Source: Cytidiella melzeri (Eukaryota > Basidiomycota > Agaricomycetes > Polyporales > Irpicaceae). Taken from it: a stretch of 64,000 nucleotides of DNA. Under the pieces are notes generated by a model. That model did no database searches. It was not told the DNA's origin and saw nothing but the letters and a program-made list of their open reading frames with translations. The stretch is from positions 1 through 64,000 of the forward strand of contig JABYQR010000151.1 in NCBI GenBank assembly GCA_022592445.1. Reading direction: 5' to 3'. The first letter of the stretch is position 1; each line of letters begins with the position of its first letter. Positions 1 through 64,000 of this stretch are shown in pieces. Both the position numbers and the translations under genes were made by a program.

Positions 1-167
1 GGTAGAAGGGACATTCATTTACCGCGCTCTCAGCGAAGGAAGTCGAAGAATGTATCGAGGAGGTTCAATAATCGAAGGTCACAAACGCCGGTTGCGAATG
101 CGGCAGTCGAAACTCCCAAGCCACCAAACGTTGACGTGAATGCCGCAAAAGGTCCTGTCCCAAGACG

Positions 168-3100
168 TTGTTTACTCATTTAATACGATGCTCCTTACCG
201 ACGCGGACAACACTGTTGAATGCAGCCAACGCTGCACTCTCACACGACCACGCTAAGCAATCCGAGTCTGTCTATCACGATTCAGGAGCTAACAGACATA
301 TATTTTTCGATCGCGGCGTCTTCGAAGGGTATCGCACTATTCAGGCCATCAATGTCCGAGGTTTTGGCTCGAACCTCACAACATCAGCCATAGGTGTGGG
401 CGACGTATACCTCACTGCAACTGTTGACGGAGCCGATCACACCGTCAAACTCTCCGATGTACTGCACGTGCCTACCGCACGGATGAATCTGGTCTCGCAG
501 GGATGCCTGGAAAGGAGGGGAGTAGGATCGACAACCAAAGGAGGACGCTTGGCATTGGACTTCGAAGGGAAGACAATCATCACCGGGAACTTAGACGACA
601 ACGACTTATACAAGTTGAACGTGAAGCCTCTACAGCGCAACGTAACATCTCGCCTAAACTCTTCCTCACCCTCGTCCAACTCTTCCCTCCTCGACCGCAT
701 CTCAAAACCTCTTGTGTCCGCTAGCAGCATCCGTACAGCCACACCGGATTTTTATATCGCCTACTAGGCCACTTAGGCGTTAAAGGGCTATCTCGCTCCA
801 CCTCTGGTATACAAATCATCTCACACTCAGACCCCCTCGCTCAGCGCTCATGCGAAACATGCGCACGCGCGAACATGAAACGACTACCATTCCCAAAATC
901 TTCAGACCTCAGAGCGAATCGCCTGCTCTTCCGGATCCACATTGACATTTGTGGACCACTGCCAAACGGATACGGAGGCGTCAAATATTTCATGCCCTGC
1001 GTCGACTGCCATTCCAGATGGAGAGTCGCGTTGTTTCTCAAATCACGCAGCGACGCACTACAAGAATTCATCAAATATAAAGCGGCTGTCGAACGTTTCA
1101 CCGGTCAGAAGGTCGCGGTCTTGAGGGTGGATAACGCGCCTGAACTCACAATGGGAGATTTCCGTGCGCACTGCGAACGCGAAGGGATAACTTTTGAGAA
1201 GACGGTACCTGACGCCTCACCGCAAAACGGCGTCGCTGAGAGAACTAACTGGACTCTCGCGTCAATGGCACGCGCCATGCTCATTGACAGCGGACTCGGA
1301 GATTTCTTCTGGCCACTGGCCGTACAGACCGCCGCTCACATACTAAACCGCATCTCGACCTCAGCACTTCCACCCCACACCACTCCTTTTCACGTCTGGT
1401 TCAAACGCGACCCCGACATCTCACATTTCCGCATCTTCGGTTCACGCGTAATTTGCAGACGTATGGACGCCGATTCACTCAACAAAATCCAAGCACGCGG
1501 TGAAGAAGGGCGTTTTGTAGGGTATGCTCAAGACGCGAAGGGCTACCTCATATGGTTCCCCGACTCCCGCGCTGTACGCTCACGCCGCGACGTTGTTTTC
1601 CTTGACGACCACTCCCTCACACCTGCGAACACCTCTCTGTCCTCACCACTGTGGGACGACATCTTCGCAACAAACGAACAACGCGCAGACAATCACACCG
1701 TTGACACCAGTGTGTCGCACGAAGATTCGCCGCCTGCCAATGCCCCGGTTGGGCTGGTTCCGGATGAACCAAGCGCGAATGCCCCGGTTGGGCTGGTGGT
1801 TCCGGATGAACCAAGCGCGAATGCCCCGGTTGGGCTACTGGTTCCGGATGAACCAAGTGCGAACGCCCCGGTTGGGCAGGATGGCATACTGCCAGGGAAG
1901 ATGGTACTACGCACTGTGCCGAACGCTACATCCCCACATCACTCACTCAGTCTCAAAGCCCGAGAACGCGTCTTACCCAGCAGATACAAACTGCACAATT
2001 CCGTGTATTCGGACGAGGGGGGGTTGCCGATCGATAGGAATCTGGCTCTGGCCGCTCTCACACACGAAATTGAACTGGCCGATCCTACGGCGACCCAAAT
2101 CTGTCAGGCATTAGCGACACCCATCGACGACGTGAACGCCAAAGATCCACGAACTATAACAGAAGCAGAACATGGCCAATACTGGAGCCACTGGGTAGCT
2201 GCCATCCACGAGGAGTTAGAGGCGCTTCGCGCAAAGGGCGTATACGAAGAGGTAGACGTCATACCGGCAGGAAGGAAACCGGTTGATTCAAAATGGGTAC
2301 TTCACATGAAGCGAGACGCGGCAGGACACATCTCACGGTTCAAGGCTCGACTAGTCGCCAAGGGCTACACACAGATTCCAGGACAGGACTTCACATATAC
2401 GTTCGCTCCGGTCGCGCGATGGGACTCGATACGGACAATCCTGGCGATCGCTGCCCATGAGGACTCGTACCTACGACACATAGACATCAAGACTGCATTC
2501 CTGAACGGCCCTCTAACAGAAGAGATCTACATGAACAAACCTTCGATCATGGGCAAAGGCTATTGGCGTCTCAGAAAAGGACTGTACGGATTGAAGCAAG
2601 CCGGGCGATCGTGGTATTTGGAGTTCAACGAGAAGTATCAGACGCTTGGTTTCAGGCGTTGCGAATCGGACTGGAGCGTTCATGCACGAGGCAAAGGGAA
2701 CCTTAGGAGCATGTCTGCCACCAGCGTGGACAACATCCTTTTGTCAACGCCGTCGCAGACGGAGTCTGACTCGATAACGGAAGGCCTGAAGAACCTGTTC
2801 GACATCACGGACAACGGAGAAGTGGGATGGCTCTTAGGCTGCAAAGTTACCAGGAACAGGACGCGGCATTCAATCTTCCTCTCGCAGGAAGCATACACAC
2901 TATCGATCTTACGCGAGTTCAATATGGAATTCTGCAATGCGGCCTCGACACCGTTACCACCAAAGACAATGCTCTCACGAACAGAACCCCCTGCGTCGAC
3001 AAAAGAACGAGACGAACTCAAGGCGCTACCTTACTGCACCCTGGTAGGAAAGGCTATGTACTTGGCGACGACGACGAGACCGGACATCGCGTATGCGGTG

Positions 3101-3739
3101 CGCGAACTGGCCAAGTTCATGTCTAACTACGGAGAGACACACTGGGTAGCTGCGAAACATTTACTTCGTTACTTACAAGGTACGAGGTCACTTGGACTCA
3201 CGCTGGGAAACTTGGATCCCGCATACCCGATGTTCCATGGGTTCACCGACTCCGACTGGGGATCCGGAGAGGAGAGGAAATCAATCTCAGGTTACGTGAT
3301 GGTAGTATACCAATCACCGGTCGCCTGGAGTTCGAAGCAACAACCCGTGGTCGCGCTCTCGTCGTGCGAAGCCGAATACATAGCGTGTTCGCATGCCGCA
3401 TGCCAAGTCATCTGGACCAGACATCTTCTCGGCGAACTAGGATTACACCAACAAAACGCTACGCAACTATTCTGCGACAACAATGGGACAATAGCGTGTA
3501 CACACGATCCGCACGGACACACGCGAATGAAACATATCGACATCCGGTCCCACTTTATCAGAAATTGCGTCAACGAGGGCAAAATCGACGTTACCAGAGT
3601 TGGAGGAAAAGACAATGTTGCTGATATATTCACGAAGGCTCTCGCTCGCATTGCACACACACGAGCAATGGAAATGTTAGGATTACTGGCCGGTCAAGGG
3701 GGGGTGTCAACGGGTGACTCGGCAGTTGATAAGGATTAG
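168..3739 (+). pseudogene. C1 gag-pol polyprotein, frameshifted
   Basis: The first frame (168-767) carries the aspartic protease signature DSGANRH near residue 39. The second frame, open from about 753 and with its first ATG at 875, carries the GAG-pre-integrase HLG..CETC zinc site, the integrase core (D in HIDICGPL, D in LRVDNAPEL, E in NGVAERTNW), the RT_2 domain (SKWVLHMKRD, FLNGPL, GLYGLKQAG) and RNase H (ALSSCEAEYIA, MKHIDIR). The two frames meet at a T-rich stretch near 750, so a one-base shift breaks the polyprotein. The RT box that normally reads YVDD is SVDN here, which loses one catalytic aspartate. Its last codons run into the 3' LTR. Sure of family, sure that it is broken. Confidence 0.88.
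1736..1877 (+). repeat. 42-45 bp minisatellite inside C1 polyprotein linker
   Basis: Four copies of a unit containing AATGCCCCGGTTGGGC, separated by a VPDEPSA-coding spacer, lie in the linker between integrase and RT. Units differ by in-frame 3-bp additions (LVPDEP, LVVPDEP, LLVPDEP), so the array keeps the reading frame. Confidence 0.9.
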
Positions 3740-3961
3740 GAAATAGTCGGGAGGCACATCAGTGCGCAGGATACTATACACGGACATCCGCTGATCGGAC
3801 TATTATATATAAAAGACTTCGATAGGTACAGGAGTAGAACATCGGTTCCTTACCCTGTACCAGGTACGCACACCAGCGTTGTATCAATACATCGGTTCCT
3901 TACCCTGTACCAGAACCGTCTGATTGACAGTACGGAATCTGGTACGTTGACCGCACTTACA
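3705..3961 (+). repeat. 3' LTR of C1 with leader direct repeat
   Basis: It starts TGTCA directly after the polypurine tract and ends CTTACA. It holds a TATA box (about 3803-3812). About 35 nt on, a 25-bp sequence occurs at 3839-3863 and again, identically, at 3889-3913. The first copy is followed by GTACGC and the second ends in CAG, so 3864-3913 reads as a 50-nt GT..AG segment. The end point is inferred from a related LTR at 58670-60595. Confidence 0.65.
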
Positions 3962-4230
3962 AACAGACTATGCATCGAGACTCTCTCTTCTTCAATGTAG
4001 GTCCTGGTGCTGGGGACCGCTCTATGGTCAAGGAGGAGGCTGCAGCTCACCGGGCAAGTTTCTCTTCGCACTTTTCACCTCTCTGAATCTCACAACCAAC
4101 GTCCTGTTGTAGGTGCCGGATATTCAACAACCATAACACCTTACAACGACCAATCCACTTCGATCGCAATCTCATCGTCCTCAACCCGTGCGCTGATCCT
4201 CACACCTTTCGGTTCGTTACCTCTACTCTC

Positions 4231-4785
4231 ATGTCTCGTAGCAACCGCTCAGCCCCTCTTTTTAAACCAGCCACAGTGCTAGTGTTCATCACTCTAGTCG
4301 TGGCCATCTTCAAGAATGCCACGTTCAAGATATACACTGGCTTGCTTACATCGCTATCAATGATAACGGTGTTAGCCGTGTTCGCAGTCAACATCGCATA
4401 TGCCACGCGTCTACTCCAAGACCTCAACAACAAAACCAGTAGTAGCCTCGGTGGCTCAGCTTCTTTCGGTCTAGGTACATCACATTTCGTTTCCGGCTTG
4501 CTTCCCTAGGCCTCATGATCATGTCCTAATTTTTTTGTTCTCACATTCGTCACTTTCTATCATATAGGCCTTTGGCTCATGCTGATACCCGCCATCTTTG
4601 TCGTCGCCGCTTTCATTGTGGTGTGCGCCGGCTGGTGGTTGGAGCGGCGGGGAAAGTATGTCGAGGTTTATCCCATGTCACCAACGGCAGTCAAGAAGAG
4701 CGATCTTGATCCATGGTGGCAAAGGTTCAAGTGGGCCAGCGCGAGTAAAGTTGGCGTTGATCGGCAGGCAGAGGGTTCTGCGTGA
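4231..4785 (+). CDS. small multi-TM membrane protein, SUR7/PalI-like C-terminal half
   Basis: Two exons, 4231-4474 and 4568-4785, join in frame across a 93-nt intron (donor GTACAT, branch-like CTAAT, acceptor ATAG). The product is about 153 residues with hydrophobic segments near residues 12-25, 35-55 and 83-103, followed by a cytosolic-type tail containing DPWWQRFKW. The spacing of the membrane helices and the polar loop resemble the second half of fungal SUR7/PalI claudin-like proteins, which act in cortex organisation or pH sensing. That is a family guess. Upstream (about 3994-4276) another frame encodes a plausible preceding segment ending in a further helix, and one shift near 4258-4264 would join them. 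The gene may therefore be a frameshifted remnant cut on its left by C1. The KDZ element starts 24 bp after its stop codon. Confidence 0.4.
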
Positions 4786-4809
4786 ATGCCGTATTTTCTC
4801 TCGAGGATT

Positions 4810-5170
4810 CACCTGGACCTCCTACATCACGGACCGTACATACATGCCGTGCGGGCCGAATTGCCAACCTAAGCAGGTGTGAAGTGCTATGTAGCGCATA
4901 CTGCGAGATAAACAATGAATAACAACCTTAATTCCATGTTGAGTAAGACCCTAGATCCGCGGCTCAGAGTCATTATCTGGATACGTTTTGTGGAGCACGT
5001 GCCTATCTTATCAATCAGTAGCTGTCAAACAGTGTCACAGCATGTGTGTCGGTGTTCTAGCCCATCAATACTGAGTGTCTCGTTGTCTGCCCATGTTCCT
5101 GCGCGCCTCCCTTTGTTTCTCCCATCAATACTGAGTGCTGTCCATCATTTCTTCGTTCCTCGCCGTCTGC
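4810..5170 (+). repeat. left terminal inverted repeat of KDZ element
   Basis: About 360 bp match the reverse complement of 14420-14780 with few mismatches (for example CGGGCCGAATTG here against CGGGCCAAATTG there). Inward it runs into C/T-rich subterminal repeat units (to about 5440) carrying GCCTTCCCACGTGCCTCC and ATCAAGACTGAGCGTCTG. Confidence 0.9.
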
Positions 5171-5691
5171 CCGCCTTCCCACGTGCCTCCCCGTACCTCC
5201 ATCAAGACTGAGCGTCTGTCAGTCTTCCTGCGCGTCTCCCTCCCTCCCTCCCATCATTCCTTCGTTCCTCGCCGTCTGCCCGCCTTCCCACTTGTCCCCG
5301 TGCCTCTCCCATCAATGCAGAGTGGTACCTATTGCTCCTACCTTCGTCGCAGTCTTCCCGAATTTCCGCCTGCTTCTTTGCAATCTTTCTCCACTTATGC
5401 GCCTCCCAGACACTCCCTCCCATACTGTACATATCAACACTAACTGTTGTCACTTGTCACAATAATAGCACGGCATGTGTGGTAGAATATCAGCATTATC
5501 AAGAGAATTTGAAGTGGTCTAGACTCTCGACACAATGGGCAGTGCATGCACGTGGAGAGCTCGGTGTATTGGAACTGTACTCCCATCACACGTTGACACA
5601 TTCTTAATGGGAGTTTTTCAACGCCGCGCTTACAAGCGCCACAAGCTCTCGCATCAACAATACCATAATACCTACACATTGAGAAAGCTAG

Positions 5692-8600
5692 CTACGTGAT
5701 ACTGAGTGCAGATATGAATTCTACTAAATGTCCGAGAGCCTCCTGTTCCTCATCACCCTCCAAAATATCAACCTCCTGGTCAGCAAGCTGATCATCATCT
5801 GCGGCACCGCCTTCTGCGTCAGCAGCATCCTCCGGGTTGTCGACGAGGGGAAGAGATCCAAGACGGATACCGGGGCCCTTCGTGCCAGTGAAGCCGTCGA
5901 GATTGTACACCTGGTGGACGTGAGAGAGGAGCTCGTTGTTGATACGCTGGCGCCGCTCGATGAACTCTAGCACGGCGCCGAGTATAGGATCACGAGCTGT
6001 CTGCAGACGATCACGCACCCTACGGAAGAGTATCCGCTCGTTGCGAATTGCGGTATGAAGGTGACGAACCTCTATGTTCAGTCGTTCAACCTCTTCTCGT
6101 GCTCGGCAAATCCGGAGGCGCATCTTCATGCAGGCGCGGACTGCGGGCTCTACCCATCGTTTACCTCGAACATCGTGGCAAGTATCCTGCAGCAGGGCGA
6201 ACTGCTCTAGAAATTGGTAGGTGCCGATTTCCTGCCAATCCAAAGGGGGGCGGGGAGGGTCCAGTGCGGCGGCGGCGGCGTTGTACACAGCAACAGCGTT
6301 CTGGATTGCCTTGCTGCGTGTTTGGAGGGACTTTGAGATATGCGCACGCATGCTGTAACCTACGCACATGTCAATATTGAACTACATGAATAGAACTCAG
6401 CTTTTACCTGTTTGCGCAATATTCATGTTCAACAGCTCAGTAAGACGCTGCACGACAAGTTTTTGCACCTTGTTGAGCGCAAGGAGATACTTATGCTCCT
6501 TGATGTACTTGATGGCTGCGATATACTCCGGCGTTGTGGTTGTCCAGCGGTGGCCTATGCCCATCTGTAGCTCAAGGTCGCAGACGTCGTTGTGCACCCG
6601 ATTGTAACGTTCGTTAGCGTGGCGATGTGCTGTCTCGACCCGACGAGTGGCCGAGAGATCCTTTGTGTAGTTAGCCTCATGTGCAGGAGGAGCAAAGGCG
6701 AGGAACTGGGCGTTGGCGTTGCGTCTCTGCGAGTCAAGATGGCGAAGCTCTTGCAAGCGCTCGACGTACGCCACTGCGTGCACGTCATGCGGATGCTCTT
6801 CGCCGATCCATGAGAAAAAGTCTACTTGCTCATTTTCCCAGTTATCGAGATCTTTGTCGGTAATTGACAGCGAGTGCATAGCCTCAAGTAGCGTGGCGGC
6901 GTCGCTGTGGATGACTCCGAGGGCCTGTTTGTAGTCGCTCAATACGAATGTTCCAGCGTTGAGATACTTGTCCTCGTCTAGCTGTCGAAAATACGCCTCA
7001 ATGAACAGGCGGCGACGGTAGGGTGAGGCGTAACGAGTGACGGATGCGAGCATGTTAGTGAGGCTGAAAATCCGTTCCATGGTCTCGAGATCTTCAAGGC
7101 CGGCGCCAACAATGACGTTCGGATGGTATTCCAGCTGACATGTGTAGCTGTGGGAGTAGCCATGGAACGCGCATACGCAAAACCGTCCTCCCGAGGCAGC
7201 GAATGCAGGGCCAAGCGAACTCTTCTCCGTTGTGACATTGAAGCTGCAGCCGACATCGTATCCAATGAGTGGTCGTTCCCCAAGCAGCTCAAGGGTCTTT
7301 GAAATCACGGCGAGGGGGTATTTGGCTCTACAAACGTCAAAACAAACGTCAGCAACATGTATATAGATAGAAAGATGCGAAACTTACAGCTCACCGCTAC
7401 AAACCATGTCCGTAACCCAGAGTAGCAACCCGTGTTGACACGCGGCTGCGAAGATACCCGCTTCATCGAAAATCCCCCACATCTTCTTGCAATCCTCTTT
7501 TGCTGCACTTTTCCAGTTCTTTGTGCACGACGCAAGACGCTGTCGCCGTGCTGCTTGGGGATCATTGCGGTCAGAGTCGTCAAGTAGACGAAGCCCATCT
7601 GTAGGGTCTCCCTCTGCTGGTAGGCCTTGGGCTTCACCGTCGCTCTCGTCGTCGGAGTCCTGGTCCTTGCGTTTGACTGCTGGCCCTTTAGAAGACTTGC
7701 CTCGAACCTCATTAGCGTATTGGTTGACAAAATCGGTGGAGAGGAAATAGTCGCTGTCATGAAGTGCTCGAGTGTCTGCTGCTGTGCGATGAGCGGTGGT
7801 GGCTATTCTCTTCAGACTGTTGTTGCCGTCCATTGCAATGAGCCGTCCGAAACGAAGCTCAGGCTCGTTCTCCAACTTGTGAAAGATGTGAGGGGTGTGG
7901 GAAGTAGAACAGCGAGCTTCGTACCTTGTAGCAACATGCGTGGCACGCATTTTTGACCCTCCAATTCTCCTCATCCCACCCTAATGCCTTGTAGATCTTG
8001 GGGTGGACACTGCGCGTGATACGTAGGTAGATTTCGAACGTATCCCCGAAGACTTCGCGTAGATGGCGGCGATAAGGTATCTGTGGAGGTTGAGCACGAT
8101 GAAGCAGTTATCAGAAATGTGTACATACGTTGTAATAGTCACAGACAACCTTGGCAAATGCCTCAATGCTGTAGTTGGGCTTTTGCTGGCGAAGGTGATA
8201 GAGCCACTTGAGGGTGTCAACGGAAACAGCTATGGTCGGCCTGCTGGGGGACTTGGCGATATAGCCATGCATCATCAGATCAAGAGCGGGAGATGTGCTG
8301 TCTGCATGGCGCTGCACTGTGAGGACGCGAGCGAGAGTGTTTACATCGACGATGTCAACAGTGTAGCAGTAAGCAGCTAGGGGGGGGGCAGCTGGTTCAT
8401 CGTCTTGCCGCGCTTCGGCTCGGTCATCCCCTGCTCGTGTTTCAGGCCAGTACCATCACGGTCTCGTGCAGGTCCTGCTGACTGATCACAATACCTCCAT
8501 GCCAAGTACTTTTCAACCAGTTGCTCGAAGACATTCCCCCAGGCCTCCTGCTGGCGACCCACCCGCGACCTCCAACTCTTGACCTGTCCCACTCGCCGCC

Positions 8601-9103
8601 AATGCCCATTCCACCTACAGCGCACATGCAAGTGAGTAAGAATACTGTATAGTGCTGATTATCGACTCACTGACTCATGTGCTGTATAGCCTCGACAAAA
8701 CTTTTGTGTACACCCAGGTCTTCAGCATCCGCTCGCACGTCCTCCCAAGCCTCCTCATTCCCTTCCATATTCACGTCCACAATGACATTTCCTGGCCCTT
8801 CGACATCCGCAGCCACATCATTATCAACCAAGAACGAATGCTGCGCCGAAGGAAGACCTTGCGTAGAGGGTAAATCTGGTACAAGGCAAAGAGTACGTTC
8901 TACTCACCTGCTATTGCCTGCTCAATGCGTGCTTGAGTTTCAAGACAATCACGCTCAATGCCATCGTGGTTGAGATGTAAAGCAAGACCTCGACGTAATC
9001 CCCGAGCACGAGGATGCGCACTTTGCACGCCTGCAGTAGCAACAAGGCGAGTCTTGTTTACTTGCCTCGAGCTCCCCTTTCTAAAGACATGAGCTTTACG
9101 CAT
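5692..9103 (-). CDS. KDZ (Kyakuja-Dileera-Zisupton) transposase
   Basis: Multi-exon gene read from 9103 down to the stop at 5692. The N-terminus starts MRKAHVFRKGSSRQVNKT, followed after a 32-nt intron (8876-8907) by an acidic segment (LVDNDVAADVEGPGNV). The Cys-rich NACHACCYK site leads into the catalytic core: first Asp in FGRLIAMDGN, second Asp in GYDVGCSF, an HGYSHSYTCQL block, and the Glu within LETMERIFS. A long helical C-terminal part ends HLVEFISALSIT. Introns near 8140-8090, 7930-7885, 7390-7320 and 6410-6365 all have GT..AG ends. It would cut and paste the KDZ element in the nucleus. One oddity is a frame break at a run of nine G (minus-strand C) near 8380-8388. Otherwise the gene looks functional. 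Confidence 0.88.
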
Positions 9104-9332
9104 TACTTATCTATTGCATGCACACCAGATGTATAGAATGCACGGTATCACAGAGCTGCTAAGGGTGGAAAGACGAACGAGAGGGCGAGTGGTGGACTGA
9201 GCGGACAAAGCGGTAAGCGACCATAATTACATGAATTCGAGTTGTGCTTCGCGCAGGTCTTATCTCAGTTTCATGCTCACCTCCCTCCACCCCTCACCAC
9301 TGCACCTCATCCATCTGGCTCTTTGCGCATCA

Positions 9333-10681
9333 ATGGCTCCATTCAAACTTATTCCTCCTATACCTGGCAAAGAGACTTCGCTGGATATATTGCAAGTTGT
9401 AGTAGTAGGAGCTAGCGGCGATCCGCTTAATGGTACATACGGTTATCGCAGGTGAGTATTTGTTTCTCAACGTTACACTACTCTCTGACTGAAGGGACAT
9501 AGGTGGCTAAGTCTCACAATTGAGCATCAGAACTCTGCGTTCCCTATGTCTTTCTTCTGCCCCAACCATTTCGACGTCCGCGATATCGAGACCATCGCTG
9601 TCTTTCTACGAGCGATTGTCCATCTGCCGCCACAGCAGCAAGTTGAGCAGGTCAACCGCATGGCTGAAATAGACGTTTGCAGGCGCATCCTCTGCAAGCC
9701 TTGGCAGCACTGGGCTGTGCTTAGTGGCAACGGCGACAACAGACTCGAGTTTGTCTCCGGGAATTGGTATGTCACCACCATATCTGTTTCGCACCTCAAC
9801 GGCGCATGAACTTGAACTCTCAGGGCCGACACTTTCCCCTTCGTCTCTCAACAAACGCACCCTCAGTACAAGTCGTGTGAAATGATGGCCCTTGCGATCC
9901 AATACCTCATCCTGCGAGGTGTGGAGCCCAATGTGGCCGATCGTCGCGCCGCCGACTTATCAGACTTTGTTACTGGGATAAACAACATGACTCTCAATCC
10001 GCCGCCAGTCACTCCTCCAACGAGGAGTCGCCTGTACCCTGACATCAGCTCCGTCCTCTCTGCCGCTCCCTCTCCACGTCGCTCTACGGATACCCCATCT
10101 CAAAGCACAGCCAATGGTAGCCGGGCCGCTGACTCTCACGCAAGTGGGACGAGGCACGCCAATTCCTCTCTCAATGCCGAGCAGGGTACTGCAAATACAA
10201 AAACCAAGAGTAAGGACAAGGGCAAGGGCACCAGCTGTCGTAGTGCGCCCGATGTTCATGCCGACGAAGAGCATGGTGAAGGAAGCCACCGCACAGACGT
10301 GGATCATCGCAACAACGGTATGGTGATACTCCGTTGTAATATTATTCTCATGATCGTTGTACAGGTTCCCATATATTCGATCATCCGATTTACATGCACA
10401 AGCGCGACGTGAAAGGCAGGATCATATCCTCGCACTACACGGCACCTGCGACATCTACTAAGCACGTCCCCAGTCTCGGCCTCATCCTGGACGACTACGT
10501 GGATGCCTACGGATACCCAGCGGCCTTCATCTACACCATTTACACCGCCTGGCTGGCGGCGAACAATCGCAAGGAGTTCATTGTCGCGGTGTCATCTGTG
10601 GCTACAGTTGCAGAGGCGCACTTCCTGTGGCGTTGGATTGAAGTTCCAAGCGATCACTCCATGCGACTCCGTCACGGATAA
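9333..10681 (+). CDS. KDZ passenger protein P1, function unknown
   Basis: Four exons (9333-9451, 9503-9766, 9824-10317, 10365-10681) join in frame across introns with good GT..AG ends to give 397 residues without any break. The N-terminal half is folded-looking (SLTIEHQNSAFPMSFFCPNH, RRILCKPWQHWAVLSGNG). The centre (about 165-265) is Pro/Ser/Thr/Lys-rich and looks disordered, with a basic KTKSKDKGKG stretch. The C-terminus (about 290-397) is hydrophobic and aromatic (GYPAAFIYTIYTAWLAANNR). I recognise no family; I looked for and did not see the HxD..H signature of TET/JBP dioxygenases, which are known neighbours of KDZ elements. It lies head to head with the transposase gene, which suggests a shared promoter region at 9104-9332. 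Confidence 0.72.
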
Positions 10682-10874
10682 TGACAGGTTGCAAGCCTAC
10701 GTCGTGATCGGCCCTGCAAACCTTGCCCTTCCTCGCTCCTTAGAATGTACAATCTCTTGCTATGTATGTATACAAAAAACCGTGACTATGTTGATTTGCG
10801 AAAAGTCCGTGGGCTCATAGAGCTTGAGCCCATGCAGTGTGCGCTTTCCCCCTAAGCCCTCTCTCATATCCTCA

Positions 10875-12602
10875 ATGCCGTCCACACTCGCTGTCAATCG
10901 CTACATTGGTAAAGCACGGGCTACGCGCACGAAGCTCTCTCGTCTGCCATGGCGCACCCGGACTCGGCGCAAGGTGACGCAGACAAGAACCTTCACGCCC
11001 GCCGAGAGGAAGGCTGCGAAAGAGGCTGTCATGAGTAGGAAGGAGCAGAACAATACGAAGGTTTCAAACGCGCTACTAGAGGTATGGAAACTTGCTGAAG
11101 GCCTCCATCGCGACATCGGAACGAATACCGCCCAATACTGGTATGAGTACTTACTCCAACGCGCTGGAAAGAAAAAAACAACGCGTCGCACAGCACGTGG
11201 AATGCCTTCGTATCCCTCAAGGTGAAGGCCCACAACGACGGTTCGTAGCCCTCAGCGTTTTGACGGATGGATGGCTGACGCTGTTGTAGCACTCCCCGAC
11301 GGCGCTCCTGTGTCAAAGCTCCCGCTATCATGACCGAGATGCGGAACAAATGGAAAGCACTATCATCAGTGGAGAAGATCGAGGCAACTCAAGAGACTGT
11401 AACAAAACTCGGGGAAATTCGCGAGATGCAAAACTATGCTACCCACAACGTCTCCCTCAACGCCTTCCATGACGCGCGTGCACGTTGAAAAGCGTGCAGA
11501 CACAGATACGAGCTGCTTGACATCATGGAGACGTTGTATGACTAACTGACGGCGCATATCCATAGCTTGAGAACCTCTTCAACCGCACCGGCGTCGAGAT
11601 CTTGCTCTTCGCAAGCAGGTCCGATTCGTCGGCTTTCATGCACCCTTTGTCGTGGTCAACTGGAGATCACATCGACGAATACTTTCAGATGACATTCAAG
11701 AAGTCAACCGGGCAGTTTGCGGGAATGTTGGAGTGCTTTTTGCTGAGTGGGCTCGAAGGTACGTTGCATTACTGTCACGTAACAATACACATCACTTACT
11801 CATTACAGGCACGGTGAAAACATATCAAAACGACCTTTTGGAGTTGAAACAGAAGACTGCAAGCTGATCTTCGAAAAGCTGGGTAAGTAGTACATGCATC
11901 TTGCATCGCATATCTTACTGATATCATGTGCTATCAGAGGCTACTGCGCACCCCCACAAAGTGTCTCGCATGTTCTACTCAGATTTCTATCACCACATCA
12001 CTGAGAAGTATGGCATTATCATCGAGAACTGGCCGCTGCCGGTCTTCACATCTCCAGGCAGCATTGGCTCGCGCATCGAGCTCAACACCTTGTTCAACGC
12101 ATGGGAATCGGGGGCCACGCGTTTCCGTCGCCTCACTCCCGCAGAACTCATTGAATGGGAGCGCCAGCAAGCTCAGGCACGTCAACAGACTACTCCCATG
12201 ACCCAGGCCCCTGGAAGCAGCGATGCATCTTCGACTGCTCCGGTCACTGGTGACGGACCTGACGCAGACCCAAATGCCCCTGCCTCCGCTGCTCCCTCAA
12301 CGTCTATCACACCGGCAGCAGGCCCTGCTCCCTCGACCTCCACCGCGCCGACTGCCCTCAACCCTCCTGTCACGGCTTTGACAGGTACAAGTCAAGCCTA
12401 TGGAACCAGTGTATTTGCTGTAGGTAACAGAGAACTCGTCACGAAAAAGCCCCGGAAAACTCGCTCGGACAAGGGCAAGCTGCGCGGGCCCAGCAAGAAG
12501 AAAGTACAGACGTCGGGTGCACCTGCGAGCGGAGCATCGGGTGCTGACGTGGGATCGAGTGCAGCAGGTGCTAGTACGGGCTCGGGTGCAGTTGCAGCCT
12601 GA
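10875..12602 (+). pseudogene. KDZ passenger gene P2, HMG-box-like region, frameshifted
   Basis: Exon 1 runs from ATG 10875 to 11140 and splices (intron 11141-11193) to TWNAFVSLKVKAHNDG, then (intron 11241-11289) towards IMTEMRNKWKALSSVEKIEA. The pattern NAFxxxK..(I)xxEMxxKWKxLSxxEK resembles an HMG-box DNA-binding domain; this is inference. Further exons cover 11560-11760, 11813-11882 and 11938-12602. The last ends in an Ala/Pro/Thr-rich tail with a basic KKPRKTRSDKGKLRGPSKKK stretch. Frames break near 11314, 11487 and 11858, each needing a one-base shift, so this copy is probably non-functional. It follows P1 on the same strand by about 190 bp and belongs to the same transposon. Confidence 0.6.
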
Positions 12603-12846
12603 AGCCTATTGCACCCATCCTCGAAATTCTATCGTCCTCGTCCGAGTCGCTTTCCTCGCACTCGTCCGAGTCGCTGTTCCTGCCCTCGCTCTCGTACTTG
12701 TCGCTTTCACCGTCCTCGTTGTTGTCATTGCCCACGCCCTTGGCCTTGTTGCCATCCCGTCTCCGTCTCCGTCTCCGTCCTCGTCGTTTCCGTCCCCGTC
12801 ATTTCTGCCGTCTGCATCGTCGCCGTCGCTGCCCTCGTTGTTCTAG
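12603..12846 (+). repeat. C/T/G-rich low-complexity tract
   Basis: A degenerate array of TCGTCCGAGTCGC- and CCGTCT-type units follows the P2 stop codon. It is open in several frames only because of composition; I do not call a gene here. Confidence 0.7.
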
Positions 12847-13079
12847 GATGGTTTCATTACCTTATTTGCAGTCTTTAGTTTTTTTTCGCACCTGTATACA
12901 CGTCATATCACAATTTTGCAATACATATGCTTACTTGTAACATTGAGCTTGTGATTCTGTGACTACAGTATGTCTATGTGTACAGAAAGTTGCAACTGGT
13001 GGGTGGGTGTTGATAGAAGTATGATACAATGAAGTGCAGGGTATCAGGAAGGCAATGGGGAAGGAGTGATGAGCACCGC

Positions 13080-14530
13080 TCAGTCTTGATGGGAGGCGCG
13101 GATAGACAAGTGGGAAGGCGGGCTGTCATGGATGGCCTGACTAGCCCTTAATTTTCGCAATTTACCTCTTGTTTTTATCTGTAAAACTCCGGGCTACAAC
13201 CTAGTTTCAATTCTCTTTGCATAAACTCCTTTGCACGTCTATTAAGCGCCCGTATCACGTGGCTTAGACGCTCCACACGGTCACATTACTTGCTACTACG
13301 TCACACTGGCATGTGACTTAGCTTAAGTAAGACCACATGGCTACAGACACATGGCTCAGCCCATAGCTAGGGTTTGACGTCATAGATACCATCCACATGG
13401 GCTCCTTATTGTTCTTTCCCTATTGTTCTCTTTATGGAAGGATGTTCTCACAGGTGTGGGAATGGAATACAATAGTTGGTCTCCTTTTAGATAGATTCTC
13501 TCACGGGTAGAGTTCTTGGCAAGGTCTAGACAATAGCTATTGTTCTCCTTTAGGTAGTTCTTTTGTTCTTTGTTCACATGGCTTCTTGCAAAGCCTGCCC
13601 TCAACATGGTCTGTGCGCAGGTCCCTGAAGTCTATATATACTGCTGCATGTACGCTCCTAGCCCCCATCTCGACCTCTTGGTCTTTACTGGGCTAGGTAA
13701 GCAACCCCCTCTTGTACTACATAGCTGGTAGTCACAATACTAACTTGGTCTTTACTGGGCTAGATATCTGTATAAGGTTTATAGTTGGTGAAAGCATTGT
13801 GCTATACGCCTGCCACCACCTCGTCGTCGTCTTCCACTCCGTGTCCCTAGTTGTTACGTCGAGCTCCGTCTCCGTGACACGGGCAGACGGCGAGGAACGA
13901 AGGAATGATGGGAGGGAGAGCGAGAGGCGCGCAGGAAGTTGAGCAGACACTCAGTCTTGATGGGAACCGCAGATAGACAAGTGGGAAGGCGGGCAGACGG
14001 CGAGGAACGAAGGAATGATGGGAGGGAGGGAGGGAGACGCGCAGGAAGACTGACAGACGCTCAGTCTTGATGGAGGTACGGGGAGGCACGTGGGAAGGCG
14101 GGCAGACGGCGAGGAACGAAGGAATGATGGGAGAAATTGAAGGAGGCGCGCAGGAAGACTGACTTGATGGGCGGCACGGGGAGGCACGTGGAAAGGCGGG
14201 CAGACAGCGAGGAACGGAGGAATGATGGGAGGGGGGGAGGGAGGCGCGCAGGAAGACTGGCAGACACTCAGTCTTGATGGGAGGTACGGGGAGGCACGTG
14301 GGAAGGCGGGTAGACAGCGAGGAACAGAGGAATGATGGGAGGGAGGGAGGGAGGCGCGCAGGAAGACTGGCAGACGCTCAGTCTTGATGGGAGGTACGGG
14401 GAGGCACGTGGGAAGGCGGGCAGACAGCGAGGAACGAAGAAATGATGGACAGCACTCAGTATTGATGGGAGAAACAAAGGGAGGCGCGCAGGAACATGGG
14501 CAGACAACGAGACACTCAGTATTGATGGGC
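13080..14530 (+). repeat. right subterminal tandem repeats of KDZ element
   Basis: Six to seven units of roughly 100-120 bp each contain GGCGAGGAACGAAGGAATGA, GCGCGCAGGAAGACTG and CTCAGTCTTGATGG and read on the plus strand. They are the inverted counterpart of the two or so units at 5085-5440. The array is interrupted by the solo LTR at 13124-13879. Confidence 0.88.
13124..13879 (+). mobile_element. solo LTR of gypsy family G1, inserted in KDZ repeats
   Basis: Starts TGTCATGGATGG and ends CTCCGTGACA. It is flanked by the 5-bp duplication CGGGC (13119-13123, 13880-13884), and removing it restores a KDZ repeat unit. It is the same family as the G1 LTRs (37985-38733, 45037-45785) in opposite orientation. 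It keeps the TATA box, the ATCTCGACCT start region, and two copies of TTGGTCTTTACTGGGCTAG flanking a GTAAGC..ACTAAC..TAG segment. It arose by recombination between the two LTRs of a full element. Confidence 0.93.
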
Positions 14531-14780
14531 TAGAACACCGACACACATGCTGTGACACTGTTTGACAGCTACTGATTGATAAGATAGGCACGTGCTCCAC
14601 AAAACGTATCCAGATAATGACTCTGAGCCGCGGATCTAGGGTCTTACTCAACATGGAATTAAGGTCGTTGTTCATTGTTTATCTCGCAGTATGCGCTACA
14701 TAGCACTTCACACCTGCTTAGGTTGGCAATTTGGCCCGCACGGCATGTATGTACGGTCCGTGATGTAGGAGGTCCAGGTG
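14420..14780 (-). repeat. right terminal inverted repeat of KDZ element
   Basis: Reverse complement of 4810-5170 with few mismatches; the outer end is followed by the target duplication CGAGGATT. Confidence 0.9.
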
Positions 14781-14879
14781 CGAGGATTGTTGCTGGAACT
14801 ATCTATTGGACAATTTGTGGAATATCTGTAGTGACGACAGGTTGTAAATGAGTGTATTTTACGATAGCTTTCTATTGAA

Positions 14880-14993
14880 TGTTGTCCTGCAAAAACGCGT
14901 CGTCGCCGGCCAGCAAGAGCACTCATCCTGGCTTTGCTCCTTGGTGGCAGAGGTTCAAATGGGTTAATGCAGGTGTTATTGACTTGGAGTAGT
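14880..14993 (+). pseudogene. fragment resembling tail of the 4231-4785 membrane protein
   Basis: In one frame this stretch reads HPGFAPWWQRFKWVNAGVIDLE then TAG, closely matching the tail DPWWQRFKWASASKVGVD of the gene on the other side of the KDZ element. No upstream helices are found because the KDZ end is close. It is either the C-terminus of a tandem paralogue or a duplicated fragment. Confidence 0.45.
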
Positions 14994-15293
14994 GTTCGTG
15001 GTAGTTTAGCATTCATCGGAGCAATTCGTCTGAGAGGTTGAATCCTTTCCACTGTTTCTTATGACGTTATTTATGGGAATTTATTTGAAGTCGCGAACGT
15101 CACAATTTTGTGATTTTTCATGTCACAATCATGGTTTCGACCGGTGCACTCGCAAACACGCGATAGCAAACAAAAAACAAGAAACCACTCACCACACTCG
15201 GGCGCTTCAATAGCGCTTAACATGCCGCTGCTTTCCTCAATTGGCAAGTTCGGTCTCCCACGCTCCTCCCCAGCATCCAGGAAGGATTTCTAA

Positions 15294-15454
15294 GGGCCTG
15301 ATCGGCTGCGCATTATGTAGTCGCATTATGGAATAATCCCCCGCCAAATAAAATAATCTAGCGCTTAATTCGACTTATTTCCGCAGCGACTTATTTCCTT
15401 ATTGGCGGGGTATTATTCATAAGTCGACTACATAATGCGGCGCCGATCAGGCCC
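15294..15454. mobile_element. PIF/Harbinger-like MITE
   Basis: 161 bp without coding capacity. The ends GGGCCTGATCGGC and GCCGATCAGGCCC are inverted repeats of about 55 bp with minor mismatches, sharing GCATTATGTAGTCG and CCCCGCCA. TAA flanks both sides (15291-15293, 15455-15457), the 3-bp target duplication expected of Harbinger-type elements. Confidence 0.85.
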
Positions 15455-15457
15455 TAA

Positions 15458-16101
15458 GACACAAATCTTCACATAGCTATAGAATAATAGGATTGAGCAA
15501 TTATTGTAATTCTTTTCTCCTACTATGTAATGTTCAATTTGTGCAGCAACACCCATAACCTGTTATAAAGCACTTGGAGATCAATAAAGCAATGAATTCC
15601 AGTAGCTCCATGGCTCCAGTGACAATGAGATTGTTGCATTAGTATACTACTATACATTACAGGTGTGTTGATTTTGTACTGGGGGAATTCAGCTGCACAG
15701 TGAGCTTGCAAAGCCTTTTTAATACCAAGAGGGCCCCGCCGCTCGGGCGGCTCAACCCCCATATTTGGTCTCCCATCAAAACTCGCGCAAATAGACGCTT
15801 GATGGTGAGGACCGTGGACTCGTTTCGCGAAAGTCGTTCACGCCCTCGTTTCGCCCATTGTGACCGTGCAAACAAGTGGTTTCTTGATAAAAACCCAAAA
15901 ATAACTCCATAGTTTCTTCTGGAACACCGTCCAATTCAATTGTATTTCACAGTCACGAAACCAACTCGTTTGTTGTTGTATGCTGAATATTGTATCACTA
16001 GAAGCTTTGGTACTATGCGGAATCTATGCCTCGGTTGGCCTGCTGAAGCTGGCTACTACATTCTATTGTATACACCCAGTTTTCAGATGCTACTATCATA
16101 A
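15458..16101. other. intergenic sequence, original upstream region of nuo51
   Basis: No gene that I can support. Short open frames on both strands have no recognisable motif. Together with 21013-21184 it would form the region upstream of nuo51 before copia C2 inserted. Confidence 0.5.
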
Positions 16102-16106
16102 ACTTG

Positions 16107-16449
16107 TGTTGTTTGAGCAGGTGTGCGAGCGAACACGAAAGAGCGAGAGCGAAATGATGAGGATACATTATAGTCGTTAATTACATGGGGTTTATATACA
16201 TAACCAGCGAATGCGGAAACTACCAATACAGAGCGCGAGACGGAGTTAAGAATGTAGGTAGTAATGTGGGTACTCGGATGTGAAGTGGGGGCGGACATAC
16301 AAACATAGAAATAAAGAGAATGAAATAGACGGATGACATAGAAAGAGAAAGCGGATACTAACGGGAAATGTACAATGAAATCATTCAGAATGGTGAGAGC
16401 GCATCAATACCTTCTCTACCGAGATGGCCGAGCGTCATGGCGAACGACA
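16107..16449 (-). repeat. 3' LTR of C2
   Basis: On the minus strand it begins TGTCGTTCGCC and ends CAAACAACA, with a TATA box (GTATATAAACC) about 80 bp from its end. It is almost identical to 20666-21007. Confidence 0.92.
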
Positions 16450-16456
16450 CTCCCCC

Positions 16457-19400
16457 TCAACGAGTTGCCAGGTGAATGAGCGCGAGTTGTTCTTGGTGCT
16501 TGATGCGAGGCAGCGCCTTGGTGAGGATATCGGCGCAGTTCTCCTTGGAGGAACAATGAGGTATCTTGATGATTCCGTCTAAGACGCGTTCTCGCACGAA
16601 GTGATGGCAAATGTCGATGTGTTTAGAGCGTGAATGGAATTGATGGTCTTGGGCGAATGAAATCGCGGCGAGGTTGTCGGTAGCGATGATGGTGGGTCCA
16701 GCGGTGAGGAAACCTAATTCGGACATCAATGTCCTTAACCAAACTCCCTCCTTTATCGCGTAAGCCAACGCGACGTATTTGGCCTCCATAGTCAACAGCG
16801 CAACCGTAGTTTGCTTTTTCGAACTCCAACTGACAATGCCTCCTCCGATGAGGAAAGCGTAACCAGATACCGAGCGACGGTCTCCGCAATTTTGGCCCCA
16901 GTCGGCATTGCTGAAACCTGTAATGATGAGTTCGGAATTGTTCCCATACGTGATACCATAAGTTTGAGTTTTCTTGAGGTACCGGAGAACGTGTTTGGCA
17001 GCCGTCCAGTGGGTGGTCGTGTGAGAGGTATTGAATTGACTGAGAGTTTGGACCGCGAATGAGATGTCGGGTCGAGTTCCAACAGACGCGTACATGAGGG
17101 AACCAATGAGGGCTTGGTATGGAACATCGGTGAGAAGTTCTTCGTCTTCTGCTGCTGGTGAGAGAACGGTGTTGGCTTCAAGAGGAGTCGAGACGGGGTT
17201 GCAGGTGTCCATGCCAAAACGTGATAAGATATTGTCAATATAGTGAGATTGGTTGAGTGTGATGGAGTGCGAACGGCGTTTGCGAAGGATTTGAATGCCA
17301 GCGTAGAGAGTGGCTTTGCCTAGATCGGTGATGTCAAAGTGTTTCCGTAGGTCGGCCTTTAGAGTTGTGATGATGCCGAGGTCGTTGGAGATAATTAAAC
17401 AGTCGTCCACATGGGTACCGATGAGGACGAGGTCGGATTTTGTCATGCAATAGTAAAGGCAGGGATCGGCCTGCGAACGAGTGAATCCAAGGGATTCGAG
17501 TAATACGCGGTCGAGTTCCTGTCGCCAAGCTTGTCCTGCTTGTTTGAGGCCGTATAGCACCTTCTTGAGGTGGTACACACGTGAAGTGCCGTCTTCGTAG
17601 CCAGGTGCCTGCTTCATAAAGATGGCTTCCTGTAGAGGCGAGTTGAGGTATGCCCCTACAACATCGACTTGGTGAAGTTCGAGGTTGAGGCAAGCTGTAA
17701 TGGCGATGAGTAAATGAAACGTTTCGAGGCACATAACGGGAGCGTGCGTAGCGAAGAAATCCTGTCCAGGGATTTGGGAAAAACCTTGTGCGACGAGTCG
17801 CGCTTTGTACTTGACAATTTTCCCTTCCGAGTCGCGCTTGATCGCGAAAACCCAGCGGCATCCGACAGCCTTGCGATCGGATGGTAATTCTTCGACGTCG
17901 TAAGTGCCCAGCTTCTTGAGTTGGCCCATTTCCTTGTCCAAGGCCTCTTTCCAAAGAGGCCAGTCATCGCGAGCTTGAACTTCTTTGAGAGTTTGCGGTG
18001 TGTCAGGATCGAATGCGGAGAAGCAGAGATTGGCCTTGTCGATCGAGGGTTCGTCGATCTCCCCCTGTCCCGGTAGTCCGGATACAGGCGGAAGCAAATG
18101 TGTGTCTTTATGTCTGGGCTTGGCAGACATTGACCTAAGCGTACGTTGAGGGCCGTTGTTGACTTTGAGATAATTGACACGTTCGACGTTCCGGCGACCG
18201 CGTGTGACAGCCAAGGAAGGCTTGATTTTGGTCTTGGATTGGGCAGAGGTAGGTACCGTGGTAGTAATTGCGATGGGTGTAGTCGATGCCGTAGTGGTGT
18301 TAGAAGATTTTTCCCCCTCAAGACCAGAAGTCGAGTCGATGATGGGCGCGGTAAGGGTGTCATTGCTGGGAAAAATGACTTCGCAGGAGACGAGAACCTT
18401 TCTCGTTTCCGGCACGTAGTATTGCCAACCTAGAATACTTTCCCGCATCCCTACAAATTTCCGTTTGATGGACTTAGCGTTGAGTTTAGACGATGATACG
18501 TTCACCTTGACAAAACACGTAGTCCCAAACTCATGTATATCCCTCATGTCCGGCTTCTTCTTCCACAGCGCCTCAAACGGCGTCAGGCCGGGCAGAGCAC
18601 AAGTTGGGGAGCGGTTTTTCAAGTAGGCTGCGTAATGAACGGCTTCACCCCACAGGAACTTGGGAAGTTCGTGCGCAAGAAGCATTGCGCGCGCATGTTC
18701 CACAAGCACGCGGTTGAGGCGTTCGGCGATGCCGTTGTACTCGGGGGAATAGGGTGTGGTGGGTTCGAGTTGGATGCCGCGAGAATCAATGTAGGTTTTG
18801 AATTTTCCGAGCGTGTACTCCTTTGCATTGTCGACACGGATGGCTTTGATTCTTTGGCCAATCTGATTTTCGATGTATGCGTCGAGTTCCTTGAAGCGGA
18901 GGTGTGCCTGGTCCCTATCCTTCAAGAGGGCGACCCAGACAAATTGTGAGTAATAGTTCGTGAACGTAATCATATAGACGTGACCGTCGATTGTTTCCAC
19001 CAACGCTGGTCCCCATATATCAGAGAACATAAGCTCCCCGACTTGTGACACCTTCCGAAGAGTCTTCTGAGGGAATGAGGCCCTCGAGTGTTTCGCCTGG
19101 ATGCAGGTCTCGCATGTGAAGTTGAAGTCTGAAGTGGTATCAACGTTGATACCAGTGGCGAGACCGTCCTTGACGAGCTGTTCGAGTTGGCGCTTGTTGA
19201 CATGACCAAGCGTGCAGTGCCATTCAAACCAGGAGCGCTTGTCCTGCGCAATTGAAGCGATTGAGGAGGCGGATTTAACGGACATACAATATAAATTGTC
19301 GGATTTTGTTCCGCGTCCGATGATTTTCCTTCCGTCCTTGAATAACAGGTCCTTCTCCCTTCCCTCGTAGGTGAGCCCTTCAGAAGTAAGTCGTCCGAGC

Positions 19401-20512
19401 GAAATAAGATTAAATTTCATGGAGGGGGCGTGGAGCGCATTCTTCAAAGTGATGGGGAAATTGCCGTGTTTGGTGGTGAAAATGACTTTGATGTCGCCGC
19501 GGCCTAAACTCGGGCAGTTACCGACGCCCTGAATTAAGCTTGGCGCCTCCCGCTAATTAGTGAATTGAGATCTGTCAGATACGATGTGTGATGTCGTGCC
19601 TGTATCTGCTAACCATACACCCTCGGTGGCGATGTTAGCGTTCTCAATGGCTGGGAAGGCGTACTCGTCGGGTTCATTGTCGCTGTCCTCGGCGACATGA
19701 GCGTAATCCCTCTTTCCTTTTCCTTTCTCCCTCTTCCTGTCCTTTGTTCCTCCGCCCTTATCCTTCCTATCCTTTTCATCTTTCTTCTTTGCCTCCGATC
19801 TACACTCCGGCTTTATGTGACCTTCTTTTCCGCATCCATGGCAAAATACTCCGGAGCAAAACTTGGAGCGCTTGGGTTTGGCGTGAAGGGAGGTATCTGT
19901 AGAAGAGCGCTCCTTGCGGCGATTGTCTTCCTGTAAGATTCGGGCGATGATACCGGCGGAGGTTTGAGTATTGTCGAGGGTAATTGATGAGATCATGGGA
20001 TCCCAACTCTGAGGTAAAGCGGTGAGGATCACGGAAGCTAATTCAGGGTCCGAAATTGGGGTCTTCTGGATCAAATTGATCTCTTGCCAAAGACCCTTGA
20101 TCTTCCGGATTTCTTCCTCAAGGTCGGAACCTTCCGTGATGGTATAGCGTAAGAATTTTCAACGCAGAACAATAAGAGATACGGCGCCTTCCGTAGTGAA
20201 TATATTTGCAAGCGCGTCGAAGGCTTCCTTGGAAGTGGTCGCGCTAAGAACGTGGGCCATCATGGCATTTGATATCCGAAGTCTGATGGCGGTAAGCGCC
20301 TTTTGGTCTTTCTTATTCCATTCGATTTTGTTGGCGTCAGATGCGTGTCGGGTGATCGTACCGTCTGTATACCCCCATAAACCCATGTCTGATAAGATGT
20401 CCGTAATTTGAATGCGCCAGGTAATATAATTCTCGGCTCCCCGTAGTGGGTCAATATGGTAGGTCCCCGAACCTTCGTTGCTAGTAACAGCGGGTGCAGT
20501 AGTGGTTGACAT
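16457..20512 (-). pseudogene. C2 gag-pol polyprotein with two in-frame stops
   Basis: One frame of about 1350 codons. Gag (from 20512) has the zinc knuckle CHGCGKEGHIKPEC. The protease is ADTGTTSHIV. The integrase has H-H-C-C (WHCTLGHV..CETC) and a D,D,E core. RT_2 has an intact THVDDCLI box, and RNase H has MEAKYVA and SKHIDICHHF. Two nonsense codons interrupt it: TGA at about 20157-20159, where the homologous gag-only protein (59203-60051) has Arg, and TAG at 19553-19555. The long integrase/RT part (19447-16457) is open. As a copia element it would replicate through cytoplasmic virus-like particles. Close to functional, but needs suppression or repair of two codons. Confidence 0.9.
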
Positions 20513-20645
20513 ATTGTCGGCGACCTAATCGCAAGATTGTGGGGATATTGAGGCCTATTGGGCATATCGCCGACGTACTGTCGCCTAGAGTGAAATAGTA
20601 GAGATCAAAGAAATTCTTTGAGAAAATAATATGTTGCACTTGTTA

Positions 20646-20665
20646 GAGCGCGGGGCTCATAACCT
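20646..20665 (-). promoter_or_regulatory. C2 primer-binding site, initiator-tRNA anticodon arm type
   Basis: Immediately inside the 5' LTR the minus strand reads GGTTATGAGCCCCGCGCTCT, the complement of an initiator methionine tRNA anticodon loop and stem (GGGCTCATAACC), as used by Drosophila copia with a half-tRNA primer. The same motif recurs at 35319, 60212 and 63030. Confidence 0.75.
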
Positions 20666-21007
20666 GTTGTTTGAGCAGGTGTGCGAGCGAACACGAAAGA
20701 GCGAGAGCGAAATGATGAGGATACATTATAGTCGTTAATTACATGGGGTTTATATACATAACCAGCGAATGCGGAAACTACCAATACAGAGCGTGAGAAG
20801 GAGTTAAGAATGTAGGTAGTAATGTGGGTACTCGGATGTGAAGTGGGGGCGGACATACAAACATAGAAATAAAGAGAATGAAATAGACGGATGACATAGA
20901 AAGAGAAAGCGGATACTAACGGGAAATGTACAATGAAATCATTCAGAATGGTGAGAGCGCATCAATACCTTCTCTACCGAGATGGCCGAGCGTCATGGCG
21001 AACGACA
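20666..21007 (-). repeat. 5' LTR of C2
   Basis: Partner of 16107-16449. It ends 177 bp before the nuo51 start codon and is oriented so that C2 is transcribed away from nuo51. Confidence 0.92.
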
Positions 21008-21184
21008 ACTTGTACCATCGCTCCTTTTCTTTCAATCCCTCAAGTCTTGTCAAATTGTACGAACGAATTAGGCGGAAGGCTTTAATCCGTCTAACGAGCG
21101 CTACATCAGTTCGGTTCGAGTTATTCCGCTTCCCGGCCAACCCCGCACTCCCCGACCGCTGCTCCTTGCTCAACGACCACGACG

Positions 21185-22985
21185 ATGTTCAGAGCATCGT
21201 CGTCAACAACTCGTACGCCTCTCTCAACCCCTCCAATTTTCAAAAACTCTCTACCGACTACTAACACTTCTCGAGCAGAAATCGCCCGGCCTTTCAGGGC
21301 CAAACTACGACGCACGTTTGCGACGGTACAAGACCCACCTGTCCGTCACTACGGCGGGTTGAAAGACCAGGACCGGATCTTCACCAACGCATACTGTCGT
21401 CACGATCACGGAATAAAAGGTGCACAGGTACGTAAAAAACCCCTCAACAAAACAAAAACACAAAAAAACTCATTCGGGAGCTTCCACACAACACAGTCTC
21501 GAGGGGATTGGCACAAGACGAAAGAGATCCTCTCAAAAGGCGACTCGTGGATCATCCAAACTATCAAAGACTCTGGTTTGCGCGGACGCGGAGGTGCCGG
21601 GTTTCCAAGCGGCTTGAAATGGAGTTTCATGAACAAGCCGGGGTGGGAAAAGGACTCGCGACCGAGGTATTTGGTTGTCAACGCCGACGAGGGTGAACCA
21701 GGGACGTGCAAAGATCGTGAAATAATGCGAGGGGACCCTCACAAGCTCGTAGAAGGTTGTCTTGTGGCAGGACGTGCTATGAACGCCAGCGCAGCCTACA
21801 TTTACATCCGAGGAGAGTTTTACCAGGAGGCGTCGCACGTTCAGCAAGCGATCACTGAAGCCTACAAGGCTGGTTATCTCGGCGAGAACGCTTGTGGTAC
21901 TGGCTACAAGTTTGATGTTTACTTGCATCGGGGTGCTGGAGCGTACATTTGCGGAGAGGAGACCGCGTTGATAGAGAGTTTGGAGGGGAAGCAGGGAAAA
22001 CCTCGTCTTAAACCTCCGTTCCCTGCTGATGTCGGATTGTTCGGGTGCCCTACGACTGTTGCCAACGTTGAAACTGTTGCAGTAGCCCCGACTATATGCA
22101 GACGCGGCGCTCCTTGGTTCGCGAGCTTTGGTCGCGCGAGGAACCAAGGGACAAAGTTGTTTTGCATCAGCGGTCACGTCAACAACCCCTGTGTTGTCGA
22201 AGAGGAGATGAGTATTCCTTTGAAGGAGTTGATTGAGAAGCACTGTGGGGGTGTCGTTGGTGGATGGGATAACCTCCTCGGTATCATTCCAGGAGGAAGT
22301 TCGGTGCCGGTGTTGCCTATCAAGCAATGCGGCGAAGTTCTGTGAGTATGTTTGACGTGTTCATCGTATGCTTTTCATCTCACTCGCTTTGATAGTATGG
22401 ATTACGACTCTTTGAAGGATGCACAGTCTGGTCTTGGCACTGGCGCAGTCATTGTGATGAACAAGAGCACAGACATTGTCAAGGCCATCGCCCGTTTCGC
22501 TCACGTGCGTATAAGATACTTCGGAAAGTATAATGATGGGAACTGATCACATTCTCACTTTAGTTCTACAAACACGAGTCCTGTGGTCAGTGCACACCTT
22601 GCAGAGAGGGGACAACGTGGATGATGAACATGATGGATCGCTTCGTAGAGGGAAGGGGTCACCAGCGCGAGATTGACATGCTTCTAGAACTCACGTACGC
22701 CTACATACCCATCTTTCTCTCTCATACATTTTTCATGACCTATGTTCATTCCCTTTTTTCAGAAAACAAATCGAAGGTCGCACGATTTGCGCTCTCGGCG
22801 ACGCGGCAGCTTGGCCTATCCAAGGTCTCATGCGTCACTTCCGTCCAGAGGTAGAGAAGCGCATCGAGTCGTTCCGCGCCGCGAACGGACCTGTGTTGTT
22901 CGGTGGTCGGATGTTGGTGGACGGCCAAACGGATTCGACTTTGACGCTCGCTCTCCCTGATAACCTCGGTGCGAACCTTTCGTGA
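21185..22985 (+). CDS. nuo51: NADH:ubiquinone oxidoreductase 51 kDa subunit (complex I)
   Basis: Five exons, 21185-21427, 21497-22341, 22396-22504, 22564-22694 and 22763-22985, join in frame to 516 residues. A Ser/Thr/Arg-rich N-terminus is a typical mitochondrial presequence. The FMN/NADH site [46 protein letters not shown] and the N3 iron-sulfur ligands [11 protein letters not shown] plus TICALGD are all present. The protein accepts electrons from NADH through FMN in the matrix arm of complex I. Intron 1 (69 nt) is a multiple of three without a stop. The gene looks intact; copia C2 sits about 180 bp upstream and has displaced the native promoter-distal region. Confidence 0.97.
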
Positions 22986-24796
22986 GGTTGGCTCTAGGGT
23001 TGTTTTTGGTGGGTTTGCCATGAGCTGCTATGTACCGTCGGGTGTGGTGATTGGCTTTTCAGATGGATGATTGAATCGTTTTTGTGATGTTCATGTTGAG
23101 CGATCGTATGTTTGACGGTGTTGAGGATGGGCTCAGGCTTGCAAGGATTTTCTAATCCGCCAAAGAATATTGTGTCTCAGAAGAATTAGTCTGTGGAAAG
23201 ATGTATCGAGTCCTTTGTGTGCGATTTGTGGCTAGGGCGATCAATGGCTTTGGCTGAACATCTCTCTCCAAACACCTAGCCTTTGGAGCTTGAAGTTTGA
23301 AGCTTGAAGGCTCAAAGATATCACACCGGAGAACAAACAGCTCGTGCTTGCAGTACAATATAATGTCGGAATTGGGTTGGTTGCTGGGCTACGCAACACA
23401 CATAAGCATAAGTACTCGTGACTGAACTATTGACTCGGGAATTTTGTAACTGTAACTGTGCGTTCTCGGATGCGATGTCACTCTAGTACTGTATATACAA
23501 AGATTAAGATACCTTGTCAGTGGGCACGGTAGAGATCGTCGCGACGGGATTCGGAAAATTCGAACAACGCCCTCTCAGTGCTCCTGTGGCGACCCGACTT
23601 TCTGCTTTACTATGGCTTCAGAACAACAACTTTATGATCTAGGAACGTATTTCTGGCCGAAGAGCTAGGTCAGAGTTCTTCTCGATCCAAGTCAGCGGCC
23701 GGGGTCTCTCAGGTCGTCTCCGAGTTGGAAGAATGTCATGTTCACACTCGTCAGCTCCCTCAAAGAACTAGAGGGGACATATGTATATACATCTCTTCGT
23801 ACGCAAACTGTGACAGACCTCACTCAAAGTAACATTCCGCACCATCATTGTCCGAAACCAGCCTACGTACAAAACTACTATATTTGGCAGGAGCTCCAGC
23901 GACTGCCTAAGGGAGCTCCGCGACCGTCTCTGCCTTTGTCTCCCTGTCTCCCTGACGTCTGGAACCGAGACTAGGACATGCCTCGCTCAGGCTATCATCT
24001 CCGTGACGCACATGCACTGTTCCGAGCCTCAAGATCTGGATCCGTACGGACTCCCTCACATCGCAAACAAAAGCGTTTTCTGCGAGCACCGACGTCCAGT
24101 TGTCAAAGTTGAAGGGGGCACTACTAGTATCACACATACAGTATTTTCTGGTATGGTGTATGACTGACTACACGCAATCCTTCGACTGAAACTCTCGTCT
24201 GTCAAATATAAAATCCCATTGGTGAACTACGTGCTACTGGGCGACATCATATATACATAGCAGGATGTGAGGCATTAGCTATATGTAGTACGCCGCGCTT
24301 GCATATGATACACACTGACACGGTTCTGGTGTTCACTGGGATTGACTGTGGTAATGATGAGTACTTGGGCGATCTCGAGAAGCAATCACTTATGTAAGCC
24401 CGCCAAGGAAAGCTCTGTGTGCTGCCATCAACGTCGTCCGAGTCCACAAACTCGTCGCCGCCACCATTACCATGCATGCGTCCTCGAGCCCGCTAAGCAC
24501 GGTGTTGACATGCGCGTCGGACTCCGTTTGCGGTGCTAGTACGTGTACGTTGATTAAACCAATCTAGGACGTCGAGTCACTGCCATGTCAAGGTCCGTAA
24601 CCTGTGCACCCTCTCGCGCTCTTCCACCGCGAGCACACATCTGCCTTAGGCTCTCCCCCCTCACAGCCATCCTCACCCAACAACTGTTAAAATATCCATC
24701 TCACGCTCAAAGACCAGTAACTAACACGAACTCTCTTCCAGAGTTGTTCCCCGTGGTGAATCGGGATCTCCTAGGCGGCAATCCTCTCGATCAGCG
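22986..24796. other. intergenic region, no gene supported
   Basis: About 1.8 kb between nuo51 and the next gene. It contains an LTR fragment (23829-23971) and otherwise only short unconvincing open frames on both strands. Confidence 0.5.
23829..23971 (+). repeat. C1-family LTR fragment
   Basis: About 140 bp match 58706-58848 at high identity (ACATTCCGC then GGAGCTCCAGCGACTGCC and GACGTCTGGAACCGAGAC), part of the 3' end of the C1-family solo LTR there. No ends or target duplication are left. Confidence 0.75.
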
Positions 24797-26569
24797 ATGA
24801 AATACTCGTATACCCCTACAAACGGCTTGTCCACCTCATCCCCGGGCCAGACATCTCCTGCTATTAAAGCGTACAACGCACAGACACCACAGCCCAACGC
24901 AACCAACATGAACTACCAATCGCAAAAATCAGCATCCTTCTACTCGTCGGCTGTGCCCACTCCCACTCCGCTGTACTCTTCGCAATCCAGCTTTGGAGCT
25001 CAACAGCAGCAGCAGCGGCAGCATCAATATACCCAATCGCAATCGCAAGCACAGTCACAACAACCTCAAGCGAACCGACCAACGCACTCCCACCAGTCCT
25101 TCTCGTACGGAGGAGGCCAGCAGCATGGAGGCAGGGTGGCAGGCTACACGCCTGTCAACTTTGATAGTCCGTACGGAAGCGCAGATCGGTTCTACGGAAG
25201 GTGTGTGTATATAAACGCACTTTTGTTCGTTTCAGTGGTTCCTTTCTTTCTCAACACACAGCTGCTGTGATATCGCTTTGTTACTTTGTATACCCCCCAC
25301 TCCTGCTGTTTTACCACGCGAACGCTGATTGTTTTTTCTATTCTGACTCTTTCTCTCACCGCACCGCAACCGCACCCGCTTCAAGCCTGGTAGACCCTCT
25401 GAGCGCACGTCCCAGCGAGATATTCTCCCGCCTCGCCGACGCCTTGTTCTTCTGGATGGACTCCAACTGCGACATCGCCGGTCTCCGAAGTACAGGTGTC
25501 ATCGAACCTGAAAAATACGCGTGGATGACGCTTGTCACAGGTACTGACCTCGAGACGGTGCGCTTCATTGAATTTTTTTTTTCTTTCGTTTTCATTCACC
25601 TCTATCTAACTCGCATACGATTGATTTTTTTTTAATGATTTTTTATTTTTAGGCAAAGCTTCTGGTGCATTACATACAATCGTTTTACGAGTCTGCTGGG
25701 ATTCCTTGTCAATACAGGATGGGGCCTAACGGTCGAACTGTACGTCCCTCCACTCATCTTTTTTGTTATTCGAGTCGCTTTCTCTTTTGCTTTGCTTTGC
25801 ACCCTCACTGCGTGTGTGAATGTTATGCTAAACTGGTTCTCGTGGAACAGATCGCAGTGCTCGACCGTCGTGGGTGGTTACACGCCAGTGTCTTCGAAGC
25901 ACGCGCTGATCCCGAAGAAAGTTGGAAGGTTGGTTCTTATAACACCATTTCCTCCCTCTCCTCCTTCCCATCCTTACTAACTTCTCCTTCTCTCTCTCCC
26001 TCTCTCCCCTCTCTCTCTCTCCCTCTCTCTCTCTCTTACAGTACTGGTCCAAATCAATAACCCTCCTCACCCTAATCGACCCTCTAACATCCCGTCCCTT
26101 CCCCTCCCCCCTCCCTCGCTCCGCCCTCCCCACACACCCCGTCCCTTCCCTACGAGCAATATACACAAGCTGGCAAATCCAAACGGTGGCGGACGTGCAG
26201 AGGCAGAGAAGCGCAGAAGCGGTACAGCAGGCTATGGCGAATGCGAGAACTCAAGCTGCTCAGGCTCAGATGTATCAGAATTCGTATGTTGGGGCTGCAG
26301 CTGCTGCGGGGTTAGGTGCCACGCCCGGGTTTGGCAGTAGTGTTAGTGGTGTTAGTGGTATTGGTGGTGGTGGTGGTGGTAGTGGATTGGGAGGAGGGGA
26401 AGGAGGAGAGCACGCGTCGTTGAAAGATACGATAACGAGCGTGGCTTCTCTTGCTAACACTGCGTTGAATATCTTTGGTGGTGGTGGTGGGGGTGGTGGG
26501 GGACTTGGACTTGGAAATGTCGTGTTGGGGTTGGGTGGGATTGGTGCGTTTAATGGGTTTGGGAACTGA
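24797..26569 (+). CDS. orphan protein, Gln-rich N-terminus and Gly-rich C-terminus
   Basis: Five exons (24797-25200, 25386-25557, 25653-25739, 25851-25928, 26042-26569) give 422 residues in frame. Residues 1-130 are Ser/Pro/Gln-rich and disordered-looking. Residues 135-300 look like a compact domain (SEIFSRLADALFFWMDSNCD, KLLVHYIQSFYESAGIPCQY, VLDRRGWLHASVF). A coiled, Ala/Gln-rich stretch then leads to a Gly-rich tail with GGGGGGG runs. I do not recognise the domain; a role in protein-protein scaffolding is only a guess from composition. Introns have pyrimidine-rich 3' ends. No transposon disrupts the gene, so it is probably a real host gene. Confidence 0.75.
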
Positions 26570-27151
26570 GATGTCCTAGCGAGGGGGGGAGAGGAGGGGG
26601 GAGAGGAGGGGGGTTTGGTTTTTGGTTTTCTGGTTTTTTTTTGTGGAGCCGGTTTCTGATTGTTTTCCGACTTTTGGATTGTATGAATGATGTTCAAGTA
26701 ACAAGTTTGTGGTTTTTGAGCAGAATGGGTTGTGTTTTTACTTTTGCTATGCTCGCTTGGAAGTAGAGTGCTCAGTGCTTATCATAGGTGTTGTTCGTGT
26801 GTTGAAAGAACATAACATACTCCGAAGTGAAGTAAGCACTGGTAACTGGTAGGTGGCATATTATATAGAGGCACACTCAGGCTTCTGTATTCTGTATCAT
26901 CATACCCAGGTCTCTCATTCGATTCGAGTTTAATTCATTTGAACGTACTACTGTTATTGACATCAGCCCCCTACCGGGTTGGAATGAAGTTCTAGTCAAC
27001 TCGGAGACTAGACAAGCTAGACAAGTTCCGAAGCTGACCACCATGCATGCATGAGAGAAGTTTTAAGAATCAAGCGTCGTGCGATGAAACTTTAAGAATC
27101 AAGATCGTCCTAAATCCGGTCTATCAGTGGCAGTGGGTATGTTTTGAGTAT
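26570..27151. other. intergenic region, no gene supported
   Basis: A 3' flank with G-rich then T-rich runs (26580-26640), followed by unique sequence up to the LINE target duplication. Nothing else seen. Confidence 0.5.
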
Positions 27152-27166
27152 GAGTGTTCTTTCCAA

Positions 27167-30003
27167 AAATTCTGCTTCCAGGGGTCTGAGACAGACCCCA
27201 AGGATTGCTCGGTAGGAGCAGGGCAGGGTGCTGTCTTATCTCCACCGTTAACAGCATTGTACCTAGCTCCGGCTCTACATCATGTGGCGCCCACAAACCA
27301 GGTGCTTGAGGGGGATCAAACCCTGCAATTCTTTGTCGATGATGGGTGGATACACGTATTCGGCCCTCCAATGGCAAAAGCGCGTATTAACCAACAACTT
27401 ATAGCAAACGCTAGGTTGCTGGAACGCATATATGTAAAAATGACCGATGCCATGAGAATGGCAGGGTTAGAAGTGGAAGGGGATAAGACCGAACTTATCC
27501 ACTTCAGAAATAGCACCAAACCTTGGAGCCCAGATGAACCTTTGGGCCCAAGTGTGAATTTGCCAAGCCATAACGGGACAGTAATTATCATTAAGCCTAA
27601 GGAGGTTGTACGATACCTGGGCTTCTTTTTCACTCCTAGACTTACATGGAGGGAGCACATAAGACGGTATGCTAACAAGGCGTGTAGCACTGTCAATGCG
27701 TTGCGATTACTTGGTAATTCACAACGAGGATTTAATCCTTACCATAAGAGACGGTTATACATCTCTAATGTGCTTCCAGTCCTACTCTACGGTGCACAAC
27801 TGTGGTGGGATCCCAATTGGAAGCGACAGAAATGGATTGCGAAAGAGCTTCAACTTGCTCAGTCGCGAGCTGCGAGGTGGATCACAGGTGGCTTTAAGAC
27901 CACTCCGATTGGTGCACTTGAGATGATGGCTGGGCTTATTCCCATCCGACACCAAGTAGACAAGTTTATGTCGAAAGCTGCTCTTAGAGTGAGAACAGTG
28001 CATCGAGGTCACCCTCTCCGGGCTAATCTCCCGGCAGAGTGGGAGACAAACGATGCAAATTGTCGTATGCCTTTTCCTTTGGGGGCACGACACTGTAAAG
28101 TGGATTTGCCTCTGGCGCACATTCATAGAATAGGGATGACTTCAGATGAAGCCTTTGATCCTGTCGATGCTGAAAACTGGCCTGGTAAACGCATTCTAGA
28201 TGAGTTCCAGGACAGAATCAAGTTCTTCGTGGACACACCAACCAAATCCTCCAACGATTTTAAGTCGTGGGTGGATGGGGATTTGAAACATTGAATTGAG
28301 TTCACGGAAAATAATGAAGACATTCGTTCAGTTTGGACTGACGGATCTCTTATATGGGATGGGTCTGCAAAAAGACGCAAGTCAGGAGCGGCCTGGACTA
28401 CTCGACACATGGGTGTGACTCTTACTAGGAAACACACCCCTATGGGCAATTCTGGCGTATATGACGCTGAAATTTGCGCTCTTGCTATGGGTATTAGCGA
28501 TGCTGTCACAAACATTCCTGATAGTATCACTGAAATCCACCTCTTTGCTGACAACAAGTCTGCATTACAATCTATCCTGAAGCCTAATGTTGGCCCGGGA
28601 CAGATGATGCGTTTGGTAGCGTGCCGAAGGGTGCGGGCCTTTTTGAGCGCAAACCCTGCACGCTATGTGGGGCTGCATTGGGTACCAAGTCACATTGGCC
28701 TCGCAATCAACGAGGACATGGACAAATTAGCCAAAGAGGCTACAGAACAGCCACAACCGAGATTCACATCGTGGAGTGTGGCACGTCAAGACAAAGATGC
28801 AATGGCTATTAAACGGTGGCATTGTCTTATGACAGACTTTGATTACAAAGGGCACAGCAACATTATTAAAACGTCTGAATTCAAGGGAGTGACACCAGTG
28901 GCCAAACGACACTGGTGGTTGAAAAACCTTGGCGGAGCTCAGTCAGCGTTGTATAACGTTGATAAGCCGATAATACAGTGGGTGTGGCGGAATATGCTGC
29001 TGCTACACGGCTCATCTCAGGACATATGCCTATTGGCGAGTTCCGTGAAAGATTTCACCTGGAGGGCCCCGCGGAATGTGCGTGTGGCGCTATTGAAACT
29101 CGAAAGCATCTGCTGGAAGAGTGTCTTTTGTGGTACCGTGCTTGGAGACCACCTGACCCATACAACCAAGAGGAACTAGCAGCTCTTGCGGGTATGGATT
29201 CTGCAGATTTCCAAAACTGCACACAGTCGTTTGGACAAAACGAACTCCTTGTGTTCTTGATCATGAACCCCATGGCAGGAACTTTTGAATGGGCTAATCT
29301 GGTGGAAACGAGAACCTCAGATTTAGCTGCAAATTGTTTCAACTCCTACGCGGTAACACGAGTATGGGTTGAGACAATACTTAAACAAACCGTGTTTGGT
29401 GCCCATACCAAATGGAAACCAATCGACTACAGCCCCAAATCCCACCGGCAGTTTATGCGTGAAGTGTGGAGATCAGGCCATGAGTGGACTATAAAAACGC
29501 TCATACACAAAGGAGAGGCTTCTGAGGAGCAGAAGCGTGACCCAATATTGAAGGTGAAGAAGCCAAAGGAGAAACATATTCCAGCGGATGATCACCATGC
29601 CAAAGCGGAAGCTGAGGCCATTGCTAGGTCAGAGGAGGACCGAGCAAAGTTTGTCGAGTGGTTTTTCAAAAATCTAACAGACGACCTGGAGTTCAAATCT
29701 CCATACTCCAGTTGGTGGGGGCCGCAGAGGGAGCGGCAATACCTTGCTAATGGAAGGCCAGCGGATGCGCTGGATTTCGGAGAGGATGAGTTTCGCCTTC
29801 CTGTGGCAAACCGTGATTCCAATTCGAGACGCTATGGTCATCATGAGGACGGTGGCGAGGTCGACCCCTCGTTGTCGGAATCTACGCGGTGGCGGGTGAA
29901 CCCCAGTCAGGCAGGACGTTTGGCTTGGGGGGAACCCACGGATGTGGGCTGGGGTGTTCTCTACCCTGCATCCGGCGAAGGAACCCTTCACCCAAGTGAG
30001 TGA
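27167..30003 (+). pseudogene. LINE ORF2 fragment: RT, RNase H, Cys-rich C-terminus
   Basis: The first frame carries the RT palm box FFVDDGWI and the thumb-like VVRYLGFFFTPRLTWREHI, to a TGA at 28292-28294. The same frame continues with RNase H (VWTDGSL, DAEICALAMG, FADNKSAL, HWVPSHIG). Near 28980 a frameshift leads to a segment with CACGAIETRKHLLEEC, the usual Cys/His block after fungal LINE RNase H. About 250 further residues then run open to 30003, much longer than expected. Dead by truncation, one stop and one frameshift. Confidence 0.88.
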
Positions 30004-30435
30004 AAGGGCTTTTGTGTGCCATGACCTGGCATGTTGGTACATGTTTTGTATCTTCAACGGAGGGGGGGTTATTTTCTCTTTCTGCGTAGTAGCGACAATG
30101 CGCTTAGACGGGGCTAAGTCATCAGGCCTAGGACATACCACATTCAACCGTCCTGAAAAAACCGTCAGAAAGTAGCAGTTGCAGCGGGCACTCGCAGCCG
30201 CAGGCCAACATGGGGCCGGGGGTCTATGTCTCCCTTTCTGTCTCTGCCAAGTATAGGTTGTGACACATGGGCGGTGCCTGAACACCACTGCCTCGCTGTC
30301 CGGTCCACACCACTCATCCGAGGACTGTATAAAACAACCCACAATCGAGGCGGGCGCTGGCAGCCGTTTCATGGTTTCGGAATATGGTCTCACATGTAAC
30401 TACGTTACGCACGGACCTTGATAAACTTAGATAAT

Positions 30436-30463
<28 letters not shown>
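27167..30463 (+). mobile_element. 5'-truncated non-LTR retrotransposon (LINE)
   Basis: A reverse transcriptase C-terminal part, an RNase H domain and a Cys-rich segment end in a 3' UTR and a run of about 28 A (to 30463). The copy is bounded by a perfect 15-bp target duplication, GAGTGTTCTTTCCAA (27152-27166 and 30464-30478). It therefore starts at 27167, inside the RT domain: a typical incomplete target-primed insertion. Confidence 0.95.
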
Positions 30464-30466
<3 letters not shown>

Positions 30467-30764
30467 TGTTCTTTCCAAGTCTAGCCTGAGTATGTCACGG
30501 TGCAGTTTGTCGTCCCCTCAGCTCACACCGCGATCGAGTTCTCACAGTATAGAATTCGCTTTCGACGAGGGCTGGCGACCAATTTTTGACAAGCTGCATG
30601 CTCTCTGTGGCCAGTAGCAGGGGTGTCACAGTCGCGACACCCGTGGAGATCTTCGCATACTAGTATGCATTGGCTCGAATGGTAATGGTAATCAACTTCC
30701 CACTTGGAAGATAATAGCGTTTGGGGTAACAATCTCTCTCTATTTACAGCTCGGGTGGTGTCAT

Positions 30765-31266
30765 TGTGATATAGGTGGTGGATGAAGCAGTTGAGTAGAA
30801 AGGCCCCTGCCTCATCGGACAGTACCGTGCGGGGGTACGGTACGGGGTTTTTTTTTAAATTTCCGAGCTCGATGGTGCTTTACGAACTTCCGCTCATAGG
30901 TCACGGTGGTGGATAAATCAGTTGGACAAAAAGGCTGCCTCATCGGACACTATCGTGCGGACTGAGTTTGTGGGGGTACGGGGCTTTTCAATTTCCGAAC
31001 TCGATGGTGTGCTTCAAACCGTAGTTCATAGGTGGCGAAACAGAAAGGTTGGGCTCATCGGACCAGTATTGTGCGGGCTGAGTTCATAGGGTACGAGACC
31101 TTTGAATGTCGCGCTCGGTGGTGTTTAACAAGCTTCCATTCATAGGTGGCGAAACAAGCAAAACAGAAGGCTGCCTCAGATACTCATCGTGCGGGCAGAG
31201 TTCATCATGGGGTACGGGGCCTTGCGACTTCGAGCTCGGTGGTGCTTTCCAAACTTGCGCTCACGA
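30765..31266 (+). repeat. four degenerate ~110-130 bp tandem repeats
   Basis: Each unit carries CTCATCGGAC, CGTGCGGRCTGAGTT, GGGTACGGGGC, TTCCGAGCTCGGTGGTG and TTCATAGGTGGCGAAACA in order, with 10-25 percent divergence. The array ends about 170 bp before the start codon at 31439, so it lies in the promoter region of that gene. Confidence 0.8.
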
Positions 31267-31438
31267 GGATTCATATATAAGCAAGCAGAGACAGAGTCAG
31301 CATGTCCTGCCATTAGCGATATCATCAATACCCTACCTGCCAAGGCGAGTTTCTCCTTGACAGCTGTCGGCTCTCACGTGTGTGACACTGGTGGCTCACC
31401 ACCATCCTCTTCCAGATATCTATATCTTTGAAAAAAAA

Positions 31439-32156
31439 ATGCCGACTGGACTTACTTCAAGGTTCTATGTGGCGGGTATCCCTCCCGGCCTCAACTTTGA
31501 GCTCACGAGTATCAAGCCCACTGCGCCCCACGACGGCTACGATTGGAAGGGTAGCTTCAGAAGGAGTGAAAAAATCATGTCTTGCACCGGACAGGTAAAA
31601 CCCTTCTTACCCTTGCTTTGCTATAGTAGTAATCAAAACCCGCTGATGTACCTACCTACCATAGAGGCAATACGACCATTGGTCGCTCCCGTACACCGTC
31701 CCCGTCGACAGCAACAACTTTATGGGCGAAGCCCACTTCGAAGGCCACAACGGTCTCTGGAGCTCGGGAGAGGGCGCAAAAGTCACAATCGACTTTCGTC
31801 TCTGGGGTTCTACGACTGTCGCAGGGACCCCGGTGTCTGTGGATGAATCAGGGGTTATCGTCGTTTCCACCACACCTTGGAGTGGCGTCTCACGTCCCGA
31901 CTACGTGAACGTCACGTACTCGTGGAGACACGGCGTCAGCGATCCAGTCAACGTCGCACTCGGCGTGCCTGCAGACATGGCAGGCATGCCTGACGACTTG
32001 CACTTTGTGCTCGCTGTCAACCCGCAGGAGAAATTGGTTGGCGTGGCGACTGAGACGCACAAGGACCTTGTTCTCACTTTGGTGGATTACGCACTCAGGG
32101 GTATATTCTGGGGGCACGAGAAGGCAATTTCCTGGGCCAGCGGCAAAATCTTTTGA
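31439..32156 (+). CDS. two-exon orphan gene, 215-residue beta-rich protein
   Basis: Exons 31439-31594 and 31665-32156 join in phase 0 over a 70-nt intron (GTAAAA..CATAG). The start follows an A9 run, a plausible Kozak-poor but first ATG. The product has no signal peptide or membrane helix and is rich in alternating hydrophobic residues (FRLWGSTTVAGTPVSV, RPDYVNVTYSWRHGV), suggesting beta sandwich folding. I do not recognise a family. It converges on the gene at 32594-34152. Confidence 0.65.
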
Positions 32157-32593
32157 TATACTCCTAAGCCCCTTTGCGTGTTGTTGATATATTGTGTGGC
32201 CGTTGAGAATGTTCCCCTTCGATGTGTCGCGTTTTCAGATCGTTGTGTATTGTAGTTTTACGCCGTTAGTTCTGTCCAGTCCTTGTTCACAAGACCTGCA
32301 GTGCTTACCTAGTGAACTTGAGCGAATCACAAAGTTGAGTTTTATCAAGGAAACACGATATCACAGCGCTCTGTGTAGACTTCAAATCGAGTAGCGAAAA
32401 TATTGTGTGTGGCTATGACTCCAGTGGCACTCTGGGGTCATAGCCAATACTTCAGTTAGTACGGTAGTTGGATAAATAAAGCGCTACATGACAATTGAGG
32501 AGAATGCGCTACACTTGCATTACAAACATAACCACTCAATCTGTACATATCATTGCTAGCTCAGCTAACAACTTTGAACTCCGGGACACAGCA
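32157..32593. other. intergenic between convergent genes
   Basis: 437 bp shared 3' region; only short open frames, nothing else seen. Confidence 0.5.
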
Positions 32594-34152
32594 CTACGAA
32601 TCTTGTTGTGCCTTTCCGCTGAGCAGCTGAAAGTCCCTGACTTCAGCCTCGACTTCGTCCCAGTAGAGGGTATCCGCATCGTGATACCTCGCTGAAAGCA
32701 TCCTCGCATAGTCTCGCATGTCCCCACGCATGAATTCCTTGAGTGACTCTGCCCGCTCACGCGCTTGAGCGTACGCCGTCCGTTGCATCCCAGAACTCAG
32801 AACATCATGAAGCACACCGGCTTTGCTAGCGTTGGTATGTCGGAAGAGGACACGGAGGATCATGTAGCAGAGACGCATGAGGTCATAACTGCTCTGCAAG
32901 GCAGCGTCTTCCAAGTCCTTTCCCGCGAGTCGAGGATCTGGAAAGCCCAACTCGTACAAGTCACGGATGTTGTCGACGAGACCTCCTTCTACGAGCAACC
33001 GTGCTGCCAAATGGTTCTCGTAGGCAAGGTACAACGCGAACCACAGAAAGGGTGAAGCGGGGTGACGACACAGGTAATCCACAGTCGTGTAATGCGTTGA
33101 CGTTGACTTTCTGGACGGCAGGAGCCGCTGGAGCTCCTCGAGCTCAGAGTGCGTCGGATCAAACTGGACGTTTGGCCGGGTTGCACGTAGGATGTGCTCA
33201 ACGATGGCAGTCATGGTTGGTGAGCCATGCTCTGGTAGTACGCGGACAATGTGGGTGACGGGCCACTGCAGAGGGAGCTGCAAGAAGTGACTCTCCTCTA
33301 TGAATACCAGCGATGGCCACATGACCTGGGTGGCACTCGGGGAAGTGAGGTAGGTGAAGATGAGGTGTGTGTACTGTGCGGGCTTGCGACGATCTTGGTC
33401 CGGTGTAGGGAATAGGAACTTGAAGACCGACTGTTCAACTTCGAGGATATTGCATATGTTCTGTGCGCTGTTGAAGTTGAGGGTATCCCAACGGCGATGT
33501 AGGAGGCCTGTGAGAAAGTTTTGACGAGTCTCTGTGGTCCATTTGGCGTTTTGCCACAGTTGTGAACGGCTACAAAGTAGATGGGGACCCAGTGTGACTT
33601 GACAAAAACCTCAATACGTACTCAGAAAGTGTAGATTGAAACTCGACTAGCCGTCGCAGAACCGTGAAAAGCTCTACTTCGGGTAGTTTGGCGAGAGCAT
33701 TGATGACGCTACCTTGACAGCTCGATCCATCCTGGGTGAATGCAAACACAGCTTCCAATGCACAGCTTTGAACACCGACGAGATCGGAAGCCAACACCAT
33801 CCTGTGTACCAATGTCTGAGGTGACGACGCTAATACTCCAACTTTGAGTTCTTCGACAAATAACGCACTGTACGAGTTTTGAGATCTGCCTTTCAGGTCC
33901 TTGAGAGCGGAAGTGGTGCAACAGTTGAGGGGCAAGGCCATCGTCGACTCCGGGTTCGACGAGCGAATTTGAGGTTCTGTGCTTGGAGACGGCTTTTGAC
34001 TCGAATTGTGCACCAGCTTGGGGACCACTGAGCTGTTCGTAGGAGTCGAGTGAATGGGCTGTGAGTGTGCTCGACGTCTTGAGCGATGCAAGCGTGCCCG
34101 TCGTCGACTGGATAGACGCAGTGTCGCCGATGGAGCTTTTGAGAAGGGACAT
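32594..34152 (-). CDS. orphan protein, paralogue of 60947-62532
   Basis: Three exons (34152-33874, 33815-33622, 33569-32594) join in frame to about 482 residues. The N-terminal 90 residues are Ser/Thr-rich. The rest is a helical, tryptophan-containing domain (MVLASDLVGVQSCALEAVFA, TETRQNFLTGLLHRRWDTLN, CRHPASPFLWFALYLAYENH, LRVLFRHTNASKAG) ending RYHDADTLYWDEVEAEVRDF. The same exon layout and sequence occur in the copy at 60947-62532, which supports the splice sites. Helical repeats suggest an armadillo/HEAT-like scaffold, but I do not recognise a family. The gene appears intact. Confidence 0.72.
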
Positions 34153-34418
34153 GGTGGGAGTGCACCGCTACAGGGTTTCGTCGGTAAGTCATTACAGCGG
34201 GTGCTCACAAATCTCACGCAGTCGGACCACGACGGAGTACGTCAATTATTGGTCGGAGCTGTCTGGCATTGCAGTGCCGTGCGTCCTTCGGCGGGGCCAG
34301 AACAGTCGGCGACTTCGGATTGTCACGTCACCCAGACCACAGTCCGCCTATGCACGTTTCAGACGCGCCCGCCTATCAATTTGGAAGTCGCTGTATTAAC
34401 AAACATGTGTCAGTAAAT

Positions 34419-34455
34419 GGTGTTACTTACATGTAAGTAACATGTAAGTAACACC
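34419..34455. repeat. nested palindrome GTTACTTACATGTAAGTAAC
   Basis: A perfect 20-bp palindrome at 34422-34441 overlaps a third half-site CATGTAAGTAAC (34441-34452). The outer arms GGTGTTACTTAC and GTAAGTAACACC make a larger inverted repeat. It lies between the promoter of the 32594-34152 gene and copia C3 and could be a dyad protein-binding site. Confidence 0.6.
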
Positions 34456-34643
34456 GAGGGCACGGACCGGCAAAAATGTCATGTATATAAATGTTGGAAA
34501 ATGTATAATTGCTACAAATTATAATCAACAACAAGCCCTCAGTGCAAGGGCTGGATGGAGTTTTTTGAAGGAGTGCTTAGCAAATACCATTGAATATTCC
34601 AATTGGGTTGTATCTATGATTACCATTGAATACTGATATCACA

Positions 34644-35318
34644 TGTTGGATATTGAATAATAATTGTATTGAATAGTATTGGTATTTATTGGTATGTAAT
34701 GGTAAATGATGATATAGTCAATGTTTGGATGATTCAAGTTCAAGTCCTTGCTCACCCGAGTCCCTGATGGTCTTGCATTCACAACTAACACCTTGTGTAA
34801 GACGTACTCATGAAGACTGTAAGTTGGTATGCATGACTATTAGTATACACTCTAAGTAGCATCACTGTACATTTTGCCACCACTCCATTGGAGCTTGGTC
34901 TGTTCTGTTTTCTTGCAACTGGACAGTGTTAATACATAGACTTTGAACAAATTGGTACGTGTATGCTAATATACACAGGTAGTCATTGTCAGCTTTCCAT
35001 CTTTCTGATTCAGTGTCTTGGGCTCATTCCAAAGTGAACTGTGGCCCATTGGGATTTCACTGGTACACGGCCACACCTTGGTTTGGCACCCATGCTGCCT
35101 TCTAATAACTTGCTGGCACTGTCCTCAGTCTCAACTTTCAATGCTACTGTTTGACTATATTACTTTGACGCTTAATGTATTAGCACCCTAGCTTATTGTA
35201 TATAGACTTCGCACTTGATCAATGAACTATACGCACTTTTGATCCACAACTCCCACTGTGTGATTCCTCTCAGTCTTGCTCTCTCAACACTCTCCTCTAC
35301 TTTCATAGCCTTCTAACA
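34644..35318 (+). repeat. putative 5' LTR of C3
   Basis: The 3' boundary is firm because TTCTAACA directly precedes the primer site GGTTATGAGCCCC. The 5' boundary at TGTTGGATATTG is a guess from the expected TGTT..AACA ends. A TATA-like TATATAGAC is near 35199. Confidence 0.5.
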
Positions 35319-35386
35319 GGTTATGAGCCCCGGATAAGCTCACTACCTTACTCATACTACTCTCTGCACTCACTATCCACCAGTTG

Positions 35387-37137
35387 ATGAGCTCTGATCC
35401 CGCTGATCAGTACTACTACCTCCAGGCCTTCCACTTGCCCTCCTCGTATTCACAGGAGTACCCCTGTCTTCAATCCTACTCCAACTCCCCCTCCTGCTAC
35501 TACTCCTCAAGACTCATCAATGTCTTCCGCCTCTCGTGCTGCTAGCCCAGGTTTTGCACCTGCTGACAATGTCCCAAACGTCCCTACTCCCTCAGACGTC
35601 GTCGAACAACCATCTGCCTGCATCACAGCTTCTTGTCGAGTCTCAGCACCCCCCTCAAACCGCCAACGCACTCCTTTCGAGACACTCTGCAATGAATTTG
35701 CTCGTTGTCACCCTACTAAGCCATTGTCAGAGGATAGCAATGATGCTATGGACGACGACAAGGTGCACGACAGGCGACAGGGCAAACTGCCCAGAGCCTA
35801 TCGCGCGCCGTCCCCCTCACCATCTGGTCTGACTGACTCCGCGCAAGCGGTGTTGTCCCTCCTCTCCGTCCCTCCAAAACACAATACGGAGTATACTATG
35901 TTGCTTAGCGACATTCACAAAGCCTTTGCAGACGTTGGCAAACTTACGGGTGCTGACACCTGGCCGATGTGGAAATTCTGCGTCGATACTGCAATGTCGA
36001 CTATTGTCAACTTCTGAAGCTATAGGGGTGGGCTGTCTTCAACGTCCTGGCTGGACACATTGCGGACTCTGTGATGGCCAACTATCTCAACCTCACAGAC
36101 TGATGGAGAAACTCTCCAAACATTTCTAGTCAACTTCTACTATGTCGGACGCAAACAAAATCTTCCAACTCTTTTCCCTCTGCCGTCCTGTTCACAAAAT
36201 GGACAAACTACTTGACAACGCGCACAACCTGTACTTGAAGATTCTTTCCAAGGGTATTGAATTCCCTCAGCACATCTTCTACTCTGCCCTCGTTGGCATT
36301 GTTCTCCCTGCCTATGCGCATACTCGCGCTAGTTACAAGGCTGGTGTGCACTCTTGTACTCCTGTTGGCAAAAAATACGACTACAACCCCATATCTTTGA
36401 GTGTAGAGATTTGGCACGACTTCCATAGCTGGCAATTTGCTCACCTACTTGACCGCTCTCGGTCTAAGGGTTTGTCAGCCCTCGTCCCTTGTGATAGGCC
36501 TGCTGGTGGTACTTCTGCCGCGTCGCCAGCAGTTGACAAACAAGTCAAAAGTCCGGCAAAAGCCACTTCCTCCACTTGTGCAGCTGCTGCTCCTTACTCT
36601 AAGGAGAAGTTTGTTCGTGACACTTCGAAGATGAAGTGTTACAACTGTAACGAGACAGGCCACACGACGCCTACTTGCCCTTTGCCCTGGACAGAGAAGT
36701 CCAAGGAGGCGATGAAGAGGAAGGGTATTACTCGGAAGTCTGTCACTGCTGGTGCCAAGGGCAAAGCTGCCACTGCCCCTGTTGTTGTTGCCACTCCCGC
36801 TGTTGCTGGTCCGTCAACCACTACTCCTCGTGGAAACCAGAGCGCGTGGGTGTTGGCTCTCTCTGAGTCCGATGTCACTATGCACGTAAGTACTTCGCTT
36901 ACCACTACTTGTTCTACTCTACTTCCACTGTATGCAACTTTGTCAACAGACAAGTCGATACATATTCTTGATACTGGCACAACTATTCAGTGTACACTGT
37001 ATCGAGACTTACTTCTCAACGTCCACTCCATACCAACTATTGTACTGACTGTTGCCAACTCAGAACAACTAGTTTTAAAACTTGCTGGTGACATGGTACT
37101 CGAGAGGAGAATGGTAAGCCTACTGAACTCTTGCTGA
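35387..37137 (+). pseudogene. C3 gag and protease, frameshifted
   Basis: Gag probably starts at ATG 35387 (MSSDPADQ), matching a related leader at 62963. The frame then shifts to 35518-36017 and again to about 36053-37137. The last part carries the zinc knuckle CYNCNETGHTTPTC and the protease site ILDTGTTIQC. Frame breaks near 35500 and 36020-36140 make it a pseudogene. Confidence 0.75.
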
Positions 37138-37310
37138 AGAACGTCTACTTCAACTTAACTCTACCTTTTACATTAATCAGCGTTGGAAAACTGGACTCTG
37201 ATTATTGGTTTACGTTCTGTCATGGACTTTGTACTATATACAACTCAAACTCGACTTGTGTGGTTGTAGTTAGAAAATCAAATGATTTATACACTCTATC
37301 ATCAACTTGA

Positions 37311-37984
37311 GTGACTTCTTTAGCAAGTGTGCATAGAACTGGCATTACTTTACTCGAACTACATAAAAAACTCGGTCATCTCAGTTACTTCATGATCAAG
37401 AAACTACTCCAAACTTTGTCAATTATTACTGATCATATAACTGACCATACTGAAGCTCCGTGCGAGGACTGTTTACTCAACAATATCAATTGCAATACTG
37501 TACCCAAACTTTGTTCTTCATCGTTAGCTGAAGCTTTTGGAGATCACTTCCATGTCGACATATTTGGGCCTCTACCTACAGCGTCGATTACTGGTAAATA
37601 CAAATACTGGTTTATTATCGTCGACAATGCTACTAGATGGTTAGTACTTGCACCACTAGTTACTAAAGATGACGCATATACTCAATGGGTCATTTTCTCT
37701 ACTGAATTATTGACACAATACGGTATTTGCGTCAAGATACTTCAAGCTGATAACAACGGTGTCTTTACCAGTAAAGCTATGACTACTTACTTAAAATCTC
37801 AAGGAACTATACTACGTCTTGCTGTACACGATACTCCTCAGCAAAACGGTGCTGCTGAATGTGTGCATCAAACTATTATGAACCTGATTCGAGTAAACCT
37901 GCATACTGCATCTTTACCAAATCGACTATGGTGGTACGTGTCACAGATTTTCAATGTTTCTACAAGACTTGCCTTACCAGGCAA
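37311..37984 (+). pseudogene. C3 integrase, truncated by G1
   Basis: GAG-pre-integrase (LHKKLGHLSYFMIKKLL, CEDC) and integrase core (HVDIFGPL, LQADNNGVF, QQNGAAECVHQ) run into ALPGN, where the G1 LTR begins. The TTT-rich stretch before 37311 separates it from protease by a frame break. Confidence 0.85.
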
Positions 37985-38733
37985 TGACGCGGAGACAAGG
38001 GTTCAACGCGGCAGACAGGGACACGAAGTGGATGACGACGAAGTGGTGGTGGTAGGCGTGAAGCACAATACTCTCACCAGCTATAAATCTTATACAGATG
38101 TCTAGCCCAGTAAAGACCAAGTTAGCATTGAATACTACTAGCTATGTAGTACAGGAAGGAGTGGCTTACCTAGCCCAGTAAAGACCAAGAGGTCGAGATG
38201 GGGGCTAGGAGCGTACATGCAGCTGCTTATATAGACTTCAGGGACCTGCGCACAGACCATGTTGAGGGCAGGCTTTGCAGGAAGCCGTGTGAACAAAGAA
38301 CTACCTAAAGGAGAACAATAGCTATTGTCTACACCTTGCCAAGAACTCTACCCGTGAGAGAATCTATCTAAAAGGAGACCAACTATTGTATTCCATTCCC
38401 ACACTTGTGAGAACATCCTTCCATAAAGAGAACAATAAGGAAAGAACAAAAGGAGTCCATGTGGACGTCATTTATGACATCAAACCCTAGCTATGGGCTG
38501 AACCATATGTCTGTAGCCATGTGGTCTTACTTAAGCTAAGTCACATGCCAGTGTGACGTAGTAGCAAGTAATGTGACCGTGTGGAGCGTCTAAGCCACGT
38601 GATACGGGCGCTTAATAGACGTGCAAAGGAGTTTGTGTAGAGAAGGTTGCAACTGAGCTGCAGCCCGGAGTTTTATAGATAAAAACAAGAGGTAAATTGT
38701 GAAAATTAAGGGCTAGTCAGGCCATCCATGACA
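37985..38733 (-). repeat. 3' LTR of G1
   Basis: Minus strand begins TGTCATGGATGG and ends CCGCGTCA. Contains the same TATA, start region and duplicated TTGGTCTTTACTGGGCTAG as the 5' LTR. Confidence 0.95.
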
Positions 38734-38896
38734 TTATCCCTCCTAAAATCGAGCGTCCTTGCGAAGCATCACTGTGCTGTGGTGATAGAGGTCTTCTACC
38801 CGTCTACAGGGATTCAGCAGAATTGCCCCGATTGTCTAGTCAGAAGAATGCTAGGAAGTTTCTCCCCTTCTGGTGTCGTTGACTCGACGTTACCTG

Positions 38897-40470
38897 TCAG
38901 TGTGATGTTCTTGAGATATCCAGACCGATGTGTTTGCCTTCATCCCAGCTAAGATCGTATGTAGATAGATAGATCGTGCGAAGGAAAGCGGGGTCGGTCT
39001 GGGTATTGAATTCCCGAAAGTGCGAGCGGATATCCGCAAAGAGTGAAGCTTTGATGACCCGGGGCGCTCCGGGGTTTGCTTTGTAGAAGTCGTCAATCGC
39101 TTCTTGACTATTCTCGAGATTTTCTACTGGTTCCCAGCTATTGTGTCTGTCTGAATACCCTTCCCATTTGACTAGGAATTGTAGCTTCTTCCATCGTCCG
39201 TGTAGTCTGCTGTCTAGCACCTTCTCGACGACGTACTGCTCTTCTCCTTCTATGACAATAGGATCAGAAGGTGGAGGTACATCTTTGCCGTTGTCGTGCC
39301 AGGGACTTAGACGGTTGATATGGAAGACGGGGTGGATTCGGAGATAGCTGGGTAGATCGAGTTTGTAATCGAGATTGCCAATGCGTTCGATGACCTTATA
39401 CGGGCCGAGTTGTCGAGGACCGAGTTTAGGGGTAGCCTGGTGAATCTGGACGTTCTTAGCGTTAAGCCAGACCATGTCCCCTACTTGGAAGACGCGTGGA
39501 GAACGTTTCTCAGACTCGTAGAGTTGCTTCATCTTTTCTTTGCTTAGACAAAGAGCTGCTTCGGTCTCCTTGCGTACTCGAGCCATGTTATCAAGGCGCT
39601 CATCGAGTGAAGGGATATTGCTTCGCTTGCCAACTGGTATAGTAAAGTCGGGGCAATATCCGTAGATGACTTCAAACGGTGTTTGGGAGTTACCCGCGTG
39701 TACTCGCGAGTTGAGTGCAAACTCAGCCGCCGGTAGATGATTGACCCAGTCGTCTTGTTGTTGCTGACAGAATAGACGCAGATACTGTTCGATATCCTGG
39801 TTTTTGCATTCGACTTTGCCATTTCCTTGCGGATGATAGGCGGTCGTAAAACCAGTCTCTATGCCTAGGCGGTGATAGAGCACACGCATGAAGCGCGCTG
39901 CAAACTGGGGTCCTCGGTCAGAGAACACCTTCTTGGGAATGCCGTGAAGTCGGAATACTTCTTTGTAGTGTAGATCGGCAATCCCCTCAGCGTTAACCTT
40001 AGTAGTAGTAGGGATGATGTGCGTTTGATTGGAGTAATGGTCGACGTAGACCGCGATTGAATCAAATCCCTTAGAGGGTGGCAGCTGAGTGATGAGATCT
40101 ACTCCGACGTGTTCCCAAGGTCCGGCCGGAGTTTCCTGAGGCTGTAGTACTGCTTTAGGGTGTGGAGCTGACTTGTAGCATTGACAGCGATCACAACCTA
40201 GTACGTAAGTCTCAACGAAGGCATTCATCTTTGGCCACCAATAGTGTCGTGAGACTAGCTCTATGGTGCCGTGTTTGCCCGGATGACCAGCCGCGGGTGT
40301 GTCATGGCAAGATTTGACAATTTTGTGACGGAGCTCTTTGTTGTTAGGGATGTAGAGTTTTCCCTTGTAGTAGATGAGTCCGTCACTTTCTTCCCATTCG
40401 AGTAAACCGCCGACAAGTTTTTCGAAGGGTAGCTAGAGCTTGTGCGACTTCTGCTTCTTGCTCCGTGCAT
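38897..40470 (-). pseudogene. G1 integrase with chromodomain
   Basis: The main frame (40228-38897) has the D,D,E core (DLITQLPPSKGFDS, SDRGPQFAARF, GNGKVECKNQDIEQY), a GPY-type segment (LGPRQLGPYKVIERIGN) and a C-terminal chromodomain (YVVEKVLDSRLHGRWKKLQF, VKWEGYSDRHNSWEP), which would target heterochromatin. The zinc-binding N-terminus (HDTPAAGHPG..CDRCQC) lies upstream, where the frame is separated from RT-RNase H by a TGA (40473-40475) at an expected Arg codon and by a one-base shift near 40430. The pol polyprotein is therefore interrupted. Confidence 0.9.
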
Positions 40471-40472
40471 TC

Positions 40473-42683
40473 TCAGATCTTTGATTCGAGCGGAGAGGTA
40501 GTAGCAAGTGCACTGGTAGCGAGGATCCGGAAGTGTTCTGGTTGCAGTACCACCTGATCCTTGTTGTCTTCTTCATCCGTGACAGCATGTGAGTGAAGAC
40601 GAGAGAGAGGATCAGCGTGTATCATGGTACTGCCAGGCTTGTGAACCAACACGAAGTCGAAGTCGGCCAAAAGTAGTGACCAACGTGCTTGACGTTGAGT
40701 GAGGTGTTGCGCAGTTTTCCAGTACTGCAGGTTCGCGTGATCTGTCCAGATCTCAAACGGTTCCTTGAGCCCCTCAAGGTAGTGGCGCCAATCTTTGAGA
40801 GCCTCGGTGATGGCTAACATCTCCCGATCAAAGATTTCGTAGTTACGCTCAGCTTCAGTCATAGATGCAGATCGGTAGGCGATAGGGTGGTAGAATCCAT
40901 CTTCCTTTGATTTCTGGGAGATGATTCCCCCGGTCGCATAGCCCGAAGCATCGACTTCTAGACGTGTAGGGAGTTCAGGGTCCCAGACTGCCAAGATAGG
41001 CTTAGTGGTAAAGGCCTTCTTTAGCAACGTGAAGGCAGTCTCTTGTGCTGGACCCCAGACGAACGGTACGTCCTTCTTAGTAAGGTCGTGTAGAGGCCGT
41101 GCGTGCTTTGAGAAGTCTTGAATGAAGCGACGGTAGAAGTTGGCAAACCCTATGAACCCTCTAACTTCTTTGAGGTTCTTGGGTGTGGGCCATGTAGAAA
41201 CTGCTTGGACTTTGACAGGGTCCATAGCTACTTCACCAGCGCGAATGATCAATCCGAGGTACTCGATCTCAGATTTCTCAAACTCGCACTTTTCCGGACG
41301 AAGATACAGATTGTGTTGTTGAAGTCGCTCGAGGACTTCATGTACAACCTTGCGGTGCTCCGTCAGGTTGTTGCTCCAGATCAAGATATCATCTAGATAG
41401 ACAGCCACCTTGCCCTCGGCCACGAGGTCGGCAAAGATGTTGTCCATCAGAGCTTGGAAGGTAGCGGGTGAGTTCGTGAGACCGAAGAACATGACTTTAG
41501 GTTCGAAGAGTCCTTGGTTGGTAACAAAAGCCGCTTTGTATTCATCTCCTTCTTTGATGCGGACATTGAGATATCCCCAACGAACATCGAACTTGGTGAA
41601 GATCTTTGCACCCTTGAGCTTGTTGATAATGTCGGTAGCAAGCGGTAGTGGGTAATGATTCTTTACCGTGATGTCGTTGAGTTTGCGGTAGTCCTGAATA
41701 AGTCGGAGTTTGTTGTCCTTCTTTTTGATGAAAAAGACTGGAGAAGCCATCGGAGATTTAGAAGGCGTGATGTAACCTTTTGATAGGTTCTCCTGAATGA
41801 ACTTGTCAAGCTCGGCTTGTTTGTTCAGGGGCATAGGATAAACTTTCGATTTGATGGTCTCAGGAGCATCTGGTTTGAGATCAATCGAATGGTCACAGGG
41901 CTGATGCTGGGGTAGCCGATTAGACTCTTCCTCAGAGAAGACTTTAGCGTGTCTGTGGTACTCTGATGAAATGATGTCTTCGAAGGAGCGCTGAGCTTTA
42001 GCTTTGTTTGCTTCGGCAGCAAGCTTAGTAGAGTAGGTGAAGCCGGCCATACACCAGACTTCGTCAGTGGTGTCTTGGATAATACCGGCTTTTACCCACT
42101 GTCTACGTTCTTTGCGGTTACCGTCAACCTTCTGGAAAGGTTCATCAGGAGATTCTTCCGAGCCGCTCGGAATCGTCATTTCTCCTTTTTCCCAGTTGAC
42201 GGTAGGGTTTACGCGTTTGAGCCATGGTAGCCCAAGTATGATGTCTTCTGGACCCAAGTCCGTGACAAGAAACTCTGCTTTTTCTGTGTGGTCTCCAACA
42301 GTGAGTGTAAGGCGAACGAAGTGCGTTAATCCGCCAGCTTTATTCTTAGTTCCGTCGATATTGTGCAATGAGATAACCCTTTCGAGCGGATGCTGAATAA
42401 TCTTATGCTTTTTGACAAACTGATGACTGATAAATAAAGCTGTAGCTCCTGAATCGATCATGGCAGGAATGCGAATGCTTCTATTCAGACCTTTGACTAG
42501 TACATGTATTCGGAAATGGGACGATAACCGGTCTAGAGACGATATAGTACATGCAGAGACAGTAGACAATGTGCACGGAGTTGCTATGGTACACGAGGCA
42601 GAAGACGAGGAAGACGACGAAGGAGACAAGGACAGGGTGTCAGGGGGACTCGCAGCTGCGGCTGTGTCACGAGTCCGTTTCAA
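40473..42683 (-). CDS. G1 protease, reverse transcriptase, RNase H
   Basis: 736 codons. Protease IDSGATALFI; RT with LDKFIQENLSKGYI, the first Asp in IFTKFDVRWGY and an intact VYLDDILIW box; RNase H with LEVDASGYATGG and the DHANLQYW block. It starts in the -1 frame relative to gag across a T6 run at the gag stop codon (about 42680-42686), consistent with a translational frameshift. It ends at the TGA noted under integrase. The catalytic residues are intact. Confidence 0.92.
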   Translation of the reverse strand: MKRTRDTAAAASPPDTLSLSPSSSSSSSASCTIATPCTLSTVSACTISSLDRLSSHFRIHVLVKGLNRSIRIPAMIDSGATALFISHQFVKKHKIIQHPLERVISLHNIDGTKNKAGGLTHFVRLTLTVGDHTEKAEFLVTDLGPEDIILGLPWLKRVNPTVNWEKGEMTIPSGSEESPDEPFQKVDGNRKERRQWVKAGIIQDTTDEVWCMAGFTYSTKLAAEANKAKAQRSFEDIISSEYHRHAKVFSEEESNRLPQHQPCDHSIDLKPDAPETIKSKVYPMPLNKQAELDKFIQENLSKGYITPSKSPMASPVFFIKKKDNKLRLIQDYRKLNDITVKNHYPLPLATDIINKLKGAKIFTKFDVRWGYLNVRIKEGDEYKAAFVTNQGLFEPKVMFFGLTNSPATFQALMDNIFADLVAEGKVAVYLDDILIWSNNLTEHRKVVHEVLERLQQHNLYLRPEKCEFEKSEIEYLGLIIRAGEVAMDPVKVQAVSTWPTPKNLKEVRGFIGFANFYRRFIQDFSKHARPLHDLTKKDVPFVWGPAQETAFTLLKKAFTTKPILAVWDPELPTRLEVDASGYATGGIISQKSKEDGFYHPIAYRSASMTEAERNYEIFDREMLAITEALKDWRHYLEGLKEPFEIWTDHANLQYWKTAQHLTQRQARWSLLLADFDFVLVHKPGSTMIHADPLSRLHSHAVTDEEDNKDQVVLQPEHFRILATSALATTSPLESKI

Positions 42684-44173
42684 AAAACCGCATTAATTTT
42701 TGCTGCCATCTCATCCATTTGCTTCTTCTGGATGTCAAGCATGTCCTTGAGTGCAGCAATCTTAGCATCCTTGTCATTGGATGCGTCTTGCTTCGGCGTA
42801 GTAGTGGTCGACGAGGTCGACGAGGTAGCAGCGACTTGTTGTCCCTTAGGGACGCCTTGAAGTCGTTTCAGGCAAACGGCCCCCCAGTGACTGGTACCAC
42901 CGCAGTGGTTGCAGACCGGGTCATCAGGGTGCTTTGAATCCCTCTTCATGTGATTCTTCGAACCACAAACCGAGCAGCGCTTGCTCATCTCTTTCTTCCA
43001 TTTCTGGAAGATCTCCTGCTTTCCTAGTCCAGCAAAGAGGGCGTCAAACGAGGCGGAGAAACGAGAGGCGTCAATCTCCATAGCGTTGGGATTGCGGAAC
43101 GCTTGTTGGTGGGACTTGCCGTGTCCCGACGAGCTGTCCACCATAACCTTGCCCGTGCTGTTGCGGAGGTCGGCAAGCTGGGCATCGACCGCCTTGCACT
43201 GATCTTTGAGTGCGTCATACGTGGCTGCACGAGTTTGGAAGTACGAGACACGCTGCAAGTACTCGGTGCTCAAGCTTGACTTGAGGCGATCAAAGAGGTC
43301 CTGCTGGCTCCAGCCAGTGCGAGGGGCCCAGGTCTCAAACTCGGAGATATGAGCGGCGAAGGTCTTATTACCCTGCTTCATGTTGGCAATCTTTGTCTTT
43401 GCCTCCATGACAGCGTCAATGGGTTCGAATTTGGCTTTAAAAGCCTCGATAAATGTGTCCCAGTCATTTCCAAATGCTGGTTTGCTATTGGCTAACTCCT
43501 CAATGTGAGGGCGAGCCCAATCAGCGGCGTCCTCCTGCATGAAGGACAGGGCGCTGGTGATCAGTTTGTGAGGATCGAAGATCCTCGCGCCATTATTGTC
43601 CAACCGGACCTGGCCTTGTGCGTCTTGCTGGAAGAACACTTTTCCTTGATTTTGCGCCCAGACTATGAACGCGTGGCGGAAGAGCCTAGCTTCTGACAAT
43701 GTTTTCCCCTTGAAGGAGACCGGTTTTTCAACGATGCTTCTCTCCCGAGAAGTGTGCGTTGCAGCGACAACAGCTGGTGCCTGAACAGCTGCCAAGGCAG
43801 CCACCTGATTGGTGAGATCCACCATCCTTTGTGTCAGGACCCCGAACATGTTGAGGATGTCCTGAGCACTCAGGTTGGCAGCGGCAGCTGGGGCGGCGTC
43901 GGGAGCAGCGTTCTGCTGGTTTTGGTCCATGTCTGGTGCTGTGATTAGGAGTAGATTTTCTTTGTTTGGTGTCTGATAATGCTCAGAGTAGTACTCGTTG
44001 TTGACGGCTTCAGTGGAGTCTGCCTGAGTGTATCGATTTGGACAGGGTTGGTCGTCACACTCGTAGAATTGTCCTTTGTAGAAGTGGTCGTCGGTGACTA
44101 GATTGGAGTTGAAGAAATGTATACAATTATTGCAAGACGTGGTGGGCAAAAACTGTGGACTGTCTAGATCCAC
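42680..44173 (-). CDS. G1 gag (capsid-nucleocapsid)
   Basis: The frame is open from 44173, but the first ATG is at 43930 (MDQNQQNA), giving 416 residues. It has a Gln/Ala-rich N-terminus, a retrotransposon capsid-type helical region (DWARPHIEELANSKPAFGND, FKAKFEPIDAVMEAKTKIAN) and two Cys clusters: CSVCGSKNHMKRD and CNHCGGTSHWGAVC. The C-terminal 40 residues form a coiled coil. The ATG-less segment 44173-43931 is conserved in G2 (CNN..H.F, QPCPN), so it may be translated as part of an upstream fusion. Confidence 0.88.
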   Translation of the reverse strand: MDLDSPQFLPTTSCNNCIHFFNSNLVTDDHFYKGQFYECDDQPCPNRYTQADSTEAVNNEYYSEHYQTPNKENLLLITAPDMDQNQQNAAPDAAPAAAANLSAQDILNMFGVLTQRMVDLTNQVAALAAVQAPAVVAATHTSRERSIVEKPVSFKGKTLSEARLFRHAFIVWAQNQGKVFFQQDAQGQVRLDNNGARIFDPHKLITSALSFMQEDAADWARPHIEELANSKPAFGNDWDTFIEAFKAKFEPIDAVMEAKTKIANMKQGNKTFAAHISEFETWAPRTGWSQQDLFDRLKSSLSTEYLQRVSYFQTRAATYDALKDQCKAVDAQLADLRNSTGKVMVDSSSGHGKSHQQAFRNPNAMEIDASRFSASFDALFAGLGKQEIFQKWKKEMSKRCSVCGSKNHMKRDSKHPDDPVCNHCGGTSHWGAVCLKRLQGVPKGQQVAATSSTSSTTTTPKQDASNDKDAKIAALKDMLDIQKKQMDEMAAKINAVF

Positions 44174-45129
44174 TCGAAGTAGCTATCACTATTGACTACA
44201 TTAAGTTGCGCAAGAACTCTATCGTAGTTTTTACGAAGCTGCTTGAAAGAAACTTTCCCGATTGCTTTGCAACCCCAATCTAGGAGCTGCCACTCGCGGT
44301 CTGCTGTAACGGGTGCAAGGTCGTCAAGTTGGTTTAGAAATCGATTAACCTTGTTGACAAGGTGGAGCAGGGCGCGACGGTGGTCGGGGTTGGCGTGGTT
44401 CAGGAGCTCTTCAAGCTCAGTGAGAGCTTGTAGACGAGTGCGGACAGCGGCAAGCTTGGGCCTGAAGATGCTGACAAGATCCACCGGGGACAACTTCTTG
44501 AAGTCAATCAACACCGGTTTAGGTGCAGCGGGGGCGGGAGTTGGCGCAGGGAGTTTTGCTAGTCGCTCTGCGAGAGTGAGCTTGTGGATGTGTTGCTCGG
44601 CTAAGGTGCGGTCACGCTCCTCAGCAGCTCGTTCTCCGTATGCTCGTGCAGAGGCGCAAAGTTGTTGATTTTCCTCGTAAGAGGGGACAGTGAGGGTGAT
44701 GCCTTTGACAGACGGCTTCTTGGACACGTACTTTGTGACGGTGACCAGGTCTTTGTCAGACCAGCGATGAGGTTAACCACTCTTGCGCTTTTCAGCGAGA
44801 GTGTCAAGGAAAGATGGTGGAAGAGACCTCTTGAGCTGAGGCTCAGTTGCAGGGAGGTTCTTAGAGAAACGGGGGCGTGTGTCTTTAGGCACTAGATAAC
44901 GCGTAGGGGGTGAAAACGGATGACGTAAGCGTAGCTCAACGGTATGAGAAGACCGGAGACGTACTCGACAAACAGGAATAAACTTTTTTAAACGGTGGGA
45001 ATGGGGACCCAGGGTTTCACGACAATCTCGACCTAATGACACGGAGACAAGGGTTCGACGTGGCAGACAGGGACACGAAATGGATGACGACGAAGTGGTG
45101 GTGGTAGGCGTGAAGCACAATACTCTCAC
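44164..45129 (-). CDS. G1 ORF0: conserved methionine-free ORF upstream of gag
   Basis: One frame open from 45129 (inside the LTR) to TAG at 44164, interrupted by a single TAA near 44774-44776. No methionine codon occurs in the frame. The protein part aligns with G2 ORF0 (54381-55134): PSFLDTLAEKRKSG*PHRW-DKDL against ESFFEARQELRKQGCPHLY-EKDL, then YVSKKP/YVSRRP, VLIDFKKLSPVD/VTLNFHKFSIKD, a helical Leu-rich region, and FKQLRK..SYFE/FTQLRK..GYFE at the end. I know no described family. Expression without ATG would need a non-AUG start. It overlaps the gag frame by about 10 nt. Confidence 0.6.
45025..45034 (-). promoter_or_regulatory. G1 self-complementary primer-binding site
   Basis: Two bases inside the 5' LTR the minus strand reads AGGTCGAGAT. 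Its exact complement ATCTCGACCT is in the LTR (plus coordinates 45242-45251), about 34 nt downstream of the TATA box, where transcription should start. This is the arrangement of Tf1-type self-primed elements. Confidence 0.75.
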
Positions 45130-45785
45130 CAGCTATAAATCTTATACAGATGTCTAGCCCAGTAAAGACCAAGTTAGCATTGAATACTACTAGCTATGTA
45201 GTACAGGAAGGAGTGGCTTACCTAGCCCAGTAAAGACCAAGAGGTCGAGATGGGGGCTAGGAGCGTACATGCAGCTGCTTATATAGACTTCAGGGACCTG
45301 CACACAGACCATGTTGAGGGCAGGCTTTGCAGGAAGCCGTGTGAACAAAGAACTACCTAAAGGAGAACAATAGCTATTGTCTACACCTTGCCAAGAACTC
45401 TACCCGTGAGAGAATCTATCTAAAAGGAGACCAACTATTGTATTCCATTCCCACACCTGTGAGAACATCCTTCCATAAAGAGAACAATAAGGAAAGAACA
45501 AAAGGAGTCCATGTGGACGTCATTTATGACATCAAACCCTCGCTATGGGCTGAGCCATGTGGTTGTAGCCATGTGGTCTTACTTAAGCTAAGTCACATGC
45601 CAGTGTGACGTAGTAGCAAGTAATGTGACCGTGTGGAGCGTCTAAGCCACGTGATACGGGCGCTTAATAGACGTGCAAAGGAGTTTGTGTAGAGAAGGTT
45701 GCAACTGAGCTGCAGCCCGGAGTTTTATAGATAAAAACAAGAGGTAAATTGCGAAAATTAAGGGCTAGTCAGGCCATCCATGACA
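45037..45785 (-). repeat. 5' LTR of G1 with TATA, start site and leader intron-like repeat
   Basis: Minus strand TGTCATGG..GTGTCA. A TATA box (plus 45279-45286) is followed after about 34 nt by ATCTCGACCT, then CTTGGTCTTTACTGGGCTAG, then GTAAGC..GCTAAC.. and a second CTTGGTCTTTACTGGGCTAG. The 68-nt GTAAGC..TAG interval has donor, branch and acceptor signals. Confidence 0.95.
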
Positions 45786-45822
45786 GGCAACGGTATTATT
45801 GGGAATATATAAGTGCTTATCC

Positions 45823-46069
45823 TGACACAGAGACAGGGCTCAACGTGACAATCAGGGACACGAAGTGGAAAACAACAAGGAGGTGGTGGCAGGCGTAGAG
45901 CACAATGCTTTCACCAGCTATCGGACTTTGTTCAAGTTGCTAGCCCAGTAAAGACCAAGTTAGTATTGGTACTACCCGCTATGTAGTACAAGAGGGGGTT
46001 GCTTACCTAGCCCAGTAAAGACCAAGAGGTCGAGATGGGGGGCTAGGAGTGTACATGCAGCTGTATATA
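45823..46069 (-). repeat. truncated G1-family LTR
   Basis: 247 bp equal to the 3' third of a G1-type LTR (TGACACAGAGACAGGG.., two TAGCCCAGTAAAGACCAAG copies), ending where the G2 LTR begins. It is diverged from the two G1 LTRs, so it belongs to an older insertion. The missing part is not found beyond G2. Confidence 0.88.
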
Positions 46070-46564
46070 TGTCAAAAACACAACCAAACTCTATGAAGAG
46101 CGAGGAAGTGACAACGGGGGAGGAACGACGAGCGAACTCGCGTGAACAATGACGACAGGGGTGATGATGATGAGGAAAGAGAGAGAAACGACAACGAGGG
46201 AGTAGCTGACAATGAGCTAAAGACCAGGATATATTAGTACAGTGATAGACCTAGTACAAGGTAGACGTCACCTAAAGACCAGGAGGTAGAATCTGAGGTC
46301 TTTAGGGAGCTACAAGGTGGGTTTATATACATCTCAGACAAGGACCCCTGGTACCGGGTATGTACTCCTAACACTGCCGTGGGAACATATGGTGTGCTAT
46401 GGTGCAATGTTCTACAATGTTCCACAATGTTCCAGCACCTTCTATGATCATGTGACCAGTCTGTCACATGTACTTGATCACATCAGGAGCCATGTGCCAT
46501 CGATAAGATAAGATAAGGAAAAATAAAAGGAAAAGAAAAGTAAAAAGTGTGCCTGTTCGTGACA
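46070..46564 (-). repeat. 3' LTR of G2
   Basis: Minus strand TGTCACGAACAGG..TTTTTGACA, next to the polypurine tract CTTTAGGAGGGGGGTAA. TATA (plus about 46321-46328), start region AGATTCTACCT (46284-46294), two CCTGGTCTTTAG copies flanking a 55-nt GTGACG..TACTAAT..TAG segment. Confidence 0.93.
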
Positions 46565-46683
46565 TTACCCCCCTCCTAAAGGCCTTTTCTCCGGAAGGCT
46601 GGAGTTGAGTCTTTTCCGTCTTCCCACAAGGATACGCGTCGTAGAGTTTCTGAAGGTAGTTTCTCAAAATTTTTGTTGATTGG

Positions 46684-47205
46684 TCAGAAATTCATTGCCA
46701 AGAATAGAGATGCTGTGATTGGTTGTGGAGCTACTGGGTGTTGTCTGTGGAAATCTTTGACAGCTTCATTGGCATGAGTGACGTTGGTTGCTGGTTCCCA
46801 GGAATTTTCTGATTCTGGGTATCCTTTCCACTTCACATGGTACTGAAACTCCTTCTTTTGCCCGAAGATTCTTGAACCAAGAATCTGTTCTACCTTGTAC
46901 TCCTCTTCTTCGTCAACCACAATCGGCTCGGGTTCAGGAAATTCCCGATTAGGGACCAAACTTGCCGTCTTGGCTGGTTGCAACCTATCCACATGGAACA
47001 CCGGGTGACGCTTGTCTTGAATGGTGAGTTTAACCCGGTAATTCAAATCCCCAATCTTTTCTAAAATCTCATAGGGACCATCTCGTTTTGGTGCTAGCTT
47101 TGCCACCGGCTGTTCCTTTGGATGTTTTTCGCGTTCCACGTAAACTTTGTCTCCAACCTTAAACTGTGGAGCTTTTGCAACTCCGTGATCATAGAACCGT
47201 TTCAT
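46684..47205 (-). pseudogene. G2 integrase C-terminus and chromodomain, separated by insertion
   Basis: Contains the GPY-type segment (LAPKRDGPYEILEKIGDLNY), HPVFHVDRLQP and a chromodomain (YKVEQILGSRIFGQKKEFQY, VKWKGYPESENSWEP). It is the continuation of the integrase at 49064-50357, cut off by the 47230-49063 insertion. Confidence 0.9.
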
Positions 47206-47229
47206 GCGTTCTGCTGTAAGTTGTAACGC

Positions 47230-49063
47230 TGAGACACTGAGTCACGCTTCAAACTAAGAACAACCTTAAAGACAACACAACCAACCACGAAGTGGCAATA
47301 GAAGTGTAAAGGTGTGGAAGCGCGGAAGTGTTAAAGTGTGCAAGGTGGTCTTAGAGTCCTAGTTTTACCTGTGCTAAAAAGAGCGACAAGGTTTGTGATA
47401 AAGTTTGTGTGAAAAGAGCTAGACAGGCAGCTACCACTCGTATCGCGGTTAAAAAGGGCAAGGCGGCGCGGTGAAAGCGAAAGAGTTTTAGCACGGCTCA
47501 AACAGAACGCGCAGGAGATGTCGCGACTTGTAGGAAAACGGTGCGCGGAGAGATGCAGATGATAAACGCAGGCGCAATATGAATCTCGAACACAAAACGC
47601 GGTTGCTGGTGAAGATGAAGAAGTCGCTGTAGAACGCGGGCGCAGTGAAAGTGAACGCAGTAAGCTCGACACAGTGAAGGTGAAATGCAACGCAGTAATG
47701 CAGTAAAATAACGCAGTTAAGAAGCAAACACAGTATAACACAGCCGAAAGGAACCGTAAGAGACAGACAAACTAATGGAGCGCGAGTTGCAGAACAAGGC
47801 TATGTGAGATCACAGTCAATTTGACTCGACAGACTGCGCGCGGGGGCGGTAGTGTAGAACAACACTTCCCGAGCGGCGATGCGTATTGCAGGCGAATGCG
47901 TGGCCAAGAACAACGTTGGTAGAGCTGGTAAGATTGAACTGTACTAGTTCGCACTGGTGGTCCTCGCCTTCAAAGTCTGGGGACAGCCAACAATCTGGGT
48001 GCAGCGCGCGCGGGCGATCGCAGTCGAGCGGGACGAAAGGTCCTGAACGTAGGGGAATTGTGTGATTGCTCTGAGTGTCGCAGTAAGAGCAGTTATCAAG
48101 CAAGTCCGCGACGGAGGCGACGGACGATGCTGGCGAGGGTGATTTAGGAGTTGATCTCTTAGGGGAGACCGTAGGCGCTGCTGAGGGTGCTGGCGGCGGC
48201 GTGGGCGCGGGGATGATGGGGTAACGGCGTAGAACCTCGCGCGGGCGCGGGCAGTAAGGGCAGCAACCGTCGGGCAGGTGGGGAACGGTGGGACAGTAAC
48301 GGCAGACTCGAGGCGGGTTGTCGTTGGTAGACACAGTGGACATAAACGTGGAAGAAGTCGCAGTGAGACAACGCAGAAGAAGCTACAGCTATGGGCACGA
48401 AGAGACTCCCTCGATGCGAGCGCAAAGCGTAAAGTGAACTCTGGAAATGGGGGTGGGGATTGATTATTTTCTACGCAGTACAGGCAACACCTTTTTATAT
48501 ACCCTAAACCTTTCCTTCTATGTCCTAAACCCATACGCGAGAGCAAGGAAACATGGTGGCAGAATACTTCCGTCTGTGGAGGCAAAATGTCCAGTGAGTC
48601 GGCGCCTGGCAGGACACAGCGTTGGTCGACGCGGAGTAGCGGCGCGTGCCCTTGCGCTGAAGAGGCGCCAACCGTTGCGAGCAGGTGATGAGGCGCCGTC
48701 CAGGAGTTGCACAGCGTGGCGTGATAGGAGTCTTCCTGAAATGGGGTTTGCGCGTCAAGTTTCTTCTACCGTTGGTCCGACCCGCGTCCGAAACACTTGG
48801 TGGCTGGCCGGCCCATGCTCCAATGCAACAGGGGTGTGTCTGTGTGTCAGAGTTCGGTGCGATTCCTCGGCCTTGGACGTCTCCGGCGCGTTGCTCCTTG
48901 CCAAGTCCTCGGATCCTCGGCAGACTCCTTGTGACCTCGGTGAACTCCTCGTGACCTCGTGACACTGGGAAAGTGGAGGGACTTGCCGCTCAGGATGACG
49001 CGGGCCGCGCAAATGGTGAGCTGCTGCCGGGTCTCCGCGCCTAGCCAATTTCCGGGCGTATCA
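47230..49063. mobile_element. 1.8-kb LTR-like insertion, TG..CA ends, 4-bp duplication
   Basis: Plus strand begins TGAGACACTGAG and ends GGGCGTATCA. It is flanked by ACGC (47226-47229 and 49064-49067), and removing it rejoins the G2 integrase frame (KAAL-QLTAERMKRFY). The ends TGAGAC and (complement) TGATAC are LTR-like short inverted ends. It has no pol-type gene but a TATA motif (minus strand, about 48490-48500) and a Cys-rich ORF. Either a very long solo LTR or a non-autonomous element of unknown class. Confidence 0.75.
47816..48343 (-). CDS. Cys-rich 175-residue ORF in the LTR-like insertion
   Basis: Starts MSTVSTNDNPPRVCRYC about 150 bp downstream of TATATAAAAAGG. Cys pairs CRYC..CCPYC near the start, NCSYC in the middle and DCDRP..HPDCW..HQCEL later could bind zinc. 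A Pro/Ser-rich linker (about 45-75) separates the first two. It matches nothing I know. Coding status rests on ATG context, length and Cys spacing only. Confidence 0.4.
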   Translation of the reverse strand: MSTVSTNDNPPRVCRYCPTVPHLPDGCCPYCPRPREVLRRYPIIPAPTPPPAPSAAPTVSPKRSTPKSPSPASSVASVADLLDNCSYCDTQSNHTIPLRSGPFVPLDCDRPRALHPDCWLSPDFEGEDHQCELVQFNLTSSTNVVLGHAFACNTHRRSGSVVLHYRPRAQSVESN

Positions 49064-52000
49064 ACGCAGCTTTAGCATCTTCTTGGGCTTCTCGAAGTGC
49101 TCGAAGATGTTTGTCTGCTGCAGGAACATTTGACACTGGGTTCAAAGGCACCTGGAACTCTGGTAGATACCCATAGATCAGCTTGAAGGGAGCCTTCCCG
49201 GTAGATGAGTGTACTTGGCTATTAAGCACAAACTCCGCAATTGGTAACCAATCCACCCAGTCATCCTGTCTGAAGGAGCAGAACACTCGGACATACTGTT
49301 CTATCTCTTGGTTCATACGTTCGGTTTTACCATCTGTCTGAGGATGGTATGCAGTGGACATGGACAACTTTACTCCGAGTGCATCGTAGATCGCACAAAG
49401 AAACTTAGATGCAAATACTGATCCGCGGTCTGAGATCATCTGACGAGGTACACCGTGGAGTCGAAACATGTTTGCAATATAATCTTGTACGTGCTCAGGA
49501 GTCTTCATGCTTTCCCGTGATGGGTAGCAATGCACCTGTGCTGTTGTTCGATCAACCACAACCGTGATGGAATCATATCTTTTACATGGCGGTAGTTTGA
49601 CAATGAAGTCCGTGGTGACACTTTCCCATGGGGCATTGGGTGGTTCTAGCGGATTGAGCGGACTGCGTGGTGGAGCAGGGTACGTCTTTGTTCTTTGACA
49701 GGTGTCACATGTGTCTACGTAATCATTGACAAACCGTGTCATGCTGGGCCACTTGTAGTTCCGGGATAGTAATTCCAGTGTTTTATACCTGCCCGGATGT
49801 CCGGCAGCAAATAAATCATGGTGTCTCCGAACTAGTTCCTTTCGGACCTCGTCATCTTTAGGGACGTAAACTTTTCCCCGGAACAACAACAGTCCATTCT
49901 CCACGTTCCATTCTTCGAGTCCACGACTAAGAAGACGAGGTCCGAGTTTCTTGACTTTGGCAAGTGCTTCTGCCACCTCGGTTTCTCGAAGAGAACATTC
50001 ACGGATACGTTTCAACAGGTCTCTGTCTGGCTGTACACTAGCTTGCCCACGTTGAGAAGCAGCAGCTCGGAAAACCTCAGGCGCTAAGACTACTTGTGAC
50101 AGATTGTCTTCTTTGTCTTTGACCTTGTGTTGACCCAATCGTGACATGGAATCCGACTTTCCCATAGATTTCCCGGGCTTTGGAATGATCTCAAAGTTGA
50201 AACGTGAGAGAAATAGCGACCAACATGCTTGACGACATGTCAAGTTACAGGCTGTCTTCCAGTACTCAAGATTCTTGTGATCGGAGAAAATAGGGAATTT
50301 CTCTGGTAGCCCTTTCAGGTAGTGACGCCAGTCCTCAAGGGCTCGTACAATTGCCATGAGTTCTCAATTGTAAATCTCATAGTTTCGTTCGGTCTCAGTC
50401 ATGCCCTCTGACCGATAGGCTACTGGATGCCACGTGCCGTTTTCAGCTTGTTGTTCCAATACTCCTCCCATTGCATATCCGGATGTGTCTGTTTCCAAAC
50501 AAGTGGGTCTATCAAAACTCCACATTGCCAACACCGGTGCTTCCACAAATTATCGGTGGAGTTCATCAAACGCCGACTGCTCTTCAGGGCCCCACTTCCA
50601 AGGTACCTTACCCGTGAGATGATCCAAGGGCTTACATATCTTCCCAAAGTCCCTGATGAATCTTTGGTTTGCAAACCCGCGGAATCGGCGGATATTGGAG
50701 ACGTTCTGCGGTACAGGCCATTCAGCCACTGCCTTTAATTTGACAGGATCCATGCGTAACTGATTGTGGCCAATGATGACGCCAAGGTACTCTGTCTCTG
50801 ACCTCTCAAACTCACATTTCTCCGGCTTCAAAAACAGGTCATGTTGCCTGAGCCGTTTTAGAACTTCATGTACCACTTGTCGATGTTCAGATATATCCTT
50901 GGAGTAGATAAAGATGTCGTCCAAGTAAACTGTGACTTTGCCCTCGGCAATGAGGTCGGCAAAAATATCATTCATCATATTCTGGAATGTAGCCGGAGAG
51001 TTTGTGAGTCCAAAGAACATGACAGTTGGTTCGAAGAGTCCACGGTTGGTAACAAACGCTGCCTTGTGTTCATCACCTTCTTTGATACGGACATTAAACT
51101 TATCAAGCTCTTCTTGCTCAGGGTGTGAAAGCGGGTAAACTTATGTGTGGAATCCTTTTGCTTCCGGAATCAATTCAATCGCATGGTCGTACGACTTGTG
51201 TTCTGGAAGTCGTTGAGATTCCGTCTCAGAGAAGATGTGAGCATGTTGACGATATTGTTCAGGTACCATCTCCTCAAACGTTTTGACTGGTTTAACCCGG
51301 TTCTCGACTTCAGCTAGTTTACTAGAGTATGTGTATCCTGCTAGAGTGAACAAGCGTTCACCTTCTTGTACCATAGGTGTCGGACGTGTGCGTACAATGC
51401 GTCGGGGAGTTCCTTTTCCACCGAGCTGAGTAGTGGCCTGTGCCTGTAACTTCGGCAATTTGGCCCCGTCCAAACTTCCTGAACCTTCCGTGGTCTCCTC
51501 GAGGTCTTCTTCGGCCTCCTCCGTATCCACCGGCAAGTACAGAAGTTGGTCCACAACTTTCTGTAATCCCGGGGTCCTCTTCTTCCGTTTAGGCTCAGCT
51601 GTTCTCTTAGCTGCAACCTCCTTCGCTTCCTCAACCCGTTCTCTAGGTTTACACGCATCAGGACATCCATCCATCCTGATGATGCCTTCGTACCAATCAA
51701 TGATGGGGTTGTGGTACCTCAACCAATCAATTCCTATGATTACATCTTCCGGCCCAATGTCGGTCACCGTGAAGATAGTCCTTTCCTCGTGGTTTCCTAT
51801 CCTCATTTTGAGAATGGCGACTTCATCAATAGCCCCGTCTCAATTTGGGGTTCCATCTATGTTGTACACCGGAATTGGTCTTTTCAACTTCCGGGTCCTG
51901 ATACGATGCTCTCAAACAAACTGTTTATGAATGAATAGTGTCGAGGCTCCACTATCAATCATTGCTGCGACTTCTTTAGATCTCCCCACTCCTGAAACTG

Positions 52001-52130
52001 TGATGGGTACGTGAACATGTTCCGATTCAGAACCAGTCTCTAATACATCAGACGCGAGTACAGAGAATCTATTGTTACATGGTATACGCGGGGCGCGTGC
52101 TTGCGCAGCTCGAATCACGGCCCGAATCAA
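49064..52130 (-). pseudogene. G2 protease, RT, RNase H, integrase, multiply broken
   Basis: Protease AMIDSGASTLFI (52130 frame), then TGA stops at about 51909-51911 and 51840-51850. RT: AELDKF-equivalent ELDKF is joined directly to NVRIKEGDEHKAAF near 51090, so about 84 residues present in G1, including the first catalytic Asp, are missing; VYLDDIFIY remains. RNase H (LETDTSGYAMGG) is broken by TAA near 50547 and TGA at 50361-50363. Integrase (50357-49064) has HHCC (HHDLFAAGHPG..CDTCQR) and a D,D,E core. At least two of the stops replace expected Arg codons. Confidence 0.9.
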
Positions 52131-52955
52131 AAACCCTCCTCAAGTCTCTTCTTGAGGTCGGCATTCTCCGCCCTCAACTTCTCCAGTTCCCCTAGCACGG
52201 CATTGAGTGTCACTTCCAACACTGCCGACAAGCTCGACGCTTCTTCCCTCTCAGGCTTCTTTTCTTCGGCCCGAGAAGAAGATACCTCTCCAGTGGTAGC
52301 AGCCACACGAGTCCCTCGAGGTGGTGGGTGTGGAACTGCCGGTTTGGTGCATGTACGTGCAATGTGACTAGGGTTGGTGGTAAGTTCTTGGCAGTTGTAA
52401 CACCGCCGACCTTGTTGCATCTTGGAGGCGTCGACCTCCATGGGAACCGGAGCGTTGGAAGGACGGGGGGCCGGAGTAAACCTGGGCTGAGACTGGGTAG
52501 GCCTCAACGTAGTTGACGGGGGAACAGATGGAGTTTTCTTTTCCATTGTCTCCCTGATGCGGGCGTATGCAGCTACCATTTTTAGTGACCTATCAATCCA
52601 GCCTTGGTAATTGGCTGGAGGTGCTTCGGCCGTTGCCAGTCGCCCATAGATGTATTCAGGGAGACCTTTGATGAACTGGATCTCCTTGTCCATGTCGCTT
52701 AACCCATTGATGCGTCCCACGTAGGATTGGAAATCGGTGACGTAAGTACCTACGTCACACGCATTCTTCTCCTTTTTCTCTGCTCCACAGAGCTTTTCCA
52801 ACTCACGGATAGCAGTATCTTCGGGCGTTGCATTGCCGAAGTATTTCTTGAGCTCTGTTTTAAACTTGGCCCATGTATCAAGGTTGGCCGGCAAATCACC
52901 GTTGTGGTCAGCCATATGGTCCGTGACCGGTATTGCCCATGTCGCGGAGCGACTG
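52127..52955 (-). pseudogene. gag of second element in G2 mosaic, N-terminus missing
   Basis: Open from the LTR boundary (SATWAIPVTDHMADHNGDLP) to 52127. Capsid-type DTWAKFKTELKKYFGN, RELEKLCGAEKKEK, FIKGLPEYIYGRL; Cys cluster CYNCQELTTNPSHIARTC; terminal coiled coil LGELEKLRAENADLKKRLEE. No start codon region or leader, because an LTR abuts it. Confidence 0.82.
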
Positions 52956-52956
52956 C

Positions 52957-53630
52957 TGTTATGCTGCTAAACCCTAAATAAGGGCGAGGAAGAAGGGGAG
53001 TGGAAGTGGAAGTGGATCTCCAACGACAATAACGAGGTCAAAGTCAATGATGAGCAGGCAAGCAGGCTCAGAGGCCGGATACTGGCAGTGCAAATGACAA
53101 AGTTAATATCAAGCTTAAACTAGGTTACATTGAGTAACTCACCTGGCAGTGCAAATGACGAAGAGGTCAAGATGCAGAACCAGGGAGGGTAAGGGGTACT
53201 ATATATACTGTGTCTGGGTGGTCTGTGCACTAGTTCCCACACTAGGGACTGGAGTAACTGTGGGGCTGGAGTAACAATAGAACAATAAGAGACCAGGGTA
53301 ACTGTTAAGGACCTGAGTAACTGTCAAGGACCAGGGTACATAGAACAATAGAACTAGAACAATAGACAATAGAACAATAGAATCAGGAACAATAGAACAA
53401 TAGGAACTGGGGGAATCCCTAACAATAGACAAAAGACAATAGACGGAAGACAATAGAACAATAGGACTGGGGGAATCCCTGGGGAATCCCTATCAATGGA
53501 AGTGGAACAATAGAACAGTAACCTAGGTTGATCTGGAACCGCTCCAGATTGAGTCTAGGGTTTGGGTCTGGACTATTGATAAATAAGGCAGGATTTCACG
53601 TGACCCGGGTTAGGGTTAGGTCCGGTAACA
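52957..53630 (-). repeat. LTR of a third gypsy family (LTR B)
   Basis: Ends TGTTACCGG..GCATAACA on the minus strand (perfect TGTTA/TAACA). TATATATAGTACC lies about 34 nt before ATCTTGACCTC. The 17-bp GTCATTTGCACTGCCAG occurs twice, flanking a 61-nt segment GTGAGT..ATTAAC..CCAG. No target duplication (ACTGC against CTTCT), and different gags on the two sides, so it probably marks a recombination junction. Confidence 0.8.
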
Positions 53631-53633
53631 CTT

Positions 53634-54377
53634 CTAGCCGGAAAGTAAGCGCTCTAGATAGGCGCCTAAGGCTGTAAACTTGTGACATTGTTGGAAAAAT
53701 CCGGTCTCTGTTGGACTATCCATGTCAGCCCATTGGGCAGCCTTCTCTGACAACCGGTAGATTGCTGTCAGGACCTTGGTTTTTTCATCGGCAATACTAG
53801 CGGTCACCCAGTAAGCCTCGCATTGTGACAGGAATCGCTCTAAGTCACGGCCATGTTTGCCCTTGTATCTATCGGGCTTGGAGTCGTTATTGTTGACCGT
53901 GACTTGCGGTCTCGGCATTGCTTGCGCAACTGCAGCTACAATGGCTGCAATCAAGGCAGGATCAACCGCGGGTGTTGTCATTGTGATGGGAGTGGGGGAA
54001 ACAGTTTGAATTGGTAGAGTTTCTGGTATAACCTCGGGGGTGACAGGAGCAGTGATGGGGTCGGGAATAATGGGGGTAACAAATGTGACGTCTGGTGAAA
54101 CCGGTGGGATTTCCGGTACAGCTAAACTGGTATCAACTTCGATTTCTTCCGGAACTCCGACCGTCAGCGGAATTTGACTGTTATCACAGGGTACGTAACC
54201 GGAGTATTGTTGTCCTTGTCTGAAATGACGAGAGACTACAAACTTTTCACTTTGATTTGGACATGGCTGCTGTTCGCAGACTTCGATGTACGCGTGATCC
54301 TCCTCGTTATCGTGACAGTCCAGACGATTGTTGGGATCAAAGACGTGGAAAAGATTATTGCACTCAATGATTGCTAT
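53634..54377 (-). pseudogene. G2 gag N-terminal part
   Basis: In frame with ORF0 after two adjacent TAG codons (54378-54383). The first 130 codons have no ATG but hold ECNNLFHVF..EQQPCPN, matching G1 (CNNCIHFF..DDQPCPN). The first ATG is 53981. The capsid region (GRDLERFLSQCEAYWVTASI, AIYRLSEKAAQWADM, HKFTALGAYLERLL) stops at the LTR B boundary and overlaps in content with the gag on the other side. Confidence 0.75.
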
Positions 54378-54380
54378 CTA

Positions 54381-55134
54381 CTACAAAGGGAGTTTCTCAA
54401 AATATCCTCCGTCTGCTACAAATGCAACTCGACTCGTGACCTCTGTCAACCTCTTGCGCAGTTGTGTGAAGTTGATTTGTCCTACTGACTGCAGGCCCCA
54501 ATTCAGTGCTTTGAGCTGGGCAGGCGTGCAAGTGGAGAGTACTTCCTCCGTATGCTCTATGAGGTACAGAAGTTTGTCGTTGAGTAGCAGGACTGATTTG
54601 ACCTGTGAGTCGTTGCGGTCACAGGTAAGTTCGATCAGAATCTTGAGGCGTCTGGTGGTGGCCTCAATCTTCGGCTTGAGAATGCCGACTTGGTCCTTGA
54701 TGGAGAACTTATGGAAGTTGAGTGTCACCGGTTTCTGCACGTCCGGTCGAGGTGGTGCGGGTGCCCGAGAGATGCAATCCTTGAGAGACGGTTTCTCAAT
54801 ACGGTTGGCGAGAGTTTGCATACGTTTGGTGCGTGTACGTTCCTTGATATACTTGTTGTCACGAGCAAACTTTTTGTGGTCGAAGTGTGGGAGTCTAGTA
54901 CCGAGAGGGTGGTAGTGAGGACGGCGTGAGACGTACGAAACAATGGCTTCAAGGTCCTTTTCTGTGTAGAGATGGGGACAACCTTGTTTGCGCAGTTCTT
55001 GTCGAGCCTCGAAAAAAGACTCAGGTACGTTACGACGGATGTGTACGTCTTTCGGCACTACAACCACGACGTAAGAAGGAAGATCAAGGGTCCGGGCCAA
55101 TACAACGTACTGGTAAACCGGGGGGACTAAACTT
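54381..55134 (-). CDS. G2 ORF0: conserved, nearly methionine-free ORF
   Basis: Open from just inside the primer site to TAG at 54381; coding-like from KVFKSLVPPVYQYVVLART. A single Met occurs (KRMQTLANRIEK). Shared with G1 ORF0: SFFEARQELRKQGCPHLY, KDL.AIVSYVSRRP, VTLNFHKFSIKDQVGILKPK, ALNWGLQSVGQINFTQLRKR, GYFE at the end. Likely all-helical. It is followed in the same frame by two TAG codons and then the gag leader, so readthrough would fuse ORF0 to gag. Function unknown. Confidence 0.6.
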
Positions 55135-55191
55135 TTAAAAACTTTGGGGCAAGGGAATATGCGGTTGTGCGACGTCCAGGCGAGTGTACGG

Positions 55192-55202
55192 AGATTCTAC
55201 CT
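55192..55202 (-). promoter_or_regulatory. G2 self-complementary primer-binding site
   Basis: Minus strand AGGTAGAATCT begins two bases inside the LTR. Its exact complement AGATTCTACCT lies in both G2 LTRs (55419-55429, 46284-46294), about 35 nt downstream of the TATA box. Confidence 0.75.
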
Positions 55203-55462
55203 AATGTCAAAAACACAACTAAACTCTATGAAGAGCGAGGAAGTGACAACGGGGGAGGAACGACGAGCAAACTCGCGTGGACAATGACGACAGGGGTGAT
55301 GATGATGAGGAAAGAGAAAGAAACGACGACGAGGGAGTAGCTGACAATGAGCTAAAGACCAGGATATATTAGTACAGTGATAGACCTAGTACAAGGTGGA
55401 CGTCACCTAAAGACCAGGAGGTAGAATCTGAGGTCTTTAGGGAGCTACAAGGTGGGTTTATA

Positions 55463-58440
55463 AGATAGACCCAGGTCATTTTCGACTACTATCGTCACAC
55501 TGTGACGTGTCATGTGATTATCACGTGCGCCGTTCCGATAAGCCTCTGCGCGTCGTACTTGCGCTTGAACATACTCAGTAGTCATATATTCATTGTAGTG
55601 TACGTTGAAAAAATATCAGACAAGATTTTAAACCATGTTTTCGGCTGTGAGACGTTCGAAAACATCATTATGAATCACTCTATGGCCGGAATATTTCTTA
55701 CTAGCCCAAGCAGCCTGCTTTCCATTAAGGCCCTTGTGGTATGCATCCGAAAAGCGCAGGGCTCGGGTATAGAAACTGGATCGAGATGGTCAGAACAGCC
55801 GTGGTATGCATGAATAGAATAGTTACTTACCAGCGAATACATTTCAGGGGCACCGAGTCCAGAGCCGCAACGAGATTTGCTTGAAGATCTGCCTCCTTCT
55901 TTGAGGCCGGATTCTTGCGGTAAATCCGCTTCGAGTAGCCCCAGCACTGCTCAATGGGATTGAGCTCACAATGGAATTTTGGGAGGAACAGGCAGCCAAC
56001 ACCTTCCTTCTCGCACTGAAGCTCAAGAAGGGACTTTGCATCTGTAAAGTCCGGCTGGTGAAAGAGAAGGCGACGGCAGCAACATGGGTTGGCCGAGTAG
56101 AATTCCAAAGGTGCGAGACCATTCACAGGCGGTGGGCATTGAAATTTTGGGCATTGCGCACGAAGCTGATGTGCGTTCTCGTAGCCCCGCTCGGTGAGAA
56201 TTGTTGCCATACCTTTGAATGCGCCACGACGTGCAGGGTCAGGGTCATCCAATGGGAAATAAAGCGGTTGAACAACGCTGTTTGATAGAAGTCCATCTGT
56301 CATTGGACGGCGCTCCTTGAGAAGCTTTCCATCAGGGCCGTATACAGGCTTCCCATCCGCCAATACGGTACTGTCAACCCCAAAATTCTTCTCCGGGTTT
56401 GAGGAATTCTTCGGCATGCTGCGCGCAGAGAGAGCATCATCGGCTCGTTTCAGGTGAGTGGGAGCATTGTCAAAAACAAAGCAATGGTCGTCGTTGGGCC
56501 ACTCTTGACGAACCAGTTTGATGGCAGCTTCAACTTGTTCCAAAATATCCGCATTTGTGTAGTATCCGTCTCTGCTCTTTCCGGGACGGAACAATCGACA
56601 AGCTGACTCCTTTCCATCCGCAGATTGCAGCCAGCCGTAGTCCGCAGAGACAAAGTCCGAAACCATTAGCGATGCACCTTCGCCTTTTGCTCGAGGTACA
56701 GCCTTTTCGCCTTCATGTACCCATCGTACCTTACGGCGATCGTTTGCGTAGAAGGTTGATTCATCATGCCACCAGATGACAGTTCGCCGGGATGGATCAA
56801 TGCCGTGATTTCCCTCAGGATCGGTACGTGCAATTTCATCCCCATTAGCATCGAACTGTCGTAACAATGGCCGCAGCTTCTCCAACGCTGGCAGGAACAC
56901 CTCTTGGCGATATTTAACGACGTCTTCGCGCTCATGACCATCAACGTACTGCCCGCTCGGAATCTGAGCCCATCTATACCGTAAACTGTGCATCCAACCC
57001 TGGGCAGTCGAAAGTCCGATGGTCTTCTTTAGCCCGAAGCGTGTTTGATTGTCCGGCTCCGCGAGAAACTCGACAATATCAAGAGCGCGAACGTGCTGTC
57101 CGACAGATTGCAGATGTTCGCTAAGTGCCACCTCTAGGTCCTCATTTTCCAGCGCTGACATATTCCACATGCCATGGCGGTTGACAGGTAGATCATGACG
57201 ATCACTAAGGAATCTTCGGGTCCATTCCCGGAGACGACGTGCGAGAGCTATTCCACCCTCATTAGCAACAGCCGTGCGCATTGAAGCATCAATCCAGCCC
57301 GGTGAGTCTCCTGTGATGTACAGCCAAAGGAACATCCTCATCATCTCCATACGTCTCTGCAGGACGTCACCACCTTCGAAAGGCTTTTTCCCCTTTCCCG
57401 AAGGTTTGCGAGGGTGAAGCAATGCCTTCAGATCTTCCCAGGCACGGCGAGCTTCATCTACTTCGGGGGGTGGAGTATAGGCCGAAGTTGTACATTGCGC
57501 GGGTATGTTGCTCCTTTCTGTGCTAGCCATTGACTCTAGCTCAGCCTCTCTTTCCTTCGCAGCGCCTTCATTGTCTGATTCCCGCTCAATAGCATCAATT
57601 TCGACAATGACAGGTTCTGAGACTCCCGGCTCCGAGCTCTCCGAGATGGCATCGCTCGCGAAGCTGATCAAGCTGCCTCGGCTCGACGACCAGTTGGACG
57701 AAGTGTTGGATAGAGTATATGGACTGGGAGAAGTTGTTCTAGAAGGCAGGTTGACGACAGATGATCCAGGAGAGGCCGTGAAACGGTATGACCAGGTGGG
57801 TGTAGCGATTTCCTCAAAAGTGGACTGAAGCCGAATTCTGAGCTGACTTGTATTCAAAAAGCGACCAAACGACGAGGTGCTAGACACACGAGACAGTGTT
57901 GGATTATCTTCAGAAGGTGCTGAAGCGGTAGAGTGGATTTCTTCAGAATTTGTAGACATTGGCTGATTTCCGACTACAGTGCTAATATTGAGCACATCAG
58001 AGCTCACGGACTCGGAGACCTCGCCTCGAGTACCCTGCTGCGCGTCCACTGAGGGCCGTGCTCCTCTCTAGAAAAGACAAGTAAGTTCACCCTCCGAGCC
58101 TGCTTTCTATGCTGCAGTGATAAACTCACTTTGTCGCCTATAGGCTGTTCATTCGAGGGCCAGCGGCTCAAAAGCCCTGAGACCTTCCGTTTTGCCTGCC
58201 CACCCCACTCAGTGATAGACTGAGAGATTCCTCGCTTCCGTTTCGCTGGCTCACTCATGCTGAATTGCAGCTGTGAGGTTTGCGGCCCTTGGCTTGGTCA
58301 GAATAATTTTTGTTTCATCGCACTTATGTCTACATTGAGCTTATAACCAAGTTATCATTTTATTCAAGACTTATTTGACGTGACAACGAGTGACAGCTTT
58401 TGAGACACGTGATGTAGTCGAAAATGACCTGGGTCTATCT
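55463..58440. mobile_element. Tc1/mariner-like DNA transposon, intact-looking
   Basis: 2978 bp with perfect 27-bp terminal inverted repeats that begin AGATAGACCCAGGTCATTTT. It is flanked by a TA duplication (55461-55462, 58441-58442); the uninterrupted G2 LTR at 46310-46330 confirms that only TA was duplicated. One three-exon transposase gene without any break. Confidence 0.95.
55628..58258 (-). CDS. Tc1/mariner-like DDE transposase
   Basis: Three exons (58258-58130, 58067-55831, 55775-55628) join in frame to 837 residues. Residues 1-270 are Ser-rich and basic at the start (MSEPAKRKRGISQSI). A helical region with FGLKKTIGLSTAQGWMHSLR may bind DNA. The catalytic triad is D in VIWWHDESTFYAN, D in CFVFDNAPTHL and E in FHCELNPIEQCWGYSKR. 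The spacing between the second Asp and the Glu is long, as in fungal DDE_3-type transposases. The C-terminus (KGLNGKQAAWASKKYSGHRV) depends on the second intron. No stop or frameshift: possibly active. Confidence 0.9.
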
Positions 58441-58935
58441 TATACATCTCAGACAAGGACCCCTGGTACCGGGTCTGTACTCCTAACACTGCCGTGGGAA
58501 CATATGGTGTGCTATGGTGCAATGTTCTACAATGTTCCACAATGTTCCAGCACCTTCTATGATCATGTGACCAGTCTGTCACATGTACTTGATCACATCA
58601 GGAGCCATGTGCCATCGATAAGATAAGATAAGGAAAAATAAAAGTAAAAGAAAAGTAAAAAGTGTGCCTTGTAAGGATAGCAAGCCCGGACCGTCTGGGA
58701 CCGAGACTAATTCCGCGCCATCATTGTCCGAAATCAGCCTACGTACAAAATTACTATATTTGGCAGGAGCTCCAGCGACTGCCTAAGGGAGCTCCACGAC
58801 TGTCTCTGCCTTTGTCTCCCTGTCTCCCTGACGTCTGGAACCGAGACTATCTGTCAATCAGACGGGTCTGGCATAGGGTAAGCAACGGATCATGTTATTG
58901 AGTACAACGGCGGGCACGTCCTGGCACAGGGTAAG

Positions 58936-60437
58936 TGTTGTAAATGCAGGGTTTTGATGCGTGCACGGGAGGGGGCTTGAAATAAGGGAACACAATGTTA
59001 TTTGATAGCTACACAGATACAAGGGTTTTATATTATTTTAGTAAAACGGATAGGACAAAAAGGGAATAACAAAACGAGTAATCCGCGCGGAATGACAAAG
59101 GCGGGCGGCGGGAACAAACGGAAACAAACAAGAATCAGGCGGAAACCTAAAATAACAACACTCCCCCTCAACAAGCAGAGCGTGAGAACAAGCGCGAGTT
59201 GCCTAAAAGCTATACTCCGGCGCGTCGGTGTGAGTGTGCAAACCAATCGTAGCGAGGGGTCCCGTAGCGACCATTGAAAGAGCTGCCGGCGGAGTCGCCA
59301 AATTGGACTGAGCGGCGGGCTTGTCCTGTTCCTCACATTCGGGTCTGATGTGACCCTCCTTGCCACACTTGTGACAAGTAACTCCAGTATAAAAACGCCG
59401 TTTCTTCGGCATAACACAAGTGGCTGCAAAAGCCTGGGTAGTACCGCGGGACTTGCACCGAGATTCCTCCTGCACAATACGACCAATAAGGCTGGCAGAG
59501 GTGAGATCGCCATCAGCGGTGGTGACGGAAACGAATGCGTCCCAAGATTCCGGTAACGCCGAAAGAATGCACATCGCGAGATCATTATCGCCCAATGCGG
59601 TATTGGTTCCCCGAACCATATTATATTCAATCCACAGACATTTAATGTCTCGGATTTTCACTGTGAGATCCTCCGTCTCGTCGATGTGGTAACCAAAAAG
59701 TTTGCGTCGGATAATGACGCGGGCAACACTGCCCTGAGTGGCAAAAACATTGGCCAAGGCATCAAAAGCCTCCTTCGAAGTTTCGGCGGCCATCACATGC
59801 ATCATCATATCATTGTTGATGCGGAGACGGATCGTGGTAAGCGCCTTCTGATCTTTGGCTTCCCATTCGCTTGTATCTCCTCGCCTCAGCTTTTCCACAG
59901 TACCGCTGACATGCCCCCAGAGATCCAATTCTCGGAGGATGTCGCTTAGCTGGATTCGCCACGTGAGATAATTTTCTGGTCCGGCGAGAGGGGTGATCCG
60001 ATACGCAGATGATGTCGAAGTAGGGACAGGGGTGGCAACTTCTTCAGCCATAATGAAAAAGATTTGATATCGATATGGTGGCCTAAGAGCGTATTGCTGA
60101 TGTAATGCTGCCCGAATAAGAGATGGTTCGGCCTAAGGGCACAATGCCGAGCTACTGTCGCCGCGAGATGAAAATCGAGAGGGTGTGCGCCTAGAGCGCG
60201 GGGCTCATAACCTGTTGTAAATGCAGGGTTTTGATGCGCGCACGGGAGGGGGCTCGAAATAAGGGAACACAATGTTATTCGATAGCTACACAGATACAAG
60301 GGTTTTATATTATTTTAGTAAAACGGATAGGACAAAAAGGGAATAACGAAACGAGTAATCCGCGCGGAATGACGAAGGCGGGCGGCGGGAACAAACGGAA
60401 ACAAACAAGAATCAGGCGGAAACCTAAAATAACAACA
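58936..60437 (-). mobile_element. gag-only non-autonomous copia-like element
   Basis: 1502 bp with 225-bp LTRs (58936-59160, 60213-60437) and the target duplication GTAAG (58931-58935, 60438-60442). It has a tRNA-type primer site at 60192-60212, a polypurine tract (TTGAGGGGGAG) next to the 3' LTR, and a single ORF, gag. There is no protease, integrase or RT. It must borrow these, most likely from a C2-like copia element, whose gag is homologous and whose primer site and polypurine tract are nearly the same. Confidence 0.93.
59203..60051 (-). CDS. copia-type gag of the gag-only element
   Basis: 282 residues, intact. AGPENYLTWRIQLSDILREL and TSKEAFDALANVFATQGSVA match the C2 gag (AENYITWRIQITDILSDM, TSKEAFDALANIFTTEGAVS). 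The zinc knuckle CHKCGKEGHIRPEC is near the end. It forms virus-like particles that could package its own RNA. Confidence 0.92.
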   Translation of the reverse strand: MAEEVATPVPTSTSSAYRITPLAGPENYLTWRIQLSDILRELDLWGHVSGTVEKLRRGDTSEWEAKDQKALTTIRLRINNDMMMHVMAAETSKEAFDALANVFATQGSVARVIIRRKLFGYHIDETEDLTVKIRDIKCLWIEYNMVRGTNTALGDNDLAMCILSALPESWDAFVSVTTADGDLTSASLIGRIVQEESRCKSRGTTQAFAATCVMPKKRRFYTGVTCHKCGKEGHIRPECEEQDKPAAQSNLATPPAALSMVATGPLATIGLHTHTDAPEYSF

Positions 60438-60595
60438 GTAAGCAACGGATGGGTTGCTCTTGTGCCAGTTCTGTCTATATATACAGTTGCGTCGATCACC
60501 GGATATTCCTTGTTTAGTATCGTACTGATCGCGCACTCGCCGACTTCCCGCCTCTCCTTCCTATTCCGTCTGTTGAGGCGGGTCACTCTCTGACA

Positions 60596-60946
60596 CTATC
60601 TAAATACACTGTTGGACATGTTTTCATTGCGCCGCAGGCCATAGAAAGTTTCGCCTGTCACAAGTGGATGAGTCGCTGGTGACAGGTGACACGAATGACT
60701 TAGCGGAGGGGATGGGCCTATGTGACAGGTGACACATCCGCTATGCGCTGACGCAAACAGTATGTAAACCCCCCGGCCGAATTCCGTCTTTCCATATTCA
60801 AAGGTGGTCTGAGAGGACGGGAAATGCAATACCACGTACATTACTACTCTTCGCATGAATGCCCAAGAAGTTAGGACTGGCACGTCAAGGAAAAAAACCT
60901 AATCATCTTTGTCTGCACTCCGCATCACTAACTCTACAACAATGCA
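60596..60946. other. intergenic region, no gene supported
   Basis: Contains two copies of GTGACAGGTGACAC (about 60681 and 60733); otherwise nothing seen. Confidence 0.5.
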
Positions 60947-62532
60947 CTACAAAACCCGTTGTGCCTTAAGCTTCTGGCTAAGAAACAAAAAGTCCCTGAA
61001 TTCACCCTCAAGCTCGTCCCAGTAAAGGGCATCCGTATCATGATACCTCGCTGAACGCATCCTCGAATAGCATCGCAGATCCCCACGCATGAATTGAATT
61101 CCTTCAGTGACTCTGCCTGCTCCCATGCCCGGGTGTACGTCGTCCGCTGCTTTCCAGAGGCAATCGGAGCGGCCCCACACACACTGGCATTGCCATTTCT
61201 CGCCTCGTCATGTCGGAAGAGACAGCGGAGGGTCATGTAGCAGAGAAGCGTGAGATCATGACTGCTCTGCAAGGCAACCCCTTTAAGATCCTTCCCAGTA
61301 ACTCGAGGGTCTGGAAAACCCAAATCGTACAATGCACGAATGTTGTCGATGAACCCTCCGTGTACTAGAGATCGAGCTGCGAAATGGTTCTCGTAGGCGA
61401 GGTACAACGCAAACCAAAGGAAGGGTGAGGCGGGGTGACGGCACCGGTAATCCGCTGGCGTGTAACGTTGCGACTCTCTAGCCGGCTCGTTTCCGTCCAT
61501 GAGCCGCTGAAGCTCGAGGAGCTCCGAGTCCGTCGGGTCAAACTGGGCGTTTGGCCTGGTTGCGCGTAAGATATGCTCGACGAGTGTAGCCGTAACTGGA
61601 GAATCTCGCTTTGGTAGAACGCGGGCAATGTGAGTGACGGGCCATTTCGGAGGGGGCCACAGGAAATGATTTTCCTCTAAAAATGCCAGTGATGGCCATT
61701 CAACATATGGGGTAGCGAGGTAGGTGAAGATGTGATGTATGTGTTGAGCGGGCTTGCGTTTGTCCTGGTCTGGTAAAGGAAACAAGAGCTTGAGCACTGA
61801 GGGCCCGACTCTAAGGCTATTACATACGCTCTGCGTGCCGTTGAAATCGAGGGTATGCCAACGGCGACGCAAGAGGTGTGTGAGGAAATCTTGGCGAGAC
61901 TCCGACGTCCATCTTTTGTCCTGCCACGACCTCGCACGGCTACAAACCCAAATTAGAACAGCGCACACTTGAGACGTGAAGTCTTACAAGGGCGTCGATG
62001 TACTTACTCGGGGAGTGCAGATTCAAACTCGGCCAGCCGTTGCAGAACCGTGAGAAGCTCTACGTCGGGTAATATAGCCATTGCATTCAGAACGCTCTTT
62101 CTGCTGCTTGATTCGTCCTGAGTGAATGTAAACATAGCTACCAATGCACCACTTCGCACTTTGTGTAGGTCACAAGCGAATATCATCCTGCCCACCCAAT
62201 CGCTAAGCTGACAACTCTTCAAAGCTTCAAATAAGTTGGCACACAGATACTCACCGTACCAGTTTTGAGATTTTCATTCCTGATCTCCCAGTCCGCCTGG
62301 GGCGCAACAGTCGATAGGTAGGGTGATCGTGCTCAAGTTCAAGCGCATTTGAGCCTGAAGTTCTATGCCAGGGGAGGTCGTTCGAGTCAGAACGTACACC
62401 AGCTTGGGGATCGTCCGTTTGGACTGTGAGAGTGCTCGATGTCTGCAGCGATGTAAGCTTGTTCGTCGCTGAGATGCATTCCAGATTGTTATGGGACACG
62501 GTGTCGCTGCCAGAGTGTTTTGAAGAGGACAT
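60947..62532 (-). pseudogene. paralogue of 32594-34152, C-terminal frameshift
   Basis: Same three-exon layout: exon 1 from ATG 62532 (MSSSKHSGSD..KISKL), exon 2 (LSDWVGRMIFACDLHKV..LQRLAEFESALPE), exon 3 (RARSWQDKRWTSESRQDFLT..CRHPASPFLWFALYLAYENH). A 5-bp tandem duplication (GAATTGAATT on the plus strand, about 61089-61098) shifts the frame before the conserved RYHDTDALYWDELEGEFRDF, which continues in another frame to 60947. The protein would be truncated. The family is unknown. Confidence 0.75.
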
Positions 62533-62546
62533 GGTGAAACTTGTAA

Positions 62547-62702
62547 CGTGACCATGTAGAGCATCTAAGCCACGTGATATGGGCACTTATTAGATGTGCA
62601 AGGGGTTTGCAAAGGGGTGGCAAAGGGGTGGCAATGAGGTGGCAAAGGGTAAAACTAGAGGTAAGATGCAAAAATTAAGGGCTATTTGGGCCTTCCACCA
62701 CA
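62547..62702 (+). repeat. degenerate G1-family LTR fragment
   Basis: GTGACCATGTAGAGCATCTAAGCCACGTG to AAATTAAGGGCTATTTGGGCC matches the outer 150 bp of G1-type LTRs at moderate identity, with expanded CAAAGGGGTGG repeats in the middle. It abuts the promoter of the 62532 pseudogene. Confidence 0.7.
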
Positions 62703-62864
62703 GCGCCCATGTGCACTTAAGATGGTCACATCAAGATCCCATCAATACTGTTGCCTGTTAAGGCAAGTCTTGTAGATACATTGAAAATCTGTAACAGAAG
62801 GCAGAGTAGGAGGAGGAGTAGGAGTAGGAGTAAAGACGGGGGTTTTCTGGTAAGTGGTTATCTT

Positions 62865-63110
62865 TCAACAAGGTTGAGATGGGGTACCTCGGTAGAAGTA
62901 GGTTTGGTGAACTTCACGCGTAAAACGACGAGTCTTGGCTTTATCAGTGAAATCAGTGCTCATCAACTGAGAAGAGGGAGTGTAGTAGTGAAGTTGAGTG
63001 AGGAAATGAGCTTAATTGGGGCTCATAACCTATTTGGATAGTATGAGAGTGAGTACAAGTTTTGAGAGCAGAGACTGAGGTTCTTTGTTTGCTAGTAGCT
63101 TAAATTCGAG
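62865..63110 (-). mobile_element. fragment of a C3-like copia element (leader and LTR end)
   Basis: Primer site GGTTATGAGCCCC (63030 inward), then a leader and TTGATGAGCACTGAT at 62963, matching C3 (TTGATGAGCTCTGAT at 35384). The gag frame ends after 32 residues. LTR sequence would extend right of 63030, boundary unknown. Confidence 0.6.
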
Positions 63111-63747
63111 CAACTGAGGCAGTCACAAGTCATACCCAGTCCCTCTGGAGTTGTATCTTTACGGACTGGCTCCAACCTTCATAATATCTTTGTGTGAATA
63201 GCATAGATTCAACGATCTCTCAGCTGCGCTGCTACCCGACTGTGCATGTTTTGTTTTCGGCGTTGGGACTAAAGATATAGATTGTAAGGAGCGCGCTTCA
63301 TTGTGTCTTTTTCAAACTCCGCGGTCCAAAAAAGGAGCATTAGCAACATCCGCGTTCTCCTCGACCTTTGGTTCGAGACTAAAAACATCCGAGACTCCGA
63401 TTTATCTTGCAGAACGCTGTAAAGGGCCAAGGCAGTGAAGACATGTGTATCTGCAACTTTGATGGTAGCAGGCACCGGACACTTGTAACATCTTCAACTG
63501 CCGGACTCAGTTGGTAACGTGCGCCGCAATCTCATGAACACAGGATTGACCCATTTGAGTTTGATAGGAGAGTTCCCCTATGTGAGCACAAAATCCATAA
63601 AGCCCTGGCCAACCAGCTACTACTAAAAGTACCAAACCCTCATTTTCTCACTTCCAGCGCTGGCCGGCAAGTACTTGCTGTTCACACCTTAAAACATTGC
63701 ACTAAAAGTTGTCTTACAGCTAACTTTCGAAGATCCTTTCGCTTCCC
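63111..63747. other. intergenic region, no gene supported
   Basis: No convincing coding region or repeat; includes the presumed promoter of the 63748 gene. Confidence 0.4.
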
Positions 63748-64000
63748 ATGCATTTCTCGACCCCTCTCGTGCTGTTTGCCACCATCGTCACCGGCGCATT
63801 CCATTCGGTGACGGTGTCTGCCATCCCGCACGGCCCCTATACCCCTGGGAAACGTGCTGAACCTGAACTTCCCCGATTGTTGGCGCTGGGTGACGGTCGG
63901 CCTTTCATCATCGTCCCAGCCTCCCCCCGCGCTCTGGGTCCCCAAATACGCACGATGATCTTGAATTCGGCTACCGCCCGCCGACGCCTCTATATATTAC
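63748..64000 (+). CDS. secreted protein N-terminus with Kex2-type site, runs off window
   Basis: Open from ATG 63748 to the window end (84 codons). Residues 1-25 (MHFSTPLVLFATIVTGAFHS..) form a good signal peptide, followed by a short propeptide-like stretch ending GKR, a dibasic Kex2 cleavage site, then AEPELPRLLALGDG. Strong third-position C/G preference supports coding. Too short to assign a family. Confidence 0.55.
   Translation, partial: MHFSTPLVLFATIVTGAFHSVTVSAIPHGPYTPGKRAEPELPRLLALGDGRPFIIVPASPRALGPQIRTMILNSATARRRLYIL

What the first reader, a model, noticed from the sequence alone, without database searches (positions are those of the whole stretch)
44164..45129. Conserved methionine-free ORF upstream of gag in two divergent gypsy elements
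G1 (44164-45129) and G2 (54381-55134) each have a long frame between primer site and gag. The two products align over their length (KRKSG-PHRW/LRKQGCPHLY, KDL..YVS, FKKLS/FHKFS, QLRK..YFE), yet G1 has no Met and G2 one. The leader before the gag ATG (43931-45036 and 53982-55204 on the plus strand) contains, by my scan, one and two ATGs in about 1.1 and 1.2 kb, against 17-19 expected by chance. A following ATG-less stretch with CNN..H.F..QPCPN is also shared. Either the leader is scanned to the gag ATG, or ORF0 is translated from a non-AUG start; protein-level conservation argues for translation.
Basis: partly seen in the sequence, partly recalled or inferred. Interest (0 to 1): 0.87.

Follow-up and report, generated by a model that had tools for sequence, protein, structure and literature searches.

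The report
GUG-started gene upstream of gag
Several families of fungal jumping genes appear to make an extra, nearly methionine-free protein from a GUG start codon inside a leader that selection has kept free of AUG, so that the other ribosomes can scan on to the next gene.

Summary
In 39 G1 and 20 G2 copies the leader between LTR and gag carries 14 and 37 ATGs against 219 and 214 in dinucleotide shuffles; most are private, and CAT (the same word on the other strand) is common. ORF0 is coding: pN/pS is 0.17 in its frame in both families, near gag (0.12-0.15), against 0.5-0.9 in LTR. Selection switches on at a GTG. In a third family (3 copies read) an in-frame TGA three codons upstream leaves GTG as the only near-cognate start. 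Genome-wide TAGTGCCNAARGA occurs 498 times, the motif with other Val codons 8 times. Of 22 homologues 15 begin at this residue; 21 of them hold 4 Met in 4,206 internal residues. Best reading: scanning ribosomes sometimes start at GUG, making ORF0 (225-252 aa, pI about 10, no known domain); the rest scan on, 1.3-1.4 kb from the 5' end, to gag's AUG. This is the strategy of rice tungro bacilliform virus, here in self-priming Ty3/gypsy elements. Translation is inferred, not shown; the window's own G1 copy is broken.

The parts
45035..45334 (-). G1 5' LTR (at least these 300 nt); partner LTR 37983-38282
   Evidence: 98% identical direct repeat
45242..45251 (-). G1 self-primer, inferred 5' end of the RNA
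   Evidence: perfect complement of the 10 nt at the PBS; inferred by analogy with Tf1
45154..45221 (-). putative leader intron (GTAAG..CTAAC..TAG)
   Evidence: strict pattern in 30 of 39 G1 copies; absent with a clean join in 9; splicing not proved
45025..45034 (-). G1 primer binding site next to the LTR
44890..44892 (-). GTG, proposed ORF0 start codon of G1
44164..44892 (-). G1 ORF0 (window copy broken by in-frame TAA at 44773-44775)
   Evidence: pN/pS 0.166 over 39 copies
43931..44163 (-). spacer and CNN stretch in gag's frame, with Cys/His motif; candidate ACG at 44138-44140
   Evidence: pN/pS 0.40, no stop in gag frame over 39 copies
42680..43930 (-). G1 gag from its ATG
   Evidence: Retrotrans_gag 3.8e-09; ATG in 39 of 39 copies
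55419..55429 (-). G2 self-primer, inferred 5' end of the RNA
   Evidence: complement of the G2 PBS
55192..55202 (-). G2 primer binding site
55056..55058 (-). GTG, proposed ORF0 start codon of G2
54381..55058 (-). G2 ORF0
   Evidence: pN/pS 0.169 over 20 copies
53982..54377 (-). G2 CNN stretch in gag's frame
   Evidence: pN/pS 0.417

Best explanation
G1, G2 and G3 are families of self-priming Ty3/gypsy elements. Their RNA starts in the LTR at the self-primer and probably loses a short leader intron. The mature leader has no AUG until gag, 1.3-1.4 kb from the 5' end. Ribosomes scan from the cap. A minority initiate at a GUG (usually in UAGUGCCNAARGA) and make ORF0, a basic protein of 225-252 residues whose only Met is the initiator. 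The rest pass it and start gag at the first AUG. Selection removes AUG in all frames of the leader and ORF0 because an AUG there would trap ribosomes before gag. Shown by sequence: AUG purge, coding selection, GTG invariance, self-primer complementarity. Inferred: initiation at GUG, leaky scanning, splicing, cap position. My guess for ORF0's role, with no direct evidence, is a basic accessory factor acting on the element's RNA or Gag.
For: ATG 14 vs 219.1 expected (G1) and 37 vs 214.4 (G2), CAT 425 and 376 in the same leaders. ORF0 pN/pS 0.166 and 0.169. In the ORF0 frame pN/pS is 1.73 (G1) and 0.53 (G2) in the 75 nt before GTG, 0.27 and 0.30 in the 30 codons after it. TGA TTC TTA GTG in 3 of 3 G3 copies read. 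GTG 498, other Val codons 8, ATG/CTG/TTG 18; backward-pattern controls 7, 31, 12. First codon GTG in 70 of 72 copies (2 without intact motif), while internal Val is GTG in 99 of 931. 15 of 22 homologues begin at [M/V]P[K/R/A], P0015 written with V. Self-primer pairing differs between families on both sides.
Against: No RNA, ribosome or protein data. The GUG context is not strong: -3 is T or C in G1 and G3, +4 is C. In G2 the pre-GTG ratio (0.53) is already below 1, though no lower than in the +1 frame (0.54), so the G2 boundary is less sharp than in G1. TAGTGCC could partly be an RNA motif. Copies share ancestry, so 498 is not 498 independent events. Homologue DNA was not read, so their M could be ATG in some. 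No consistent hairpin downstream of GUG.
Confidence: 0.77

Rival explanations
1. Stop-restart: a short upstream frame begun at a non-AUG codon ends at the UAG overlapping the GUG (UAGUG), and terminating ribosomes reinitiate at GUG, much as at UAAUG in non-LTR elements.
For: UAGUG at 498 sites (pattern chosen to contain it). In G1 the UAG frame is nearly stop-free for some 75 codons upstream.
Against: Four of 72 copies (L044, L049, L055, L083) read CAGTG and lack the UAG, and L061 reads GGTG. No AUG exists to start such a frame; in G2 a conserved stop lies about 70 nt upstream in that frame (position 78).
Confidence: 0.08
2. ORF0 is made from an AUG on an alternatively spliced RNA.
For: LTR ATGs at 45312 and 45270 are in 38 and 39 of 39 copies; the leader has intron-like signals.
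Against: Those ATGs lie upstream of the inferred 5' end, and the similar homologue N-termini at the GTG would be unexplained.
Confidence: 0.05
3. ORF0 is fused to Gag by readthrough or frameshifting.
For: In the 16 G2 copies with the motif the downstream frame is in phase, also in G3 copies L079 and L080 and in 7 of 15 G1 copies.
Against: The offset is 0, 1 and 2 in 7, 3 and 5 of 15 G1 copies; G2 mostly has two tandem stops; the stop is TAG, TAA or TGA.
Confidence: 0.02
4. Gag is translated by internal entry and the leader is not scanned.
For: Long 5' leaders in retroelements can hold internal entry sites (recalled).
Against: Strand-specific loss of AUG over the whole leader is what scanning predicts, and internal entry would not need it.
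Confidence: 0.06
5. The leader is conserved as RNA and ORF0 is not translated.
For: Leaders often hold packaging signals (recalled).
Against: Shared variable sites fall at codon positions 38/20/98 in the ORF0 frame; protein similarity reaches homologues at 30-41% identity; antisense frames have 179-680 stops over 39 G1 copies.
Confidence: 0.02

Closest known systems
Rice tungro bacilliform virus and badnaviruses: leaky scanning through AUG-free ORFs (PMC5902531, passages read)
   Same: First long ORF starts at a non-AUG codon (AUU there, GUG here), no internal AUG for about 900 nt there and over 1.2 kb here, main polyprotein starts at a downstream AUG.
   Different: Plant pararetrovirus with ribosome shunting and no integrase (the last recalled); here an integrating LTR element of a fungus, and no shunt structure was looked for.
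Plant gypsy elements with ORF0 (Retrosat2, RIRE3, RIRE8; PMC3485330, passages read)
   Same: Extra ORF between 5' LTR and gag-pol.
   Different: The passages read say nothing on a non-AUG start or an AUG-free leader; sequences were not compared.
Drosophila MDG1-group elements with sORF1 and sORF2 (PMC11952523, passages read)
   Same: Accessory ORFs upstream of gag with low dN/dS, on an unspliced transcript.
   Different: sORF2 is a short membrane-fusion-like protein; ORF0 is 225-252 aa with pI about 10.
Tf1 / Tj1 self-priming elements (PMC4600332, passages read)
   Same: RNA 5' end complementary to the PBS.
   Different: The legend read for Tj1 lists Gag, PR, RT and IN only; no upstream accessory gene.

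Membership tests
Ty3/gypsy chromovirus-type LTR element (G1) | gag, protease, RT, RNase H, then integrase, with chromodomain | tested here: met
   Pfam matches in that order on the minus strand
Ty3/gypsy chromovirus-type LTR element (G1) | Paired LTRs | tested here: met
   300 nt at 98%; for G2 no partner LTR was found in 47000-60000
Self-priming (Tf1-like) elements | PBS complementary to the start of R in the LTR | tested here: met
   Perfect 10-11 nt in 29 of 38 G1, 16 of 18 G2 and 10 of 13 other copies scored
Self-priming (Tf1-like) elements | RNA 5' end used as primer | not testable with these tools
   needs experiment
RTBV-type leaky scanning (works like) | AUG-free upstream ORF with non-AUG start | tested here: met
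RTBV-type leaky scanning (works like) | Measured initiation at the near-cognate codon and flow to the downstream AUG | not testable with these tools
   needs reporters or ribosome profiling
Caulimoviridae (membership) | No integrase or LTRs (recalled) | tested here: not met
   integrase and LTRs present
Plant ORF0 family (Retrosat2/RIRE) | Sequence homology of ORF0 | not tested
   plant sequences not at hand
Known Pfam families | ORF0 match above curated cut-off | tested here: not met
   16 ORF0 members, no match better than 0.019; window copies
Known protein folds | Clear structural match of ORF0 | tested here: inconclusive

The most novel reading that the evidence does not exclude
The AUG-free leader encodes two non-AUG products: ORF0 from GUG, and an N-terminally extended Gag with a Cys/His motif from a second near-cognate codon (ACG in CACCACG for G1, AUU in AUCAUUG for G2, GUG in AGUGUGG for G3). 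One RNA would set the ratio of ORF0, extended Gag and Gag by graded near-cognate starts, in a fungal retrotransposon lineage with an essentially methionine-free accessory protein family.
Probability: 0.33. Interest if true: 0.85.

Novelty: new variant of a known kind. Interest (0 to 1): 0.72.

Why it matters
If true, the AUG-purged leader strategy of plant pararetroviruses also operates in fungal LTR retrotransposons. It would be a clean natural case of an obligate GUG-started eukaryotic gene, with about 500 start motifs in one genome, so it can be tested directly with reporters and ribosome profiling. It also points to a protein family that annotation overlooks because eukaryotic gene finders ask for ATG: the one named fungal hit, P0006, looks like a truncated gene model. 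Strand-specific ATG depletion is a simple screen for more such genes in retroelement leaders.

Tried and rejected
Readthrough or frameshift into gag: offsets and stop codons vary. A start upstream of GTG in G1: in-frame TGA at leader position 67 in 38 of 39 copies; the longer frames of L018 and L033 go with one extra C in a C run. Hairpin after GUG: five folds gave z -1.06, -2.29, -1.36, 0.64, 0.66, so nothing consistent although L079 folds well. Antisense gene: best antisense frame pN/pS 0.19 (G1) and 0.23 (G2) but 209 and 77 stops. Mutational cause of ATG loss: CAT is not depleted likewise. Viral contigs: no relative. Weak matches to PC4, MAPKAP1 and NLR coiled-coil or MLKL bundles are at background level. 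Papers: ten searches listed no title or abstract start describing a GUG-started or methionine-free ORF upstream of gag in fungal gypsy elements; only the listed rows were seen, and the library holds open-licence papers only. Left out of counts: L027 and L058 (no intact start motif), P0006 (Met count), gapped codons and stop codons in pN/pS. The 20 further G2 copies were never read, and the genome search scores only its best candidates, so copy numbers are lower bounds.

Full report
WHAT IS THERE. Both elements lie on the minus strand of the window, part of a 49.7-Mb, 731-contig assembly held as G000. The closest named protein to ORF0 is a hypothetical protein of Cytidiella melzeri, 90% identical over 47% of the query, an Agaricomycete of the order Polyporales; the host itself is not named. 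G1 has a 300-nt LTR pair at 98%, gag, and protease, RT, RNase H, integrase and chromodomain.

AUG PURGE. From LTR end to gag ATG, 39 G1 leaders hold 14 ATGs (26 have none) against 219.1 in dinucleotide shuffles; 20 G2 leaders hold 37 (7 have none) against 214.4. From the inferred 5' end to the LTR end the counts are 10 vs 85.2 and 4 vs 36.1. Just after the gag ATG they are 77 vs 106.8 and 71 vs 92.9. CAT occurs 425 and 376 times in the same leaders, so the effect is strand-specific. By site, no ATG after the LTR is shared by more than 2 of 39 G1 or 4 of 20 G2 copies, whereas the gag ATG is in 39 of 39 and 19 of 20. LTR ATGs at 45312 (38 of 39) and 45270 (39 of 39) lie just upstream of the inferred RNA start at 45251; in G2 the ATG at 55508 (19 of 20) lies upstream of 55429. 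Of the 13 other copies, 8 have an ATG-free span over 800 nt around the GTG; 5 (L080, L084, L085, L086, L088) have shorter spans, mostly in G2-like copies.

ORF0 IS CODING. Nei-Gojobori counts over all pairs give pN/pS 0.166 for G1 ORF0 (267 codons) against 0.121 for gag and 0.75-0.91 for LTR, and 0.169 for G2 ORF0 against 0.146 for gag and 0.51-0.91 for LTR. The other two sense frames give 1.2-2.2. Shared variable sites by codon position are 38/20/98. The sense frame has 5 stops over 39 G1 copies; antisense frames have 179-680. G1 and G2 proteins are 31-33% identical. Against this, the window's own G1 copy carries an in-frame TAA (44773-44775), and 7 of 39 G1 copies in all lack a full-length frame.

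THE START IS GUG. (i) The ORF0-frame ratio is 1.73 (G1) and 0.53 (G2) in the 75 nt before GTG and 0.27 and 0.30 in the 30 codons after; in G2 the +1 frame before GTG gives 0.54, so 0.53 is no coding signal but the step is less sharp. (ii) All 3 G3 copies read TGA TTC TTA GTG CCG AAA, so GTG is the only near-cognate codon before the conserved VPK. By my hand count 61 of the 143 matches listed have an open frame of exactly 254 residues, which is this boundary. (iii) TAGTGCCNAARGA occurs 498 times, with the other three Val codons 8 times, with ATG, CTG or TTG 18 times (3 ATG); backward-pattern controls are 7, 31 and 12. In fetched copies Pro2 uses four codons and Lys3 two, the first codon is GTG in 70 of 72 (2 lack an intact motif), and internal Val is GTG in 99 of 931. 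(iv) Two searches gave 22 distinct homologues; 15 begin with [M/V]P[K/R/A] at this point. Gene callers write M for GTG (P0009 begins with M where P0004 has V; P0016-P0018 likewise against P0012), and P0015 is written with V. Leaving out P0006, internal Met is 4 in 4,206 residues of 21 proteins, several of them near-duplicates. Limits: the DNA of these proteins could not be read, and copies share ancestry.

RNA ANATOMY. The PBS pairs perfectly over 10-11 nt with a site upstream in the LTR in 29 of 38 G1, 16 of 18 G2 and 10 of 13 other copies scored: AGGTCGAGAT in G1, AGGTAGAATCT in G2, AGGTCAAGAT in G3. Differences between families are matched on both sides, the sign of Tf1-like self-priming (PMC4600332, passages read). 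Just after the self-primer lies a putative intron (30 of 39 G1 copies by a strict pattern); 9 G1 copies and L080 lack it with a clean join. Its 3' end repeats the end of exon 1, so deletion between repeats would leave the same join, and splicing is not proved. The two upstream ATGs of G3 copy L079 lie inside it.

HOW IT PROBABLY WORKS. Scanning ribosomes meet GUG in a middling context; some start ORF0, most go on to gag's AUG, which in G1 has G at -3 in 33 of 39 copies and G at +4 in 39. This matches the published RTBV mechanism: AUU start for ORF I, about 10% initiation, 900 nt of leaky scanning eased by absent AUGs (PMC5902531, passages read). Initiation and leakage are inferred here. ORF0 is basic (pI 9.9-10.1, 26-29 kDa in four copies), predicted all-helical at moderate confidence, with no Pfam family and no confident structural match.

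THE SECOND PUZZLE. The gag frame is open and selected upstream of gag's ATG (pN/pS 0.40 and 0.42), with a shared Cys/His motif ending in QPCPN. It is not indispensable: 23 of 38 scorable G1 copies lack the motif. Readthrough and frameshifting do not fit. Each family has a near-cognate codon with A at -3 before it (ACCACG in 20 matches among G1-type copies, AUCAUU in 17 among G2; AGUGUGG in G3, by eye), so a non-AUG extended Gag is the most novel open reading.

NOVELTY. ORFs upstream of gag are known in plants (PMC3485330, passages) and flies (PMC11952523, passages), and AUG-free leaders with a non-AUG start in plant pararetroviruses. My ten paper searches listed nothing that joins the two in a fungal LTR element (open-licence library, listed rows only). 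Hence a new variant of a known kind.

Noticed in passing
45154-45221 (minus strand) and L080, L019, L025, L026, L029, L036, L037, L038, L040, L054: Intron-like stretch in the LTR just after the self-primer; its 3' end repeats the last 12-21 nt of the preceding exon in G1, G2 and G3, and ten copies lack it with a clean join, as if copied from spliced RNA or deleted between the repeats.
   Followed up: partly
45025-45034 with 45242-45251; 55192-55202 with 55419-55429: Self-priming complementarity with matched changes between three families.
   Followed up: yes
L017-L055, between ORF0 stop and gag ATG: In 23 of 38 scorable G1 copies the CNN motif is missing, often with only 54-78 nt left between ORF0 stop and gag ATG: a domain lost in part of the family.
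   Followed up: partly
52967-53633: The window's G2 gag looks interrupted: the copy aligns with fewer columns than its length and this stretch holds short near-repeats.
   Followed up: no
55827-58067 (minus strand): A 746-codon open frame that looks like a DDE-type transposase by eye; not searched.
   Followed up: no
ORF0 of the fetched copies: Internal Val codons avoid GTG (99 of 931, against GTC 460), which might reflect selection against extra GUG starts.
   Followed up: no
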